Below, in pieces: positions 1-64,000 of a stretch of 64,000 bases of DNA. Within the stretch, counting starts at the first letter, position 1. Each line of letters starts with the position of its first letter. The stretch comes from Salinibacterium sp. NG253 (GTDB taxonomy: Bacteria > Actinomycetota > Actinomycetes > Actinomycetales > Microbacteriaceae), in contig NZ_JADYWF010000001.1 in NCBI RefSeq assembly GCF_015864945.1, positions 744,378-808,377 on the forward strand, written 5' to 3'. The notes under the pieces are model-generated. The model did not search any database and was not told the origin of the DNA. It saw only the letters and a program-made list of their open reading frames with translations. The translations under genes were made by a program, and so were the position numbers.

Positions 1-266
1 TTGAGCCAGGCGCCAACCGTGAGGCCAATGGCGATCCAGCCTTCGACGAGGCCGCCGACGTAGAACGCTCCCGGGAGTCCGAGGAGTAGCCAGCCGGACA
101 TATCGGATGCGCCGGCGCTGAGGGCTGCGACGCCGGGGCTGAGCTTGCGGCCAGCGAGCATGTAGTCGTCAAGGTCAGTGGTTCGCTTGTACGCCCACCA
201 TCCAATGCCAAGCATCGCGGCCATATAAATGACCATCGCAATAATTTGGAAGGTTAGATCGTTCAC
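1..266 (-). CDS. putP: Sodium/proline symporter, N-terminal part (runs off window)
   Basis: Reading the minus strand from a GTG at 266 gives 88 codons that run off the window edge. The product contains DLDDYMLAGRKLSPGVAALS followed by AGASDMSGWLLLGLPGAFYV, which is the hallmark N-terminus of PutP-type sodium:solute symporters; the SAGASDMSGWL stretch lies near the sodium and proline sites in that family. The first transmembrane helix covers about residues 6-26. An AGAAAGG-like ribosome site (AGAAAGG) sits 8 bases before the GTG. The expected role is sodium-driven uptake of L-proline at the inner membrane. Substrate specificity is inferred from motif identity only, because about 80% of the protein lies outside the window. 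Confidence 0.85.
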   Translation of the reverse strand, partial: MNDLTFQIIAMVIYMAAMLGIGWWAYKRTTDLDDYMLAGRKLSPGVAALSAGASDMSGWLLLGLPGAFYVGGLVEGWIAIGLTVGAWL

Positions 267-581
267 AGTGTTGCCTTTCTCATGCATGTGCGTGGGTTAA
301 GCCTGTCTACCCTCGCAGAGATAAGGATTAGTAACAATCCAAAATGTCACACATAAAGCGTAATGAAATCTAATGATTACTGATCAGAACGCAGTGATGC
401 CGCACAATTCTCACGTTTGCACAGGAGTCTTGCGTGACGTGCGCGACATTCACAGCTTTCGCCCCTTGCGGTGCTTCGCCGAATACCGTTCTTATTCTTT
501 CTGACCGGCAGCATGTTCGGGGCGGCTGGGGCGTGTGATGGGGATGCTCGGGCCCCCGATACCCGCTTCGCGGACAGCGCC
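267..581. other. Intergenic region between putP and the PucR-type regulator
   Basis: There is no convincing gene in this 315-base stretch. The part from about 310 to 395 is clearly AT-rich compared with its surroundings and lies upstream of putP, so it probably carries the putP promoter. It contains two short inverted repeats, GGATT/AATCC (325-329 and 336-340) and GTAAT/ATTAC (360-364 and 376-380). I could not assign a confident -10/-35 pair. The rest, 400-581, is GC-rich and lies downstream of the regulator gene; no clear terminator hairpin was found. Confidence 0.5.
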
Positions 582-2156
582 TTATTCGGCATCCAACACT
601 GCGTGTGTCCGCAACGCGATGTGCACATCCAGACTTCGAGACCCTTCACGCCACCCGGGGAGCAACTGATCGAGCCTCTCCAGCCTTTGGCGCACGGTGT
701 TCTCGTGAATAGAAAGACTCGAAGCGACGCCGGATACGGAACCCTGAGTGTCGAGATAGCGCAAGGCAGTTTCCAACAAGCGCCGATCTCGAGACGTGCC
801 ACCCATTAGCGGCCCCAACTGATCAGCGACGTAGAGTTCCGCAGATTCTCCTGAGCCTCCTACTGCAAACGCGACCACACCAAGGGATGCTTTTGCCGCC
901 AGTTCTCGTGGCCGATGCAAGGCGCGCATTGATCTGGCCAGGCGCGCGGCCTCGGCGTACGCGGTAGGAATCTCAGCTTCGGATACCGCCGCCGCGATTC
1001 CCCCGAAATAGATGAACGAACCGATGCATTCGGACAGGCGTTCCGCGATCGAGGGAAAACTGCGAACGATGACGATGATCGACCCCCGCCGCTCGGCCGC
1101 GATCGCATCCCTTCCCATACCTTTGCGCAGCGATGCCAACGCCGCGCGACGCGCATTCGGGTCTTCGATCTCGACGACCGTGACCTCCACACTCCCTGTT
1201 CCCGGCAGCCCCAAACGCACAGAAGGCCCAGAACCGTCACGAGTTGGTTCGATCACACGCTCGACCACTTCGGATTCCCTGAAGTGCCGCGCATCCTCGA
1301 TCGCTCGTTCGTACAGCAGTGAGATCGAGATAAACGTCGCAATGGTCGGTGCGAGCGCCTGAACAAGACGCGGGTCAGCATCGGAGACCTGGATTGCGCC
1401 TCCCGCATCAAGGGGGATCGAATTAGCACTATCAGCCAGGCTGGAACCTTCGTCGCTGTCGCCAGTTGTGACACGACCTCTCACCGCCATTGACGCGATC
1501 TCGAGCAGCTCAACCGTGCCCTGGCCAGCAGCGAGCGCCGCCGAGAACTGATCGGATGCCCGAAGTTGGATGGTCTCGACTTCAGAGCTCGACAGGAGAT
1601 TGTCGATCTCGCGCTTCGATGCTTCGGCCTGGGTCTCCAGCCGCCTCCGAAGGTTGTACACGTCGACCGCGATCGAGCCGATCAGTGCGGCCTCGACAAG
1701 GGTCTCTTTCTGACGTTGCGTGAAGGCTCCAGCGGTACGATTCGCGACCGTGAGCGCACCAACCACATCACCACCGGCACGCAGCGGCGTACTCAAGATT
1801 GCCCGCACACCTTCGGACGTCACGGCCTCATCCACCGACTCGATGTGCAGCCTCGAAACATCGCGCAAGTAATCGGCAGACTCGGTCATGAACCCGGCCG
1901 CCGCCATCCCGAGCACTCCCGTGCCGATGGGCATGCGGATCGCAGCGTATTCAGGCGTCAGGATGCCGTCGGAGAACTGAATCTCAGTAGTGCGGGTCGA
2001 GCTCTCGTTCAAGCTGAGATACGCGAGTTCGCAGCCAACCGCAGAACGCACCCGTCGAACGAGTCCCGTGAGGATCAAGTCAGGGTCATGAAGCGCAGAA
2101 ATGTCTTCTGCTACTTCTCGCAGTATGGGAGCTTCCGAACCAATGTGTGGAGCCAT
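582..2156 (-). CDS. GAF-domain, PucR/CdaR-family transcriptional regulator
   Basis: This 524-residue protein has a GAF-like sensor region at about residues 20-165. A long middle segment follows, and the last ~65 residues form a PucR/CdaR-type helix-turn-helix: LLETALRYLDTQGSVSGVA, then SLSIHENTVRQRLERLDQLL. In this family the C-terminal HTH binds DNA and the N-terminal domain senses a metabolite, often activating adjacent catabolic genes. It is transcribed divergently from the alcohol dehydrogenase/hydrolase operon 95 bases away, so it is likely the local regulator of that operon. The ligand cannot be read from sequence. The ATG at 2156 is the furthest upstream in-frame start and fits the intergenic spacing. 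Confidence 0.85.
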   Translation of the reverse strand: MAPHIGSEAPILREVAEDISALHDPDLILTGLVRRVRSAVGCELAYLSLNESSTRTTEIQFSDGILTPEYAAIRMPIGTGVLGMAAAGFMTESADYLRDVSRLHIESVDEAVTSEGVRAILSTPLRAGGDVVGALTVANRTAGAFTQRQKETLVEAALIGSIAVDVYNLRRRLETQAEASKREIDNLLSSSEVETIQLRASDQFSAALAAGQGTVELLEIASMAVRGRVTTGDSDEGSSLADSANSIPLDAGGAIQVSDADPRLVQALAPTIATFISISLLYERAIEDARHFRESEVVERVIEPTRDGSGPSVRLGLPGTGSVEVTVVEIEDPNARRAALASLRKGMGRDAIAAERRGSIIVIVRSFPSIAERLSECIGSFIYFGGIAAAVSEAEIPTAYAEAARLARSMRALHRPRELAAKASLGVVAFAVGGSGESAELYVADQLGPLMGGTSRDRRLLETALRYLDTQGSVSGVASSLSIHENTVRQRLERLDQLLPGWREGSRSLDVHIALRTHAVLDAE

Positions 2157-2251
2157 TTACATATTGTTTCATCAACTTGTGTTCCGAGTACATAGAAAGC
2201 CACCGGCGACGGGCAGCACAATTGCTACATGTTCAAGGGAGAACCCGGTAA

Positions 2252-3370
2252 ATGAGAATCCTCGGTGCAGTGTTGAGAACATCCGATGCTCTTCGCCCCT
2301 ACTCAACGTCGAGCCCGCTCACGATCGAGCAGCTCGAATTGGATCCGCCTGGCCCCCACGAAGTTCTGGTCCGGATAGAAGCGGCAGGGATCTGTCACTC
2401 TGACCTTTCCGTCGTCAACGGCTCCCGCCTTCGGCCATTGCCTATGCTGCTGGGGCACGAAGCCGCAGGGATCGTCGAAGAAATCGGTTCCGATGTCGCC
2501 GGCCTCTCCATCGGGCAACGTGTTGTTGCCGCATTCCTCCCCCGCTGCGGCACGTGCGCGGCGTGTCAGACCGGCGGTCGCCTTCCCTGCACGCCGGGGT
2601 CACACGCGAACGGCGAAGGAACCCTTCTTGACGGAGGCAGGCGCTTGCACGCCGGCGATGAGTCCGTCGCTCATCACCTTGGCGTGTCAGCATTCGCCAC
2701 TTATGCGGTGATGGATGCTCGATCACTCGTCGCTGTCGGAGCGGATGTGCCTCCGGATATTGCGGCTGTCTTGGGCTGCGCCGTGCTTACGGGAGGCGGC
2801 GCTGTGCTCAATGCTGGTCGGCCGACTGCCGGACAGACCGTCGCTGTCGTCGGGCTTGGCGGCGTCGGCATGGCTGCGCTGCTGGTGGCCGCATCCGTTC
2901 CTGGGGTGACGGTCGTTGGCATCGATGCGAATGTGGGCAAACTCGGCTTGGGCCTGGAACTCGGTGCTTCCGCAACGTTCACCCCCGAGCAAGCTGTCGA
3001 TGCTGGTTTCACCGCAGACGTCGTCATTGAGTGCGCGGGCGTCGCGCGAGCGTTCGAAACCGCTGTTGCACTTACCGCACCCGGTGGGCGCACGGTGAGC
3101 GTCGGCCTGCCCGGGCCCGAAGCAGAAGTGCGCATCTCACCACTGCAACTCGTAGCGGAAGCTCGCGAGATCGTCGGCAGCTACCTTGGTTCAGCGGTGC
3201 CGTCACGCGACATTCCCTACTACGAAAATCTGTGGCGTCAGGGACTGCTTCCTATTGAGAACCTCATCACCGCTCGCATCGAATTGAAAGATATTAATGA
3301 AGGATTCGAGACTCTCGCGAACGGCGATGCTGTGCGGCAGATAATCGAGTTTCCCGAAGTGAGCGTGTGA
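2252..3370 (+). CDS. Zinc-dependent medium-chain alcohol dehydrogenase
   Basis: This is a 372-residue MDR-family NAD(P)-dependent dehydrogenase. The catalytic zinc ligands fit Cys48 (AAGICHSDLS), His69-Glu70 (LLGHEAAG) and Cys176. The structural zinc lobe has Cys99, 102, 105 and 113. The Rossmann motif GLGGVG is at 201-206. The family oxidises alcohols to aldehydes or ketones, or the reverse, in the cytosol. It is the first gene of a three-gene operon: its TGA overlaps the next gene's GTG by 4 bases. Together with two alpha/beta hydrolases and a divergent PucR-type regulator it suggests ester or alcohol catabolism. The substrate is not predictable. Confidence 0.9.
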   Translation: MRILGAVLRTSDALRPYSTSSPLTIEQLELDPPGPHEVLVRIEAAGICHSDLSVVNGSRLRPLPMLLGHEAAGIVEEIGSDVAGLSIGQRVVAAFLPRCGTCAACQTGGRLPCTPGSHANGEGTLLDGGRRLHAGDESVAHHLGVSAFATYAVMDARSLVAVGADVPPDIAAVLGCAVLTGGGAVLNAGRPTAGQTVAVVGLGGVGMAALLVAASVPGVTVVGIDANVGKLGLGLELGASATFTPEQAVDAGFTADVVIECAGVARAFETAVALTAPGGRTVSVGLPGPEAEVRISPLQLVAEAREIVGSYLGSAVPSRDIPYYENLWRQGLLPIENLITARIELKDINEGFETLANGDAVRQIIEFPEVSV

Positions 3371-4185
3371 CCGTGAGCTTACTCAGGCGTTCGGTACAGA
3401 CCGCCGATGATGTGAAACTTCACCTCGAAGGAACCGGGACACCGAGAATTCTCATGATCCACGGGCTCGGGTACGCGAGTTGGGAAGCCCAGCGATTGCG
3501 GGCCGCGTTGGGCCAGGACTTCGGGCTCTGGAGTCTCGACAATCGCGGCACGGGCCTCTCTGAGGACACTGATGCGTCGACGTCAATCGCGGACCTCGCA
3601 GCCGATGCTGCTCTGGCAGTGGAGTCTCTGGGCGGACCGCTCATCATTGTCGGCCATTCCATGGGCGGCTATATCGCCCAGACTCTTGCACGGTCTCGCC
3701 CGGATCTCGTCCGCGGTCTGGTTCTCGTTAGTACCAGTTGCGGAGGCCCTGGCGCTGATCCGGTTCCTCAATCGACGATGGATGCGTGGGCTGACGCCCG
3801 CGGACTCACGCCCGCCGAGTACGCCAGGCGCACCATGCCGCTGTCGTTCAGCGAAGACTGGCCCCACCAGCATCCTGACGAATTCGAGAGAATACTGAGC
3901 GAGCGAGCCGTGTACCCAACCAGTGCGTCGGTGTGGCAGAGGCAGTTCGATGCTGCGCAACAGTTCATGGCGACCGGATCTCCGTGTGACTTCGTTTCTC
4001 CCACGGTGATTATTCACGGCGCTGCCGACCGGATTGTGCCGGTTGCCAACGGGCGCCACCTGGCCCGTCAGCTGCCTCAAGCCGAGTATCACGAAATCTC
4101 GGAGGCGGGGCATTTACTCCAGCTGGAGCAGCCACAGCTCATCGCCGATCTGATCACCACTTTCATCACCAATCAGCTGCACTAA
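3367..4185 (+). CDS. Alpha/beta hydrolase (first of tandem pair)
   Basis: This 272-residue alpha/beta hydrolase starts at a GTG that overlaps the stop codon of the dehydrogenase, implying translational coupling. It has the oxyanion-region HGLG near residue 32, the nucleophile elbow GHSMGG with Ser98, a probable acid Asp near 221 (GAADRIVP) and a catalytic His near 249 (EAGHLLQLEQ). The set fits a serine esterase/hydrolase of the 3-oxoadipate enol-lactonase or haloperoxidase-like type. Its neighbour 14 bases downstream is a second, different hydrolase, suggesting successive or complementary hydrolytic steps. The true substrate is unknown. Confidence 0.85.
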   Translation: MTVSLLRRSVQTADDVKLHLEGTGTPRILMIHGLGYASWEAQRLRAALGQDFGLWSLDNRGTGLSEDTDASTSIADLAADAALAVESLGGPLIIVGHSMGGYIAQTLARSRPDLVRGLVLVSTSCGGPGADPVPQSTMDAWADARGLTPAEYARRTMPLSFSEDWPHQHPDEFERILSERAVYPTSASVWQRQFDAAQQFMATGSPCDFVSPTVIIHGAADRIVPVANGRHLARQLPQAEYHEISEAGHLLQLEQPQLIADLITTFITNQLH

Positions 4186-4199
4186 GAAAGGAAATAATC

Positions 4200-5036
4200 A
4201 TGCCCGACATCGAGGTTGAGCCCGGAATCACCATGCATTACGAAGACCGTGGAACCGGTGAAGCAATCGTTTTCGTTCACGGCTGGGGAGGTAGTGGGGA
4301 TGCGTGGGATCTGCAGGTCTTAGACCTCGCGCCGTCGTACCGTTGCATCACTGTAGATCTTCGTGGACACGGCAGCTCAGATAAGCCGTGGGGAGACTAC
4401 AACTACGATCTCTTCGTTCGCGATCTCAATGTCCTCGTTTCTGAACTAGGCCTCGAACGCGTAACCCTCGTCGGATGGTCGATGGGCGGTCATATTGCGC
4501 TCAAATTTGCTCACGAACACCCGGAGAAGCTCGCTCGCGTGGTTATCACGGGAAGTGGCCCACGATTCTCTGGCACTGAGGATGCGCCTTATGGCACTCC
4601 CGAGGGAGAGGTTCAGGGGCTTGTCGAGGCGATCAAGATTGCGCCCATCGAGACCATCGCTGGACTGTATGGAAACAATTTCCACCGCACTGATCTCACG
4701 GCGACCCGCGATTGGTTCGTTCAGACTGGCTGGAAGGTTCCGGCGTTTGTTGGCGTCTCGAGTTTCCAGGCTTTGCTCGACACCGATCTGAGCAGCGCTC
4801 TACCGTCGGTACAGACTCCGGTGCACATTTTCTCGGGGCGGCACGACGCCATCTGGGACCCGCGTTGGAGCGAAGAAACTCACCGTTTGCTCCCCAACTC
4901 GACTTTGACCTTCTTCGAGAACAGCGGACACGTTGCATTCATCGAGAACCGCAGCGAATGGAACGCAACGCTCGTCGACATCCTCGAGGGCCGTGCGCCC
5001 GCCGAATCGACCGGAGCCGTCGCACCGGCAGAGTAA
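4200..5036 (+). CDS. Alpha/beta hydrolase (second of tandem pair)
   Basis: This 278-residue alpha/beta hydrolase is preceded by an AAGGAA ribosome site 6 bases before its ATG. It shows HGWGGSGDAW at residues 27-36, the DLRGHGSSDKP motif, and the nucleophile elbow GWSMGG with Ser94. The acid/histidine pair fits SGRHDAIWDP and NSGHVAF. It resembles non-haem chloroperoxidase/esterase members rather than its upstream neighbour, so the pair is not a recent tandem duplication. It closes the operon that begins at 2252; a hairpin at 5052-5082 follows. Confidence 0.85.
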   Translation: MPDIEVEPGITMHYEDRGTGEAIVFVHGWGGSGDAWDLQVLDLAPSYRCITVDLRGHGSSDKPWGDYNYDLFVRDLNVLVSELGLERVTLVGWSMGGHIALKFAHEHPEKLARVVITGSGPRFSGTEDAPYGTPEGEVQGLVEAIKIAPIETIAGLYGNNFHRTDLTATRDWFVQTGWKVPAFVGVSSFQALLDTDLSSALPSVQTPVHIFSGRHDAIWDPRWSEETHRLLPNSTLTFFENSGHVAFIENRSEWNATLVDILEGRAPAESTGAVAPAE

Positions 5037-5051
5037 GACAGCTGGCTCGGT

Positions 5052-5082
5052 GCTGGGCTGCGCGGTTACCGCGTAGCCCAGC
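5052..5082. terminator. Hairpin between convergent genes
   Basis: GCTGGGCT (5052-5059) pairs with AGCCCAGC (5075-5082). The stem continues through one G-T wobble into CGCGG/CCGCG around a 3-base loop. The roughly 14-bp stem lies in the 50-base gap between the hydrolase (+) and dprA (-) and probably serves both. There is no strong T-run, so efficiency is uncertain. Confidence 0.6.
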
Positions 5083-5086
5083 TCCG

Positions 5087-6370
5087 CTAGCCGCGGTTCT
5101 TCGCTGCGAGTTTCCACCCGCGCTCCGTTTCGGCGACGCGACCGTCGAGTTCGAGCAACCCGAGCTGCGCGCGGACCGTGGAGATCGCGAGGCCGCTGCG
5201 CGCAGCAATGTCATCGGTGGTGCGGGCGCTGCGAGCGCTGAGGGCGTCGAGAAGGCGTGTGGTCTCGGTGTTGGCTGGGCTGCCAGTATCCGGATGCTCA
5301 CTCTGCGTTCTTGTAGTGCCCCCGGAGTCTGTCGCCTCGTCGACCGGCAGGAGCGCTTGCTCGAGGGGTGCGAGCTCGGCCATCTGGTCGGGGTTGGTGA
5401 CGCACACGGCATCGTAGTCACGGATGAGACGATGACAGCCCGCGGAGGCAGCGCTCGTGACCGGGCCGGGCACCGCTCCCAGCGGTCGGCCCAAGGTGGC
5501 CGCGTGGCCAGCGGTATTGAGAGAACCGGATCGCCAGCCCGCCTCGAGAACGACCGTCGCCATGCTCGCTGCAGCTATCAATCTATTTCTTTGAAGAAAT
5601 CTCCATTTTGTTGGTGGTGAGCCGCACGGGAGTTCGGAAATCACCACACCGTTTTCGACGATGCGACCGAGGAGCGCGTCGTGACCGCTCGGGTAGAAGC
5701 GGTCTACTCCCCCGGCGAGAAAGGCGACAGTGAGTCCTTGGCTGGCGAGAGCAGCGCGGTGGGCCATACCGTCGATTCCGTAGGCGGCACCGGACACGAT
5801 CGTGTAACCACGATCGACGAGACCGGCGGAAGCTTCCATCGTGATGTGTTCGCCATAGCCGGTCGCCGCGCGCGCACCGACGAGGGCGATGCCGCGATCG
5901 ATTCCGGCGAGAGCTTCGTCGGTTCCGCGAACCCACAGCGCCGAGGGCGCGTGCCAATCAAGATCGTTGAGCCGCGACGGCCACAGGGTGTCGCTGGGCG
6001 TGAGCAGTCGCGCGCCGAAACGGGCGGCTTGACGCAGAGCGATGAGCGCGGTGTTCGACTTGAGCCGTGGCATCCACCGGTCGATGGCTTGGGCCATATC
6101 GTCGTCAGCCACCGTGTCGCCACCCGTTGACAGAGCAGCAGTAAAGCGTTCTGGGTCCCACCGTTCGACAACGCCGGCGAGCGCTCGCACAGCACCGAGT
6201 TGCTGAATGGCGCGACCCGCAAGACGATCGCCGGGTTCCGCAAGGCCACTCCACGTCGCACGGGCGAACCGTTCTTCGATCGCATCGCGGTCGAAGTGCT
6301 CACCGCCGTCGACGCTGACCGCTTTCACGAGGGTCGCAACTTCTGATTCTTTGAGTCCAAACATGCTCAC
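5087..6370 (-). CDS. dprA: DNA-processing protein DprA/Smf
   Basis: This 427-residue protein has the extended Rossmann fold of DprA: LVGARAATGYGEHI, GYTIVSGAAYGIDGMAHRAA, then PPTKWRFLQRNRLIAAAS and SGSLNTAGHAATLGRP. A winged-helix-like C-terminus is present (SARTTDDIAARSGLAISTVR). DprA binds incoming single-stranded DNA and loads RecA during natural transformation. It overlaps comM by 4 bases and forms the conserved yraN-comM-dprA operon. The stretch encoding KWRFLQRNRLI (about 5578-5615) uses AT-rich codons (three AGA, one ATA) that are rare elsewhere in this window. The presence of dprA alone does not prove competence. Confidence 0.95.
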   Translation of the reverse strand: MSMFGLKESEVATLVKAVSVDGGEHFDRDAIEERFARATWSGLAEPGDRLAGRAIQQLGAVRALAGVVERWDPERFTAALSTGGDTVADDDMAQAIDRWMPRLKSNTALIALRQAARFGARLLTPSDTLWPSRLNDLDWHAPSALWVRGTDEALAGIDRGIALVGARAATGYGEHITMEASAGLVDRGYTIVSGAAYGIDGMAHRAALASQGLTVAFLAGGVDRFYPSGHDALLGRIVENGVVISELPCGSPPTKWRFLQRNRLIAAASMATVVLEAGWRSGSLNTAGHAATLGRPLGAVPGPVTSAASAGCHRLIRDYDAVCVTNPDQMAELAPLEQALLPVDEATDSGGTTRTQSEHPDTGSPANTETTRLLDALSARSARTTDDIAARSGLAISTVRAQLGLLELDGRVAETERGWKLAAKNRG

Positions 6371-7899
6371 TGTGCCATGGCCTTTCTGAGGTAAAGCGCT
6401 TGCCCGACGTGGGTGTCGTCGGGTCGGGAATCGTCGGCGAGGTCAGCGAGTGACCAGGCGACGCGCAGAACGCGGTCGTACCCGCGCATCGTGATGCCTC
6501 CGCGCTCGAGCGCGCGGTCGAGCCCCGCCGTGACCTTGGGGGCGAGCCGCAGTTCGCGCCCACGCAGGTACGAACCCGGCACGTGCGAGTTGAGCCGCCA
6601 CGGCGTGGTCTCGAGGCGAGCGGCTGCACGCTGGCGGGCCGCTGTGACGCGAGCGCGGGCATCCGCCGTCGAGAGAGACGGCCGCTCTCCCGCTAGCCGC
6701 AGCTGAGCACTGGTGATTCGCTCAACCCGGAACTGAATGTCGATGCGATCGAGAAGCGGACCCGACAGGCGGGCAAGGTATCGGCGACGACTGTTCGGCG
6801 GGCACGTGCATTCGCTGTCGCGCGCACCCCACTGCCCGCAGGGGCAGGGGTTGGCCGCCATCACGAGCTGGAAGCGGCCAGGGAAATGGGCAATGGCATT
6901 GGCCCGATGGATGCTGATGACCCCCGATTCGAGCGGTTGCCGAAGTGCGTCCAGCGCTGCCGGCGCAAACTCGGGTGCTTCGTCGAGAAAGAGCACTCCG
7001 TCGGAGGCTCGGGCGGCAGCACCCGGACGAATCTGGGAACTGCCGCCGCCCACGAGCGCCGCGGCCGTCGCCGTGTGATGGGGCGCTTCGAGGGGTGGTC
7101 GGGTGGTGAGGCTGCTGCCCACCGGCAACCCGGCCAACGAGCGAATGGAGGAGACTTCGAGAGCTGCTTGGGGGTCGAGGTCGGGCAAGAGCCCGGGCAG
7201 TCGCGCGGCAAGCATGGTTTTGCCAGCCCCGGGAGGGCCGAGCAGGAACACGTGGTGGCCACCGGCTGCGGCGACGAGCATTGCGTCGATCGCATCGCTA
7301 CTGCCGATCATGTCGGCAAGGTCGCCACCGGTGTCCGGGGCCGCCTCGGGGGTCGGTCGCGTAATCACCTCAACGGGCTCAGGCTCGAATTCTCCGCCAT
7401 GCCAAATGGCGGCATCCCGCAGTGACGGCATTGCGATCACATGCATGTCTGGCACGAGCGACGCTTCATCGGCATTACCGCTCGGCACCATCACTGTTGT
7501 GAATCCGGCCCGCGATGCGGCGAGCACTGCGGGCAGCACACCGTTCACCGGACGCAAGCGCCCGTCAAGACCGAGCTCTCCGATATGGAGCACCCGGTCG
7601 ATCGATTCTGCAGAAATAGTTCCGGAGGCGGCGAGCGCCGCGACGGCTATTCCCAGGTCGAAACCGGAGCCGTGTTTGGGCAACGCAGCCGGCGACAGGT
7701 TGACGGTAATTTTGCGGTTGGGTAGACCGCAGCCGGAGTTCGTCGCTGCGGCCCGCACGCGGTCTTTCGCTTCGCCAAGCGCAGTATCGGGCAAGCCGAT
7801 GAGCACGAATCCGGGAAGGTTGTTGGAGAGGTCTGCTTCTATCTCGACGATCGCACCCTCGAGGCCGAGTAGGGAGACGGCGTAGGTTCTGCCGATCAC
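6367..7899 (-). CDS. comM: YifB/ComM-type magnesium-chelatase-like AAA+ ATPase
   Basis: This 510-residue protein has the N-terminal ChlI/Lon-like fold (residues ~20-145), a Walker A GPPGAGKTMLAARLPG, a Walker B LFLDEAPEF, and a C-terminal Mg-chelatase helical domain. A Cys-rich CPCGQWGARDSECTC segment typical of the family is present. ComM homologues are hexameric helicases promoting branch migration in transformation. It overlaps both yraN (7896-7899) and dprA (6367-6370) by 4 bases, so all three are likely co-translated. Confidence 0.95.
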   Translation of the reverse strand: MIGRTYAVSLLGLEGAIVEIEADLSNNLPGFVLIGLPDTALGEAKDRVRAAATNSGCGLPNRKITVNLSPAALPKHGSGFDLGIAVAALAASGTISAESIDRVLHIGELGLDGRLRPVNGVLPAVLAASRAGFTTVMVPSGNADEASLVPDMHVIAMPSLRDAAIWHGGEFEPEPVEVITRPTPEAAPDTGGDLADMIGSSDAIDAMLVAAAGGHHVFLLGPPGAGKTMLAARLPGLLPDLDPQAALEVSSIRSLAGLPVGSSLTTRPPLEAPHHTATAAALVGGGSSQIRPGAAARASDGVLFLDEAPEFAPAALDALRQPLESGVISIHRANAIAHFPGRFQLVMAANPCPCGQWGARDSECTCPPNSRRRYLARLSGPLLDRIDIQFRVERITSAQLRLAGERPSLSTADARARVTAARQRAAARLETTPWRLNSHVPGSYLRGRELRLAPKVTAGLDRALERGGITMRGYDRVLRVAWSLADLADDSRPDDTHVGQALYLRKAMAQ

Positions 7900-8252
7900 G
7901 AGATGCGCTTCAAGTGTTCGATCTCCACGACTCCGCGCGAGGGCACAATCACCGCAACGGCATCGATGCGCACGGAAGCACCAGATCCCGGATGATCGTC
8001 ACACCAGGCCGCAGCGAGTCGTCGCAGACGTGCGAGTTTCGTGGCAGTGATCGACTCGAACGGATGCCCGAACAGCACACTCGAACGAGTCTTGACCTCG
8101 ACGAACACGAGCTCGTTGCGCTCGCGCGCCACAATGTCGAGTTCGCCCTGGGAGCACCGCCAATTGCGATCGAGGATCTCGAGCCCTGCACTGATGAGGT
8201 AGTCGGCGGCGAGGATTTCGCCGTGCGCACCTAGTTCGTCTTTTGCTGCCAT
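7896..8252 (-). CDS. YraN/UPF0102 family nuclease-like protein
   Basis: This 118-residue protein carries the PD-(D/E)XK-like core of the YraN family: GEILAADYLISAG near the N-terminus, then GELDIVARERNELVFVEVKT. The Glu, Asp, Glu and Lys of that core match the metal-dependent nuclease signature (GELDIV, VEVK). Family members are predicted endonucleases or Holliday-junction resolvase-like proteins of unproven function. It is the first gene of the yraN-comM-dprA operon, and its conserved linkage to comM suggests a DNA recombination role. Confidence 0.9.
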   Translation of the reverse strand: MAAKDELGAHGEILAADYLISAGLEILDRNWRCSQGELDIVARERNELVFVEVKTRSSVLFGHPFESITATKLARLRRLAAAWCDDHPGSGASVRIDAVAVIVPSRGVVEIEHLKRIS

Positions 8253-8346
8253 GGCTCAAGAGTCGCGCCTGAGCATGCCCAAGAACGTGGCCCAGCACGA
8301 ATGGGAGAAGACTTCCCCGCGTGACGCACTGGGGAGGACTAGTGAC

Positions 8347-8853
8347 CTAGTCGGCAGCACTCGCCGCTTCGAACACCGAGACGCTGAACCGAGCACCGTC
8401 GTCAACGGTGACCCTTAGCGTCAACGTCGACAGGTCACCCTCGAGCGACGAAGTGAGATAGGTCGATGCTGGTGTGCCCCGCTCACTGGCGCAGTTACTC
8501 GCCCACGTGCTATCCACGACCGTTTCACCAGAAACCAACGCCACTTCATACGGGGAGCTCCTGTCGCAGCCAATCGCGAGAAAGAGTTGGTCGACGGAGT
8601 CACCGAGAGGAGGCAGTGAGTATTCGTGTGAGCCGGAATCCACTTGCTCGAAGAGCACCGAGTACGGAGAGTCATCGTTCAGAAAGTTAGAGTCAGCGCT
8701 GAGCAGTGGCATTTCCCACTTGCTCCCCTCTGTCACGACGCCAGACTCGCCCGCCGGCCCCGCTGATTCGGCTGCGTGTGGCTCAGTCGACACGCACCCG
8801 GCAAGCCCGAGCACCACCGCGATACCGATAAGAGCGACTCCATGACTACGCAT
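8347..8853 (-). CDS. Putative lipoprotein of unknown function
   Basis: This 168-residue product starts with a signal sequence ending in the lipobox LAGC (Cys20), so it is likely anchored outside the membrane. The mature part is Ser/Glu-rich and has no recognised domain; Cys residues at GCDRSSPYE and WASNCASE could form a disulfide. The stop codon lies inside a short palindrome (GACTAG/CTAGTC, 8337-8352). It sits alone between yraN and an acetyltransferase, in the block that interrupts the canonical DUF2469-yraN junction. Function unknown. Confidence 0.75.
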   Translation of the reverse strand: MRSHGVALIGIAVVLGLAGCVSTEPHAAESAGPAGESGVVTEGSKWEMPLLSADSNFLNDDSPYSVLFEQVDSGSHEYSLPPLGDSVDQLFLAIGCDRSSPYEVALVSGETVVDSTWASNCASERGTPASTYLTSSLEGDLSTLTLRVTVDDGARFSVSVFEAASAAD

Positions 8854-8955
8854 AGTTGATTTCTAGCACGCCGTGACCCCACTGCCTAGAGAAGGTAATA
8901 AATTTTCATTAACGCTTCGTGGATGATGACACCGCACTCGGGGTATCGTGCCGGT

Positions 8956-9504
8956 ATGACGAGCGATTCGGAGCGCAACGTATGGCTTGAGCGGTGGCAG
9001 GTCGACGATCTTCCCGTGCTCGAACGCAGCAACACGCCCGAGATGACGGTCTATCTCGGCGGGCCCGAAAGCGATCAACAGATCGTCACCAGACATGCCA
9101 AGTTTTTGCATCTGTGGGAGACGGGCGACGCGCGCATGTTCCGCATCCGGTCCTCCTCGGTGGCAGAGCCGGTGGGTTCGGTGGGGTACTGGAAGAAGCG
9201 GTGGCGCGACCGCGATGTCTACGAAACCGGGTGGAGCGTGCACTCCGCCCATCAGGCCCACGGCATAGCCTCCACCGCCCTCTCCGAATGCCTGCAGCAC
9301 GCGGCAGACAATGGCGAACGCGATCAGGTTTTTGCGTTTCCTCGCACCGACAACGCGGCATCCAATGCTCTGTGTGCCCGCACTGGTTTCACGCTCGTGG
9401 GCGAAGCTGACTTCGAGTATCCGAAGGGGCATCCCATTCGAGTTAATGAGTGGATGTTCGACCTCACAGCCCGGCGAGCAAACTCGCTGCCAGCACAACC
9501 ATGA
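8956..9504 (+). CDS. GNAT-family N-acetyltransferase
   Basis: This 182-residue protein has a RimJ/RimL-like GNAT architecture: AEPVGSVGYWKKRWRD in the beta4 region, an acetyl-CoA loop-like segment HQAHGIASTALSECL, and NAASNALCARTGF toward the C-terminus. It is predicted to transfer acetyl from acetyl-CoA to an amine or protein N-terminus. I chose the ATG at 8956; an in-frame ATG at 8923 would add 11 residues before the conserved start. No clear Shine-Dalgarno precedes either. Its 3' end overlaps the opposite-strand LysE-type gene by 41 bases. Confidence 0.8.
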   Translation: MTSDSERNVWLERWQVDDLPVLERSNTPEMTVYLGGPESDQQIVTRHAKFLHLWETGDARMFRIRSSSVAEPVGSVGYWKKRWRDRDVYETGWSVHSAHQAHGIASTALSECLQHAADNGERDQVFAFPRTDNAASNALCARTGFTLVGEADFEYPKGHPIRVNEWMFDLTARRANSLPAQP

Positions 9505-10078
9505 TGATGGCGATCAGGATGTCGAGCACGCGCCACGCCATCGGCTTGGCAAATAGTGGCCGCAAGTACCGGCTGCCATAACCAATCGCCGCAAACCATA
9601 CGACACTGCCGAGACACGCTCCGAGGGCAAACCACCACCGGTTGTCGCCATAGGTGCCGCCGATGGAGCCGAGCAGCAGCACGGTATCGATATACACGTG
9701 CGGGTTGAGCCAGGTGAGCGCGAACGCCGTCGAGAGGGCGGCGGCGAGCGTCATCCCCGCCCCGGATGCTGTTGCGGTGAGTGCTTGCGGTCGGGCCGCC
9801 CTACGCAGCGACAGAAACGCGTAGACGAGGAGGAAGAGCGCACCACCGACGCGGGCGATCACGAGCAGCCAGCCCGCTTGCTCGATGAGGGCGCCGAGTC
9901 CTGCGACACCGGCGATGATCAGCACAATGTCAGAAAGCGTGCACACCAGCACCACTGCGGTGACGTGTTCGCGGCGCAATCCTTGCCGCAGAACGAAGGC
10001 GTTCTGCGCACCAATGGCGATGATCAGCGAGAGCCCGAAGCCGAATCCGGCAAGCACGATGGTGGCAATCAGGGGCAT
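9464..10078 (-). CDS. LysE/ArgO-type amino-acid exporter
   Basis: This 204-residue integral membrane protein has about six hydrophobic helices and the LysE-family signature GLSLIIAIGAQNAFVLRQG at residues 14-32. TWLNPHVYIDTVLLLGS follows around residue 125. LysE/ArgO proteins export basic amino acids such as lysine or arginine, protecting cells from dipeptide-derived excess. It is divergent from the D-lactate-type dehydrogenase with only 28 bases between start codons, and overlaps the acetyltransferase tail-to-tail. The exact substrate is inferred from the family. Confidence 0.88.
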   Translation of the reverse strand: MPLIATIVLAGFGFGLSLIIAIGAQNAFVLRQGLRREHVTAVVLVCTLSDIVLIIAGVAGLGALIEQAGWLLVIARVGGALFLLVYAFLSLRRAARPQALTATASGAGMTLAAALSTAFALTWLNPHVYIDTVLLLGSIGGTYGDNRWWFALGACLGSVVWFAAIGYGSRYLRPLFAKPMAWRVLDILIAIIMVVLAASLLAGL

Positions 10079-10106
10079 GAATTGACTCTAGAGGCACAAT
10101 AGGAAG

Positions 10107-13025
10107 ATGCCGGACACTTCTCTGCACGATCGCAGCGAAGTCGTTCATGCGCTCCGATCCGCCGTCGGTGGCGAAGTCGATGACTCCACGCGCCGCCGTG
10201 CCGAATACTCGAGCGATGCCTCGAACTATCGCGTTGTGCCGCACGTGGTCGTGTTTCCGCGTGACACGGACGACGTGCTCGCAGCGCTGTCCATTTCTCG
10301 CGACAGCGGCACTCCGCTTACCTCGCGCGGTGGCGGCACCTCAGTCGCGGGCAATGCCATCGGCACCGGCATCGTGCTCGATTTCTCCCGCCATCTGAAC
10401 CACGTTCTTGAAATCGATGCGGATGCTCGCACCGCCCGCGTGCAGCCCGGCACCGTCTTGGCGGCTCTCCAATCCGCCGCGCAGCCTCATGGTCTGCGCT
10501 TCGGCCCCGATCCCTCTACGTGGTCGCGCTGCACCGTCGGAGGCATGATCGGCAACAACGCCTGCGGAGCTCATTCCCTGCAGTTCGGTAAAACCGCCGA
10601 CAATGTGAAAAACCTCGACGTGGTCGATGGCCTCGGGCGGCGATTCACCGCCGCTAACAACCCGAGCATCGTTGACGGTCTCCCCGCCCTCGTCAGTGGC
10701 AACCTCGCGACGATCCGCACCGAGCTCGGGCGTTTCGGCCGTCAGGTGTCGGGCTACAGTCTCGAACACCTCCTGCCCGAACACGGCAACAACCTGGCCC
10801 GCAGCCTCGTGGGCACCGAAGGCAGTCTCGTGACCGTGCTCGAGGCGACCGTCGATCTCGTGGCTCAGCCCCAGCATCCGCTGCTCGTCGCCCTTGGCTA
10901 CCCCGACATGGCGACTGCCGCCGACGCTGTTCCCGCGCTACTCGCTCACCACCCGACCGCCATCGAGGGCCTCGACGCCCGAATCGTGGATGCCGTCAGC
11001 CGCACCCGTGGAGCCCGCGCCGTCGCCGCCTTGCCCGCAGGCGCCGGGTGGTTGCTCGTGGAAGTGACGGGCGACGACCCCGCCGAGACTCTCCAGCGCG
11101 CGAACCGACTGGCCGCCGATTCTGCCGCCATCGAGTCCCGCGTCATCACCGATGCGGTGGCCGCGAAGCAACTGTGGCGCATCCGCGAAGATGGGGCGGG
11201 TCTCGCCGGGCGCACGGCATCCGGAACGCAAGCCTGGCCCGGCTTCGAAGACGCCGCGGTGCCGCCGGAACGCCTCGGCGCGTACCTGCGAGACTTCGAC
11301 GCTCTGTTGGCCGACTACAACATCGAAGGGATGCCGTACGGCCATTTCGGCGACGGTTGCGTTCATGTTCGGCTCGATATTCCCCTCGCGACGGATGGCG
11401 CAGTTCTGCGAGCTTTCGTGGATGACGCCGCCACCCTCGTCGCATCCCATGGCGGCTCGCTGTCGGGCGAACACGGCGACGGTCGGGCACGTAGCGAACT
11501 GCTGCCGCGCATGTATTCGCCCGCCGCAATCGAGCTGTTTGGGCAGTTCAAGCGACTCTTCGACCCGAACAATCTGATGAACCCGGGCATCGTTGTCGAC
11601 CCGGCGCCGGTCGATGCCGCGTTGCGCCGCCCGGCCGCGCTGCCGCTCATCAAAGTCAACGGTTTCGCGTTCAGCGACGACGATGGCGATCTCACGACGG
11701 CGAGCCACCGGTGTGTCGGAGTCGGCAAGTGCCGCGCCGACAACTCGGCCAGCCACGGCGTTATGTGCCCCTCGTTCTTAGCGACCGGCGACGAGAAGGA
11801 TTCCACCCGCGGTCGCGCCCGCGTGCTACAAGAAATGGCGAACGGCACCCTCGTCTCGGGCGGAGTGAACTCGCCCGAGGTACACGACGCCCTCGACCTC
11901 TGCCTCTCCTGCAAAGCCTGCGCGAGCGACTGCCCCGCCGGCGTCGACATGGCCACGCTCAAAGCCGAAGTGCTGCACCGTCGCTACGAGGGCAAGCTCC
12001 GCCCACGCAGCCACTACCTGCTCGGGCAACTGCCGCGCTGGGCACGCCTGATCTCGCCGATCGCCCCGCTCGCGAACGCCCTACTGCGCGTACCGCTTGT
12101 GCGACGCCTCGCCCTGTGGGCCGGTGGAATGGATGCTCGGCGCACGTTCCCCGCCTTCGCCCGTCACCCCTTCCGTTCGAGCTCCGAGGCTCGCGCCCTG
12201 CGCGCGGCGCCCCCGGCCGAGGCAGCCCCCGCAGGACGGGCAACCCCCGCCACCTCAGCCGCCGCCGCCAGCCTTGCCGACCGCGACTCAGCCCCGCGCC
12301 CCCAGATCCTCCTCTGGGCCGATTCCTTCACCGACAACTTTTCGCCCGACATCGCGCGCGCCACGATTCGTGTGCTGGATGCGGCGGGCTACGAGATCCT
12401 GCTTCCGGAACGCGATGTGTGTTGCGGTCTCACCTGGATCACCACCGGGCAGTTGGCGGGCGCGCGCCAGAAGCTCACCGATCTGGTGAGCGAGTTCTCT
12501 CAGTACACCGACCGCGGCATCCCGATTGTGGGCATTGAGCCGTCGTGCACGGCGGTGCTGCGCTCAGACCTAACCGAGCTCCTGCCCGACAGCCCCGCAG
12601 CGGCGGCCGTCGCGCGTTCGACCTTCACGCTCTCCGAGCTACTCACCGCCCCGGCACCGCTGGGCCCGCCACGCTGGACCCCGCCCGCCCTCAACGAGCA
12701 CACCTTCGTCGTTCAACCGCACTGCCACCAGCACGCTGTCATGGGTTTCGACGCCGATCGTGCCCTGCTTGCCAGCACGGGAGCCACCGTCACCGAGATC
12801 AGCGGATGCTGCGGGCTGGCCGGAAACTTCGGCATGGAGAAAGGGCACTACGACGTGTCGGTCGCGGTCGCGGAGAACGGCATCCTGCCTGCTCTGCGTG
12901 AAGCGGCATCCGACAGCACACTCGTCGCCGACGGCTTCTCGTGTCGCACTCAGGCATCACAGCTCGCGAACACCGAGGGCAAGCATCTCGCGGAGGTTCT
13001 CGCCGCCGCGCTGCCCGAGCGGTAG
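10107..13025 (+). CDS. FAD-linked oxidase/Fe-S dehydrogenase fusion (D-lactate or D-2-hydroxyacid type)
   Basis: This 972-residue protein fuses an N-terminal FAD-binding PCMH domain (PRDTDDVLAALSISRDSGTP, then TSRGGGTSVAGNAIG), a vanillyl-alcohol-oxidase-like C-domain (MPYGHFGDGCVHVR), a ferredoxin-like region (CLSCKACASDCPAGVDM), and two CCG-type cysteine modules (CCGLTWITTG; SGCCGLAGNFGME). The order matches the large respiratory D-lactate/D-2-hydroxyglutarate dehydrogenases (YdiJ-like, ~1000 residues), which pass electrons to the quinone pool or electron carriers. It is complete. D-lactate, D-2-hydroxyglutarate or glycolate are all possible substrates. Confidence 0.88.
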   Translation: MPDTSLHDRSEVVHALRSAVGGEVDDSTRRRAEYSSDASNYRVVPHVVVFPRDTDDVLAALSISRDSGTPLTSRGGGTSVAGNAIGTGIVLDFSRHLNHVLEIDADARTARVQPGTVLAALQSAAQPHGLRFGPDPSTWSRCTVGGMIGNNACGAHSLQFGKTADNVKNLDVVDGLGRRFTAANNPSIVDGLPALVSGNLATIRTELGRFGRQVSGYSLEHLLPEHGNNLARSLVGTEGSLVTVLEATVDLVAQPQHPLLVALGYPDMATAADAVPALLAHHPTAIEGLDARIVDAVSRTRGARAVAALPAGAGWLLVEVTGDDPAETLQRANRLAADSAAIESRVITDAVAAKQLWRIREDGAGLAGRTASGTQAWPGFEDAAVPPERLGAYLRDFDALLADYNIEGMPYGHFGDGCVHVRLDIPLATDGAVLRAFVDDAATLVASHGGSLSGEHGDGRARSELLPRMYSPAAIELFGQFKRLFDPNNLMNPGIVVDPAPVDAALRRPAALPLIKVNGFAFSDDDGDLTTASHRCVGVGKCRADNSASHGVMCPSFLATGDEKDSTRGRARVLQEMANGTLVSGGVNSPEVHDALDLCLSCKACASDCPAGVDMATLKAEVLHRRYEGKLRPRSHYLLGQLPRWARLISPIAPLANALLRVPLVRRLALWAGGMDARRTFPAFARHPFRSSSEARALRAAPPAEAAPAGRATPATSAAAASLADRDSAPRPQILLWADSFTDNFSPDIARATIRVLDAAGYEILLPERDVCCGLTWITTGQLAGARQKLTDLVSEFSQYTDRGIPIVGIEPSCTAVLRSDLTELLPDSPAAAAVARSTFTLSELLTAPAPLGPPRWTPPALNEHTFVVQPHCHQHAVMGFDADRALLASTGATVTEISGCCGLAGNFGMEKGHYDVSVAVAENGILPALREAASDSTLVADGFSCRTQASQLANTEGKHLAEVLAAALPER

Positions 13026-13088
13026 AGGCTCAGCGAAAGCCAGCCAGCCACCCGACCCACGTGTCAGCAGACCAACCAGCGACACGCG

Positions 13089-13412
13089 CTATTCGTCGAG
13101 CGCGAGTTCCTTCGGCAGTTCGAGGTCTTTGGCGCTGAGTTCTTCGATGTTGACGTCTTTGAACGTGAGCACACGAACGCTCTTCACGAAGCGGTCGGAA
13201 CGGTACACATCCCACACCCACACATCGGTCATCGAGAGCTCAAAGTAGAAGTCGTGCTCCGTATCGCGGCGCACCAAATCGACCTCATTGGCGAGGTAAA
13301 ACCGCCGTTCCGTTTCAATGACAAAACGGAACTGGCTCACTACATCGCGGTATTCGCGATACAGCGCAAGCTCGACCTCGCGGTCGTAGTCTTCAAACTC
13401 GTCTTCATCCAT
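13089..13412 (-). CDS. DUF2469 family protein
   Basis: This 107-residue acidic protein starts at MDEDEFEDYDREVELALYRE, the characteristic N-terminus of the actinobacterial DUF2469 family. It continues with DVVSQFRFVIETERRFYLAN and WVWDVYRSDRFVKSVRV. An upstream in-frame extension to 13562 lies inside rnhB and is not expected. It follows rnhB by 22 bases in the conserved rplS-lepB-rnhB-DUF2469 order. The molecular function is unknown; strong conservation and linkage to RNase HII and signal peptidase suggest a housekeeping role. Confidence 0.9.
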   Translation of the reverse strand: MDEDEFEDYDREVELALYREYRDVVSQFRFVIETERRFYLANEVDLVRRDTEHDFYFELSMTDVWVWDVYRSDRFVKSVRVLTFKDVNIEELSAKDLELPKELALDE

Positions 13413-13434
13413 GCTGCCTTTATTGTAGGCCGCA

Positions 13435-14070
13435 CTACCGCAACCATGTGTGCCGATGAAGTTCGGTGGCACCAAGACTTCGCACGGCCTCGAAATGCGC
13501 AGCCGAACCGTAGCCTTTGTTACTCGGCCAGCCATAGCCGGGGTACTCCGCGTCGGCCTCAATCATGAGTTTGTCGCGTTGCACTTTAGCCACCACGGAT
13601 GCCGCAGCCACCGATACGCAGTCACGGTCGGCCTTGACGCGGGTGTGCACTCGCGGCGCAACGGTGAGGGCGCCGCTGAGCCAGTCGGTGCTGCCGTCCA
13701 ACAGCACTATGGACGCCATGATGTCGAGCCCCGCTTCGTGGAGCTGGATGAGCGCGCGCTTGCCCGCGAGCCCGAGGGCAGCGGTGATGCCGATGGCATC
13801 GATCTCGGTGGCATCCGCATAGCCCACGGCGGAGAGCGGCGCCCACTCGAGCGTGAGCGGCTCAAGGAGTTCGCGACGTTTCTGGCTGAGCATCTTGGAA
13901 TCGCGCAATCCCACAGGCCAGACGCCGTGTGCGGGCGTCATGGCGGTCATCCCGACGCCGACGGGGCCCGCAATCGCGCCGCGCCCTACCTCGTCGCAGC
14001 CAATAACTGCCAGCGCGCCCGCCCGAAAGAGTTCGAGCTCAACGTCGCTATTCGGGTCTGCTACCGCCAC
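13435..14070 (-). CDS. rnhB: Ribonuclease HII
   Basis: This 211-residue protein has the RNase HII active-site set: VIGCDEVGRGAIAGPV near residue 23 (Asp-Glu), LRDSKMLSQKRRE, VLLDG, and VKADRDCVSVAAASVVAKVQ. It cleaves the RNA strand of RNA-DNA hybrids and removes single ribonucleotides from DNA. It starts 3 bases after lepB ends, in the rplS-lepB-rnhB-DUF2469 operon. Length and motifs are complete. Confidence 0.96.
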   Translation of the reverse strand: MAVADPNSDVELELFRAGALAVIGCDEVGRGAIAGPVGVGMTAMTPAHGVWPVGLRDSKMLSQKRRELLEPLTLEWAPLSAVGYADATEIDAIGITAALGLAGKRALIQLHEAGLDIMASIVLLDGSTDWLSGALTVAPRVHTRVKADRDCVSVAAASVVAKVQRDKLMIEADAEYPGYGWPSNKGYGSAAHFEAVRSLGATELHRHTWLR

Positions 14071-14073
14071 CGT

Positions 14074-14829
14074 CTACTCGGCGTTCTGCGTGACCCGTTG
14101 GAACGTCGTGGAGTAGTTATCGAGGACGCTCCACCGTTCGGTCGGCCAGCTGATGAGCATGGCGCGTCCGACGACAGAATCGATCTTCACGAAACCGCCA
14201 GTGGGATCGTCTTTGTGAAAGGCGGAGTCAGCAGAGTTATAGCGATTGTCACCCATCACCCAAATGGAGTCATCGGGAACGGTGACAGAGAAATCTTCTT
14301 GAGTGGCCTTAGTAACCGCATCGGGAAGCTTGATGTACGGCTCTTCCAGCGGGATGCCGTTGACAACAATTTGCCCGAATTCGTTGCAGCATTCCACGGT
14401 GTCGCCCGGGAGCCCGATGACGCGCTTGATGAGGTGATTGCTGCTGTCGGGAGCGCTCAGGCCTACAAAGGCGAGAACGCCATCCACTGCGCCGACAAAC
14501 CAGTTCTGCGGTTCGGTGGAGATAGCGGGGAGCCAGCCGCCGGGATCAGTGAAGACAACAACGTCTCCGTGCTCAATCGCGAAGAGGTCAGGCTCAAGCT
14601 GATTAACCAGAATTCGGTCATCGATCTGAAGGGTGTTCTCCATCGACGACGACGGAATATAGAACGACCGCACCAAATACGTCTTGATCACAAAGGAGAT
14701 CAGAATCGCCGCGACGAAGATGATGACGAGGTCGCGAAGGAAGAGCTTCCACCCGCCGGTCTTCTTGGCTGCATGGCGAGTACCGCCACGGCTGCCCGGC
14801 AGCGTGTTTTCAACAGTTTCGTTTGTCAT
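14074..14829 (-). CDS. lepB: Signal peptidase I
   Basis: This 251-residue type I signal peptidase has one N-terminal transmembrane helix at about 33-50. The catalytic Ser62 lies in the SSSMENTL box, the Lys region is HLIKRVIGLPGDTV, and the late box is VMGDNRYNSADSAFH. It removes signal peptides from exported proteins outside the membrane. A basic cytosolic tail (SRGGTRHAAKKTGG) precedes the helix. It lies 66 bases after rplS, separated by a hairpin at 14841-14869, so its expression may be partly attenuated relative to rplS. Confidence 0.95.
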   Translation of the reverse strand: MTNETVENTLPGSRGGTRHAAKKTGGWKLFLRDLVIIFVAAILISFVIKTYLVRSFYIPSSSMENTLQIDDRILVNQLEPDLFAIEHGDVVVFTDPGGWLPAISTEPQNWFVGAVDGVLAFVGLSAPDSSNHLIKRVIGLPGDTVECCNEFGQIVVNGIPLEEPYIKLPDAVTKATQEDFSVTVPDDSIWVMGDNRYNSADSAFHKDDPTGGFVKIDSVVGRAMLISWPTERWSVLDNYSTTFQRVTQNAE

Positions 14830-14840
14830 TTAACCCCAAA

Positions 14841-14869
14841 GCTCCCAGCAAGCATATGCCGCTGGGAGC
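14841..14869 (-). terminator. Hairpin between rplS and lepB (terminator or attenuator)
   Basis: GCTCCCAGC (14841-14849) and GCTGGGAGC (14861-14869) form a 9-bp stem with an 11-base loop. On the minus strand the stem is followed by TTTGGGGTTAA and then the lepB start, so it is more likely a partial terminator or processing hairpin than a full stop. Confidence 0.55.
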
Positions 14870-14895
14870 CGTTGGTTTGTGAATTGCGAGTCGTG

Positions 14896-15243
14896 TTAGT
14901 TGTCGCGCTTCTCTTTGATCTTTGCCTTCTTGCCGCGAAGATCGCGCAAGTAGTACAGCTTGGCGCGACGGACGAGTCCGCGCGATACAACCTCAATGTG
15001 GTCGATGACAGGCGAGTGAACCGGGAAGGTACGCTCTACGCCGACCTGGAAGCTGATCTTGCGGACCGTGAAGGTCTCGCGAACGCCGTGGCCCGAACGA
15101 CCGATAACTACGCCCTGGAACACCTGAATACGCGAGCGCGTACCTTCGATGATGTTTACGTGAACCTTGACGTTATCGCCGGCACGGAAGTCAGGAATGT
15201 TGTCTTTGAGAGACGCCTTGTCGACGTCATCGAGAATATGCAT
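14896..15243 (-). CDS. rplS: 50S ribosomal protein L19
   Basis: This 115-residue protein begins [20 protein letters not shown] and contains [20 protein letters not shown] and [20 protein letters not shown], all diagnostic of L19, which sits at the 30S-50S interface. The start at 15243 gives the family's normal length; a longer frame to 15282 adds a non-conserved arginine-rich tail. It heads the rplS-lepB-rnhB-DUF2469 group. Confidence 0.97.
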
Positions 15244-15373
15244 TAGTGATCGCTCTCTGCGCCCGCCATGAGTCGAACGCACTTAGTTAGATAAGAAAGT
15301 TTGTGCTTCAAGCGGTTACGACGCCCTCATGGCAGAGTCGTGCGCGAGCACAATCGATAATTCTGCCACAGAT

Positions 15374-15859
15374 TTAGTCGAAATTACCATTCTCATCCGG
15401 TTCGAGGATGATCACGCGACCATTGTCGAGCTTCTCCCCCGGGTAGGTCGGCCGTTGAGCATCGCGCTCGAAGCCCTCAACAAGGCTCGTGAAGCGGTTG
15501 CGCGTCTCGGTAACCAGCTGCCAGAGGGCGATCCAGAACGCTGCAATAGCGACGATCACAATGAGGGCGGCCGGGAACGAGGCATCCACAAAGCCATAGA
15601 TGATGATGGCCGCATGCCAGACCGTGAGCAGCCCGGCATCAATCCACGAGACGCTCTTCGAGTCGCGAACACTCTTGCGGGCGACCGTCAAACCGGCGAT
15701 GGCGAGCAGCGCGAAAGCCAATATCGGGCACAGGATGAGAAACAGAACGAAGTCCCAGCCCACACTCGACCCGTAGATTCCGCGCGCAATCAGCACCCAC
15801 ACGGGCAACACCAGTACTGCGATGAACTGCCAGTAATAAAACGCACGCCTGATCATCAT
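15374..15859 (-). CDS. Small membrane protein of unknown function
   Basis: This 161-residue product starts at MMIRRAFYYWQF and has about four hydrophobic segments (FIAVLVLPVWVLIARG; FVLFLILCPILAFALLAIAG; a third near AGLLTVWHAAIIIYGF; a fourth near AALIVIVAIAAFWIALWQLV). A cytosolic-type tail rich in charged residues follows. It is divergent from the TetR gene. The frame is open further upstream (ATG at 15904), but that start would overlap the TetR gene's own reading frame and the palindrome at 15858-15904. No family recognised; it could be a target of the TetR regulator. Confidence 0.7.
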   Translation of the reverse strand: MMIRRAFYYWQFIAVLVLPVWVLIARGIYGSSVGWDFVLFLILCPILAFALLAIAGLTVARKSVRDSKSVSWIDAGLLTVWHAAIIIYGFVDASFPAALIVIVAIAAFWIALWQLVTETRNRFTSLVEGFERDAQRPTYPGEKLDNGRVIILEPDENGNFD

Positions 15860-15904
15860 GCTTCTCAGGGTATCTTCGATGTGATCAGGAATGCTGAGAA
15901 GCAT
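15858..15904. promoter_or_regulatory. Perfect 11-bp inverted repeat between divergent membrane-protein and TetR genes
   Basis: ATGCTTCTCAG (15858-15868) and CTGAGAAGCAT (15894-15904) form exact inverted arms, 25 bases apart. They lie across the 5' ends of the two divergent genes. An arrangement like this could be the operator of the adjacent TetR-family repressor, although the centre-to-centre spacing (36 bp) is longer than a single TetR dimer site. Confidence 0.5.
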
Positions 15905-15920
15905 CGAACCGAAAGACTTG

Positions 15921-16556
15921 GTGTCCCCCGTGCCCAACACCGCGATCGTTCGCACCGAACCAGTGCAGCAGCGAAGCGCAGAACGAATCGACGTCCTCCT
16001 CGATGCGGCCGCTGTACTGCTCGACGAAATAGGCATTGATGCCCTCACCACGAGTGAAGTCGCAAAGCGGTCACGCTCCTCGGTTGGCGTGATCTATCGC
16101 TACTTTCCCAACATCCAGTCGCTTCTTCGTGGCCTCGCGTCGCGAAACTTCGATAAGTATCGCGCCGGGCTTTCGGCAGCCCTCGCGAAGCGTGCCACCA
16201 CGGGCCTCGAAGCCCTCAACACCGCCATCGATCTCTACGTCGATTTTTGCCGCACCGAACCAGGTTTTCGAGTGCTGTCATTCGGCAACATCATCGACCG
16301 CCGTTTCAACGTTGATCGCAAGAGCAACAACACTGCGTTGGCAGAGATTTTGACCGATCTCCTTGTCACTACCTACAAAGTTCCCGCCTCGGATGCGCTC
16401 GCGTTCGATATCGAAGTGACGGTAGAAATCGCCGATTCACTGTTAGAGCGTGCATTCTTGTATGACCCGCGCGGTGAAGAACCGTTTATCGACAAGCTCC
16501 GAGAGTTCATTGCGCAACTCTTGGCACCGCACACGAAAGAGGCAGCTACCGCATGA
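15921..16556 (+). CDS. TetR-family transcriptional regulator
   Basis: This 211-residue protein has an N-terminal TetR HTH: RIDVLLDAAAVLLDEIGIDA, LTTSEVAKRSRSSVGVIYRY, then FPNIQSLLRGLA. A ligand/dimerisation domain without clear homologues follows. I chose the GTG at 15921 because GAAAG lies 5 bases upstream; an ATG at 15891 is the alternative and would sit inside the inverted repeat. Its stop overlaps the map start (ATGA, 16553-16556), so the regulator and methionine aminopeptidase are probably co-translated. Confidence 0.85.
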   Translation: MSPVPNTAIVRTEPVQQRSAERIDVLLDAAAVLLDEIGIDALTTSEVAKRSRSSVGVIYRYFPNIQSLLRGLASRNFDKYRAGLSAALAKRATTGLEALNTAIDLYVDFCRTEPGFRVLSFGNIIDRRFNVDRKSNNTALAEILTDLLVTTYKVPASDALAFDIEVTVEIADSLLERAFLYDPRGEEPFIDKLREFIAQLLAPHTKEAATA

Positions 16557-17320
16557 TCGAGTTGAGAACCCCCGCCGAAATCAATGAGATGAAGGCCGCA
16601 GGTGAATTTGTGGCCAGCGTGCTGACCGCTACCGAAGCAGCATCCAAGGTGGGCACCAACCTGCTCGAGATCGATGCCCTCGCGCACAGCATGATCCGCG
16701 AGCGTGGCGCGGAGAGCTGCTACATCAACTACCACCCCTCCTTTGGCGCTTCGCCGTTCGGCAAGGTCATCTGCACCTCCGTTAACGACGCGGCCCTGCA
16801 CGGACTCCCCCACGACTACACGTTGAAAGATGGCGACCTTGTCAGCCTCGACTTCGCTGTTGCGGTCGATGGTTGGGTTGCCGACTCTGCGATCACCTTC
16901 GCCGTGGGCACTCCCCGTGACGAAGACCTCAAGCTCATGGATGCCACCTCTCGCGCCCTTGATGCCGGCATCGCCGCGGCTGTCGTTGGCAATCGCATCG
17001 GCGGCATCTCGGCAGCCATCGGAGACGTCGCCTACGGTGCCGGCTACGAAGTGAACTTGGACTTCGGCGGGCACGGCGTTGGCCGCGAAATGCACGGCGA
17101 CCCGCACATCCCCAACGATGGAAAAGCCCGTCGTGGAATGCCGCTCAAGCCAGGTCTCGTCCTTGCCATCGAGCCGTGGCTCATGATCGGCACCGACGAC
17201 ATTTACACGGATGACGATGGCTGGACCCTGCGCAGTGCTGACGGCTCGCGCGCGGCCCACTTCGAGCACACCGTCGCCGTGACTGCAGACGGCCCGCTCG
17301 TCCTTACCGCTCGCAAGTAG
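16553..17320 (+). CDS. map: Type I methionine aminopeptidase
   Basis: This 255-residue type I MetAP removes the N-terminal methionine from nascent proteins. The five metal-ligand positions are visible: the two aspartates of LVSLDFAVAVDGWVADSA, the His of DFGGHGVGREMHGDPH, the Glu of LAIEPWLM and the Glu of AHFEHTVAV. It has no N-terminal zinc-finger extension. Its ATG overlaps the TetR stop codon. Actinobacteria often carry two map genes; whether this is the only one cannot be seen here. Confidence 0.95.
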   Translation: MIELRTPAEINEMKAAGEFVASVLTATEAASKVGTNLLEIDALAHSMIRERGAESCYINYHPSFGASPFGKVICTSVNDAALHGLPHDYTLKDGDLVSLDFAVAVDGWVADSAITFAVGTPRDEDLKLMDATSRALDAGIAAAVVGNRIGGISAAIGDVAYGAGYEVNLDFGGHGVGREMHGDPHIPNDGKARRGMPLKPGLVLAIEPWLMIGTDDIYTDDDGWTLRSADGSRAAHFEHTVAVTADGPLVLTARK

Positions 17321-17389
17321 GAGCAGTCCGCGCACGCTCAACCTCACCGCGTCGAGACCGCACCCCAGCGTTCTCGCTAGCTGGCAGCC

Positions 17390-18001
17390 CTAACTTTGGG
17401 TGCCGACGCGACGCTCGAGCTGAATCGGTGCAACCGTGCTGGTGTAATCCCAGCTGCCCTCGCTATTGGTTCCTGCCTTCGGGATAGCAAACAGCACGTC
17501 GTAGGTGGTCGGAGCCGAGCATCCGACCGCTGACGGGTTGGTTTCGTGGCCGACGCGCAGACTATCGGGCTGTGGGAGCACCCAGACGGCGATGAGTTCG
17601 CACGACGCCACCTCAGCGGTGATGACGATGTCTGCTCCGCCGAGCGTCGCCGCCAACTCGCCCCGAGCCTGCACGACTTCGGCGTCAGTGGCGTCGACAA
17701 GCACGTCAACGGACGGCCACGCATCCACCGACACCGCAGACTGCGCGTAACCATCCGGGAGCGGGCTCGCGGTGAGGTCGGCGATCGTGACGTCGTCGAC
17801 GGTCATCCGTCGGGTGGTGAGTGTCGAGTCGCTCGATTCACCGGCGCCGCCTTCGGAGCTCGCCGTTGATGCTGGTGCTGGCGACGCGGCATCCGCCGAC
17901 GACGAGTCTGAAGAATCAGCGTCAGTCGCGGTGCAGCCAGCCAGCAAAGCAACTGCGGCAATCGCTGCGAAAAAAGAGCCGGGCATCAGTCTGAGCGTCA
18001 T
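17390..18001 (-). CDS. Putative lipoprotein
   Basis: The start at 18001 gives a 203-residue product with a basic N-terminus, a hydrophobic core and the lipobox LLAGC (Cys23). A Ser/Asp/Ala-rich linker comes next (DADSSDSSSADAASPAPAS). The mature domain has no recognised family. A TTG at 18019 is an alternative start. In M. tuberculosis a lipoprotein gene (lppW) also sits between trmD and rplS, but I cannot claim homology from the sequence. Function unknown. Confidence 0.75.
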   Translation of the reverse strand: MTLRLMPGSFFAAIAAVALLAGCTATDADSSDSSSADAASPAPASTASSEGGAGESSDSTLTTRRMTVDDVTIADLTASPLPDGYAQSAVSVDAWPSVDVLVDATDAEVVQARGELAATLGGADIVITAEVASCELIAVWVLPQPDSLRVGHETNPSAVGCSAPTTYDVLFAIPKAGTNSEGSWDYTSTVAPIQLERRVGTQS

Positions 18002-18045
18002 GGCTCCATGCTTACACAAGGGCCTGAGACGCGAAGAAAGTTGTA

Positions 18046-18732
18046 CTACTCCGCGTCGGGCAAGAGATCGGGGCGAACGCGCTTGGTGCGCTCAACCTGC
18101 TGCGCATGACGCCAATCGGCAATTGCCTTGTGGTTACCACTGAGCAACACCGGAGGTACAGCTCGCTCACGCCACGTCGATGGCTTGGTGTAACTGGGGT
18201 ACTCGAGGAGGCCCTGTTCGTGGCTCTCCTCCGTCAGGCTTTCGGGGTTACCGATCACGCCTGGCACGAGACGGCCAATCGCCTCGATCATCGCCATCGT
18301 GGCAACTTCTCCGCCATTGAGCACGTAATCGCCGAGACTGATCTCACGAACACGCACAGTGGATGCCGCGTAGTCGATCACTCGCTGATCGATGCCCTCA
18401 TAGCGACCGCACGTGAAGACGAGATGCTTCTCGAGCGCCAGCTCGCGGGCCGCAGCCTGCGTGAACGGAACTCCGGCAGGCGTGGGAACGATCACTACCG
18501 TTTCGGGCGTGAGAACGGCATCCAGCGCTTCTCCCCACGGTTCGGGGCGCATGACCATGCCAGCGCCACCACCGTAGGGAGTGTCATCGACAGTGCGATG
18601 ACGATCGTGGGTGTAGTCGCGCAAATCGTGCACGCCCAACTCGATGATTCCCCGCTCGCGAGCCTTGCCCAGGAGAGAGATATCGAGCACCCCGAAGAAA
18701 TCGGGGAAGATCGTCACGATGTCGATGCGCAC
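18046..18732 (-). CDS. trmD: tRNA (guanine-37-N1)-methyltransferase
   Basis: This 228-residue SPOUT methyltransferase starts at [20 protein letters not shown] (GTG at 18732, 16 bases after rimM). It has [38 protein letters not shown] and the knot motif [20 protein letters not shown]. It methylates G37 of tRNAs to prevent frameshifting. It is the last gene of rpsP-khpA-rimM-trmD. The longer frame to 18855 would overlap rimM and is rejected. Confidence 0.96.
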
Positions 18733-18748
18733 GCGGTGGCCTTCGCTA

Positions 18749-19402
18749 CTAGTCGCACTCGGGCGCGTCAGCCTCGTCAGAAGCTGCGCTGGGCGTCTCT
18801 TTTTCGACCGCTTCTGCGACGGCTTCTGCTGGCTCTTCGGATGCGTCTTCCGCAATCTCTTCGAAGAGTCCGGGAGGTGGAGTAACCACCATCTCGCCCG
18901 CGTCGATGTCGACGCTGGCCACGATGGACTTCACGAAGGGAACCAAAACGTCACCGTTGTCGGTAGTGACCGTCAACAGGTCTTGCCCGGGGAAATGATC
19001 TACCTGAGCGAGAGTGCCGACCTTTTTGCCGTCGCGGATAACAGTGAGGCCGATCAGCTGGTGGTTGAACCACGCGTCTTCTTCTGGCGCCTCGTTGGGA
19101 TCGTGATCGATCCACAGAATTGCTTTGACGAGCTTCTCAGCGGCACTGCGGTCAGGAACGCCCTTAAAGAACGCGACCGGTTGTGCGTTGAACCACTTGA
19201 GCTCGATGAGTTCCAGTGTCTTGCCATGCCAGGCCGAGCTTGTCGGCACTTGCAGAGAAAACACGGCGCCCGGAACGAAACGACGTTCCGGGGCATCCGT
19301 GTACATCTCTACTTTGACGGCTCCCTTAAGCCCGTGAGCCTTCGTCAGACGCCCCACTCGCAGCTGTGTGCGACCTTCTCGGGGAATCTTTACTTCGCCC
19401 AC
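18749..19402 (-). CDS. rimM: Ribosome maturation factor RimM
   Basis: This 217-residue RimM has the N-domain [20 protein letters not shown] and the PRC-barrel motif [20 protein letters not shown], then [20 protein letters not shown]. It assists 30S maturation by binding S19. The last ~45 residues form an acidic, Glu/Ala-rich tail ([18 protein letters not shown]) beyond the normal ~170-residue family length. It lies 3 bases downstream of khpA. The tail resembles the charged tail of the neighbouring S16 protein. Confidence 0.95.
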
Positions 19403-19405
19403 TGC

Positions 19406-19642
19406 TTAGAAGTCAGTGTCGACGACGTCGACACGAACCTTGCGACCATCGGCAAGTGCCGTGATCAGCGTTCGCAGTGCTTTCGCGGTGCGACCAGAGC
19501 GACCGATTACACGGCCAAGATCTTCTGGGTGCACGCGAACCTCGAGGAGTTCGCCGCGTTGCGTGTTCTTTGCAACGACCTGAACGTCTTCGGGGTGATC
19601 GACGATGCCTTTAACGAGGTGTTCGAGCGCGGGAGCGAGCAA
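19406..19642 (-). CDS. khpA: KH-domain RNA-binding protein
   Basis: This 78-residue protein is a single KH domain with the GxxG-type loop GRVIGRSGRTAKALRTLI and the N-terminus MLAPALEHLVKGIVDHPEDV. In KhpA/YlqC proteins this binds RNA and partners KhpB in several Gram-positive bacteria. It lies between rpsP and rimM, 3 bases from each, the usual actinobacterial order. Confidence 0.93.
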   Translation of the reverse strand: MLAPALEHLVKGIVDHPEDVQVVAKNTQRGELLEVRVHPEDLGRVIGRSGRTAKALRTLITALADGRKVRVDVVDTDF

Positions 19643-19645
19643 TTG

Positions 19646-20095
19646 CTAAGCCTTGTCTGCGTCAGCGGCAGGTGCTTCAGCAGGAGCCTCGTCAGCGACG
19701 GGAGCTTCTGCAGCAGGTGCCTCTTCAGCCTTAGGCTCAGCCTTCTCAGCCTTGGGCTTGAGAACAGGCTTCTTCTTCTCGTCAGCCTGGAACTCTGCCT
19801 TGGCTTCCTTGACCTTGACGGTGCTTACAGCGTTCTTGTCACCCTTGAACTGGCCCCAGTCGCCGGTCAGCTTGAGGATTGCCTCAACCTGCGGGCTAGG
19901 CTGCGCGCCAACGCTCAACCAGTACTGTGCACGCTCGGACTCGACCTCGATGAACGAGGGCTCCTCGGTGGGGTGGTACTTTCCGATTTCTTCGATGACA
20001 CGACCATCGCGCTTCTTGCGCGAGTCGGCAACGACGATGCGGTAGTAGGGTGCACGGATCTTGCCCATGCGCTTCAAACGAATCTTTACAGCCAC
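19646..20095 (-). CDS. rpsP: 30S ribosomal protein S16
   Basis: This 149-residue protein begins [20 protein letters not shown] and [18 protein letters not shown], diagnostic of S16. The conserved core ends around residue 85; the remaining ~60 residues are a low-complexity Lys/Glu/Ala/Pro tail ([18 protein letters not shown]), a feature seen in some actinobacterial S16 proteins. It is the first gene of its operon, about 90 bases downstream of the promoter at 20193-20221. Confidence 0.96.
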
Positions 20096-20192
20096 AATTC
20101 TCCTGATTTAAATGTTATTGGTGGCGAACCGCTAGCCGTGAGCGTGGGGGCACACTCGGCAGAAAAGCTCTAGTGGATTCCATCCGGGCCTG

Positions 20193-20221
20193 ATTAGAGG
20201 GTCGGGCTACGGAGGACTCAA
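20193..20221 (-). promoter_or_regulatory. Sigma-70-type promoter of the rpsP operon
   Basis: On the minus strand TTGAGT (20216-20221) and TCTAAT (20193-20198) are separated by exactly 17 bases. These match the -35 and -10 consensus at 4/6 and 5/6 positions. The predicted transcript start near 20186 leaves a ~90-base leader before rpsP. Confidence 0.65.
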
Positions 20222-20289
20222 CCGCCTATTCTGCCAGAGTTTTGACGGCTTGGGGAACCGATCGCCAATAAAGCCCCAAAGAGGTGCCG

Positions 20290-21072
20290 CTAGCCGTTCT
20301 GGGAGTCACGCCACGCGAGCCACTGCTTGGTGGTTGTGAGGTCGTAATCAGGACCGGTAATACCCAGGGTGAAGAGCGTGATGCCCTGCTCCCGCATGCT
20401 GTCAGCATCTTCAACGCTCTTCTCGCGCAACTCATTCGAGAGCTCAATCTCGTTGATGTCGCGGCCGACGGTCTCACAGTGACCAGCTAGCACCTCGAGC
20501 TTGTGCACCAGCTCATCACCGGTGGCAAAGCTGTGCCAGATGTCGGCGTGCTTGGCGACAAGCTTGAGAGTCTTCTTCACTCCCCCACCACCGATGAGTA
20601 CGGGGATCTTGCGCGTGGGCGGCGGGTTGAGCTTCTGCCAGCGCGACTCGATGCGCGGCAAAGCCTCGGCGAGTGCATCCAATCGCGAGCCGGCCGTGCC
20701 GAAGTCGTAGCCGTACTCCTGGTAGTCACGCTCGAACCAGCCAGAGCCGGTGCCGAAGATGAAGCGACCACCACTGATGTGGTCGAGGGTGCGAGCCATG
20801 TCGGCCTGCAGATCGGGATTGCGGTAGCTGTTGCAGTTCACGAGCGTTCCGAACTCAACGCGGCTCGTCATCTCAGCCCACGATGCCAGTTCGGTCCACG
20901 CCTCAAAGTGCAGCCCGTCTGGCTCGCCATACAGCGGGAAGAAGTGATCCCAGTTGAAGAGAACGTCAACTCCCAGCTGTTCAAGCTCTTTTACGCGGTC
21001 ACGAATGACCGAATATTCGGCGTGCTGAGGTTGAAGCTGAACGGCAATACGAACGGGGCGGCTCTGTGTCAT
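20290..21072 (-). CDS. Luciferase-like, probable F420-dependent oxidoreductase
   Basis: This 260-residue TIM-barrel protein shows VELEFGTLV-type strands (RVEFGTLVNCNSYRNPDLQA), LDHISGGRFIFGTGSGWFER, and IPVLIGGGGVKKTLKLVAKH. It is typical of the actinobacterial F420-dependent LLM class whose members reduce or oxidise small substrates with F420H2. I chose MTQSRPVRIAVQLQ at 21072. It stands alone between ffh and rpsP. Cofactor (F420 rather than FMN) is inferred from family and from the F420 genes elsewhere in the window. Confidence 0.82.
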   Translation of the reverse strand: MTQSRPVRIAVQLQPQHAEYSVIRDRVKELEQLGVDVLFNWDHFFPLYGEPDGLHFEAWTELASWAEMTSRVEFGTLVNCNSYRNPDLQADMARTLDHISGGRFIFGTGSGWFERDYQEYGYDFGTAGSRLDALAEALPRIESRWQKLNPPPTRKIPVLIGGGGVKKTLKLVAKHADIWHSFATGDELVHKLEVLAGHCETVGRDINEIELSNELREKSVEDADSMREQGITLFTLGITGPDYDLTTTKQWLAWRDSQNG

Positions 21073-21151
21073 AGCTCCACAGTAACCCCTCACGCAGACA
21101 CCCAGAAGAGTGGTTCGCCACTGACGTCGGAGGCCTCAAAGCTATCGCGGA

Positions 21152-22720
21152 CTAGCGCCCGAGAAACTTCTGCAGGCTCTCCAGCTCTTCAGGCGAGGGC
21201 CCACCAGCAGCAGGCTTTGATCCACCAAGGCCGAACCCGGAACCGGACGGTGCTGACGGTTCGACAGCGCCCTGAGCGCGTGCCGCATCCTCAGCAGCAC
21301 GCTTGGCGGGGTTGCCAGACTTGGAACCCTTTTTCTTCTGGTTCTTTCGCGCATTGGCCGACTTGCCGCCATGTCCGCCGGGGATCGGACCCATGCCGGG
21401 AATCTGAGGCGTGCCACCCTTAGCGACCGTCTTCATCATCTTCGCGGCCTGCTCGAAGCGGTTCACAAGCGCGTTCACCTCGGTGACAGTCGTTCCTGAA
21501 CCACGCGCAATACGCACGCGGCGCGAACCGTTGAGGAGCTTCGGCGTGGTGCGCTCTTGCTTAGTCATCGACTGGATGATGGCCTCGGTGCGCGTGATCT
21601 CCGACTCATCGAAGTTGTCGAGCTGCTCTCGCATGCCCTTCGCACCGGGAAGCATGCCGAGCATGCTCTTGATCGAGCCCATGTTCTTGAGCTGCTGCAT
21701 CTGCTGCAGGAAGTCATCGAGCGTGAAGGTGTCAGTCGCGAACTTCTCGGCGACCTTACGCGATTCTTCTTCGTCGAAGGTTTTCTGCGCCGTCTCGATG
21801 AGGGTGAGGATGTCACCGAGGTCGAGGATGCGGCTGGCCATACGGTCGGGGTGGAACGGCTCGAAGTCGCCAAGACCTTCACCCGTCGACGCGAACATAA
21901 TCGGACGACCGGTGATGGAAGCAACCGACAGCGCTGCACCACCGCGAGCGTCACCATCGAGCTTGGTGAGCACAACACCCGTGAAGTCCACGGCCTCTTG
22001 GAAGGCGCGAGCGGTCTTGACGGCATCCTGACCGATCATCGCGTCAATAACGAAGAGCACTTCGTCAGGGTCGACAGCCTTGCGGATGTTGGCTGCCTGC
22101 TTCATCAGCTCGGCATCCACACCCAAACGACCAGCGGTGTCAATGATCACAACATCGTGCTGCTTGTCTTTGGCAAACTTCATAGCCTGTTTGGAGACCT
22201 TGACCGGGTCGCCCTTGCCATTGCCCGGCTCGGGGGCGAAGACGGCAACACCAGCCTGCTCGGCAACAACCTGCAGCTGGGTGACAGCGTTGGGGCGCTG
22301 AAGGTCAGCGGCGACCAGCAGCGGAGTGTGGCCATCGGCAGCAAGCCACTTCGCGAGCTTTCCGGCGAGGGTCGTCTTACCGGCACCCTGCAGACCCGCG
22401 AGCATGATGACCGTCGGCGGGTTCTTCGCGAACTCAATGCGACGGGCTTCGCCACCCAGGATCGTGACGAGTTCGTCGTTGACGATCTGCACCACCTGTT
22501 GGGCCGGGTTCAGCGCACCAGAAACTTCGTGGCCAAGCGCACGTTCGCGAACGCGACCCGTGAACTCCTTGACAACCTCGAGCGCAACGTCAGCATCGAG
22601 GAGGGCACGGCGAATCTCGCGAACGGTGCCATCGACATCCGCTTCGCTGAGCTTGCCCTTGCCGCGCAGGTTCTTGAAGGTATCCGCGAGGCGGTCGGTG
22701 AGATTTCCAAAAGTGGCCAT
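21152..22720 (-). CDS. ffh: Signal recognition particle protein
   Basis: This 522-residue SRP54 GTPase has an N domain, the P-loop GLQGAGKTTLAGKLAKWLA, IIDTAGRLGVDAELMKQA, TKLDGDARGGAALSV, and the Met-rich M domain (LQQMQQLKNMGSIKSMLGML). It delivers nascent membrane proteins with 4.5S RNA to FtsY, which is encoded 2.7 kb further on. A Gly/Pro-rich C-terminal tail follows the M domain. No 4.5S RNA gene was seen nearby. Confidence 0.97.
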   Translation of the reverse strand: MATFGNLTDRLADTFKNLRGKGKLSEADVDGTVREIRRALLDADVALEVVKEFTGRVRERALGHEVSGALNPAQQVVQIVNDELVTILGGEARRIEFAKNPPTVIMLAGLQGAGKTTLAGKLAKWLAADGHTPLLVAADLQRPNAVTQLQVVAEQAGVAVFAPEPGNGKGDPVKVSKQAMKFAKDKQHDVVIIDTAGRLGVDAELMKQAANIRKAVDPDEVLFVIDAMIGQDAVKTARAFQEAVDFTGVVLTKLDGDARGGAALSVASITGRPIMFASTGEGLGDFEPFHPDRMASRILDLGDILTLIETAQKTFDEEESRKVAEKFATDTFTLDDFLQQMQQLKNMGSIKSMLGMLPGAKGMREQLDNFDESEITRTEAIIQSMTKQERTTPKLLNGSRRVRIARGSGTTVTEVNALVNRFEQAAKMMKTVAKGGTPQIPGMGPIPGGHGGKSANARKNQKKKGSKSGNPAKRAAEDAARAQGAVEPSAPSGSGFGLGGSKPAAGGPSPEELESLQKFLGR

Positions 22721-23006
22721 GATGCCACCAGTTTATCCGGCAGTGACCAAACTCTGAACCCACTCCAATCGCCCACTTAACCGACCTGACCGGAGTGACT
22801 TTCAGTAAAGAGAAAGCTAATTGGCAGATAAATCACAGTTCAGGGTATTGACAACAACCCGAATTGGGGGCGTTTCCGAGTTGCAGTGCTTCTAATTTTG
22901 GAGCCATACTCAACAATGTCGTCGGCAATTGGTGCGAATACCGTGCACGACATCAATCCACAATCGTGGACAACCAATCACAGCAAACACCCGGAGGCTG
23001 CCCAGT

Positions 23007-23813
23007 ATGACTACGCCCGAACCCACTCCTGAAGCAACACCAGAACCGACCCCCGAAACTGCGGCTGCACCAGCAGCACCCGCGGCCAAGAAAGCTCGCA
23101 ACACTCTCGGAATGGTTGCGCTCGGTCTCGCGGTATTCGGCGCGCTTCTCGCGATCATCCCGGCAACCAACGGTTTCTCGTGGGTGATTCTTCTCGGCGC
23201 CTTCGTTGTGTCGATCGTCGCATTGACCCGCAAGGGCCAGGGCAAGACAATGGCGCTTATCGCATTGATCGTCAGCTTCCTGTTCTGGATCATCTCGATC
23301 TTCGTCGGAATCGCGGTTGTTGCTACCGCCGTGAGCGAGAGCCTCGACGACGCTCCTTCGATCTCCGCGCCTGACACCTCGGACGCAGAAGACGCAGAAG
23401 ACGGCGCTACGGAGCCAGCAGCAGCAGGCATCGGCGACACCATCACGACCGACGATGGCGTTGAAATCACTCTCCTGAGCATCACGCCCGACGCCACCTC
23501 ACCCGATGACTACTTCGCTTCAGAAGTTCGCGGAACGCTCGTCGCCGTAAGCATGTCGATGGTCAACGGCACCAACGAGGCTGTCACCATCTCCGGCGGA
23601 TCCGTCAAGGGTTTCATCGGCGAAGCTGAATACGAAGCATCGCGGATCTATGGCACCGAGAGCGGCGACTGGTACGCCCTTGAAGACATCAACCCCGGCC
23701 TCACCGCAGCATTCACTGCCTACATCGATGTCCCCGCTGACACCGACCTCGACACTGTGTCGTACACAACGGAACTGTTCTTCGGCGAAGGCGTAGTATT
23801 CCTCGCTAAGTAG
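23007..23813 (+). CDS. DUF4190/DUF4352-like membrane-anchored protein
   Basis: The ATG at 23007 follows a GGAGG site by 9 bases and gives 268 residues. A Pro/Thr/Glu repeat N-terminus (TPEATPEPTPE) leads into two hydrophobic helices (NTLGMVALGLAVFGALLAII; FSWVILLGAFVVSIVALTRK) plus a third (MALIALIVSFLFWIISIFVG). An exported domain resembling DUF4352 immunoglobulin-like folds follows (IGDTITTDDGVEITLLSITP). The role is unknown; such proteins are common, often multi-copy, in actinobacteria. A strong hairpin follows the gene. Confidence 0.75.
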   Translation: MTTPEPTPEATPEPTPETAAAPAAPAAKKARNTLGMVALGLAVFGALLAIIPATNGFSWVILLGAFVVSIVALTRKGQGKTMALIALIVSFLFWIISIFVGIAVVATAVSESLDDAPSISAPDTSDAEDAEDGATEPAAAGIGDTITTDDGVEITLLSITPDATSPDDYFASEVRGTLVAVSMSMVNGTNEAVTISGGSVKGFIGEAEYEASRIYGTESGDWYALEDINPGLTAAFTAYIDVPADTDLDTVSYTTELFFGEGVVFLAK

Positions 23814-23830
23814 CAGGTCAGATTCACTTC

Positions 23831-23872
23831 GAAGCGCGGGACTTGCCACTGCTGTGGCAAGTCCCGCGCTTC
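23831..23872. terminator. Strong hairpin after the DUF4352-like gene
   Basis: A perfect 19-bp stem (23831-23849 with 23854-23872; outer bases GAAGCGCGGG, inner ACTTGCCAC) closes a TGCT loop 15 bases after the stop codon. There is only a short T-run (GTGTTT) downstream. It should insulate the luciferase-like gene at 23941. Confidence 0.8.
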
Positions 23873-23940
23873 ACGTGTTTCCGCTCTCTTCTTGATACAC
23901 GACCCACAACGCCGACAGGGGCTCCGAGTAGGGTGAGAAC

Positions 23941-24822
23941 GTGAGACACGGAATCGTCATACTGCCCCAACAGCCCTGGGCTGAAGCCAAGCATCGCTGG
24001 ATTCAGGCTGAGGAACTCGGCTTCGATCACGCGTGGATTTACGACCACCTCTCGTGGCGCTCGCTCGCCGACGAGCAGTGGTACGCCACCATTCCGACTC
24101 TCACGGCAGCCGCGAGTGTGACCAGCCACATCGGGCTCGGCACCTTTGTCGCTTCGCCCAACTACCGGCATCCGGTTCCCTTCGCCAAAGAATTGGCGAC
24201 ACTCGACGACGTCAGCGACGGCCGCTTTCTACTCGGCGTTGGCTCGGGCGGCACCGGTTTTGACGCAATGGTGCTCGGCCAAGAGGAACTCACTCCGCGC
24301 GAACGTCATGCCCGGTTCGAAGAGTTTGTGCGCGGCCTCGACGAGTTGCTGCGCTTCGAAGACCCCGGCAGCGGCGGCATTAGCTTCAACGGTGACTGGT
24401 TCACTGCCGTCAATGCGCGGATGGTCGGGGCCCCTGCCCAGCGACCTCGCATGCCCTTCGTGGTTGCCGCTGAGGGCCCTCGTGGCCTCCGCTTGACCGC
24501 CGAGCTCGCCGACGGCTGGCTCACCCTCGGCCGCACCGCTGACACCCTCGACGAGTGGTGGCAGATTGTCGCCGACACATCTGCACGCATGGATGACGCC
24601 CTCGAAAAGGCCGGCCGAGCATCCGGCAGCATTGATCGCTACCTCAATCTAGATGGCGCACCCCAGTTCAGTCTGGAAAGCGTCGACACGTGGGAAGACG
24701 CTGTCGGTCGCGCCGACGCCCTCGGCTTCACCGATGTGATTGGGCACTGGCCCCGCGCCGACGGCATCTATGCCGGCGAAGAAAGCGTGCTGATCGAGAT
24801 CGCCTCCCGCTTCTCCCGCTGA
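23941..24822 (+). CDS. Luciferase-like, probable F420/flavin-dependent oxidoreductase
   Basis: This 293-residue LLM-class protein begins at a GTG (VRHGIVILPQQPWAEAKH). It contains GFDHAWIYDHLSWRSL, IGLGTFVASPNYRHPVPFAK, DDVSDGRFLLGVGSGGTGFD and RPRMPFVVAAEGPRGLRLTA. It is predicted to use F420 or FMN in a cytosolic redox step; the substrate is unknown. It is followed after 50 bases by a gamma-carbonic-anhydrase-like gene on the same strand. Confidence 0.8.
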   Translation: MRHGIVILPQQPWAEAKHRWIQAEELGFDHAWIYDHLSWRSLADEQWYATIPTLTAAASVTSHIGLGTFVASPNYRHPVPFAKELATLDDVSDGRFLLGVGSGGTGFDAMVLGQEELTPRERHARFEEFVRGLDELLRFEDPGSGGISFNGDWFTAVNARMVGAPAQRPRMPFVVAAEGPRGLRLTAELADGWLTLGRTADTLDEWWQIVADTSARMDDALEKAGRASGSIDRYLNLDGAPQFSLESVDTWEDAVGRADALGFTDVIGHWPRADGIYAGEESVLIEIASRFSR

Positions 24823-24872
24823 GCATCCACGGTGACGCGAAGCCCGCACGCAGCACGCGATAGCTTAGAGAC

Positions 24873-25394
24873 ATGACAGCTCTCATCGTGACCCTCGCCG
24901 GACAAACCCCCTCCGTCGCCGACAGCGCCTTCGTCGCGCCCAACGCCACCCTCATCGGCAACGTCACCCTGGCCGAGCGCGTCGGCATCTTCTACGGCGC
25001 CGTTCTGCGCGGCGACACCGATGCCATCACGATCGGCGAAGGCTCGAACCTGCAAGACAACGTCACCGTGCACTGCGATGAAGGCATCCCCACCACCGTC
25101 GGTTCCGGAGTGAGCGTCGGCCACGGTGCCGTACTCCACGGCTGCACCGTCGAAGACGACTGCCTCATCGGCATGAGCGCCACGGTGCTCAACGGAGCCG
25201 TCATCGGAACCGGATCACTCGTCGCCGCCGGTGCTGTTGTGCTCGAAGGCACCGTGATCCCACCCGGATCGCTCGTGGCTGGAGTGCCCGCCAAGGTTCG
25301 CCGCGAACTCAGCGACGAAGAGAAGGCCGGCGTTCGCGAAAATGCCGCTCACTACCTCGAGCTCTCTGCGGCGCACAAAGCGGCCAGCAACTAG
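24873..25394 (+). CDS. Gamma-carbonic-anhydrase-like hexapeptide protein
   Basis: This 173-residue left-handed beta-helix protein has hexapeptide repeats from ~20 to 140. Zinc-ligand-like histidines lie in DNVTVHCDE and SVGHGAVLHGC, matching the YrdA/gamma-CA family (Cam-like). LVAGVPAKVRREL precedes the C-terminal helix. Family members are trimeric; carbonic anhydrase activity is proven only for some. It probably shares a transcript with the preceding luciferase-like gene. Confidence 0.85.
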   Translation: MTALIVTLAGQTPSVADSAFVAPNATLIGNVTLAERVGIFYGAVLRGDTDAITIGEGSNLQDNVTVHCDEGIPTTVGSGVSVGHGAVLHGCTVEDDCLIGMSATVLNGAVIGTGSLVAAGAVVLEGTVIPPGSLVAGVPAKVRRELSDEEKAGVRENAAHYLELSAAHKAASN

Positions 25395-25446
25395 CGCGAA
25401 GCGCCTACCCGTCGAGCCTGGGCGGCCGGCAACGAGCAACCAGCAG

Positions 25447-26316
25447 CTAGCCGACGAGGCCCTGCACGAAGACGTGCGGGGTGAAACCGGTGAGGTCGTT
25501 GATGCCCTCACCCTGGCCAACAAGCTTGATCGGGATGCCCGTGCGCTCCTGAACGGCGAGAACGAAACCGCCCTTTGCTGAGCCGTCAAGTTTCGTAATG
25601 ACGAGGCCGGTCACACCAGCATGCTGAATGAACGCTTCCGCTTGAGCGACACCGTTCTGACCGGTTGTCGCGTCAAGCACGAGCAATACTTCAGCGATCT
25701 CCGTCTGCTTCTCAACAACGCGGCGGATCTTGCCAAGCTCATCCATCAGACCGCTCTTGGTCTGCAAACGACCAGCGGTGTCGATGATCGCGATGTCGAT
25801 GCCCTCGCGCTGAGCGCGCTCCACTGTCTGAAAGGCGACGGATGCCGGATCTTGACCTTGCTGCTGGGGGCGCACGATTTCGGCTCCCCCGCGCTCCGCC
25901 CACGTCGCCAACTGCTCAACGGCAGCAGCACGGAACGTGTCGGCCGCCCCCACGACCACCGTGCGGCCATGGCCCACGAGGAACTTGGTGAACTTGCCAA
26001 TCGTGGTGGTCTTTCCGACGCCATTGACGCCCACAACGAGCACGACCGCGGGGCGGGCGCTGAGAGTGAGAGTCGGGTCGAGGCGGGCGAGACGTTCCTC
26101 GAGGGTTTCGCGCAGCATCCGCTTCAGATCTGCAGGGTCGTCAGTTTTGAAACGCGCGACACTTGCCCGCAGCTCGTCGATAACGGATTCAGTGATGTCG
26201 GGGCCGAAGTCGGCCGAGATCATTGCGTCTTCGAGGTCACTCCAAGTCTCCGCGTCGATCGTGTCGCGCGCGAACATTGATTTGAGTGCGCCCGAGAGCG
26301 ACCAAGATGCTGCCAT
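25447..26316 (-). CDS. ftsY: SRP receptor GTPase FtsY
   Basis: This 289-residue protein consists almost only of the NG domain: N helices (TWSDLEDAMISADFGPDITE), the P-loop VVGVNGVGKTTTIGKFTKFL, GADTFRAAAVEQLATWAERG, IIDTAGRLQTKSGLMDEL and TKLDGSAKGGFVLAVQ. It is the membrane receptor of SRP. It lacks the long acidic A-domain found in many FtsY proteins. The gene lies near smc and ffh in the usual actinobacterial neighbourhood. Confidence 0.96.
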   Translation of the reverse strand: MAASWSLSGALKSMFARDTIDAETWSDLEDAMISADFGPDITESVIDELRASVARFKTDDPADLKRMLRETLEERLARLDPTLTLSARPAVVLVVGVNGVGKTTTIGKFTKFLVGHGRTVVVGAADTFRAAAVEQLATWAERGGAEIVRPQQQGQDPASVAFQTVERAQREGIDIAIIDTAGRLQTKSGLMDELGKIRRVVEKQTEIAEVLLVLDATTGQNGVAQAEAFIQHAGVTGLVITKLDGSAKGGFVLAVQERTGIPIKLVGQGEGINDLTGFTPHVFVQGLVG

Positions 26317-26371
26317 GACTACAGGTTAAGGCAGGTTCATGCTGCTTCCCTAACCGCGCTAGGGTTTTTAG

Positions 26372-26935
26372 ATGCTCTCATTGATTCGCCACGGCCAAAC
26401 CGACTGGAACGCTGCCGGACGCATGCAAGGTTCCAGCGACATTCCCCTCAACGACACCGGTCGCGAGCAGGCGCGGGAGGCCGTAGAGGTATTGCGGGGC
26501 TCCGAGTGGGACGTCATCGTCAGCTCTCCCCTGCAGCGTGCTCGCGAAACTGCCCAGATCATCGCCGACGGTTTGGGTCTCGAGCTCGGTCGCAGCTACG
26601 ACCTGCTCATCGAGCGCAACTATGGTGAGGGCGAAGGTCTCACCAAAGCCGAAATCGATGAGCGCTGGCCCAACAATCCTGTTTACCCCGGCCTAGAATC
26701 TTTGCACTCCGTCGTTGAACGCGGTATCGCTGCTCTCCACGAGGTTTCGGCGGACTACCCCGGCAAGAAAGTGATTGTTGTCTGCCACGGCACGATCATC
26801 CGCTACACGCTCTCGGAGCTTGCGGGGCGCGACTTCGATCAGATCGTGAACGGCTCCGTCTCGACCATCGAAAAACTGCACACCGGTTGGTGCGTGCACA
26901 CCGTCAACGGTGCTCCGTTAAGTCGCATCGACTAA
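26372..26935 (+). CDS. Histidine phosphatase (phosphoglycerate-mutase-like)
   Basis: This 187-residue member of the histidine phosphatase superfamily starts LSLIRHGQTDWNAAGRMQGS, giving the RHG catalytic His8-equivalent. SSPLQRARETAQIIADGL and the second catalytic His in VIVVCHGTIIRYTLSEL complete the site. Possible roles include phosphoglycerate mutase-like, cobalamin-type or broad phosphatase activity; the length suits a small phosphatase rather than a glycolytic mutase. It is convergent with smc. Confidence 0.87.
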   Translation: MLSLIRHGQTDWNAAGRMQGSSDIPLNDTGREQAREAVEVLRGSEWDVIVSSPLQRARETAQIIADGLGLELGRSYDLLIERNYGEGEGLTKAEIDERWPNNPVYPGLESLHSVVERGIAALHEVSADYPGKKVIVVCHGTIIRYTLSELAGRDFDQIVNGSVSTIEKLHTGWCVHTVNGAPLSRID

Positions 26936-26976
26936 CTCGCCGTGATTTGTGCAGGCGGGTGTCGCCTAGCTTGCGT

Positions 26977-29900
26977 CTAGCTCGCGTCGACTGACGCCGT
27001 CTCTTTTGCGACGCGCTGGCCCACGACGGCGCTGATGCCATCGGCACGCATGCTGACGCCGTAGAGGGCATCCGCGATTTCCATCGTGCGCTTTTGGTGG
27101 GTAATGACGATGAGCTGGCTGGTCTGGCGCAGGTCTTCGAAGATCGCCAGCAGGCGGCCAAGGTTGGCGTCGTCGAGCGCCGCTTCAACCTCATCCATGA
27201 TGTAGAACGGGCTGGGGCGCGCCTTGAAGATGGCGATGAGAAGCGCGACGGCGGCGAGCGACCGCTCACCACCGCTCAGCAGTGAGAGGCGCTCGATCTT
27301 CTTGCCGGCCGGCTTCACCGTGACTTCGATTCCTGTGGTCAACAGGTCGTCGGGGTTGGTCAGGAAGATGCTTCCGGTGCCACCGGGGAACAGCACCGGG
27401 AAGACATCGTTGAACGCGTTCTTGGTGTCTTCGAATGCGCTCGCGAAGATGACCTGCATCTTTTCATCGAGCTCGTCGATGATTGTCAGCAGGTCTTTGC
27501 GCGTGTTCGTGAGGTCGGTGAGTTGCTCGGTCAAGAACTTGTGACGCTGTTCGAGAGCATCGAATTCTTCGAGAGCGAGCGGGTTGACGCGGCCCAGGCG
27601 CGCCAGTTTGCGTTCGGCCTTCTGCAGGCGAACCTCTTGCTCGGCACGCACAAACGGTCGACCGGATGCTACAGGCTCAGCGTTCTCGTCTGGCTCAGGT
27701 ACTGCGGGGCTCGCGTCAGATTCCGTGGCAGCGGAGTTCTCGTCGGGCTCCGCAATGGCGGCGCTCTCGGCCGCTTCGTCGTTTACACGGTCGTCGGGAA
27801 CGGGCACCTCAGGGCCGTATTCCGCAACAAGCACGTCTTCGACGAGTCCGAGTTCTTCCCCCGAACGTTCGAGGAGACTGGAGAGATGCAGCTTCTTTTC
27901 GTAGATCTGCATTTCGAGGCCGTGGACGCTTTCGCTGACCGCCGAGAGTCGTTCACGCAGTGCCGATTCTTCGCGGCGCAGGGTGGAGAGTTCTTCGTTC
28001 TGGGCCGAGCGCGCCGCTTCCTTCGAGGCAAGAACAACGCGCGCCTCAGAAAGCGAACGATCAACCGAGTCGAGCACCGCGGGAAGCATCTCGACGACCT
28101 TGGTCGCCGAGGCGATCTGACGTTGACGAATAACGGCAAGTCGCGCCTGCTCTTGGGCTGCTTCGCGCTCGCGCACGAGCTGGGCGGCGAGCTGTTCGGC
28201 GCGGGCACGCTCGGCGCGCACTCGCTCGCGGATGGTCTCCATTTGAATGCGCAACTCGACTTCGTGGGCCCGGGCGGAATCCACTTCGGCCAGCATCGGT
28301 TCGCGTTCGGAGACGTCGAGCATCGGGCGCGGAGCAGCCTGGTACTTGTCGGCGGCAGTCTGGGCGCGCGTTACTTCGGTGGTGGCGTCGGCCACGGCTT
28401 CTTCGGCAACATCGACGGCTCGGGCAAGGCGGTCGCACTCGGCTTGGGCGGCTTCGGCCTGAATGCGGTGGCGGCCGAGCAACTCGGACTGCGCGGCAAG
28501 CTGAGCGTCGTATTCGCGCAGGGTCACGAGGGCTTGTTCGGCATCCGTCTTGGCGGAGGTGAGCTCGCGGCGCTTCTCGTCGAGTTCGAAGCTTGTGCGC
28601 TCGATCTGGGTCGTGACAACGCCGAGTTTGTCGGCGGCGGCATCCCGCTCAGCAACAAGTTCGAGGCGAGAGCGCTTCGCCCCAGAACCGCCGCGCAGCA
28701 CGAACTGCGTGAGCACGTCTCCGTCGCGAGTCACGAAAGTGAGATCGGCGGCGTTCGAGAGCGAGCCATAGGCGGCGCGGGCGACCTCAAGGTCGTCGGC
28801 GATGAGAACGTGGGTGAGGAGACCGTGCACTCCGTCGGGGGCGGTCACGACGTCGGTGGCGGGAACCGTTCCGGGCGCCGTTCCGAGCGAGACCGACTGC
28901 TTGGCGGCGTTGGCGACAACCACTTCGACGCGACCGAAATCGCGCGAGGCAGACTCGGCCAGCGCATCGATGGCCGAATCGCGGTCATCGGCAAGCACGG
29001 CATCCGCAAGCGTGCCGAGAGCGGCAGCGATGGCCGCTTCGTAGCCCGGCGTGATCTTGACGTGCTCGGCGACGAGACCGCGGATGCCCGAAAGCTTGGC
29101 AGCGACGAGAGCGCTTGAGCCGTCTTTCTGATCAACCGCGAGGGATAGCGCCGAGTTGCGGGCGGCCAAGGCATCGCGCTCGCGCTCGGAGGCGTGGAGG
29201 GCTTCGCGCAGGGCTTCAATCTCGGCCTGAATGCTCGAAACTTTGGCTTCGGCAGCCTCGTAGGCGGTGTCGAGCGAGCCATCACTTTCGACGGTCGAGT
29301 TGCTGGCTTGGGTTTCGAGAGCCTCAAATTCGGCCTGGGCTGCTTCGCGACGCGACTGGGCTTCGGCGAGCGCCTGTTGCTGACGCACGAGTTCACCCTG
29401 CGCTGCGGTCAGAGTGGAGGTGGCGACTTCAACGCGAGCGGTGAGACCGGCGCTCTCCAGTTCATGACGCGACACGAGCGCGCTTTGTGCGGCGATTTCT
29501 TCGTCGAGGGAGTCGAGCGCGGCCTTCGCTGTCGCGGTTGCGGCAGCGGCTGCGGCGACGGCCTTCTCGGCATCCGCAACGCCGGTCGCGAGTTCATCGG
29601 CGCCGGCTTTCACTTCGTCGACGAGGGTCTGGCTGACGCTGTTGCTCGAGACAGGCGCATCGCTCTGCTGGCCGAGCAGCGACAATCGCTGGTTCGCGAG
29701 CGTGTAGAGACTGCGCAAGCGTTCTTGCACCGACTCGAGGCCGAAAGCCACGCGGCGGGCTTCGTCTACCTCGCCACCGACTTGGGCTTGCTCGAGGCGG
29801 GCTTCGCGCAGTTTGTTCTGGTCGAGCTGCTCTTGCAACACGATGCGCTGTGTTTTACGTTCACTCTCGCTGCGGCTGAAGTCGTTGATGCTCGAGCGCA

Positions 29901-30609
29901 GTTCAACTACTTCGTCGGCGAGGAGCCTGGCGCGGGCATCCCGCACGATCGAAGCAATCGAGGCCGCTTCTTTGGCGATCTCGGCCTGCTGACCGAGCGG
30001 CTTCAGCTGACGACGGATCTCCCCCGCCAAGTCGGAGAGGCGCGTGAGGTTCGCCTGCATCGCGTCGAGCTTGCGCAGCGTCTTCTCTTTGCGGCGACGG
30101 TGCTTGAGAATGCCGGCTGCTTCTTCGATGAAACCGCGACGGTCTTCGGGGCTGGCGTGCAACACCGCATCCAGCTGGCCTTGACCAACGATGACGTGCA
30201 TTTCGCGGCCGAGACCGGAGTCGCTGAGGAGCTCTTGAACGTCGAGCAGGCGGCACGAGGTGCCGTTGATCGCGTATTCGCTTCCGCCGTTGCGGAACAG
30301 GGTGCGGCTGATGGTGACTTCGCTGTACTCAATCGGCAGCGCGCCATCAGCGTTATCGATCGTAAGAATGACCTCGGCGCGACCCAGCGGTCCCTTGGTG
30401 GCGGTTCCGGCAAAGATGACGTCTTCCATCTTGCCGCCGCGCAGAGTTTTGGCACCCTGCTCGCCCATGACCCAGGCGAGAGCATCCACCACATTCGACT
30501 TGCCCGAACCATTGGGGCCGACGACACACGTCACACCCTGTTCGAACGCAAAAGTGGTCGGTTGAGCGAACGACTTGAACCCTTTGAGGGTCAAACTCTT
30601 GAGGTACAC
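26977..30609 (-). CDS. smc: Chromosome segregation protein SMC
   Basis: This 1210-residue protein starts VYLKSLTLKGFKSFAQPTTF with the Walker A GPNGSGKSNVVDAL. Two long coiled coils flank a hinge (about residues 510-660). The C-terminal head has LSGGERSLAAVALL and FYIMDEVEAALDDANL. It condenses and segregates chromosomes with ScpA/ScpB. An acidic insert at about residues 940-983 (27661-27792) with two PEPDEN/EPDEN repeats interrupts the end of the second coil. Start is a GTG at 30609. Confidence 0.97.
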   Translation of the reverse strand: MYLKSLTLKGFKSFAQPTTFAFEQGVTCVVGPNGSGKSNVVDALAWVMGEQGAKTLRGGKMEDVIFAGTATKGPLGRAEVILTIDNADGALPIEYSEVTISRTLFRNGGSEYAINGTSCRLLDVQELLSDSGLGREMHVIVGQGQLDAVLHASPEDRRGFIEEAAGILKHRRRKEKTLRKLDAMQANLTRLSDLAGEIRRQLKPLGQQAEIAKEAASIASIVRDARARLLADEVVELRSSINDFSRSESERKTQRIVLQEQLDQNKLREARLEQAQVGGEVDEARRVAFGLESVQERLRSLYTLANQRLSLLGQQSDAPVSSNSVSQTLVDEVKAGADELATGVADAEKAVAAAAAATATAKAALDSLDEEIAAQSALVSRHELESAGLTARVEVATSTLTAAQGELVRQQQALAEAQSRREAAQAEFEALETQASNSTVESDGSLDTAYEAAEAKVSSIQAEIEALREALHASERERDALAARNSALSLAVDQKDGSSALVAAKLSGIRGLVAEHVKITPGYEAAIAAALGTLADAVLADDRDSAIDALAESASRDFGRVEVVVANAAKQSVSLGTAPGTVPATDVVTAPDGVHGLLTHVLIADDLEVARAAYGSLSNAADLTFVTRDGDVLTQFVLRGGSGAKRSRLELVAERDAAADKLGVVTTQIERTSFELDEKRRELTSAKTDAEQALVTLREYDAQLAAQSELLGRHRIQAEAAQAECDRLARAVDVAEEAVADATTEVTRAQTAADKYQAAPRPMLDVSEREPMLAEVDSARAHEVELRIQMETIRERVRAERARAEQLAAQLVREREAAQEQARLAVIRQRQIASATKVVEMLPAVLDSVDRSLSEARVVLASKEAARSAQNEELSTLRREESALRERLSAVSESVHGLEMQIYEKKLHLSSLLERSGEELGLVEDVLVAEYGPEVPVPDDRVNDEAAESAAIAEPDENSAATESDASPAVPEPDENAEPVASGRPFVRAEQEVRLQKAERKLARLGRVNPLALEEFDALEQRHKFLTEQLTDLTNTRKDLLTIIDELDEKMQVIFASAFEDTKNAFNDVFPVLFPGGTGSIFLTNPDDLLTTGIEVTVKPAGKKIERLSLLSGGERSLAAVALLIAIFKARPSPFYIMDEVEAALDDANLGRLLAIFEDLRQTSQLIVITHQKRTMEIADALYGVSMRADGISAVVGQRVAKETASVDAS

Positions 30610-30623
30610 GTCACCGCCCGGTC

Positions 30624-30669
30624 GTTGCTGGTCTCAGCGTTGGTCGAATCTCTGACCAAGTTGCTGGTC
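30624..30669. repeat. Direct and inverted repeats in the smc/acetyltransferase divergent region
   Basis: GTTGCTGGTC occurs at 30624-30633 and 30660-30669. Between them TTGGTC (30640-30645) and GACCAA (30654-30659) form an inverted repeat with an 8-base spacer. The cluster lies 15-60 bases upstream of the smc start codon and could be a regulatory site for smc; no regulator is identified. Confidence 0.4.
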
Positions 30670-30816
30670 AGAACCTTGCTATACGGTACCGGATGCGCGG
30701 GGCCCGGCCGTTCTGCCGCGCAGAGTGAGCCGCCGCAACCTCTAGCGCGCGGCGAACCCACGGCGTATTCTGGTCGGCTACCTCCGTAGCGCTTACCCCC
30801 GCAGATTGGTGCGCTC

Positions 30817-31887
30817 ATGTCAGAGATCGAGATCACGACTCTCGAGATTCCCCTCACGCTCTCTGCCGATGGATCGGACGACTTCACTGCGGCAACCGCG
30901 TTGCGCAATGAGACCGACGAGATAGTGCAGCACTACCCCGAGCTGGCGCACGACCCGCTGGTCTCCCTCGCAACTTGGCAGCCCAGTGCCTTCGAAGACC
31001 GGCGGATGCTCGTCGCCCGCGATCAGGACCGCATCGTGGGCCGCGGCGACTACAGCACCAACGTCGGCGAGGATGCGGATACAGCGTGGATCGAAACGTA
31101 CGTGCATCCCGCTTATCGACGTCGCGGTGTCGGCAGCCGACTGCTGACCGAACTTGAAAAGATTGCGGCGGATGCGGGCAAGCGCAAAGTTCACGTCTAT
31201 GTCTCAAGCGTGCCCACTGATGGCGCGCTACTGGACTCCCCCACAGGCTTTGGCGCCGTTCCTCGTGACGGTGCCGGCACTCAGTTTCTGCAGTCGCAGC
31301 AGTACAGCTTCGAGCAGGTTGAGCGCGTGAGCCGGCTCCCCCTCCCGGTTCCTGGCCTGCACTCCCTCGTCGACGACGCCATCACGCGGTGTAGCCGCGA
31401 CTATGCCGTGCACGAGTGGGTGGGGTTGTGCCCAGAACAGTGGCGCGACGACCTCGCGCTGCTCTACACACGCATGAGTACCGACGAACCCAGTGCAGGA
31501 CTTGAGCCTCCCGAAGATATCTGGACCGCAGAACGAGTGGTCGATCATGACGAACGCGAGCTCGCTAGCGGGGTGACGACCGTCTACGCCGCGATTGAGC
31601 ACGTAGCCTCGGGTGAGTTGATCGCATACACCGCGCTCACCGTGCCCGAACAGCCTGAGCTCGCGGTACTGCAAGACAACACGATCGTGCTCGGGGAACA
31701 CCGCGGTCACCGCCTCGGCAACCTGCTCAAGGTGCTGAATCTGGCGCATCTCCAACGAGTCGCGCCCGGCCATCCCTCGGTCATCACCTACAACGCCGAA
31801 GAGAATCGACACATGCTCTCGGTGAACGAAGCCGTCGGGTTCGTTCCCATCGGGTACGAAGGCGCGTGGAAGAAAGAGTTGCGCTAG
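30817..31887 (+). CDS. Double-GNAT-domain N-acetyltransferase
   Basis: This 356-residue protein appears to hold two GNAT domains. The first has the acetyl-CoA loop HPAYRRRGVGSRLLTELEKI near residue 100; the second has LGEHRGHRLGNLLKVLNLAH near residue 300. Double GNAT proteins in actinobacteria include mycothiol synthase (MshD) and several unassigned acetyltransferases; the present sequence is not an obvious MshD. It overlaps the mutM stop by 4 bases (tail-to-tail). Substrate unknown. Confidence 0.8.
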   Translation: MSEIEITTLEIPLTLSADGSDDFTAATALRNETDEIVQHYPELAHDPLVSLATWQPSAFEDRRMLVARDQDRIVGRGDYSTNVGEDADTAWIETYVHPAYRRRGVGSRLLTELEKIAADAGKRKVHVYVSSVPTDGALLDSPTGFGAVPRDGAGTQFLQSQQYSFEQVERVSRLPLPVPGLHSLVDDAITRCSRDYAVHEWVGLCPEQWRDDLALLYTRMSTDEPSAGLEPPEDIWTAERVVDHDERELASGVTTVYAAIEHVASGELIAYTALTVPEQPELAVLQDNTIVLGEHRGHRLGNLLKVLNLAHLQRVAPGHPSVITYNAEENRHMLSVNEAVGFVPIGYEGAWKKELR

Positions 31888-32783
31888 CTCGCGGACTGAC
31901 TCACGCGAATGCGCTGGCAGAACCTACAGAAGTGCGAACCCCGGTTCATAAAGCTCTCACGCACGACCTCGCGACCGCAGCGCGGGCACGCCCGGCCTTG
32001 CTGGCCGTAGACGTTGAGCGAGTGCGCGAAGTAGCCCGACTCACCGTTCACGTTGAGGTACTGGGTGTCGAAGCTCGTGCCGCCCTCGGCAAGAGCCTTG
32101 GAGAACACCGCCCGCACTTCAGCGAGCAACTGCACCGCTTTCGCGCGGCTGAGGGTCTCGGTGGGCTGGTTGTAGTGCACGCGCGCGGCCCAGAGCGCTT
32201 CGTCGGCGTAGATATTGCCGACCCCGCTGATCAGGGTCTGATCGAGCAGCGCCCGCTTCACCGTGGTGCGCTTGGCCTTGAGCGATCGCAAGAACTTGGC
32301 ATCGTCGAAGAAGGGGTCGAGCGGATCACGCGCGATGTGCGCCACTTGGCTCGGCACCGCGAACGCGGGCTGGTCAACGGTGGGCAGCATGCTGTCGATC
32401 GCCATCGAGCCGAAGATACGTTGGTCAACAAAGTTGAGGCGCAGTGCGCCGTGGTCAGGATGATCAAGGTCGATCCGGATGCGCGTGAGCCGGTCATCCG
32501 TGCTCCGATCGCGTAGAAGCACCTGCCCGCTCATGCCGAGATGCGTGACGAGCGCTTCTCCGTGGGCCTCGGCGCTATCCGCGAGCGGAAGCCACATGAA
32601 CTTGCCGCGGCGCTGGGGGGTCAGGAACGTGCGACCGGTCAGACGGTCGATGAAGTCTTCACTCGGCCCCTCATGACGGCGCAGTGAGCGCTCGTCAAAG
32701 ACGCTGACGGATGCCGCAGTCGCGCCGGTCACCGCCGGTTCGAGCCCCGCGCGCACAACTTCGACTTCGGGAAGTTCGGGCAC
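31884..32783 (-). CDS. mutM: Formamidopyrimidine-DNA glycosylase
   Basis: This 299-residue Fpg/MutM starts (GTG) with PELPEVEVVRAGL, placing the catalytic Pro1 and Glu2 correctly. It has LVTHLGMSGQVLL, the H2TH region DQTLISGVGNIYADEALWAA, and the zinc finger CPRCGREVVRESFMNRGSHF followed by CRFCQ. It excises oxidised purines such as 8-oxoguanine. It follows rnc by 5 bases in the DUF177-rpmF-rnc-mutM operon. Confidence 0.97.
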   Translation of the reverse strand: MPELPEVEVVRAGLEPAVTGATAASVSVFDERSLRRHEGPSEDFIDRLTGRTFLTPQRRGKFMWLPLADSAEAHGEALVTHLGMSGQVLLRDRSTDDRLTRIRIDLDHPDHGALRLNFVDQRIFGSMAIDSMLPTVDQPAFAVPSQVAHIARDPLDPFFDDAKFLRSLKAKRTTVKRALLDQTLISGVGNIYADEALWAARVHYNQPTETLSRAKAVQLLAEVRAVFSKALAEGGTSFDTQYLNVNGESGYFAHSLNVYGQQGRACPRCGREVVRESFMNRGSHFCRFCQRIRVSQSAS

Positions 32784-32788
32784 GCCGG

Positions 32789-33490
32789 TTACTTCGCTGC
32801 GGCTTGGAGGCTTGTCCAGGCTTCGAGCGCTGCGGCCATTTCGGCCTGCTTCTTGCTGGAGCCGATACCCGTGGCAATTACTTCATCGTCGAGAGCGACG
32901 CTCGCGTGAAAACGCTTGGAGTGATCGGGGCCGCTATCTTCGATGCGATAGTCGGGAGCCCCACGCCCTAGTTGGGCGGCGAGTTCTTGAAGGCTCGTCT
33001 TGGGATCCATCGCTGCACCGAACCGTGCGGGGTCAGCAAGCAGCGGAGCGACGAGGCGAAGGACGAGCGCGGTGGCTTCGTCCTCGCCGAGGTCGAGGTA
33101 GGCGGCACCGATAATCGCTTCAACAGTGTCGGCCAAAATGGACGGCTTTTCGCGGCCGCCCGTCTGCTCTTCTCCCTTGCCGAGGCGAATGAACGCTCCA
33201 AGGCCGATCAGGCGCGCAATTTCAGCGAGCGCTACAGAAGAAACGAGACTAGCCCGACGCTTGGCAAGGTCTCCCTCGTCAAGCTCCGGGTTATCGCGAT
33301 ACAGCTTGACCGTTACTGCTTGGCCAAGAATTGAGTCACCAAGAAATTCAAGTCGCTCGTTGTGCGCGATTCCGCCGTTTTCGTACGCGAAAGAGCGGTG
33401 TGTCAACGCAAGCGTGAGCAACTCGGGGTCAATAGCGACCCCGAGCACAGCAGAGAGCTCAACCGGTGAGGCAGAGCCCGTCATCGCCAT
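32789..33490 (-). CDS. rnc: Ribonuclease III
   Basis: This 233-residue RNase III has the signature HNERLEFLGDSILGQAV (catalytic Glu/Asp), a second active-site segment LADTVEAIIGAAYLDLG, and the dsRNA-binding domain DYRIEDSGPDHSKRFHASVA followed by GIGSSKKQAEMAAALEAW. It processes rRNA precursors and double-stranded RNA. ATG 33490 and the in-frame ATG two codons later are both possible. Confidence 0.97.
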   Translation of the reverse strand: MAMTGSASPVELSAVLGVAIDPELLTLALTHRSFAYENGGIAHNERLEFLGDSILGQAVTVKLYRDNPELDEGDLAKRRASLVSSVALAEIARLIGLGAFIRLGKGEEQTGGREKPSILADTVEAIIGAAYLDLGEDEATALVLRLVAPLLADPARFGAAMDPKTSLQELAAQLGRGAPDYRIEDSGPDHSKRFHASVALDDEVIATGIGSSKKQAEMAAALEAWTSLQAAAK

Positions 33491-33515
33491 TTCGACTCGA
33501 GAATGTGAAGACTAG

Positions 33516-33719
33516 TTAAACGTCAGCGACCTTGCGACCCTTGTACTCCATGTACAGGGGCGTGCCAGCGGAGTCTTCGACTACCTTGGCGCGGTGCGGC
33601 AGGCTGTAAACAGTCTTGCCGTTTTCAACGGTCTTGACGAGGGTGGGAGGGGTTGCCTTCCACTGGGCGCGGCGCATGCGGGTGCTGGCCCGCGACATCT
33701 TGCGCTTCGGTACTGCCAT
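33516..33719 (-). CDS. rpmF: 50S ribosomal protein L32
   Basis: This 67-residue protein begins [20 protein letters not shown], the standard L32 N-terminus. It lacks the four zinc-binding cysteines (a C-minus form), which in actinobacteria often implies a second zinc-containing paralogue or zinc-independent use. It lies 2 bases after DUF177, the conserved YceD-rpmF pair, followed by rnc. Confidence 0.96.
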
Positions 33720-33721
33720 GG

Positions 33722-34309
33722 CTAACTCTTTTCTTCTTGGGTCTCAGGTGAATCGTTCGCGTCGTGCGAGTTCTGGTCATGCGAGTCTTGCGTGAAATCT
33801 TGGAGGCCGGCCAACGCTGCCCAGCGAGCATCGATGGGCGCTTCGTGTTCGTGTCCTGGATTATCGAGCAACCGAACCCCACACTCGGGGCACAGGCCAA
33901 GGCAATCCTTCTGACAGACCGGCTGGAACGGCAGTGACAACACTACCGAATCCCGCACTACAGGTTCTAGATCGATGTATTCGTCGATAACCGTGTAGTC
34001 GAAAGCTTCGTCCTCAGAATACGCGAAAAGTTCTTGAAACTCGACTCGGACAGGCAGGGTGACGTCAATGAGGCAACGAACACACTCAGCTTGCGCTTTG
34101 CCCGACACCACAGCATCCACAAGAATGCCGTCGTGGAGTGACTCAAAACGGCCCTTGACGGACAGTTTCGAACCCTTTTCTACCCCAACAACGGCGGTAC
34201 CAAAGGTTTCGGGTACGACGACCTGAATGGAGTGCTCTCTCATCTCGCCTGGGCGGTGAATGAGATCGCGCACCAACACGGCATACGGACTCTCGTTGAT
34301 TCTAGACAC
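33722..34309 (-). CDS. YceD/DUF177 family protein
   Basis: This 195-residue protein (GTG at 34309, [20 protein letters not shown]) contains [17 protein letters not shown], the CxxC pair [15 protein letters not shown] and the late Cys cluster [15 protein letters not shown], typical of DUF177. The family is linked to 23S rRNA accumulation in bacteria and plastids and is nearly always next to rpmF, as here. The longer frame up to 34360 adds a non-conserved N-terminus. Confidence 0.9.
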
Positions 34310-34573
34310 GATCGTCGATTCTACCCCCGCAACGGCTCCCCTGTCGCCCCCGGTCAGCAATCGCTCAGTCAGCTAGCCCACGGATGAGCACGCCAGACCG
34401 TGTGGGTCGGTGTAGGCAGGAGGGTTTGTACCTCTCTAGACTGGTGCGACAGACCCGTGCGCTTGGTATGGCGTGGTTGGTTTGCCCAGGATTGGGCTGC
34501 CGGTCTTCTCGAAACACTTTTCGTTCTTTGTGGCGCATTCTCGCGCCCATCCACCCGTTTCTTGGAAGGCTCC

Positions 34574-35578
34574 ATGTCTGCACTGTCTCGTTCCGTTTTG
34601 TCCCGTTCCGCGTTCTCTCGCACCGCGCTGCTGGCAGGTGTCTCTGTTCTTGCCTTGAGCGGATGCACTGCTGCCGCTGACGAGACCGACGCCACATCGC
34701 CCGATGCTGCGACGCAATCGGTTGAGCTCAGCAATTGTGGCTTCGATGTGACCTTCGACTCCGCTCCCGAGCGCGTCATCACGATCAAGTCGTCAACAAC
34801 CGAGATGCTTCTGGCGCTCGGCCTCGGCGATCGCATCATTGGAACTGCGTTTCAGGACGGCCCTGTGCCCGAACAATGGGCATCCGATGCTGCGGGCTTG
34901 ACCTCGATCGCGGAGCGCGTTCCGAGCGAAGAAGCCGTTCTCGATCTCGAGCCCGACCTTGTCTTTGCCGGGTGGGAATCAACGTTCAGCGCTGACGGCG
35001 CCGGCGAGCGCGCCGACCTCACTTCTCTGGGCATCAACACCTTCGTGGCTCCCTCGGCCTGCCAAAGCGCAGAACAGCCTGAACAGCTCAGCTTCGACAA
35101 CGTCTTCAGCGATATCGAGACGGTTGCCTCGATCTTCCGCGTGGATGCCACCGAGATCGTCGATGAACAGCGGGCCCAACTGGCCGCGATCGATGCCAAT
35201 GGCGACTCCCGTACCGCTCTCTGGTTCTCCTCGGGATCCGACACTCCTTACGTCGGCGCCGGCATCGGAGCACCGCAACTGCTGCTCGACACTGTTGGCC
35301 TCACCAACATCGCTGGAGACCTCGACTCGACGTGGGCTCCCTTCAACTGGGAAGCCGTCGTTGACGCCGACCCCGACTTCATTGTGCTCGTGGATGCCGC
35401 CTGGAACACCGCAGACAGCAAGATCGACGTGCTTGAGGCCAACCCCGCCACCGCGAACCTCAGCGCTGTGAAGGCTGGCCGTTACCTCGTGGTGCCGTTC
35501 GCGGCGAGCGAGGCCGGCGTGCGCAGTGTTGAAGCCGCCGAAAGCCTGTCGGCTCAAATTGCGGAGCTCGATGGCTAA
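34574..35578 (+). CDS. Putative F420-0 ABC transporter, substrate-binding lipoprotein
   Basis: The ATG at 34574 with GGAAGG 4 bases before it gives 334 residues: a signal sequence ending in the lipobox LSGC, then a class III (FecB/BtuF-like) binding domain (FDSAPERVITIKSSTTEMLL, ALGLGDRIIGTAFQ). It is the first gene of a three-gene cassette whose next members overlap or abut it. The best family fit from memory is the actinobacterial F420-0 binding protein (TIGR03868). The presence of cofE and fgd nearby supports this over a siderophore or cobalamin role. Biochemical proof is absent. Confidence 0.78.
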   Translation: MSALSRSVLSRSAFSRTALLAGVSVLALSGCTAAADETDATSPDAATQSVELSNCGFDVTFDSAPERVITIKSSTTEMLLALGLGDRIIGTAFQDGPVPEQWASDAAGLTSIAERVPSEEAVLDLEPDLVFAGWESTFSADGAGERADLTSLGINTFVAPSACQSAEQPEQLSFDNVFSDIETVASIFRVDATEIVDEQRAQLAAIDANGDSRTALWFSSGSDTPYVGAGIGAPQLLLDTVGLTNIAGDLDSTWAPFNWEAVVDADPDFIVLVDAAWNTADSKIDVLEANPATANLSAVKAGRYLVVPFAASEAGVRSVEAAESLSAQIAELDG

Positions 35579-36581
35579 AGTTTCTCCGCTCGCCTTCGGC
35601 ACCGCGCTGGGGATCGCACTTCTTGTGTCGATCACCATCGCGGTGACGATTGGCCCTGCCGACATCCGCTTCGATGAGGTCTGGCGCTCGATTGGCAGCC
35701 ACCTCGGTATCGGAGTGAGCCCGCTCACAGAATTGCGGGATGGCATTGTGTGGCAGTTGCGTTTGCCTCGCGTGCTCACCGCTGCGGCGGTGGGTGCGGG
35801 GCTCGCGCTGAGCGGTGCGGTGATGCAGGCAATTACGCGCAACCCACTCGCCGACCCGTATCTGCTCGGGCTGTCATCGGGCGCGGCTCTGGGCGCGGTG
35901 TCAGTGATTGTGCTTGGCGCCGCCGTGTTACTTCCGTTTGCCGCCTTTGCAGGCGCGTTGCTCGCGCTCACCCTCACGTTGCTGTTGGCAGGATCCCTCG
36001 GTGCAATCACCCCGTCGCGCACGGTGCTCGCCGGCATCGCCGTCTCGGCGCTTGCCTCGGCAGTCACAAGCTTTGTCATCTTCTGGAGCGTCGACGGCGA
36101 CTCCTACCGTGAAGTGTTGTCGTGGCTGCTCGGCTCCCTTAGCGGAGCCCGCTGGCCTGCGGTCGGCATCACCATGGTTGCCATCATCGTGATCGGAGTC
36201 CCCGTGATGCTTACGGGACGGCTGCTCGACTCCTTTGCCTTCGGCGACGTGCAGGCAGCGTCGCTCGGAGTGAACGTCAGCGCGACCCGCTGGGGACTGC
36301 TGGCTGCATCCGCCCTCGTCACCGGCGCCATGGTCTCGGTGAGCGGATCGATCGGCTTCGTGGGGCTCATCCTGCCGCATGCCGTTCGACTGCTCGTAGG
36401 GCCAGGGAACCGCGCCCTGCTCCCCCTGAGCGCCCTCCTCGGCGCCGTCTTTCTCGTCTGGGCCGACACCCTTGCGCGCACACTCTTCGACCCGCGCGAG
36501 ATTCCCGTCGGCATCGTCACCGCCATGATCGGTGCCCCCATCTTCGCGTTCCTCCTCACCCGGCGAAAGAGCTCAACATGA
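35571..36581 (+). CDS. Putative F420-0 ABC transporter, FecCD-type permease
   Basis: This 336-residue permease starts at ATG 35571, overlapping the binding-protein stop by 8 bases. It has about nine to ten hydrophobic helices and FecCD-family motifs: GAGLALSGAVMQAITRNPLA, DPYLLGLSSGAALGAVSVIV and SGSIGFVGLILPHAVRLLVG. It forms the membrane channel of the importer with the neighbouring ATPase. Assignment to the F420-0 subfamily (TIGR03869-like) rests on gene context and overall resemblance. Confidence 0.78.
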   Translation: MAKVSPLAFGTALGIALLVSITIAVTIGPADIRFDEVWRSIGSHLGIGVSPLTELRDGIVWQLRLPRVLTAAAVGAGLALSGAVMQAITRNPLADPYLLGLSSGAALGAVSVIVLGAAVLLPFAAFAGALLALTLTLLLAGSLGAITPSRTVLAGIAVSALASAVTSFVIFWSVDGDSYREVLSWLLGSLSGARWPAVGITMVAIIVIGVPVMLTGRLLDSFAFGDVQAASLGVNVSATRWGLLAASALVTGAMVSVSGSIGFVGLILPHAVRLLVGPGNRALLPLSALLGAVFLVWADTLARTLFDPREIPVGIVTAMIGAPIFAFLLTRRKSST

Positions 36582-37363
36582 GTGACGACACCGGCCTTGT
36601 CGCCGAACGAATCCGCGTCACTATCGACGGCACCCTGCTCATCGACGACGTCGACTGCACGGTAGCGCGAGGCTCCCTCAGCGCTCTCGTCGGGCCAAAC
36701 GGTGCCGGAAAATCCACACTGCTGCGGGCCCTGACCGCCGTGCAGGCTCCGGCATCCGGAACCGTCACGTTCGGCAACGCCGACCTGCTCGGGATGCCGC
36801 GTCGCCAACGCGCGCGCCTTGCCGCGTTCGTGGAACAAGACGCCACCACCGACTCCTCCCTCACCGTCGACATGGTCGTGAAGCTCGGGCGTCTGCCCCA
36901 CCAGTCACTGTGGGAGGCTGACTCCCCCGAATCCGCTGCCGTCGTGACGGCAAGCCTCGAGACCGTGGAAATGACCGCATTCCGCGAACGCGAATTCCAG
37001 AGCCTCTCTGGTGGCGAAAAGCAACGCGTCATGCTTGCCCGCGCCCTCGCCCAAGAACCACAGCTGCTGACCCTCGACGAACCGACCAACCACCTCGACA
37101 TCGCGGCCCAACTCGCCGTGCTCGAACTGCTGTCGAGCCTGCGCACCACGGGCGTGACTGTGCTGGCCGCGCTGCACGACCTCTCCCTCGCGGCGAGCTA
37201 CTGCGACCACATCATTGTGTTGTCCCAGGGCCGCGTCGTGGCGGCAGGCGCGACCGATACGGTGCTGACCGAACAGCTGATCGCTGACGTGTATGGCGTC
37301 ACGGCATCCATCCTGCGCAATCCGGTCACGGGCAAGCCTGTCATCGGGTTCAGCCCGGCGTAG
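36578..37363 (+). CDS. Putative F420-0 ABC transporter, ATP-binding protein
   Basis: This 261-residue ABC ATPase starts 4 bases inside the permease stop (ATGA). It has Walker A GPNGAGKSTLLRAL (residues 39-52), the signature LSGGEKQRVMLARAL, Walker B LLTLDEPTNHLDIAAQLAVL and the H-loop ALHDLSLAASYC. It is the energy subunit of the cassette (TIGR03873-like). Close relatives also serve ferric siderophores and cobalamin, so the substrate call depends on the F420 gene context. Confidence 0.8.
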   Translation: MSDDTGLVAERIRVTIDGTLLIDDVDCTVARGSLSALVGPNGAGKSTLLRALTAVQAPASGTVTFGNADLLGMPRRQRARLAAFVEQDATTDSSLTVDMVVKLGRLPHQSLWEADSPESAAVVTASLETVEMTAFREREFQSLSGGEKQRVMLARALAQEPQLLTLDEPTNHLDIAAQLAVLELLSSLRTTGVTVLAALHDLSLAASYCDHIIVLSQGRVVAAGATDTVLTEQLIADVYGVTASILRNPVTGKPVIGFSPA

Positions 37364-37376
37364 CCCCAACCCAACC

Positions 37377-37420
37377 GAGATCTAACCCACCCGAGATCTA
37401 GCCCGCTTGTGATCTAACCA
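37377..37420. repeat. Three direct repeats with a 16-base period
   Basis: GAGATCTAACCC (37377), GAGATCTAGCCC (37393) and GTGATCTAACCA (37409) lie exactly 16 bases apart in the short gap between the convergent ABC ATPase and transglutaminase genes. The stop codon of the latter is within the third unit. Their function is unknown. Confidence 0.7.
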
Positions 37421-39645
37421 CGACGGTCTCGGGGACTAAACGCCGTGCGCGGAGCCAGTGCAGCCCGAAGTTGCCCACGCCAGCCAACGGATGCTCGCAG
37501 CGCGGCGAGCACATTCGTCACGGCTCCCGCACGCACGGTTTCGGGTCGCGGGCTGAAAGCGCTCGCCTCAACCTGCCCAAGCAAGGAGCTGAGCGCGGAT
37601 GTCCCGGAGTCGCCGAGGTGCTCGGCGAGGTGCTCGGCGAGGTGCTCGAACTGTTGCCGCGGGGTTGCTGTCGCGCTCAACGGATAGCCGAGATCGATTG
37701 CGGTGTCGCGCACTTCACGCCAGGCTGTGCCGGTCTCTCCTCGCCTCACGGCGGCCAATCGTAGAGCCCGACGGGTGACCCGCACGAGGGCTGGAATGAG
37801 CAGAAGCACAGGCAAGGCGAGCACGAGCCACCACCACGGTGAGATCTCGACGCCGTTGGGCGTTGCCGCGGAGGAGTCTTCATCGAGGGGCAGATCGGGG
37901 CGGGCACCAGGCGTCGCTGGGGAGGTCGACGTTGGGGTTGCTACGGGCTCAGGTTGCGATTCATCGACATCCGGCGTGTTGGGGTCATCTTCAACACTTT
38001 GGGCGAAACGTGGAGCGCTTCCCACCGAGACGGTCGGTTCGAAACGGATCCACCCGATGGTCGGGAAATAGAGCTCAGGCCACGCATGCAGATTGTCGGT
38101 GGACACGAGGAAGCGTCGTTCGTCCGAGTCATCCGCGATTCGTTCGCCGGGCGTGAACCCGACCACCACTCGCGATGGGATCTCTAGGCTGCGGGCCATC
38201 GCGGCCATCGCAGAAGCGAAGTGAACGCAGTAACCGCTCTTCGCCGTGAGAAACTCGCCAAGAACACCGGCGCCGGAACCGTCATATTCCTCGGCGACGG
38301 GAGCATCTTCTGAATACGTGAAGTCACCGTCGGCAAAGAATGACTGCAGCGCCAACGCCTGATCGAAGCGAGTCGTTTCGCCGCGCGTCACAGCGTCGGC
38401 TGTCTCAGTCACGATGCTCGGAAGGGTCTCCGGCAGCTCAAGATAGCGCTCAAACCCATCGGGTAGCGTCGTCGGGGCGGCCTCCAGTTGCTCGACCGAG
38501 GGCGCGGGCGAAACGAACGCGACTTCGTAGTTTTGGCCACGAGAGTTCGAGTCGTCGGTCGATACCGTGAGCCCGTCTGGCTCCCACGACCAGTCGCCCT
38601 CAAGCCCACTAATGTTGGCCGTCGCATACGGCACCGGCAAGAGCTTTCCCCGGATGCGGTCAATCTCGACCTGCAGCACCTTCTCCTCCCGCGGCACTTC
38701 GTCGCTCAGACCGGGTGCTATCGGAAATTCGGTGACGCTGCCAGCGGCTGTTGGCTCGTTTTCCGACGGCTCCCAAGTGTCCTCCGAAAACACGTCAAGC
38801 GCGGCCACGCGAAGGTACTCCCCGCCGCCCTCAGAGGCATAGGTCAATGCTCGCAAGGGAATGCCTCGGCGGAGGTCAGTGCTGAGGTTGATGATCGGGT
38901 TCACCCCGGTGGAGATGAGACCCTGCCCGCTCCCCAATTGCTCCGCTGGTTCAGCGCTCGGCAGCACCACCGGCACGATGAGAGACAGCACTAGGGCGGC
39001 CGAAATCAGCGGCCACGCCGAACGAGTGTTCTTCTGCGAGGATGCCACCAAGAGCACCGCAACATAGGCGATCGCGGTTGCGGCGAAGACAAACGCATCG
39101 TGCAATTCGGTGCGCACAAAGCTCGGCACCAGAAGAAGAATAGTGAGCGGGATGGCGGTCAACGCTGGTTTCTGCAGCACGAACGCCGCGACATCCATGG
39201 CCACGGCCACGGCCAACGCACCGAGACAGATCAGGAAGACGATCCCCACAAACGCATCAGCCGGAAAACGCTGTACCGCGATGGAGGCTTGCCCCTGCGT
39301 CACCAGTTCACCAAACCGCGAGGCCGTATCTCCCGTCGGGATGATGCCGAGGGTGGCCGTCTGAGGCGCGAACATCAGCACGAGCGAGACCAGCCCACCG
39401 GCGGCCGCGACCACCGAGCCAAGCCACGCTCGCGAGTTCACACTGCGGAAGGCGGCGCCCGACGCCAGAACCGCCACCACCACGGCCATAAAGGGGAACC
39501 ACCAGGCACCCTCGGCTAGCACTGCCCCGAGACTGCTCGCCGCAACGCCCGTCGCCAAGGCTAGAACACCCGCAATCGACCACAGTCGCACTCGGCGATA
39601 GTGCTTCGCTACGCTCGCGACCCTCGCCGCCTCAGTCGTGCTCAC
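37414..39645 (-). CDS. TgpA-like membrane transglutaminase
   Basis: The GTG at 39645 gives 743 residues and overlaps the upstream DUF58 gene by 14 bases. N-terminal hydrophobic helices (about 20-235) correspond to DUF3488. The transglutaminase core follows, with Cys in AKSGYCVHFASAMAAMARSL, His in FLVSTDNLHAWPELYFP and Asp/Glu in IGWIRFEPT. A late transmembrane helix and DUF4129-like tail (EHLAEHLAEHLG repeat) end it. With DUF58 and MoxR it forms a widespread operon of unknown cell-envelope function. Confidence 0.88.
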   Translation of the reverse strand: MSTTEAARVASVAKHYRRVRLWSIAGVLALATGVAASSLGAVLAEGAWWFPFMAVVVAVLASGAAFRSVNSRAWLGSVVAAAGGLVSLVLMFAPQTATLGIIPTGDTASRFGELVTQGQASIAVQRFPADAFVGIVFLICLGALAVAVAMDVAAFVLQKPALTAIPLTILLLVPSFVRTELHDAFVFAATAIAYVAVLLVASSQKNTRSAWPLISAALVLSLIVPVVLPSAEPAEQLGSGQGLISTGVNPIINLSTDLRRGIPLRALTYASEGGGEYLRVAALDVFSEDTWEPSENEPTAAGSVTEFPIAPGLSDEVPREEKVLQVEIDRIRGKLLPVPYATANISGLEGDWSWEPDGLTVSTDDSNSRGQNYEVAFVSPAPSVEQLEAAPTTLPDGFERYLELPETLPSIVTETADAVTRGETTRFDQALALQSFFADGDFTYSEDAPVAEEYDGSGAGVLGEFLTAKSGYCVHFASAMAAMARSLEIPSRVVVGFTPGERIADDSDERRFLVSTDNLHAWPELYFPTIGWIRFEPTVSVGSAPRFAQSVEDDPNTPDVDESQPEPVATPTSTSPATPGARPDLPLDEDSSAATPNGVEISPWWWLVLALPVLLLIPALVRVTRRALRLAAVRRGETGTAWREVRDTAIDLGYPLSATATPRQQFEHLAEHLAEHLGDSGTSALSSLLGQVEASAFSPRPETVRAGAVTNVLAALRASVGWRGQLRAALAPRTAFSPRDRRG

Positions 39646-41002
39646 GGAGCACCTTAGATTCCGAAACCAACAGGTTCCAGGCGTCGGCGACATCGTCGTA
39701 GGAACGAACCGAAATGACCTTCCACCCTGCGGTGCGCAACTGATCAGCAACCGGCGCACGTTTCTCGGTGCCCCCACGCTCACGGTCACCGAAACTGGAC
39801 GACGATTCCACTACGAACGCAACGGCAAGCCCGGCGCCGGTTGTCTGAGCTGCGAGAAAGTCAACGGTCTCAGCATCAGGATTCGCGACCAACGCGATCG
39901 TGGGCACCGACGTGGCAGCGCGCGCTGCAGAATCTGTCCACCACGCGGCGGGCGAATCGATGGGCGCTATCGCCGCGAGCCGAGTAAGCAGCTCCTGCTC
40001 CGCCGCCGACCTGCGGTGCAGGACAGCCGCATCCGTCAATTGAGACTGCCCCGTTTCAACAATGCTCACGAGAAAACCCTCGCGCCGTAGCTGCACGGCA
40101 GCCGACGCGAGCATGCTCACTACCCACTCGAATCGAGGACTGTGCGCCGACGCAACAGCAGAACCGGAAGGCGTGCGAATCACGGCGGCGCGGCTGGCAT
40201 CGGGGTAGCCGACCAGCCGAGTATCGACAATGATGCGGGCCTGCGGATAGCTGTGCTGCTCTTCTTGACGCACCATGAGACTGCCGTGGCGAGCGGACGC
40301 TTTCCAGTGCACGCGACGCATGGCATCGCCCCGACGATACTCGCGCGTCATCGCGTCATCGTCGTCACCGGCGGCACGACGTTGCACGACCCGTGCTTCG
40401 CCATCTCCGGACTGCGCCAACAGCGCTGTCGGCGCGAACTGCACCACTTGCGGCGTCACGATGAGCAGTGTTGCAGCGCCCACGCTCCAGGCACCCCACG
40501 CCAGTTGAAGAGGATCAGAGGCTTCGACCACGAGCGGCCCGACATCGAAGACTCCGCGGGTGGTCGGGGTGAGGGTGTAACTCAATTGCGCGGCGCTGCG
40601 ATCATTGCCCGCCCCCGTCTTCACCGACAACCGCGGAAGCCAACCGCTCTCGGTCACCCACGGGTGCCACGGAAGACCATCGCGCCACCGCATCGCGGCC
40701 GTCGCACGCCGCAATTGATTATCGACGCGCAGCGTCACAGCCGTCGTGCTTGCCGCTTCGACCACCGGGAACGAAAAACGACGAGTAACCGTCATCGCCG
40801 CCGCGTGCCTCCGCACGAAAAATGCCGCCACCGTCGGCAAGGCCAGGGCAAAAGACCCGACATATAACAAAATCGGCATACCGGCACCAAAACCCACACC
40901 CAGTGCAACGCCGCCCGCCACCAAGAAGGTCGCGCCGCGATTCGTCAGTCGGGCACCACCCATCACAATGCGAATGGATCGCAGCAGCACGTCGCGGGCC
41001 AT
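39632..41002 (-). CDS. DUF58 domain protein
   Basis: This 456-residue protein has two N-terminal hydrophobic helices and the DUF58 core motif REYRRGDAMRRVHWKASARH followed by GSLMVRQEEQ. DUF58 proteins have a von Willebrand A-like fold and are coupled to MoxR ATPases and transglutaminases. It starts 11 bases after the MoxR stop. Function is not established. Confidence 0.88.
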   Translation of the reverse strand: MARDVLLRSIRIVMGGARLTNRGATFLVAGGVALGVGFGAGMPILLYVGSFALALPTVAAFFVRRHAAAMTVTRRFSFPVVEAASTTAVTLRVDNQLRRATAAMRWRDGLPWHPWVTESGWLPRLSVKTGAGNDRSAAQLSYTLTPTTRGVFDVGPLVVEASDPLQLAWGAWSVGAATLLIVTPQVVQFAPTALLAQSGDGEARVVQRRAAGDDDDAMTREYRRGDAMRRVHWKASARHGSLMVRQEEQHSYPQARIIVDTRLVGYPDASRAAVIRTPSGSAVASAHSPRFEWVVSMLASAAVQLRREGFLVSIVETGQSQLTDAAVLHRRSAAEQELLTRLAAIAPIDSPAAWWTDSAARAATSVPTIALVANPDAETVDFLAAQTTGAGLAVAFVVESSSSFGDRERGGTEKRAPVADQLRTAGWKVISVRSYDDVADAWNLLVSESKVLREHD

Positions 41003-41013
41003 GACAGCTGTCT

Positions 41014-42009
41014 CTAGGATGCGGCCGCGTGCACCGGCACCGGAGTCTCGGCCACGATGCGCTCGATGACATCCGCGATTGAGTGCCCAGAGAGCAGTGC
41101 CGAAGTGTCACCGGTGTGACGAGCAGGAATCATCCGATGGGCCAGCACCGTCACAGCGAGCGCATCAATGTCATCCGGAAGAACAAAGTCGCGGCCGTCA
41201 ATCGCGGCTCGCGCCTTTGCCGCGCGCACCAAATGCAGCGTCGCGCGGGGACTCGCACCCACCCGCACTTCACGGTCGCGGCGGGTTGCTTGAGCGATCG
41301 CCACGGCATATTCCTCCACGGCAGTGCTCACGAAGACGCGGCGTACGGTCGCGATGAGCTCGCGCAACTGCGACACCGAGACCACCGGGGTAAGAGCATC
41401 CAGCGGACTTGTCAGCTCCCGTGACCGCAACATGGCCAGCTCGGCTGCGGCATCCGGATATCCCATTGAAATTCGGGCCATAAACCTGTCGCGCTGAGCC
41501 TCGGGCAACGGATAGGTGCCCTCCATCTCGATGGGGTTCTGCGTCGCCACCACGATGAACGGGCTCTCAAGTTCGTAGGTCGTGCCATCGACGGTGACAC
41601 TCGACTCGGCCATGCACTCGAGTAGTGCCGACTGCGTCTTGGGGCTTGCACGGTTGATCTCGTCGCCAATCACAATGTTGGCGAAAACAGGACCCTTCTT
41701 GAATTCAAATTCGCGGGTGTTTTGGTTATAGACCGAGACACCAGTGATGTCTGCCGGCAGCAAGTCTGGGGTGAACTGCACGCGAGAAACGGTGCTGTCG
41801 ACCGTGCGCGCCAGGGCTCTCGCCAGCATGGTCTTACCGACCCCGGGCACATCCTCGATGAGAAGATGACCCTCCGCCAGCAACACCGTGAGCGCCAATC
41901 GCACGGCCTCCGTCTTGCCATCAATCACGGTCGAAATACTGCGCACAATGGCGGCACAGTGATCGTGGAACACGTCGTCGGGTAGTGACCCGGAGGTAGG
42001 GGCATCCAT
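41014..42009 (-). CDS. MoxR-family AAA+ ATPase
   Basis: This 331-residue MoxR ATPase has Walker A EDVPGVGKTMLARALARTV, Walker B GDEINRASPKTQSALLECMA, and sensor motif VVATQNPIEMEGTYPLPEAQ. It is thought to act as a chaperone-like ATPase with the DUF58 partner. Start ATG 42009 is chosen; a GTG at 42036 overlapping the preceding stop (TAGTG) is an alternative. It is followed directly by DUF58 and TgpA-like genes. Confidence 0.93.
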   Translation of the reverse strand: MDAPTSGSLPDDVFHDHCAAIVRSISTVIDGKTEAVRLALTVLLAEGHLLIEDVPGVGKTMLARALARTVDSTVSRVQFTPDLLPADITGVSVYNQNTREFEFKKGPVFANIVIGDEINRASPKTQSALLECMAESSVTVDGTTYELESPFIVVATQNPIEMEGTYPLPEAQRDRFMARISMGYPDAAAELAMLRSRELTSPLDALTPVVSVSQLRELIATVRRVFVSTAVEEYAVAIAQATRRDREVRVGASPRATLHLVRAAKARAAIDGRDFVLPDDIDALAVTVLAHRMIPARHTGDTSALLSGHSIADVIERIVAETPVPVHAAAS

Positions 42010-42035
42010 GGGTCGAGTCTTACACCGGTCTTCCA

Positions 42036-42395
42036 CTACGGCAATTGCTTACGCTTGCGCAGTTCATCTTCAAGGGCACGGATCTTTTCTTGGCGCTGAA
42101 AGTATTCGATCTCCGCATCGAGCTTCGCAATCTCTTCTTCGGTCGAGCTTGGCCGCATCGACGACTGGTGTTCGCGACGCTCGGGGGCACCAAAGGGCAA
42201 ATATCTGGGGGCGGTGGACTGGTGCTCGCGGCCGATAGCAAACCAGAGAATGCTGCCAATGAAGGGCATGAAGATCACGAGAAAGATCCAGGTGACCTTG
42301 CCGAGATGCTTGATGCGCGATTCATCGATCAGGATGATGTCGATCAGGACCGCGATGAGCAACGCGAAGTACGCGAGCGAAATGAGACTCCCCAT
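42036..42395 (-). CDS. PLDc_N-type membrane protein
   Basis: This 119-residue protein has two hydrophobic helices: SLISLAYFALLIAVLIDIIL and VTWIFLVIFMPFIGSILWF, ending in AIGRE, the phospholipase D nuclease N-terminal (PLDc_N) motif. A charged coiled-coil tail (EEEIAKLDAEIEYFQRQEKI) follows. Function unknown. It lies between cofE (38 bases away) and the MoxR gene, all on the same strand. Confidence 0.8.
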   Translation of the reverse strand: MGSLISLAYFALLIAVLIDIILIDESRIKHLGKVTWIFLVIFMPFIGSILWFAIGREHQSTAPRYLPFGAPERREHQSSMRPSSTEEEIAKLDAEIEYFQRQEKIRALEDELRKRKQLP

Positions 42396-42433
42396 CTGCT
42401 CATCGTAGAGGTAATCTCACGTACAGTCGAGTA

Positions 42434-43222
42434 TTAGTCTTCTTTAGTTTCGACGGTGTTGTACGCCTCATCGAAGCCCGCCATCCACGCCTCTTTCGTG
42501 CCCAAACTGAACATGTCTTCGGGGCCGGACCGAACGAGCGAACGTGCGCCGGGAGCGTCGAGATCAGCGACGTGCTGGCCAAGGCCGCGAAGGACCGCAA
42601 CGGGCAATCCCCCGGCCTTGCCTTTGACCAAATCTGTCGCGGCAGCAACTTCATCGGCGAGCGCTGTGACACTGACCGCAAGCGGGCGACCCGAAGCATC
42701 CGCGGTTCCACGCAAATCATCCAAGACATGGATGCCCGCCGCGCCAATCGCAATGTCGGCCTGCCCTTTGCGCCAAGGCCTGCCCACGGTGTCAGTGATG
42801 ACGATGCCGACCGTCACCCCGAATCGCTCGCGGAGCCCGGCGCAGAGGTCACGAGCCGTGGCATCGGGATCGAGAGGGAGCAGCAAAACGATGCCATCGG
42901 GGGTATTGCTGGAATCGACGCCTGCCGCCGCCATCACGAGCCCGAGACGGTTCTCCACAATGCGAGTGACGCCGTTGGGGTGCTCGCGGGATGCCACCAC
43001 GCGCACCGTTTCGTCGGTGATGGCTTGCTCGCGATCAGCGGCTTCCACCGAACGCCCCTCGGCCTTGCTCACGATCTTGGAGGTCACAGTGAGGATGTCG
43101 CCGTCGACAAGCCCGCCAGAGTTCACGTCGTCAGAGTCGGCGACGAGAGCCGCCGCAATCGCCTCAAGAAGGCTGTCGCCGGACTGAATTTCGGGGATGC
43201 CGGGCACAGCCCATGCGCTCAT
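42434..43222 (-). CDS. cofE: Coenzyme F420-0:L-glutamate ligase
   Basis: This 262-residue protein matches the CofE/FbiB-N family: [67 protein letters not shown] and [20 protein letters not shown]. It adds glutamates to F420-0 (GTP- and metal-dependent) in the cytosol. It lacks the C-terminal FMN domain of mycobacterial FbiB, so it is the stand-alone form. A GTG at 43261 overlapping the upstream fgd-like stop is an alternative start. This is the only F420-synthesis gene in the window. Confidence 0.92.
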
Positions 43223-43260
43223 TCTCACGCGTCTAGTCTGCGGCATTTCGGGAGCAGTCA

Positions 43261-44274
43261 CTACTTGCGCAGCGCCGGCAGCACGTCGCGCCCGAAGACG
43301 TCGAGGAACTCGCGCTGATTGCGTCCAACGTTGTGGAGGTAGATACGGTCGAATCCGAGATCGAGGTAGCTCTGGATGTAGGCACGGTGCACGTCCGGAT
43401 CGGCACTCACGGGCATCCGGCCTTCGAAGTCTTCTGGTCGCACCATGCGGGCGAGCTGTTCGAGCTCAAACGGTGAGCGGATGTCGTTCTTCGCAAACCG
43501 CAAACCGCCGTTCGGCCATTCCGTGAGCGCGTTGCGCATGGCCTGCTCATCTGTTTCGGCCCAGCTCAAGTGCAACCGCAGTACGCGGCTCTGAGTTTCG
43601 GGCTTGCGGCCCGCTTCGCGCGCTCCTTCGGCGAATCGCTTGAGCAGCATGTCGACTTTCTCGAGGGGTGCTGCTTCGGTGATGAGACCGTCGACGGTTT
43701 TGCCCGCACGCTTGGCGGCGACGGGGCCTGCTGTCGCAACGAGGATCTCGGGCGCGACTTCGGGCATGGTCCAGAGGCGTGTCGATTCGAGCCGATAGAA
43801 CTGGCCTTCGTGGCGCACATCTTTGTTGCCGAGACCCGAAGCAAAAAGTTTCTTGATGATCTCGACGGCTTCGAACATGCGGTTAATGCGTTCGGGGGCT
43901 TCTGGCCAGTACTGGCCGACGATGTGTTCGTTAATGGCTTCGCCGCTGCCGAGCCCGAGCCAGTGCCGTCCCGGATTCATCGCGGCTAGCGTCGCCGAGG
44001 CTTGAGCGACCATTGCCGGATGCCACCGAAAGGTGGGTGCGGTAACTCCCGTGCCGAGATCGCCGGTCGTTGTCTCGCCCAGAGCACTCAGCACGTTCCA
44101 CACGAACGAAGCCTGTCCCTGCTGGGGAACCCACGGCTGGTAGTGGTCGGCGGCCATTACGCCGCGAAATCCCTGCGCTTCGGCATGCTGCGCGAACGCC
44201 ATCACATCGCGCGGATGAAACCGTTCAAGCATGGCGGCGTAGCCGATGTGGGGTGCAGCAACTGTCACGGGCAT
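43261..44274 (-). CDS. F420-dependent glucose-6-phosphate dehydrogenase-family protein
   Basis: This 337-residue LLM protein starts [20 protein letters not shown]. It carries the FGD-type active-site set His44 and Trp48 ([10 protein letters not shown]) and Glu112 ([13 protein letters not shown]). It also has [20 protein letters not shown]. It is clearly in the F420-dependent G6PDH family but more diverged from mycobacterial FGD1 than the copy at 46572. It probably oxidises a sugar phosphate or other alcohol using F420. It is immediately upstream of cofE in the same orientation. Confidence 0.85.
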
Positions 44275-44384
44275 CCGTCTATTGTGGCGTGCATTGCGCT
44301 TGTCATGCTGCACCAGAGTCACAGAGCATTGAATTGCCGTCGCGAGGAGCGGATAATGGGCGACCTACTCACTGAGGAGTCGGC

Positions 44385-45173
44385 ATGAATCTGGGCGCGT
44401 TTTCCACCAGCACCGCTAGTCCGCTCATGCACGTCATCCTCATTCCAGGGTTCTGGCTCGACGAAGCATCGTGGGGCCCCATTACTCAGTCGCTGCGCGC
44501 TGCTGGCTACACGGTTCACCCGTTGACACTTCCCGGTCTTCACCGCAACGACACCGACCGAGCAACCATCACTCTGGCCGACCACGTTGCCGCGGTGGTT
44601 GACGTAGTCGATAGCCTCACTCGCGACTATGACTGCGAGGATGACGCAGCGCACGGCCAAACAGCGCCTCACATTGTGCTCGTGGCCCACAGCGGTGGCG
44701 GCCCCATCGCCCACGCTGTTGCGGATGCTCGTCCCACTTGCCTTGCGCGCATCGTTCACGTCGACACGGTGCCGCTCCCCCACGGGATGCCGATCAACGC
44801 CGACCTTCCGACAATTGATGGTGAGATTCCGCTGCCCGATTGGGCGGTATTCGACGACGAAGACCTTGTTGATCTCACCGCTGAGCTGCGGGCCACATTC
44901 CGGGAGATGGCGATTCCGCAGCCCGCTCGCGTGGCTAGCGACCCGCAAAATCTGTCGACTCCGGCACGGTTTAGCGTTCCCGCCACAGTGATTTGTTGTG
45001 AGTTCACGAGCGAACAAGTGCGGTCATGGATGCACGACTCTGAGCCATTCGCCGCAGAGCTTGCACGCCTCGACGACCTCGAGCTCGTTGACCTGCCCAC
45101 CGGGCACTGGCCGCAGTTCACGAAGCCAGCTGAACTTGCCGAAGCAATCGTCACGGCTGTGCATCGCAGCTAA
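44385..45173 (+). CDS. Alpha/beta hydrolase
   Basis: This 262-residue hydrolase has a GAGGAG ribosome site before its ATG. It shows LIPGFWLDEASWGPIT, the nucleophile elbow HSGGGP and a late His in LPTGHWPQFTKPAELAEA. A classical acid residue between them is not obvious. The elbow differs from the usual GxSxG (VAHSGGG). It is divergent from the fgd-like gene. Substrate unknown. Confidence 0.82.
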   Translation: MNLGAFSTSTASPLMHVILIPGFWLDEASWGPITQSLRAAGYTVHPLTLPGLHRNDTDRATITLADHVAAVVDVVDSLTRDYDCEDDAAHGQTAPHIVLVAHSGGGPIAHAVADARPTCLARIVHVDTVPLPHGMPINADLPTIDGEIPLPDWAVFDDEDLVDLTAELRATFREMAIPQPARVASDPQNLSTPARFSVPATVICCEFTSEQVRSWMHDSEPFAAELARLDDLELVDLPTGHWPQFTKPAELAEAIVTAVHRS

Positions 45174-45181
45174 ATAGGGTC

Positions 45182-45210
45182 TTGTCCTCTGCGAGCGCCC
45201 GTCCTACACT
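45182..45210 (+). promoter_or_regulatory. Sigma-70-type promoter of the small ORF
   Basis: TTGTCC (45182-45187) and TACACT (45205-45210) are 17 bases apart, each matching consensus at 4/6. A transcript would start near 45217, about 26 bases before the ribosome site and GTG at 45243. Confidence 0.6.
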
Positions 45211-45242
45211 GAGCAAACGCCAACTATTGAAAGGAGCCTGAC

Positions 45243-45308
45243 GTGTTTATGTTCGTTACGACCAAGAACCCCACTACCGCCGGCTCCGTCGGCACCCTCA
45301 CCGCCTAA
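45243..45308 (+). CDS. Predicted 21-residue peptide
   Basis: A GTG at 45243, preceded by AAAGGAG at the right distance (7 bases) and by a consensus-like promoter, opens a 21-codon frame. It begins VFMFVTTKNP and ends GSVGTLTA. The TAA stop lies inside the palindrome CTAACCGGTTAG (45305-45316). No homologue is recognised. It may be a regulatory leader peptide or a small secreted/signalling peptide; it could also be a non-functional chance frame. The strong ribosome site argues for translation. Confidence 0.55.
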   Translation: MFMFVTTKNPTTAGSVGTLTA

Positions 45309-45561
45309 CCGGTTAGCGTTCTCTGCTCACCGATTCTGACGGTGGCGGCGCTCACGGAGCACACGACCCAACTCGATCATCACGAGACCGCGTTCGACTG
45401 ACGAGTCGGCACACCCTCACTAGGGTTGCGCAGCACTCACCGTGATGATCACCCCTTCTCTGGCGACTCGCGATCGCTGAAGGTTGCCGTTGGGTCGCCA
45501 CCTGAAACAGCGCGCTTTGGCGCGCCATCCGCAACCTCTCTCTGTCACGAAAGTTTCCATC

Positions 45562-45840
45562 ATGAACGAACTACTGGCGGCCTCGAAAGACCGCCACGCC
45601 CATCCGCCCGAACCTGACCCCGTCGAGAGACCGCGCCCAGCGGCAGCACGTCGCGTGGGAGTCATCGACCGGCTTGCGCTGCATCTCGGCGTCGCACTCA
45701 TCACGTGGAGCCGCCGGCCCCACCGTGCGCGACTGATCGCGTCGGCCGAGCTACTGGCCGCACACCAGCTCCGTCGTGAGCGCCTGGCTCACGCCAGAGC
45801 TCGCGCCGAGCAGAACTATCCGCGGTTCATCATCCGCTGA
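45562..45840 (+). CDS. Small Arg/Ala-rich protein of unknown function
   Basis: This 92-residue protein starts with MNELLAASKDRHAHPPEPDP and has an amphipathic segment VIDRLALHLGVALITWSRRP followed by HRARLIASAELLAAHQLRRE. It is strongly basic. A GAAAG site lies 9 bases upstream. A terminator hairpin (45853-45884) follows. No family recognised; short basic proteins of this style are common near stress genes in Microbacteriaceae. It could be membrane- or nucleic-acid-associated. Confidence 0.6.
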   Translation: MNELLAASKDRHAHPPEPDPVERPRPAAARRVGVIDRLALHLGVALITWSRRPHRARLIASAELLAAHQLRRERLAHARARAEQNYPRFIIR

Positions 45841-45852
45841 ATTCGCCGCACT

Positions 45853-45892
45853 CGACCGCCGCTGGATCGCTCCGGCGGCGGTCGTTTCGTTC
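45853..45892 (+). terminator. Rho-independent terminator after the Arg/Ala-rich gene
   Basis: CGACCGCCGC (45853-45862) pairs with GCGGCGGTCG (45875-45884); inner TGG/CCG extend the stem to about 13 bp around an ATCGCT loop. TTTCGTTC follows. It separates the gene from the Hsp20 gene's promoter. Confidence 0.8.
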
Positions 45893-45916
45893 TCAGCGAA
45901 TATGAAGCGAAATTTC

Positions 45917-45973
45917 TTGGCACTCTCAGGTCGAGAATGCTAATTTTTGATTGTTGAGTCACGGTGACTCAAC
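45917..45973 (+). promoter_or_regulatory. Hsp20 promoter with HAIR (HspR) operator
   Basis: TTGGCA (45917-45922) with GCTAAT (45939-45944) gives a plausible -35/-10 with a 16-base spacer. Immediately downstream lies a perfect inverted repeat with 10-bp arms GTTGAGTCAC and GTGACTCAAC (45953-45962, 45964-45973). It contains TTGAGT-N7-ACTCAA, the HAIR core bound by the heat-shock repressor HspR. Binding there would block transcription in unstressed cells. Confidence 0.85.
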
Positions 45974-45992
45974 TTTGAGAAAGGGGTTCCCC

Positions 45993-46433
45993 ATGACACT
46001 GTCATTTGATCCTTTTGCCGAACTCGACCGGCTCACTGCAGCGGCCCAGTCCCGCGTCGGCGCCCAGCCGATGCCGGTTGATCTGTACCGTCAGGCCGAC
46101 GAGTACGTCCTCACCGCCGACCTCCCGGGCATCGACCCGGGCTCCGTTGACGTCGACGTTGATGGCCAGTTGCTCACCATTCGCGCCGAACGCACCGCTG
46201 GCGAACGCGAGGGAGCCAAGTGGCTCTCTCAGGAACGTCGCTACGGTTCTTACTTGCGCCAGTTCAGCATTGGCGCTGGCATCGACCGCGACAACATCAG
46301 CGCCAGCTACGACAATGGCGTCTTGAGCGTCATTATTCCGGTCTCCGAGAAGGCAAAACCTCGAAAGATTGAGGTCAGCACCAACTCGGCGAACCAGGCT
46401 CGTTCAAGCGAAAAAGTCGCCGTCACGAGCTAG
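45993..46433 (+). CDS. Hsp20/alpha-crystallin small heat-shock protein
   Basis: This 146-residue protein starts MTLSFDPFAELDRL after GAAAGGGG. The alpha-crystallin domain runs VDLYRQADEYVLTADLPGID through LTIRAERTAGEREGAKWLSQ, and ends with the IxV-type VSVIIPVSEKAKPRKIEV. It is an ATP-independent holdase protecting unfolded proteins. It is alone in its unit, controlled by a HAIR site upstream and ended by a hairpin at 46475-46511. Confidence 0.93.
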   Translation: MTLSFDPFAELDRLTAAAQSRVGAQPMPVDLYRQADEYVLTADLPGIDPGSVDVDVDGQLLTIRAERTAGEREGAKWLSQERRYGSYLRQFSIGAGIDRDNISASYDNGVLSVIIPVSEKAKPRKIEVSTNSANQARSSEKVAVTS

Positions 46434-46474
46434 CCGACACCGGAACGTCGCCGCGTTCGACGGTGGCGCACAAC

Positions 46475-46511
46475 AACGATGGGCGGATGCTTCACGCATC
46501 CGCCCATCGTT
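46475..46511. terminator. Bidirectional hairpin between hsp20 and fgd
   Basis: AACGATGGGCGGATGC (46475-46490) pairs perfectly with its complement at 46496-46511, with loop TTCAC. It lies between two convergent genes and probably terminates both. Confidence 0.8.
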
Positions 46512-46571
46512 CGTTAAGCCTGTCGCACTAGAGCCGTGCTCTCGCGCGAGCCGCTGCGGTCAGAACGCGAG

Positions 46572-47588
46572 TTACAGCGCCCGCAATCGCGGTGCAATGT
46601 CGCGCTCGAAGAGCTCAAGGAAACGGCGCTGGTCGTTGCCGGGCGCGTGGAAGACGAGGTGGTTGAGGCCGGCATCCACGTAGGGACGAATCTCTTCCAC
46701 AATCTTGTCGGGATCGTTGCCGACGATCCACCGCGAAGCGATCTGTTCAATGGGCAGAGCATCGGCGGCACGTTCCATCTCGATGGGGTCAGTGATGTCG
46801 TGCTTCTGCTCCTTCGAGAGAGCAAGTGGCGCCCAGAAACGCGTGTTCTCGAGAGCAACGTCGGCATCGGTGTCGTACGAGAGCTTGATTTCGATCATCC
46901 GGTCGATATCTTCGAACTTGCGGTCAGCCTTGGCCGCGCCCTCTTTGACGCCCGGGATCAGTGCGTCGTTGTAGAGCTCCATGCCCTTGCCCGAGGTGCA
47001 GATAAAGCCATCTCCGGCACGACCCGCATAGCGGGCAACCATCGGCCCACCGGCAGCGATATAGATCGGGATGGGCTGGTCAGGGCGGTCATAAATGCTC
47101 GCGTCGTGGGTGGAGTAGTACTCGCCATCGAAGGAGACGCGATCTTCGGTCCAGAGCGCTCGCATGAGACGGACTGATTCGCGCAAGCGAGCAAAGCGCT
47201 CTTTGAACTCGGGCCACTCTTGCTCACCGGCGCCACGGAATCCGGTGGCAATTTCATTCAGAGCCTCACCAGAACCAACACCCAACATGATGCGCCCCGG
47301 GTAGAGGCAACCCATCGTCGCGAACGCTTGAGCAAGCACAGCCGGGTTGTAACGGAACGTCGGCGTCATCACGCTCGTGCCGATCCGGATCGTGCTGGTG
47401 CGCTCCCCCACCGCGGCCATCCAGGTCAGCGAGAACGGAGCATGTCCGCCTTCGTGACGCCACGGCTGGAAGTGGTCGCTAACCGCAACACTCTCCATGC
47501 CGTGTGCTTCTGCGGCCACTGCGATCTCAACGAGTTCACGCGGGGCAAATTGTTCTGCTGACGCTTTGTATCCGAGGGTGAGTGTCAT
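46572..47588 (-). CDS. fgd: F420-dependent glucose-6-phosphate dehydrogenase
   Basis: This 338-residue protein closely matches the mycobacterial FGD1 enzyme as remembered: [59 protein letters not shown] and [20 protein letters not shown]. His39, Trp43 and Glu108 correspond to the catalytic His40, Trp44 and Glu109 of FGD1. It oxidises glucose-6-phosphate while reducing F420 to F420H2, supplying reductant to F420-dependent enzymes. It is 18 bases downstream of coaD on the same strand. Confidence 0.93.
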
Positions 47589-47606
47589 AAACCCATTGTG
47601 CCGGTG

Positions 47607-48095
47607 TTAGTCGCGCGGCGCTTGCAAAAACTCAGAAACCGAACGCGGAACATAGGGCGCGACGTCTCCGCCAAGCGCGGCAACCTGGCGCACCAGCGAA
47701 CTAGACACGTGCGCATGAGCGGGGTTCGGCAGCATGAAAATCGTCTCTACCCCGGCGAGATCGCGGTTGACGATAGCCATAGGAGTTTCGTACGCGACAT
47801 CCACTTGAGAACGGATGCCCTTGATGATGACACTCGCCCCGACATCGGTGCAGTAGTCGACAAGAAGGCCCATACTCCAGCTAGTTACAAGGATGTTGCC
47901 CTCGAGGTGGGCGTCGGCAACGGCCTGCTCGATGAGCGAGACGCGCTGCGCAATCGGCAAAAGCGCGGTCTTGCCCGGGTTGTGCACGACGAGAACGTGC
48001 ACTTCGTCAAAGGTTTTCGCTGCCCGCTCAATCACATCGAGGTGGCCAAGGGTGACAGGGTCAAACGACCCAGGAACAACAGCGATCCGACTCAT
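47607..48095 (-). CDS. coaD: Phosphopantetheine adenylyltransferase
   Basis: This 162-residue protein begins [20 protein letters not shown] with the nucleotidyltransferase HxGH (TLGH). It has [20 protein letters not shown] and ISSS-like [20 protein letters not shown]. It makes dephospho-CoA from 4'-phosphopantetheine. Complete and of normal length, it lies between fgd and recG. Confidence 0.97.
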
Positions 48096-48193
48096 GCTCC
48101 CACGATAGTCGCTCGGTGCTCATTGGCGCGTGGGAGTTCGCTGTGCGGGGAAATCTGGCGCAACACTCTGGAGCGCGCCTGCGAGCGGAAGCG

Positions 48194-50368
48194 CTAGTTC
48201 TTGCCGAGGAACGCTTCGGCACTTTCGTCTAGACGACGCTTGAGTGCTTCGGCGAGCGCCGGATGCTCTGCCAAGGTCGGGTCGGCGACCAACAGCGCTT
48301 GAGCCGCCTCGCGCGCTTCAGTGATGAGTTGACCGTCGTTGGCAACTCGCAGCAGCTTGAGGCTCGAGCGGCCACCCGACTGCACTCCACCAAGCACATC
48401 GCCTTCGCGGCGTAGTTCAAGGTCTTTGTTGGCAAGTTCGAAACCATCGAGAGTGGATGCCACAGCCTCAACGCGTTCGCGCGCCAACGACTCCACCTCG
48501 GCCGCCGTGACGAACAGGCACAGCCCCGGAACGCCACCACGACCAACTCGGCCGCGCAGCTGGTGCAACTGGGAGACCCCGAAACGATCAGCGTCGAGCA
48601 CCACCATCACCGAGGCGTTGGGCACGTCGACACCGACTTCGATGACCGTCGTCGCGACGAGCACATCAATGTCGCCCGCGGCGAAGGCGCGCATGAGCTC
48701 GTCTTTCTCCTCGCTCGAGAGCTTGCCGTGGAGCGCCTCGATCCGCTTGCCCGCGAGAACCTCGTTGCTGCGGAGCGACGCCAGCACCTCGGTCACGTTT
48801 GCGATCGGGCGGGGCGGCCCGGCATCCGGATCATCGGAGACAGCGGGTGCCGGCTCGCTGCCGGGCTCTTCAGTTTTGGCATCAATGGCGGGGCACACAA
48901 CGAAGCCTTGACGACCGATGGCGAGTTCTTCTGCCAGCCGCTGCCAGACGCGCGACACCCAGCCGGGTTTTTCGGCGAGCGGCACGACGTGACTGCTGAT
49001 GGGCTGACGGCCAGCGGGCAACTCAGCAATCGAGGAGATATCGAGGTCGCCGAACACGGTCATCGCAACCGTGCGCGGGATGGGCGTTGCCGTGAGCACG
49101 AGAACGTGGGGAGGCTTCGCGCCCTTGAGCCGCAGCGCTTCGCGCTGGTCGACGCCGAAACGGTGTTGCTCATCAACGACGACGAGACCGAGATCGACAA
49201 ACGTAACCGCGTCGCCCAGGAGGGCGTGCGTGCCGATCACGATGCGAGAAGCCCCCGACACGGTCGCCAGCAGCGCCTTCTTGCGCTCTGCTGTCGGCAG
49301 CTGGCCTGTGATGAGGGTCGGGCGCAGTTCGGCCGCGAGATCGGGGCCCAGCGTGCGGATGATCGAACGGAAATGTTGATGCGCCAAAACCTCAGTGGGA
49401 GCCAGCAACGCTGATTGCCCACCCGATTGCGCGACCGCGAGCATCGCCCGCAGCGCGACCAGAGTCTTACCGGAACCCACCTCACCCTGCACGAGCCGAT
49501 TCATCGGAACCGGCTGCGCCATGTCGTGGAAGATTTCCTCCCCTACGGTTTGCTGATCACCCGTGAGAGTGAACGGCAACGCTGCGTCGAAGCCTTCGAG
49601 CAGTGGGCCGGCCGTGCGTGCGATGGCTTCCGATTCGCGCTGCTTCTGACGCTGTTGCAGAAGCGCCGACTGCAGAACAAATGCTTCCTGAAAACGCAGG
49701 GTGTCGCGAGCTGCCCGCCAGTCCGAGTCAACCTTCGGGCGGTGCACCTGCTCAAGCGCCTTCGCAAACGGAAGCAACTCGCGTTCGCGACGAACGGCAT
49801 CCGGCACCGGGGCATCAAGCGGGCCAAGAGTATCGAGCACGACCTCGACGGCTTTCTGAATTTGCCAACTCGCGACCGTGGAGGTCGCCGGATAAATGGG
49901 GATCGGCTGCTCGGCCCACGACTTGGCCTGCTCGGGCTTCTTGAGCTCGAGAGCATCCCGGTCAAAGAGTTCGTAGTCGGGGTGAGCGAGCTGGCGCGTG
50001 CCGCGATATTGGCCAACCTTGCCCGCGAAGATTCCGCGCACCCCCGGCGTCAACTCATTGGCACGCCACGCCTGATTGAAGAACGTGAGGGTCAGGATGC
50101 CCGTGCCGTCGCTGATCGACACCTCAAGAATCGAGCCGCGCTTGTTGCGCATCGGACGATTGCGCACCTCTCGCACTTCGGCGACGATGGTGACTGCCTC
50201 ATCCAACGGCAATTGAGCCAGCGCAGTGAGTTCGCCCCGTCGCGCGTACCGCCGCGGAAAGTGTGTCATCAGATCGCCGACCGTGAGCAGGCCAAGACCG
50301 CGCTGCATCGAAGTAGCGGTGCGCCCGCCCAAGACGGCGCTGAGCTTCTGATCAAGGGGCGAGGTCAC
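48194..50368 (-). CDS. recG: ATP-dependent DNA helicase RecG
   Basis: This 724-residue RecG has an OB-fold wedge domain (MRNKRGSILEVSISDGTGIL), Walker A QGEVGSGKTLVALRAMLAVA, the DEQH box VVVDEQHRFGVDQREAL, and motif VI HQLRGRVGRGGVPGLCLF. It reverses stalled forks and branch-migrates junctions. The C-terminal TARGET/KLTG region follows. It is divergent from rsmD. Confidence 0.97.
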   Translation of the reverse strand: MTSPLDQKLSAVLGGRTATSMQRGLGLLTVGDLMTHFPRRYARRGELTALAQLPLDEAVTIVAEVREVRNRPMRNKRGSILEVSISDGTGILTLTFFNQAWRANELTPGVRGIFAGKVGQYRGTRQLAHPDYELFDRDALELKKPEQAKSWAEQPIPIYPATSTVASWQIQKAVEVVLDTLGPLDAPVPDAVRRERELLPFAKALEQVHRPKVDSDWRAARDTLRFQEAFVLQSALLQQRQKQRESEAIARTAGPLLEGFDAALPFTLTGDQQTVGEEIFHDMAQPVPMNRLVQGEVGSGKTLVALRAMLAVAQSGGQSALLAPTEVLAHQHFRSIIRTLGPDLAAELRPTLITGQLPTAERKKALLATVSGASRIVIGTHALLGDAVTFVDLGLVVVDEQHRFGVDQREALRLKGAKPPHVLVLTATPIPRTVAMTVFGDLDISSIAELPAGRQPISSHVVPLAEKPGWVSRVWQRLAEELAIGRQGFVVCPAIDAKTEEPGSEPAPAVSDDPDAGPPRPIANVTEVLASLRSNEVLAGKRIEALHGKLSSEEKDELMRAFAAGDIDVLVATTVIEVGVDVPNASVMVVLDADRFGVSQLHQLRGRVGRGGVPGLCLFVTAAEVESLARERVEAVASTLDGFELANKDLELRREGDVLGGVQSGGRSSLKLLRVANDGQLITEAREAAQALLVADPTLAEHPALAEALKRRLDESAEAFLGKN

Positions 50369-50424
50369 CCTAGAAGAGTACCGGGGACCACTGGCGTTCT
50401 TCAGACGGCTAGGCTCGGAATGCT

Positions 50425-50997
50425 ATGACACGCATCATTGCCGGATACGCCGGCTCCCTCACCATTGCCGTACCGAGCGCGGGCACACGGCCCACCAGCG
50501 ACCGCCTGCGCGAAGCGATCTTCTCGGCGCTCGAAGCCCGCGACGCCATCGAGGGCGCCCGCGTGCTCGACCTCTACGCCGGCACCGGAGCGCTCGGGCT
50601 CGAATCCGCCTCGCGCGGCGCACCCCACGTCACCCTCGTCGAGAACAACGCTCGCGCCGCCGCCACCTGCCGCAAGAACGCGACCCTCATCGCGGCAAAG
50701 GCTCCGCGCGGCTCAAAGCCGATCATTCTCACCGCCGCTCGCGCTGTGCACACGTTCTTAGAGACATCCGGTGATCAGTGGGATCTCGTCTTCATCGACC
50801 CGCCCTACGAACTCGGCAACGGTGAACTGCTCGTGGCGCTCGAACTGCTCGCCACGCAGCTCAGTCCCGACGCACTCGTCGTCGTGGAGCGTAGCTCGCG
50901 CGACCCCGAACCGGAGTGGCCCGCTGGGCTCGAACTCGACCGTCGCAAAGACTACGGCGACACCACGCTCTACTGGGTACAGCCGACCGAGGCATAG
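50425..50997 (+). CDS. rsmD: 16S rRNA (guanine-966-N2)-methyltransferase
   Basis: This 190-residue methyltransferase has SAGTRPTSDRLREAIFSALE, the SAM motif VLDLYAGTGALGLESASRGA and the catalytic DPPY in LVFIDPPYELGN. It methylates G966 of 16S rRNA. It is divergent from recG, with 56 bases between starts, and convergent with thiL. Confidence 0.95.
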   Translation: MTRIIAGYAGSLTIAVPSAGTRPTSDRLREAIFSALEARDAIEGARVLDLYAGTGALGLESASRGAPHVTLVENNARAAATCRKNATLIAAKAPRGSKPIILTAARAVHTFLETSGDQWDLVFIDPPYELGNGELLVALELLATQLSPDALVVVERSSRDPEPEWPAGLELDRRKDYGDTTLYWVQPTEA

Positions 50998-51016
50998 CCT
51001 GCCAGCACTTCGGCGA

Positions 51017-52009
51017 TCAGCCGACGGCACCGTCCCAGCCCGCATAGGGATCCCAACCGCCGCGCTCGGTGTAGGCAACGCCATCAACAAGCACGCCCAC
51101 GCCCTCGACCACGCGACCGATAGCGCGGAACCCTGCTGGCAGCGGAGCCTCCTCGGGAAAAGTGGCGAGTAACGAATGGTCTTCGCCACCGTCGAGCTGC
51201 GCCCGACCACCCACCGCTTCGGATGACAAATCAAGCCCGACGCCACTAGCGGTGGCAACGCGGCGAGCATCGATCGCGAGCCCGTCGCTCAGGTCGAGCA
51301 TGGCCGTGGCTCCTCCGATAGCGGCGGCTTTGCCGTCCGCGATCGGGGGCGCTGGCCTGAGTTGGGCGGCGATGGCATCGGGATGCGTTGTCGCGAGGGC
51401 TGCGGCGGCTGCGGCATCCGGTTCGCCATCAACGACGCCCTCAGTGAACAACAACCGCAAGCCCTCAGCCGCGAGGCCGAGCGTGCCCGAGACCGCAATA
51501 ACGTCCCCGACCTGGGCACCAGAACGCAACACGGGCGCACGCCCCTCAAGGTCTCCAAAAGCGGTGATGACAATAGTGAGCACCGTTGAGACCGAGAGGT
51601 CGCCGCCGATTACACCGCTGCCGGGGGCGAGCGTCTCGCAGCCCTCGCGCAGCCCGTCGGCGATTGCTTCAAGTGCCGAGACGGGGGTGTCGTTGGGTGT
51701 AGCAATCGCTACAACGAGGCCGGTCGGAACCGCGCCCATTGCTGCGACATCCGACAGGTTCGTGGCAGCAGCTTTCCAGCCCAGATCGTAAGGCGAAGAC
51801 CACGCGAGCCGAAAGTCAGGGCCATGGATCATCATGTCTGTCGTGATCACAACACGCTTGTCTGGCGTTGCCAACACGGCAGAGTCATCGCCCGGCCCAA
51901 GAAGCTCTGCCGCAGCGGAAGGCAAACGCGGAAAGATGCGCTTCAGCGCGGCAAGCTCGCCCACGCCGCCGAGAGTGTCAAGGGTCTCGCTCGCGCGGTC
52001 AATCATCAT
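51017..52009 (-). CDS. thiL: Thiamine-monophosphate kinase
   Basis: This 330-residue ThiL starts MMIDRASETLDTLGGVGELA. It has LLGPGDDSAVLATPDKRVVI, TTDMMIHGPDFRLAWSSPYD, LGWKAAATNLSDVAAMGAVP and LDLSDGLAIDARRVATASG. It phosphorylates thiamine monophosphate to thiamine diphosphate. Alternative start ATG 52006. The frame continuing to 52153 is not conserved. Confidence 0.96.
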   Translation of the reverse strand: MMIDRASETLDTLGGVGELAALKRIFPRLPSAAAELLGPGDDSAVLATPDKRVVITTDMMIHGPDFRLAWSSPYDLGWKAAATNLSDVAAMGAVPTGLVVAIATPNDTPVSALEAIADGLREGCETLAPGSGVIGGDLSVSTVLTIVITAFGDLEGRAPVLRSGAQVGDVIAVSGTLGLAAEGLRLLFTEGVVDGEPDAAAAAALATTHPDAIAAQLRPAPPIADGKAAAIGGATAMLDLSDGLAIDARRVATASGVGLDLSSEAVGGRAQLDGGEDHSLLATFPEEAPLPAGFRAIGRVVEGVGVLVDGVAYTERGGWDPYAGWDGAVG

Positions 52010-52032
52010 GAACTCACGGTAGCCTGAAGGCG

Positions 52033-52584
52033 ATGAGAACGACGACCCGCACCCCCATAATCGCGATGCTCGCGATAGTTCCTCTGCTGGCAACGCTGGG
52101 CGGATGCGCGGCAATCGTTCCGCTCGAACCGGCGGATGACGCGGCCAACCCATCCTGCGCCGACGTCATCGTGCGCCTCCCCGACACTGTCGCGGGCCTC
52201 GACAAGCGCGAAACCAACGCTCAGGGCACAGGAGCGTGGGGCGAACCGGCCATGATCTTGTTGCGCTGTGGCGTAGCAGTGCCCGATCCCACCGCCGAAC
52301 TCGCCTGCGTTACTGCCCCTGAAGATGGCATCGACTGGCTGCGCGATGATAGCGACGCCCCCAACTATGTCTTCACCTCCTACGGCCGCGATCCCGCCGT
52401 ACAGGTAATCGTCGATAGCGATGGTGACCCCGACGTCGATGGCGACGAGGTCTCGGGCTTTGATGCTCTCAGCCAGCTTGCTGGCGCCGTCAGTCAGGTG
52501 CCAGCCGACCGCTTCTGCGTCGGATTCTCCGACACTATTGCGCCGAGCGAGACCGCTGAACCCAGCGACGACGAATCCGAATAG
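52033..52584 (+). CDS. DUF3515 lipoprotein
   Basis: This 183-residue protein has a signal sequence ending in the lipobox LGGC. It carries the DUF3515 pattern CADVIVRLPDTVAGL, GTGAWGEPAMILLRCGV and a late Cys in PADRFCVGFSD. DUF3515 proteins are actinobacterial exported proteins of unknown function, often encoded next to ddl and thiL (as in M. tuberculosis). It is convergent with ddl. Confidence 0.88.
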   Translation: MRTTTRTPIIAMLAIVPLLATLGGCAAIVPLEPADDAANPSCADVIVRLPDTVAGLDKRETNAQGTGAWGEPAMILLRCGVAVPDPTAELACVTAPEDGIDWLRDDSDAPNYVFTSYGRDPAVQVIVDSDGDPDVDGDEVSGFDALSQLAGAVSQVPADRFCVGFSDTIAPSETAEPSDDESE

Positions 52585-52590
52585 CTCGCG

Positions 52591-53691
52591 TTAGCGAACG
52601 GTTTCTAACCCGAGCTCGATGAGTTCGTTGATCAATTCGGGGTAGCTCATGCCGCTCGCGGCCCAACACTTCGGGAACATCGAGATCGGTGTAAAGCCAG
52701 GCAAAGTATTGATTTCGTTGACCACAAATTCGGTGCCGTCAAAGAAGAAGTCGACTCGGGCGAGCCCCGCTCCGCCGATGGATTCGAAGGCGCGCGCTGC
52801 GGTGCGCTGCATTTGCCACAGTTCGCCATCTCGCAGAGGTGCTGGGCAAATCAGTTCGGCGGCAGAGACGTCGAGATACTTGGCGTCGAAATCGTAGAAG
52901 TCGCGGCCGGTGACCACGATCTCTCCGGCGACACTCACGCGAGTTTCGCCACCGTCGCGGCCCGAGAGCACGCCGCACTCAATCTCGCGGCCCGTCATCG
53001 CCTGTTCAACAAGCGCTGTCGAGTCTTCGGCAAAAGCGGTCGCAAAGGCAGCATCTAGCTCTTCGGCGCTCGAGACCTTGGTCACTCCGACCGAGGATCC
53101 TGCGCGTGCAGGCTTTACAAAGACAGGGAAGCCGAGGCTGGATGCGCGCTGACGCCACACATCCGGAGTGCGTTGCCACTGCTGCGCCGACACCGTCACC
53201 CATGGGGCCACTGCAACGCCGGCCGCCTCAAGGGCGAGCTTCGTGAAGTGCTTGTTCATGCCCATAGCGGACGCCAGCACGCCGTTGCCGACATACGGCA
53301 GACCGGTGAGCTCGATGAGTCCCTGCACTGTTCCGTCTTCACCGAATGGGCCGTGCAGGATGGGGAACACCACATCAACATCACCGAGGCTGCGCGTGGT
53401 GCCATCGGCATCCGTGATCGTCAGCTCGCTCGTGGCGGCTGATTCCGGCCAGTGCACCCGCGTGCCGTTGTCGACCACCTCGGGCATCGCCTCGGGGTTA
53501 AGCCGAAACATCTCTGCATCATCGGGCTGAAGGGTGAAAGCACCCTCACGCGTAATGCCGACCGGGATGACCGTGTACTTGTCGCGGTCGATCGCCGAAA
53601 GAACGCCACCGGCGGTTGCGCAGCTAATGCTGTGTTCCGAAGAACGACCACCGAACAGCAAAACCACGGTTGTTGTGGGCTGGGCCGTCAT
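52591..53691 (-). CDS. ddl: D-alanine-D-alanine ligase
   Basis: This 366-residue ATP-grasp ligase begins VVLLFGGRSSEHSISCATAG. It has PILHGPFGEDGTVQGLIEL, MNKHFTKLALEAAGVAVAPW, FVKPARAGSSVGVTKVSSAE and FVVNEINTLPGFTPISMFPK. It makes the D-Ala-D-Ala dipeptide of peptidoglycan. It follows gpsA by 3 bases. Confidence 0.97.
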   Translation of the reverse strand: MTAQPTTTVVLLFGGRSSEHSISCATAGGVLSAIDRDKYTVIPVGITREGAFTLQPDDAEMFRLNPEAMPEVVDNGTRVHWPESAATSELTITDADGTTRSLGDVDVVFPILHGPFGEDGTVQGLIELTGLPYVGNGVLASAMGMNKHFTKLALEAAGVAVAPWVTVSAQQWQRTPDVWRQRASSLGFPVFVKPARAGSSVGVTKVSSAEELDAAFATAFAEDSTALVEQAMTGREIECGVLSGRDGGETRVSVAGEIVVTGRDFYDFDAKYLDVSAAELICPAPLRDGELWQMQRTAARAFESIGGAGLARVDFFFDGTEFVVNEINTLPGFTPISMFPKCWAASGMSYPELINELIELGLETVR

Positions 53692-53694
53692 CGT

Positions 53695-54726
53695 TTACTC
53701 CCCCTGAGGAAGGTCGTCTGTGGTCAAATGTGGGGCGATATCGCGCGGGGCGAGCGTGCCAGCCAAGACTTCAGCTACTTGGCTCGCGATGGGCATATCA
53801 ACGCCTTTGGAGAGGGCAAGCTCAAGGATAGGTGCCACCGAGGAGAGGCCTTCAGCGGTCTGGTTCATCTGCTTGATGACTTCAGAGAAGCTGTAGCCCT
53901 GGCCGAGAAGACGACCGGCGGTGTTGTTGCGCGAGAGCGATGACTCGCACGTTGCAATGAGGTCGCCCAGGCCTGCAAGCCCCGCGAGCGTTTCGGGCCG
54001 GGCGCCGAAGGCGACCGAGAAGTCTGTCATCTCAGCGAGGCCTCGAGTAATGATCGACGCCTTGGTGTTCTCGCCGTAGCCAACACCATCCACGATTCCG
54101 ATCGCCACAGCGATGAGGTTCTTGAGCACTCCGCCGAATTCGGTACCGATGACATCGGTATTCACGAAGGAACGGAAGTAGCGGTTGCGGGCCGTGACCG
54201 CGACGGCGGTGGCGGTTTCGAGGCTTGCGCTGCTCATAACCGCTGCGGTCGGTTGCTCCTTGGCGATCTCGAGAGCCAGATTGGGGCCGGATGCCACGGC
54301 AACACGATTCGGATCGACGCCGAGTTCTTGCAGAATCACTTCGCTCATCCGCGCCCCGGTGCCCTTTTCGACACCCTTCATGAGCGAGACGATGATGACG
54401 TTTTCGGGGATGAGTTCGCGCACGATGCGCAGGTTCTCCCGCAGCGACTGTGCCGGAACCGAGAGGTACACCTGCTCGGCGCCATCCAGAACTTCATGCA
54501 GCTTGTCGCTGGCCCACAACGAGCGCGGGAGGTTGATGCCAGGAAGGTAGTCGCTATTGCGCTTGGATTGCGTGATCTCGCGGGCCAGCTCGGGGCGGCG
54601 TGCCCAGAGCGCAACATCGTTGCCGCCGTCGGCCAAAATCTTGGAGAAAGTGGTGCCCCAGGAGCCCGCGCCAAGAACGGCGACGCGACGAGGGGTTTCT
54701 GGCGCTCCGGCGCTACCGCTCAGCAC
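53695..54726 (-). CDS. gpsA: Glycerol-3-phosphate dehydrogenase [NAD(P)+]
   Basis: This 343-residue GpsA starts at GTG 54726, one base after the plsC stop (TAACGTG). It has VAVLGAGSWGTTFSKILADG, LPGINLPRSLWASDKLHEVL, VTARNRYFRSFVNTDVIGTE and GLGDLIATCESSLSRNNTAG. It makes sn-glycerol-3-phosphate for phospholipids, logically coupled with the upstream acyltransferase. In mycobacteria the F420 gene fbiD lies beside gpsA; here it is absent. Confidence 0.96.
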   Translation of the reverse strand: MLSGSAGAPETPRRVAVLGAGSWGTTFSKILADGGNDVALWARRPELAREITQSKRNSDYLPGINLPRSLWASDKLHEVLDGAEQVYLSVPAQSLRENLRIVRELIPENVIIVSLMKGVEKGTGARMSEVILQELGVDPNRVAVASGPNLALEIAKEQPTAAVMSSASLETATAVAVTARNRYFRSFVNTDVIGTEFGGVLKNLIAVAIGIVDGVGYGENTKASIITRGLAEMTDFSVAFGARPETLAGLAGLGDLIATCESSLSRNNTAGRLLGQGYSFSEVIKQMNQTAEGLSSVAPILELALSKGVDMPIASQVAEVLAGTLAPRDIAPHLTTDDLPQGE

Positions 54727-54727
54727 G

Positions 54728-55498
54728 TTACTTGCTCTCGAATCGGCCGGTCTCGCTCTGACCATGGTCTGCGGGGTTATAGCGCGCAGCGGGAGCAGTT
54801 TCTCCCCGAATTTCTTCGAGCAGCGACGTGATGGCAGTCATGAGTTTCTCCGTTACCTCAGCGAGCAATCGCGAATCCAGATTTCTGCCTTCGAACTCAG
54901 ACAAATCTAGGGGTTCACCAAAACGAACGTGAACAGTCTTTCGGGGAAAAACACTAATACGTTTTGAATAGCGAGGCAGAATTTCTTGGGCGCCCCAACT
55001 CGCCGCCGGAATCAACGGGATGCCGGCCTCGAGCGCGGTGCGCACAGCACCGTGCTTTCCTCGCATGGGCCACATATCGGGCTCCCGCGTCAGCGAACCT
55101 TCCGGATACACCACAACAGCAAGCCCCTGATCAGCAATCTGACGGGCGGCCTTCAGCGGGTCGCCGCTCTCCCGGCCGCGCGGAACACGTTCGACCGGAA
55201 CCTGGCCCGATTTCTTCAACAGCCATCCCGCTACGGGGACTTTGAACAGCGATGCTTTTGCCATGTAGCGCGGCATCCGCCCAATCTTCCACATGGCAAC
55301 CCCAATCACGACAGGATCGATGTTGCTGTAGTGATTGGGAGAGATCACAAACGCACCCTCGGCGGGCACATTGTGTGAGTCATGCAATTTAAATTTCGTC
55401 AACACGGTCATCGTGGGAAGCAACAAAAATGCGAGCACACGGAACGCGGCAGTCTTCTCTGACTTCACGCGTCGGGGGCCATTAGAGCCAGATGACAC
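54728..55498 (-). CDS. plsC: 1-acyl-sn-glycerol-3-phosphate acyltransferase
   Basis: The GTG at 55498 gives 256 residues and lies 7 bases after the murA stop, with an AGGA site. The HX4D motif is NHYSNIDPVVIG; FPEGTR-like VVYPEGSLTREPDMWPMR follows. It acylates lysophosphatidate at the inner membrane face. It lies in a murA-plsC-gpsA-ddl operon. A later GTG (55468) is possible; the long frame up to 55609 overlaps murA. Confidence 0.9.
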   Translation of the reverse strand: MSSGSNGPRRVKSEKTAAFRVLAFLLLPTMTVLTKFKLHDSHNVPAEGAFVISPNHYSNIDPVVIGVAMWKIGRMPRYMAKASLFKVPVAGWLLKKSGQVPVERVPRGRESGDPLKAARQIADQGLAVVVYPEGSLTREPDMWPMRGKHGAVRTALEAGIPLIPAASWGAQEILPRYSKRISVFPRKTVHVRFGEPLDLSEFEGRNLDSRLLAEVTEKLMTAITSLLEEIRGETAPAARYNPADHGQSETGRFESK

Positions 55499-55505
55499 CG
55501 GCGGC

Positions 55506-56873
55506 TTATCCTTCGTAGACGAAGTCGGCACCGAGTGATTCAAGCTTGTCGATGAAGTGTTCGTAACCGCGCGCAATAATCCCGATGTTGCTGACAGTCG
55601 ACTGGCCATCAGCGGTCAACGCTGCAATGAGGTGGCTGAAACCACCGCGGAGGTCGGGAATCTCAACATCCGCACCGTGCAGTGGTGTCGGGCCGATGAT
55701 GACGGCAGCTTGCTCAAGGGGACGACGAGGAACGCGCCGGCTGACCGACTCAATTCCCGCTTCGAAAACTTCGATATTCGCGCCCATCTCAACGAGCGCT
55801 GAGGTGAAGCCCAAACGGTTCTCGTACACCGTCTCGTGAACCACGGAACGACCCTCGGCCTGAGTGAGCGCAACGATCAGGGGTTGCTGCCAGTCCGTCA
55901 TGAAACCTGGGTGCACATCGGTTTCGATAACAACGGGCTTGAGCGCACCACCGGGATGCCAGAAGCGGATGCCGTCTTCAGCAATATCGAACGCGCCACC
56001 CACCTTGCGGAAGATGTTCAAGAACGTCATGAGTTCTTGCTGCAGCGCACCCTCGACGAAGATGTCTCCGCCGGTGGCGAGAGCTGCCGATGCCCAGCTT
56101 GCGGCCTCATTGCGGTCGAAGAGTGCGCGGTGGTTGTAGCCGGTGAGCTTCTCGACGCCCTCAATGAAGATGACGCGGTTGGGCTCGACATTGATGATCG
56201 CGCCCATCTTTTGCAAGATGGCGATGAGATCCATGATCTCGGGCTCGATAGCCGCGCCCTTGAGCTCGGTGACGCCCTTGGCGAGAACAGCGGTGAGCAA
56301 CACTTGTTCGGTTGCTCCCACGCTCGGGTACGGCAGATCGATGTCAGCGCCGTGGAGGCCATCAGGAGCGGTGAGACGGATGCCTTCATAGCTCTTGTCG
56401 ACGACTGCACCAAAGGCACGCAGCGCATCCAAGTGGAAGTCGATAGGGCGGTCACCAATGCGGCATCCACCGAGGTCAGGAATCAACGCTTCGCCGAGGC
56501 GGTGCAGCAACGGTCCGCAGAAGAGGATCGGGATGCGGCTAGAGCCCGCGAGCGCATCGATTTTGGCGAAGTGTGCCTTGAGCACATTCTTGGGGTCGAG
56601 GGTCAGCTCGCCGTCACCCGTCTCGGTAACAGTGACGCCGTAGGCCTCAAGCATTCCGGTAACGACACCAACGTCGCTAATGGCTGGGACATCTTTGAGC
56701 ACACTCGGAGTGTCAGCGAGAAGTGCTGCCACCATGGCTTTTGTCGCGAGGTTCTTCGCGCCGCGAACGTTGATGCGTCCGCGAAGAGGCTTTCCACCAT
56801 TTATGACGATTTGGTTGGAATGCAGTCCGGATCGCTTGGCTGCCGCTGTTGCGTCTTGAGCCAATGGATTCAT
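55506..56873 (-). CDS. murA: UDP-N-acetylglucosamine 1-carboxyvinyltransferase
   Basis: This 455-residue MurA starts MNPLAQDATAAAKRSGLHSN (GAGG ribosome site). It has VINGGKPLRGRINVRGAKNL, the reactive loop GGCRIGDRPIDFHLDALRAF (active-site Cys), and EVTTDVHPGF-like VIETDVHPGFMTDWQQPLIV. It catalyses the first committed step of peptidoglycan synthesis. It is 9 bases downstream of leuD. The Cys is retained, so it should be fosfomycin-sensitive, unlike the Asp variant of mycobacteria. Confidence 0.96.
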   Translation of the reverse strand: MNPLAQDATAAAKRSGLHSNQIVINGGKPLRGRINVRGAKNLATKAMVAALLADTPSVLKDVPAISDVGVVTGMLEAYGVTVTETGDGELTLDPKNVLKAHFAKIDALAGSSRIPILFCGPLLHRLGEALIPDLGGCRIGDRPIDFHLDALRAFGAVVDKSYEGIRLTAPDGLHGADIDLPYPSVGATEQVLLTAVLAKGVTELKGAAIEPEIMDLIAILQKMGAIINVEPNRVIFIEGVEKLTGYNHRALFDRNEAASWASAALATGGDIFVEGALQQELMTFLNIFRKVGGAFDIAEDGIRFWHPGGALKPVVIETDVHPGFMTDWQQPLIVALTQAEGRSVVHETVYENRLGFTSALVEMGANIEVFEAGIESVSRRVPRRPLEQAAVIIGPTPLHGADVEIPDLRGGFSHLIAALTADGQSTVSNIGIIARGYEHFIDKLESLGADFVYEG

Positions 56874-56881
56874 CGTTACCT

Positions 56882-57478
56882 CTACTTCGCTGGCAAGGTT
56901 GTCGGGCGCCATGCTTCTCGGCGGCTTTCGAACTCCGTGATATCTGATTCGTTTCTCAGAGTGAGACCGATGTCATCGAGCCCTTCGAGCAAACGCCACC
57001 TAGTGTAATCATCAATCTCGAAAGAGAACTGTGCTGAACCGGCTGACACCGAACGGGTCTCAAGATCGACGGTGATTTCAACTTCGGGGTCGGCTTCAAC
57101 GAGCGCCCACAAGGTCTCGATATCTTCTTCGGCGAGCTGCGCGGCGAGAAGCCCCTGCTTGCCTGAGTTTCCGCGGAAAATGTCGCCAAAACGCGAGCTG
57201 AGAACGGCTTGGAAGCCGAAGTCACGAAGCGCCCACACGGCGTGCTCCCGACTAGAGCCGGTGCCGAAGTCTGAGCCTGCGATGAGAATCTTGCCGTGGC
57301 TATAAGGTTCACGGTTAAGGATGAAGTCAGGGTCTTGGCGCCAGCGGAAGAAGAGAGCGTCTTCGAAGCCGGTTTTCGTTACTCGCTTGAGAAACTCGGC
57401 GGGGATGATCTGGTCGGTATCGACGTTGCTGCGCTTGAGCGGAACAGCGTTGCCACGGATGGTCGTAATCTTGTCCAT
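56882..57478 (-). CDS. leuD: 3-isopropylmalate dehydratase small subunit
   Basis: This 198-residue protein begins [20 protein letters not shown] and has [33 protein letters not shown] and [20 protein letters not shown]. It pairs with LeuC to isomerise isopropylmalate in leucine synthesis. Its ATG overlaps the leuC stop by 1 base (TAATG). Confidence 0.97.
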
Positions 57479-58938
57479 TAGCGCGACTCCTCTGCGGTGG
57501 TACTGGCTGAAACGAGCTGCTCGGGCAGCGGGCTGTTCTCCAAATCCCAGGGGCTGGAAAGCGTTCCGCGGATGGCGGTTGCGGCGGCAACGAGAGGCGA
57601 CACCAGATGGGTGCGCCCTCCCTTGCCTTGGCGACCTTCGAAGTTGCGATTACTAGTGGAAGCGCAACGCTCTCCCGGAGCCAGTTGGTCGGGATTCATG
57701 CCGAGACACATTGAGCATCCCGCAAAGCGCCATTCGGCGCCGAACTCTTCCACAATCTTGTCGATGCCTTCGGCTTCAGCCTCGATACGAACGCGGGCAG
57801 ACCCGGGAACGACCATGACGCGCACGTGATCAGACTTCTTGCGACCCTTGATGATCGACGCGAATGCTCGCAAATCTTCAATGCGGCTGTTGGTGCAGGA
57901 GCCCATGAAGACCGCATCCACGGCAATATCTTTCATCGCCATGCCAGCGTCAAGCGCCATATATTCGAGGGCACGCTCGGCTGACGCACGCTCGTTCGGG
58001 TCGGCGATGTCAGCGGGCACGGGAACGTTCTCGCTGAGCGATACGCCCTGGCCGGGGTTGGTTCCCCACGTGACAAATGGCTCGAGGGTGTTCGCATCGA
58101 GGAAGACTTCGGCATCGAAGACGGCATCATCGTCGGTGGCGAGGGTGTTCCAGTACTCAACGGCGGCATCCCAGTCGGCGCCTTCGGGAGCGTGCGCGCG
58201 ACCCTTGAGGTAGTCGTAGGTGATCTGGTCAGGCGCGATCATGCCGGCGCGAGCGCCAGCCTCGATCGACATGTTGCAGATCGTCATACGGCCCTCCATG
58301 GAGAGCGCGCGGATGGCGCTGCCGCGGAATTCGAGAACGTAACCTTGGCCTCCGCCGGTTCCAATCTGCGCGATGACCGCAAGAATGATGTCTTTCGCGG
58401 TGACGCCGGGGCGCAGCTCGCCCTCGACGGTGATCGCCATCGTCTTGAAAGCTTTGAGCGGCAAGGTCTGAGTCGCGAGCACGTGCTCGACTTCACTCGT
58501 GCCGATACCGAATGCCATCGCACCGAAGGCGCCGTGGGTGCTCGTGTGAGAGTCACCACAGACCACTGTGATGCCGGGCATGGTGAGGCCGAGCTGCGGG
58601 CCAACAACGTGAACGATGCCCTGCTCGATGTCGCCGAGCGAGTGCAGTCGAACGCCGAACTCTTTGGCATTGTTGCGCAGCGTCTGAATTTGGGTGCGAC
58701 TGGTGAGGTCGGCGATCGGCTTATGGATCGCGAGAGTCGGGGTGTTGTGGTCTTCGGTTGCGATCGTGAGATCGGGGCGGCGAACGGGGCGGCCGGCCAT
58801 CCGAAGTCCGTCGAATGCTTGGGGGCTTGTGACTTCGTGCACAAGGTGAAGGTCGATGTAAATGAGGTCGGGAGTGCCATCGGCACCCGTGACAACCAGA
58901 TGGTCGTCCCACACTTTTTCTGCCAGGGTCTTGCCCAT
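57478..58938 (-). CDS. leuC: 3-isopropylmalate dehydratase large subunit
   Basis: This 486-residue aconitase-family protein has the three Fe-S cysteines in [20 protein letters not shown] and [19 protein letters not shown], plus [20 protein letters not shown]. It starts [15 protein letters not shown] after GAAAGAGG. It opens the leuC-leuD-murA-plsC-gpsA-ddl run. No leader peptide or T-box was seen in the 100-base upstream gap. Confidence 0.97.
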
Positions 58939-59038
58939 AGCGCACCTCTTTCGAATCGACGATCGCACCGCAAAATACGCGGCTCAATCTCTCTAGTCTA
59001 CGCCGAGCGACAAATGCATTCTGCGAACTAACGCTCGA

Positions 59039-59467
59039 TTAGCGGTAGTCGTTGTCGAGCACGATTGCCGTGGCAGGGTCGGCCTCGACGTAGCGCACCT
59101 CTGCTGTGGCATTTGCGGCGAGCGCAGCCTCTTTGTCGAAGGATTCTTCGTCGTAGCTTTGGTCGCCAAGAGCGATGTACGTCTCGCTGTCGACCTCGTA
59201 GCTGAACTCGAGGCGCACAAGTTGAACCGTGTGGCGGCCGGAGCGGCTCGACTCGACGACGGTGTTACCGGTGGGCACAGCTTGCGTGACGAGACCGTTT
59301 TCGATGATCTCTGCCCGACCGTCATGCTTTTGCGTCGTCAGCACACCGATAATCGCGATGATTGCCAGCGGGATGACAAAGAACTTGACCAGGTTCCAGA
59401 TGGGCCTGCGTTTGCTCGACTGAGGCGTTGGTTTGTTCGGCTGAGGCGCTGACGAAGTGTCGCTCAT
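59039..59467 (-). CDS. Small membrane-anchored protein, DUF3592-like
   Basis: This 142-residue protein starts MSDTSSAPQPNKPTPQSSKR and has one transmembrane helix (VKFFVIPLAIIAIIGVLTTQ). Its outer domain HTVQLVRLEFSYEVDSETYI, then AEVRYVEADPATAIVLDNDY, resembles DUF3592 (an extracellular beta-domain ending in a Pro/position-Ala-X-L motif). Function unknown. It lies 101 bases upstream of leuC on the same strand. Confidence 0.6.
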   Translation of the reverse strand: MSDTSSAPQPNKPTPQSSKRRPIWNLVKFFVIPLAIIAIIGVLTTQKHDGRAEIIENGLVTQAVPTGNTVVESSRSGRHTVQLVRLEFSYEVDSETYIALGDQSYDEESFDKEAALAANATAEVRYVEADPATAIVLDNDYR

Positions 59468-59604
59468 GAACTGGTCTCTCTGTCGCTGCTCGGCGCACAA
59501 TCTGGGCGCGTGGCGGGCGTTTCCGACCGCTCAAGCATGTGCCAATTCATAAGGTAGCAATGAATAGGTACCGATCAGCGACGCTGAGGGACTCTTCCAG
59601 AGTC

Positions 59605-60345
59605 TCAGGCCGTCGTGGAGACCCGAGCGACCGAGATCACGAACTCGCCGAGCCTGAGCTGGGCGGCAGCACCGACGGGTTCGGCCTTACTCGGCTCGAC
59701 CACGACTTCTTCAGACTGCGGATGCCGCAGGTGCACGCCGTTCGTTGAGTGCAGGTCGTGCACGATCAGCTCGCCAGCAGGCGTGAGATGTAGTGCGGCG
59801 TGAGTCTTGGACACCGACTTGCTCGGGTCAATGACGGGCAGCAGGGTCGCATCCGGCCACTGCGGGTTGATAGCAGGATCTCGGCCGATGAGCGTGCTGC
59901 GATCGAGCGCGACGTGAGTGCCGTCGGGCAGCGTGAGAGACCAGATCAGCACTCCACGAGGGGCGGCAGCAAAGCTGGTTTCTTCGCATATCGCGTCGCT
60001 TATCGCGTCGCCTATCGTGGGCTGGTAGACAGCCGCACTTGGATTCTCCGTTGCCGGTGGAGGCATCTGAAGAGCACGGTGAGCAGCAGCAGGAGGCAAT
60101 CCTTGCGCACTGACAGGGAAGAACGCCGGTGCATCGTCGGTGTTGGCGGGCCTGGAGACCGGCGGCTGTGGCATCCGAAAAGTTCCTGAATCTATAAGCC
60201 CTGGCGGCAACTCAATGACATCGTCGTCGTCCTCGACTTCACGCTGAATAGGCTTTTCAGGCTCACGCTCGGGGACCATGCCGGGAGGAGGAACGATGAA
60301 GTCGCTCTCGTCTCCAGCATCCATCCGCGCGAATCTCCTCGTCAT
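59605..60345 (-). CDS. FHA-domain protein
   Basis: This 246-residue protein has a long disordered Pro/Asp-rich N-terminus (PPPGMVPEREPEKPIQREVE) and a C-terminal FHA domain: STLIGRDPAINPQWPDATLL, PSKSVSKTHAALHLT and ELIVHDLHSTNGVHLRHP. The Gly-Arg, Ser, His and Ser-Thr-Asn-Gly pThr-binding positions are present. Ser/Thr kinase targets and type VII secretion loci often encode such proteins. A start at ATG 60324, after AGGAG, is an alternative. It is the last gene of the WXG-like cluster. Confidence 0.85.
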   Translation of the reverse strand: MTRRFARMDAGDESDFIVPPPGMVPEREPEKPIQREVEDDDDVIELPPGLIDSGTFRMPQPPVSRPANTDDAPAFFPVSAQGLPPAAAHRALQMPPPATENPSAAVYQPTIGDAISDAICEETSFAAAPRGVLIWSLTLPDGTHVALDRSTLIGRDPAINPQWPDATLLPVIDPSKSVSKTHAALHLTPAGELIVHDLHSTNGVHLRHPQSEEVVVEPSKAEPVGAAAQLRLGEFVISVARVSTTA

Positions 60346-60493
60346 AGGCTCAGAAACGCAATGTTAACTCATTCGGCCGACGGGCGGGGGCCTCCCCCAG
60401 TTTCGAGAGGTGCTTGAGGTTTACTCCGGGTACGAGAAACAGCGCCTTCGCCTTCTCAGCAACGTTGACTGCCTTCAGCGCCGCCGGTGCTGA

Positions 60494-61144
60494 CTAGGTA
60501 CTTGAGTCCTGATCTTCCCAGCGCAAGGCACGAACGATGGAGTCGAAGAAGTCGAGCATGACCTGTTCGAGGTCGACGAATACGGTTGAGAAGACGATGA
60601 GAATAACGCGCTTCGTCTCAGGAATCGTCAGCCAGTACTGCGCCACGAGCGTCGGCAGCGCGTCTCCAGCGTCATCTTCGTCTGCGGCGGCGACCTGCCG
60701 AATGTGGTGCGTACGGAGCACCTCTGAGTCTGTCGTAGCGAAACGCGCCACGGTCTCGGGGTGCAGGTCAGGCATTGCGGCAAGCCCAGCCTCAAGAACG
60801 CGCATCACTTCGGCAGGTGCAGTTCCGACGGCGGGTGTCATTCCGAGCGGCGGAAGGTACAGAGTGAACGATGCCGAGAACGGCACGCCTTCGATCACAT
60901 CGAGTGCAATTGTCATCGACTGGCCGTCGCCCTCAATCGCGGCCGCGAGTCCATCGAAGAGCTGACGCCGCATGCTGTCTCTCAACAGCGAGTGTTCGTC
61001 TGCTCGCCCTACTCGCGCGTCGATGAGCCGTCGGATGGATGCCCGTGCCGACACTTCATCGTGTAGCGGCACCTGCCACCACTCCCCTGGCAAGGCGAAC
61101 TTCAGCTCGGGTAAGGACTTCTGAGCCAGCTGAAGGTCAATCAT
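60494..61144 (-). CDS. Hypothetical protein in WXG-like cluster
   Basis: This 216-residue acidic protein (MIDLQLAQKSLPELKFALPG) has no signal peptide and no recognised domain. A conserved-looking EWWQVPLHDE and a hydrophobic C-terminal stretch (RVILIVFSTVFVDLEQVMLD) are visible. Its start overlaps the lipoprotein stop by 8 bases, so it is co-translated with the cluster. A chaperone- or immunity-like role for the WXG proteins is possible but unsupported. Confidence 0.7.
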   Translation of the reverse strand: MIDLQLAQKSLPELKFALPGEWWQVPLHDEVSARASIRRLIDARVGRADEHSLLRDSMRRQLFDGLAAAIEGDGQSMTIALDVIEGVPFSASFTLYLPPLGMTPAVGTAPAEVMRVLEAGLAAMPDLHPETVARFATTDSEVLRTHHIRQVAAADEDDAGDALPTLVAQYWLTIPETKRVILIVFSTVFVDLEQVMLDFFDSIVRALRWEDQDSST

Positions 61145-61664
61145 CGTTCGGCTCGCTCCATTCGCCGTAACGGGCCTCGAGCGTGGACGCGGGAACGGTC
61201 AGGCTTGTGAAGGTGTCTTTGGCGCCGAGCAAGCCGAGTTCGTCGATCACTGGGCCTAAGTCGTAGCCATCCTCCGTTAACGTTGACGCATCCGGCGGCA
61301 TCGGACCCTCCGCAACGGACAACGCGATATGGGCTGGGCTGAAAGATAACGATCGCCACACCGCCTTGAGCGCTTCATCCACCACTAGAGGCAACTCGTC
61401 TTCAGGCAACTCTGAAACGTAAATTTTGACCGAGTAGACCTGCCGAGGACCGTCGTAGTAGGACCCACCGAGCACACCCGTTATTGTCGGGACCGCCTCC
61501 ATCAGCGCGGCGCGAACATCATCGTCTTGCTCCTCTTCCGATGGCCCTGTGTAAATCAACCCACAGGCCGTAAGCAGCACTACCGTCAGAACGGTGACGA
61601 GAGCGGCACCGCTCAGGCGCATCCGTCTCGCGACACCATCTGTCTGCTGATGAACCGTCATCAC
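61137..61664 (-). CDS. Putative lipoprotein in WXG-like cluster
   Basis: This 175-residue protein has a hydrophobic segment ALVTVLTVVLL ending in the lipobox LTAC (Cys ~34), consistent with export and lipidation. The mature part is acidic with DGPRQVYSVKIYVSEL. Its ATG overlaps the hydrolase stop by 4 bases. No family recognised. It could bind the WXG-hydrolase product outside the membrane. Confidence 0.72.
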   Translation of the reverse strand: MMTVHQQTDGVARRMRLSGAALVTVLTVVLLTACGLIYTGPSEEEQDDDVRAALMEAVPTITGVLGGSYYDGPRQVYSVKIYVSELPEDELPLVVDEALKAVWRSLSFSPAHIALSVAEGPMPPDASTLTEDGYDLGPVIDELGLLGAKDTFTSLTVPASTLEARYGEWSEPNDD

Positions 61665-63292
61665 TCCGACCCCTCGTAGATAAAAACGCGCTCGTATTCG
61701 GAGAAGAACATTGCCTGTTCTTGTTTCTGAGCCACCACCCGCGGGTCGCTGCTGCTGTCGACCATCGCATCGGCCGACCCCGTGTAAGCAGAGGAGCTAT
61801 GCGCAAATAAGGGTTTTCCGGTGGCGGGGTCGATGGGAGCATCCGTGTTTACGGTCACCCAGTGTGGTCGCTGGGTGCCTCCCGACCAAGGCGAGTCCAA
61901 AGTTGGAACAAAGTCGCCCTCGTGCTGCACGGATATAACGGACACACTCTCGGGAATGTCCATCAGGTCGATCGGAGAACCTGACGTGAAAACGGCTTGA
62001 ATGTTGAAGGGGCTCAGTGGGTCTGCTGCCATTTTTCCTGCCAGAATGCCGCCCTGGCTCCATCCGCTCATCATTACCGGATCGCCCGGAAGTACACCCG
62101 CGTCCATCATCGCCTGGGTTACGGCACGCTCGTAGGCCGCTTGCTGGGTCGGAGCGAGCATCAATGAGAGATTGGAATCGAGATCATTCATCGCGCCCTG
62201 ATCACCTTGAGGCTTCCATGCCCCCTCAAAAGCGCCATTAACTTCTTGCCAGTCCTGGGTGCTCGGCAGCAGAACGCGCCACCCGAGACGGTTTCCGTGC
62301 TCGTCGAGGATCTCGACGATTTCGACGACGGTTGAGTCAGCCATGCCTTCGCCGTCCAGCTTCGCGTTGCGCGTCATGAGATCTTCGTAGTCGCGCGCCG
62401 GCTTCTGCTCCTGCGGTGGGCGCCGCACCATCTCGGGCGTGGGACGACGCTCTTCGTTTGAGAGGCGGATCGCTAGCAGGGCCGAGAGTCCGACTGCGTG
62501 CGCGAGCACAACCCCTGGCATCAACACCTGCAACAGCGCCTTTTCGGGCGGAAGATTGGCCAAAATTTCCCAGAACAAAGCGACGACAGTGTTCACCCAG
62601 ATCGTGAGCTCCACCACTGCCATTACGAGCGCTTGGAGCGGTTCTAGCACCCCTGACAGAACATCGGTCAGCCACTGACCGAGGATGCTCTTGCCACCAG
62701 GGAGCGATTCGACCCACGACGAGACATGATCGCGCAGCGTGTCATTCATTGCTTCAAGCGCAGGCTCGATCGCCGCGATTGCGAGCCGGGCGGCTTCGTC
62801 ACGATAGTTGGCGGCACGTTCGTAGGCTGCGCGAGCATCCGCCACACCAGCATCGAGTTCATCGACATGGTTCTGAGCCTGACGGAGCTGCGATGAGACC
62901 TGTGCGTACTCTGTTCCGGTTTGCGGCCCGTAGAGTCGATTGGAAAGATCTGAACGAAGATTCTCGTAATACGGCAATTCAGCCGCGGCCGCGTCAGCGA
63001 ACTCGATGGCATTGCTAGCGGCGTCTTGCGCCTCACGCAGGCTCACCGCATATACAGAGAGCGCCTGCGCTGTCGCACCATAACGAGGCTGAGCTCTGGC
63101 TAGCCGCGCTGCCGCGCTCGACGAACGTTCGGACAAAGCCGTAACCGCCTCGCCCGCGCCAGCAACATCCGAAGCGAAATTGTTGAGCCTCAGGGTGGTG
63201 TCTGTGATTGCATCGGCAATGGTCAGGTACCGCTTGCCATACGAGGCGAGAGCCGTTGGGTCACCCGGGAGGGCGAGAAGATCAGACATCAC
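61661..63292 (-). CDS. WXG-like/transmembrane/serine-hydrolase fusion protein
   Basis: This 543-residue protein has a helical N-terminus (~1-190) resembling WXG100-like targeting domains (DTTLRLNNFASDVAGAGEAV). Hydrophobic helices near 215-280 follow (VMAVVELTIWVNTVVALFW; VVLAHAVGLSALLAIRL). The C-terminal alpha/beta-hydrolase has elbow GWSQGG, FTSGSPIDL, and an Asp/His pair (HEGDFVPTLDSP; RPHWVTV). The elbow recalls cutinase and PE-PPE esterases. It overlaps both neighbours by 4 bases, so the whole set is one operon. It could be a type-VII substrate or membrane-anchored effector. Confidence 0.78.
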   Translation of the reverse strand: MMSDLLALPGDPTALASYGKRYLTIADAITDTTLRLNNFASDVAGAGEAVTALSERSSSAAARLARAQPRYGATAQALSVYAVSLREAQDAASNAIEFADAAAAELPYYENLRSDLSNRLYGPQTGTEYAQVSSQLRQAQNHVDELDAGVADARAAYERAANYRDEAARLAIAAIEPALEAMNDTLRDHVSSWVESLPGGKSILGQWLTDVLSGVLEPLQALVMAVVELTIWVNTVVALFWEILANLPPEKALLQVLMPGVVLAHAVGLSALLAIRLSNEERRPTPEMVRRPPQEQKPARDYEDLMTRNAKLDGEGMADSTVVEIVEILDEHGNRLGWRVLLPSTQDWQEVNGAFEGAWKPQGDQGAMNDLDSNLSLMLAPTQQAAYERAVTQAMMDAGVLPGDPVMMSGWSQGGILAGKMAADPLSPFNIQAVFTSGSPIDLMDIPESVSVISVQHEGDFVPTLDSPWSGGTQRPHWVTVNTDAPIDPATGKPLFAHSSSAYTGSADAMVDSSSDPRVVAQKQEQAMFFSEYERVFIYEGSE

Positions 63293-63675
63293 ACCCCTCC
63301 ATTGCGTGAGGAATTCATGAGGGGAGGTGCGGGGGTCGGTATGGGCGTGGGCAGGGGCTCTGAACGATAGGCACGCAGCGCCGCCGGCGACCGATACGAC
63401 TCGACGGTCTCGGCCAACGACTGGTCAAGCTCCCTCATCGTGTCGTGCACGCTCTGGACAGCCCCTGCGATCTGGCTGAGCTCCGTGATGAGCTCTGCTC
63501 GGCGAAGGTTCCATTGCGAACCGAAATCTTTTACTGTGCCGGCCAAACCATCATGGCCACACAGTTCAGCTACAGCCTCACTGAACGCTTCTGCCAGCCC
63601 GAATTCCGTCTGCACCGTGGCCATTGTCGACTGCAGTTCAGTCAACTTGGCAAAGTCGATCTCAAGATCCGCCAT
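63289..63675 (-). CDS. WXG100-like protein
   Basis: This 128-residue protein starts MADLEIDFAKLTELQSTMAT after AAAGGAAAGG. It is all-helical with a W-containing turn (DFGSQWNLRRAELITEL) like the WXG100 hairpin, and a Pro-rich C-terminal tail (PLPTPIPTPAPPL). Such proteins are targets or chaperones of type VII/ESX secretion. It begins 4 bases before the hydrolase fusion. The classic WXG triplet is only partly kept (SQWN), so the family call is moderate. Confidence 0.72.
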   Translation of the reverse strand: MADLEIDFAKLTELQSTMATVQTEFGLAEAFSEAVAELCGHDGLAGTVKDFGSQWNLRRAELITELSQIAGAVQSVHDTMRELDQSLAETVESYRSPAALRAYRSEPLPTPIPTPAPPLMNSSRNGGV

Positions 63676-63736
63676 GGCATTCCTTTCCTTTGCAGGTCCT
63701 TGAGCTAGCTGCTGCTCACGCGCGCACGCATGCGTA

Positions 63737-63762
63737 CATGCATGCATGCATGCATGCATGCA
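63737..63762. repeat. CATG tetranucleotide microsatellite
   Basis: Six perfect CATG units plus CA, with imperfect GCATGCG copies just before, lie 62-87 bases upstream of the WXG100-like start codon (minus strand). The unit is self-complementary, so it could also form hairpins. Slippage here might change promoter spacing. Confidence 0.85.
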
Positions 63763-63792
63763 CTCGAACGTCACAGCAGGAGGCGATAAGAG

Positions 63793-63819
63793 GGCCGCAA
63801 CGGAACAACCGTTGCGGCC
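63793..63819 (-). terminator. Hairpin after the edge WXG100 gene
   Basis: GGCCGCAACGG (63793-63803) and CCGTTGCGGCC (63809-63819) form an 11-bp perfect stem with AACAA loop, 28 bases after the stop codon of the partial WXG100 gene. On the minus strand CTCTTAT follows, a weak T-run. Confidence 0.65.
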
Positions 63820-63846
63820 TCACATCTCAGAGTGCCTCGAGGGGGA

Positions 63847-64000
63847 CTATCCGCGAATCGCGTTACCCAGCTCGGTGTCAACCTGCGAAAGCTGGTCAGC
63901 GGCGGTGGTGAGGAACGTGCTCATGCCGTCCAAACCAGTGACAGCCTGAGTGGTTCCCTGCGTGAAGGTTTCGTAGGAAACCTGAAACGCGCCCGACGCC
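63847..64000 (-). CDS. WXG100-family protein, C-terminal part (runs off window)
   Basis: The minus strand frame ending at the TAG 63847-63849 reads ASGAFQVSYETFTQGTTQAV followed by TGLDGMSTFLTTAADQLSQV and ends DTELGNAIRG. This matches the C-terminal helix of WXG100/ESAT-6 proteins (the YxxxD/E-type secretion motif region: Y in SYETF plus trailing helix). Only about 50 residues are in the window. It is the upstream neighbour of the WXG100-like/hydrolase operon. Confidence 0.75.
   Translation of the reverse strand, partial: ASGAFQVSYETFTQGTTQAVTGLDGMSTFLTTAADQLSQVDTELGNAIRG

Follow-up and report, generated by a model that had tools for sequence, protein, structure and literature searches.

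A putative importer probably takes the place of FbiC, and supports F420 auxotrophy by precursor import, in a Salinibacterium-like bacterium and its importer-bearing relatives

The closest described counterpart of the locus reported here is the putative F420-0 ABC transporter of NCBIfam, whose three hypothetical equivalogs, TIGR03868, TIGR03869 and TIGR03873, are said to mark F420-0 import in actinobacteria without most of F420 synthesis, CofE being the step that remains; this TIGRFAM proposal lies near the reading given below. The marine actinobacterium PHSC20C1 (L102), which we take to be the organism named in the TIGRFAM text, has the same gene order as the window (the whole 64,000-nucleotide stretch of DNA analysed), and its substrate-binding lipoprotein (SBP) is 84% identical to that of the window. 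The best PDB match of the window SBP is 4mlz, a periplasmic binding protein of Jonesia denitrificans (298.8 bits, 49-50% identity), released in 2013 under a title that gives no function. With BtuCDF the window importer shares a class III SBP fold and a FecCD permease, but it differs in its linkage to F420 genes and in its far lower scores on the Btu models (28.8 bits for BtuF, 262.9 and 239.2 bits for BtuC). With the de novo pathway (FbiC, CofC/FbiD, CofD/FbiA and CofE/FbiB) the window system has CofE and the island in common, whereas the first three steps are missing from the window genome.

The importer was found as a cassette of three overlapping reading frames (SBP, permease, ATPase) at 34574-37363, which is the layout of the F420-0 transporter cassette, with all three genes at the positions given by the first-pass annotation. 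The SBP gene (34574..35578, plus strand; PF01497) scored 473.1 bits against TIGR03868, above the curated cut-off of 392.4, and the AlphaFold2 model of its product had a pLDDT of 88.4. The FecCD-type permease (35526..36581, plus strand; PF01032), for which the likelier start is the ATG at 35571, in overlap with the stop of the SBP gene, belongs to TIGR03869 (482.6 bits, curated cut-off 437.35). TIGR03873 was the best family of the ABC ATPase (36578..37363, plus strand), the next following at 245.9 bits, but at 336 bits the protein stayed below the cut-off of 372.4, and it is assigned to the importer by its operon position and not by its score. The proposed membership of the ABC genes in the three families was thus borne out for the SBP and the permease, and for the ATPase only as a nearest match. 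The window departs from the described family in this sub-threshold ATPase and in having cofE outside the importer operon.

An importer of the usual kind for siderophores, haem or cobalamin, lying near cofE by chance, would have the same fold class and a FecCD permease, and haem, siderophore and B12 binders are among the PDB matches of the SBP. This explanation is nevertheless extremely improbable, and such import was rejected on scores, riboswitch search and exclusivity. The SBP and permease scored more than 200 bits higher on TIGR03868 and TIGR03869 than on the best siderophore and B12 models, so that the closer fit to siderophore or cobalamin families that had been named as counting against the F420 assignment was not seen. 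Among the matches listed, no B12 or siderophore model reached its equivalog cut-off with the SBP or the permease, and none its cut-off with the ATPase (25 of 191 families). No Rfam family reached its gathering score at positions 30000-50000, and therefore no cobalamin or FMN riboswitch was seen there. In the survey described below, the importer occurred only together with CofE (46/46) and never with FbiC.

The cofE gene (42434..43261, minus strand), encoding a stand-alone F420-0:L-glutamate ligase, lies about 5 kb beyond the importer on the opposite strand, as had been claimed. It belongs to TIGR01916 (226 bits, cut-off 180.65) and has solved relatives in 2phn, 2g9i and 7uld. The importer and cofE are in separate operons, also in line with the earlier claim: between them stand minus-strand genes for a TgpA-type transglutaminase outside the F420 module (37414..39690, start uncertain; PF11992, 158.5 bits; PF01841, 80.9 bits), a DUF58 protein (39632..41002; PF01882, 26.1 bits, cut-off 23.4) and a MoxR-type AAA ATPase (41014..42036; PF07726, 215.7 bits). 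The F420-dependent G6PDH homologue that had been claimed beside cofE proved to be a homologue of FGD and not FGD itself, namely an LLM oxidoreductase of the F420_G6P family (43261..44322, minus strand) with 286 bits against TIGR03557 (cut-off 210.4) and only 208.9 bits against TIGR03554, the FGD model (cut-off 420). The LLM gene type to which it belongs is a frequent neighbour of cofE. The true FGD (46572..47588, minus strand; 644.8 bits against TIGR03554) is encoded a few genes away, outside the interval 34574..44274. Two further genes of the LLM class, a probable F420 user at 20290..21093 (minus strand; TIGR03856, 383.1 bits, cut-off 243.7) and one at 23941..24822 (plus strand; PF00296, 143.5 bits; best NCBIfam TIGR03619, 128.7 bits, below its cut-off of 166.9), bring the PF00296 genes of the window to the four counted at first.

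The absence of de novo F420 genes, first claimed for the window, was found to extend to the whole genome, the completeness of which is 99.9%. Profile searches of this genome gave no CofD (PF01933, TIGR01819), no CofH/FbiC, no CofG and no true CofC. The best match to the last (9.2e-4) falls below the cut-off and is of a kind that recurs in 62 family genomes among the 83 lacking a true CofC. A complete fbiABCD set elsewhere in the genome, named in advance as the finding that would speak against salvage, was likewise not found, and a hidden FbiC split into CofG and CofH was rejected, neither piece being found. The window genome thus has no F420 synthesis except CofE, as the cassette is described. 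Synteny points to the same absence at two places: the gap between yceD and the SBP gene (34361..34573), where cofD and cofC sit in G048 and G009, and the 50-bp gap between the ATPase gene and tgpA (37364..37413; also read in the sequence), where they sit in G006 and G084, contain neither gene here.

Since the importer, CofE and F420 users are kept in a genome with no F420-making genes, it is most likely that the window bacterium, which is Salinibacterium-like, lives on F420 precursors from other cells, and to this extent the salvage proposed in the first-pass annotation is supported. Transport and its inward direction are predicted from gene content and absences. Extracellular precursor would be captured by the binding lipoprotein and brought inside by the FecCD-type permease with its ATPase; CofE would attach the glutamate tail, and FGD and the LLM enzymes would then use the finished cofactor. 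Because CofC and CofD are absent, the cargo would already have to bear the lactyl-phosphate and may be F420-0, or F420-n lengthened by CofE. The lack of biosynthesis genes would also suit a relic F420 system without supply, or a CofE and FGD serving another cofactor. This is very improbable, however, as the window CofE is intact (73/73 near-invariant columns kept in an alignment of 78 homologues), the window FGD scores 604 bits to the solved FGD1 5lxe, and FGD is retained in 15 of the 16 family genomes with the importer and CofE alone.

Two samples, 150 genomes of the family and 296 of the class, were surveyed, an importer being counted where the SBP exceeded the curated cut-off. The importer was present in 46 family genomes and FbiC in 32, matches in G041 (8.2e-4), G070 (2.6e-6) and G135 (2.2e-7) being excluded from the latter count as other radical-SAM proteins, and no genome had both. 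In the class sample the importer was present in 30 genomes and FbiC in 202, again with no overlap. Fisher tests, which ignore relatedness, gave 1.9e-6 for all 150 genomes, 1.8e-17 for the CofE-bearing ones and 2.8e-17 for the class. The new observation is that FbiC and the importer over its cut-off never co-occur in either sample; lower-scoring SBP relatives (266-328 bits) do coexist with FbiC, as in G168 (328.3 bits). In the 66 of 72 importer genomes tested for CofG, nothing was found except three matches of less than 28 bits, and the search was positive in 8/8 FbiC controls. CofE, counted over its cut-off (84 of 89 genomes with any match), was present in 46/46 importer genomes and 71/71 FGD genomes of the family. 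An importer over its cut-off, with FbiC absent, was found in 46 of the 84 CofE-bearing genomes, and in three further ones the importer is divergent or split. G119, with 327.7 bits, and G049, split into two pieces of 177.3 and 152.3 bits, were classed as divergent importers by their island position beside cofD and not by score, because G168 at 328.3 bits has FbiC. TIGR03553, the FbiB C-terminal reductase, taken as a marker to tell import of F420-0 from that of dehydro-F420-0, was detected at 1e-15 in 0/150 family genomes, makers included, and no control genome exceeded the cut-off, which left this marker without a positive control.

The cofC and cofD genes occur in an identical set of 67 family genomes, where CofC matches worse than 1e-20 were treated as other nucleotidyltransferases and the CofD count takes in G009 (two pieces) and G099 (a fragment), both below the cut-off. 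The rule that only CofE is left fails family-wide: 30 of the 46 importer genomes have CofC, CofD and CofE, and 16, the window genome among them, have CofE alone. CofD was found in 22/22 importer genomes outside the family, and in the class sample in 26/26 further importer genomes, 24 of them over the cut-off; the CofC and CofE counts cover the family sample. In 24 of the 30 family genomes with both importer and CofD, cofD lies on the same strand within 3.5 kb of the importer, and in G042 fbiC stands inside the same island, between cofC and cofD. The surveyed importers therefore track the absence of FbiC and mostly keep cofD, to which the name F420-0 transporter is unsuited, and F420-0 as the cargo, as first proposed, is too narrow for the family.

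Taken together, these findings make it probable that the window bacterium is an F420 auxotroph supplied by precursor import, that throughout the family the importer, where present, replaces FbiC, the FO synthase, and that cofC and cofD were jointly lost on several occasions. Where CofC and CofD are kept without FbiC, the missing molecule is FO and not F420-0, and thus FO would be the cargo needed; in the CofE-only lineages the need would shift to F420-0 or F420-n. As the importer follows the absence of FbiC and not the loss of all but CofE, F420-0 is an unlikely cargo in most members. In favour of this reading, fluorescence, possibly from FO, was found in medium spent by wild-type Streptomyces venezuelae, and an fbiC mutant acquired fluorescence from that medium (PMC12282290); mass spectrometry confirmed that FO is present in M. 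smegmatis medium (PMC3012119). Transport or binding experiments on the importer were not found in the open-licence PMC papers searched. Alternatively, the importer could carry F420-0 (or F420-n) in all genomes, FO diffusing freely to CofD where CofC and CofD are kept. One paper reports FO to be membrane permeable (PMC11917521), so that FO users may manage without an importer, and another describes its leakage from cells (PMC3012119). Furthermore, G016, G027 and G053 have CofC, CofD and CofE with neither FbiC nor an importer detected; among the ORFs listed near cofD/cofC in G016 and G053, no other transporter was recognised by eye. Carriage of F420-0 in all genomes is nonetheless unlikely, since it leaves unexplained both the exclusion of importer and FbiC (0/46, 0/30) and the importer adjoining cofD in 24/30 genomes. 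In M. smegmatis wild type and mutants F420-0 was undetected (PMC7253369); free F420-0 may therefore be scarce, in which case F420-n or products of its breakdown would be favoured as what is truly carried.

On the SBP tree the CofE-only genomes are scattered, requiring 7 changes of state, 4 of them forced by starred branches; we take these to be losses of cofC and cofD rather than gains. The window residues W134, Y226 and W254 align by hhalign with W85, F168 and W196 of BtuF, presumably its contact residues, and the positions are aromatic (Y or F at 226) in 150/150 rows; cleft positions were taken from this alignment (single-sequence template, probability 94.3%). Both the scatter and the conserved aromatic residues would be expected if the importer accepted any deazaflavin (FO, F420-0 or short F420-n) by the common head group, the cargo being set by whichever molecule the cell can use, a possibility that we consider less likely than not. 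Parallel differences in the SBP cleft loops between CofE-only and cofD-bearing groups hint instead at specialisation, and are suggestive. The CofE-only type has a basic residue at 115, loss of the acid or threonine at 222, A275S and a basic residue at 282 instead of 286, and by alignment 4mlz carries the residues of this type (R115, S222, S275, K282). These columns were chosen on the same 48 rows on which the permutation was made, which ignores relatedness, and with only 4 supported independent pairs a level of 0.05 is out of reach. Several observations count against this signal: the basic residue at 286 is lost in the same lineages, charge is lost at columns 101, 189, 202 and 331 in 3/4 same-genus pairs, and charge is gained in 3/4 such pairs at column 327, outside the cleft loops. 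K282 also occurs in 4/24 cofD-carrying hold-out loci (L116, L117, L120, L133); of the 20 CofE-only hold-out loci, defined by no cofD within the flank examined, at least 4 (L098, L100-L102) are closely related to the window.

A further development of the preferred reading, in which the importer replaces FbiC, falls somewhat short of an even chance. At its origin the F420-0 transporter family would have imported FO, a deazaflavin, and made up for the lack of FbiC in several families of actinobacteria. Importers of F420-0 or F420-n would have arisen from it repeatedly, each time upon joint loss of cofC and cofD and with parallel changes in the SBP cleft, the loop residues of the CofE-only type possibly holding the phosphate and carboxylate absent from FO. 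On this view cells would share F420 as a common good, their dependence being graded from makers through FO users to F420-0 users. The idea of an FO importer may have been published earlier by others.

Cells that use F420 are usually assumed to make it themselves. Should the importer reading hold, many F420-using actinobacteria would be unable to make the head group of the cofactor, and F420 production could therefore not be concluded from the presence of CofE, FGD or CofD. The structure 4mlz would then be a solved one in which to hunt for the ligand, same-genus pairs differing in cofC/cofD would be at hand, and the importer would serve as a cheap genomic marker of F420 auxotrophy.

The first-pass annotation had read the interval 34574-44274 as an F420-0 importer with a stand-alone CofE and an FGD, and its positions for the importer, cofE and LLM genes proved correct in the window sequence, as did its count of four LLM genes. 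By NCBIfam models the binding lipoprotein (SBP, 34574-35578, plus strand) and the permease (35526-36581, plus strand) scored above the curated cut-offs of TIGR03868 and TIGR03869; the ATPase (36578-37363, plus strand) was nearest to TIGR03873 and fell below its cut-off. CofE (TIGR01916) was above cut-off and keeps all 73 of 73 near-invariant columns of 78 homologues. The gene named FGD within the interval is a homologue of the TIGR03557 family, and the true FGD lies at 46572-47588 (604 bits against the solved FGD1 5lxe). The TIGR03557-family homologue (43261-44322) belongs to a family that adjoins cofE in most of the fetched loci holding cofE, whether of F420 makers, FO users or CofE-only genomes, and is possibly among the main F420 users of Microbacteriaceae. 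In the Agromyces loci L124, L126 and L138, FGD-type tblastn matches flank the importer on both sides, with LLM1 and cofE downstream. A 543-aa ORF at 61661-63292 has a weak, sub-cut-off match to a T7SS signal domain. The names of the importer families in NCBIfam agree with F420-0 import, and the TIGRFAM descriptions propose that the cassette imports F420-0 in organisms with little besides CofE; as judged from its sequence, the locus is of a type already known as a putative F420-0 import cassette.

The F420 pathway is missing genome-wide. The assembly (2.97 Mb, 9 contigs, 99.9% complete; SBP identity 99% with Salinibacterium sp. SWN248 and 84% with marine actinobacterium PHSC20C1) gave no CofD with PF01933 or TIGR01819, no CofH/FbiC with TIGR03551 and no CofG with TIGR03550, and CofC (TIGR03552) gave one sub-cut-off match of 9.2e-4; control genomes were positive in each search. 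Similar weak CofC-type matches occur in 62 of the 83 family genomes lacking a true CofC. Nor was a YvcK-like protein found (no PF01933 match, with E. coli and C. glutamicum controls positive).

An even draw of 150 Microbacteriaceae genomes from a larger group was scored for every gene. FbiC, CofC, CofD and CofE occurred together in 32 genomes (FGD in 25), the importer with CofC, CofD and CofE in 30 (FGD in 27), and the importer with CofE only in 16, the window genome included (FGD in 15). CofE with FGD was found in one (G022, in which parts of an importer lie at the ends of two contigs), and none of these genes in 66. No genome had both FbiC and an over-cut-off importer. The same 67 genomes carried cofC and cofD, and FGD, present in 71, was found exclusively alongside CofE. 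Five genomes held CofC, CofD and CofE without FbiC or an over-cut-off importer. Divergent importers stand beside cofD in G119 (327.7 bits) and G049 (two pieces, 177.3 and 152.3 bits), and no importer was found in the family survey in G027, G016 and G053, whose loci L078, L079 and L080 have CofC, CofD and CofE without detected FbiC; FO diffusion, another transporter or decay could each explain these three. None of the 150 genomes, F420 makers included, gave a match to TIGR03553, the C-terminal reductase family of FbiB that would reduce dehydro-F420-0.

The class survey, with FbiC called at an E value of 1e-30 or better and the importer above the curated cut-off, gave the same exclusion. The importer was present in 30 of 296 genomes (eight Microbacteriaceae, one of family f8, 19 of f26 and two of f33) and FbiC in 202, with no overlap. 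Twenty-six importer genomes were new and all had CofD, 24 over cut-off; the other two were G331 (202.4 bits) and G354 (in two pieces). When both surveys were pooled, FbiC was found in none of 72 importer genomes, though such counts disregard the relatedness of the species. CofG, sought in 66 of the 72, gave only three matches, below 28 bits, while all 8 FbiC control genomes were positive. In genus g85, at the thresholds used, the importer occurs without FbiC in G314, and FbiC without the importer in G284, G294 and G384. The exclusion is valid at the curated SBP cut-off, as SBP relatives of 266-328 bits co-occur with FbiC (G168, G317, G347, G194). Our open-access literature search found no report of this exclusion, of an FO reading for the CofD-bearing majority of importer genomes, or of a repeated step to the CofE-only state.

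A tree was built of 70 SBPs, comprising those of 68 of the 72 over-cut-off importers and of two divergent ones. Seven changes between cofD-bearing and CofE-only states are needed on it, at least four of them forced by well-supported branches, and four genera (g69, g42, g33 and g59) have one member of each kind, the cofD-bearing member of g42 (G113) being only 77% complete. In the window, cofC and cofD are missing at both sites that they occupy in relatives, the yceD-SBP gap and the ATPase-tgpA gap (50 bp).

The model of the window SBP (pLDDT 88.4) best matched 4mlz of Jonesia denitrificans (TM 0.79/0.88, about 50% identity), followed by unassigned binding proteins and by haem, siderophore and B12 binders. 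Alignment to E. coli BtuF by hhalign paired W134, Y226 and W254 with BtuF W85, F168 and W196, which we take to be B12 contacts, and placed position 115 beside BtuF W66. Trp is found at 134 and 254, and Tyr or Phe at 226, in 150 of 150 rows. At four loop positions the CofE-only proteins differ from the others: R/K at 115 (14/16 versus 11/54), S/R/V at 222 (14/16 versus 5/54), S at 275 and K at 282 (each 11/16 versus 0/54). The charge sum at 115, 222 and 282 was +1 or more in 16/16 versus 7/54 and, among loci unused for column choice, in 19/20 having cofE but no cofD within the sequence flank examined versus 9/24 having cofD at the locus. Among 290 columns, 115 was the sole gainer of charge in all four same-genus pairs. 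The window SBP has a partial set (R115, S222, A275, S282). Some other columns run counter to this apparent loop difference between the two groups, which we regard as a lead and not as a result.

What the importer carries can be approached from what each genome lacks. A genome with CofC, CofD and CofE but without FbiC misses FO alone, so FO is the molecule needed from outside in 30 of the 46 family importer genomes, and CofD in all 22 importer genomes outside the family points in the same direction. In 24 of the 30, cofD is on the same strand as the SBP gene and at most 3.5 kb from it, downstream of the cassette in 15; the ATPase and cofD hits by tblastn overlap or almost touch in G084 and G006, and in G042 fbiC itself lies within the same island. 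Such arrangements would fit an FO importer in place of FbiC in CofD-bearing genomes. According to three papers, FO escapes producers and something FO-like enters other cells: spent medium of wild-type Streptomyces venezuelae is fluorescent, with FO a possible cause, and confers fluorescence on an fbiC mutant (PMC12282290), mass spectrometry showed FO in the medium of M. smegmatis (PMC3012119), and FO was reported in Mycetohabitans rhizoxinica supernatant (PMC11104420). However, other papers describe FO as membrane permeable (PMC11917521), which counts against the need for an importer, and F420-0 as undetected in M. smegmatis (PMC7253369), which counts against F420-0 as a common good. For the 16 CofE-only genomes, the window genome among them, FO would be of no use to CofE, which leaves F420-0 or a tailed form as the cargo there.
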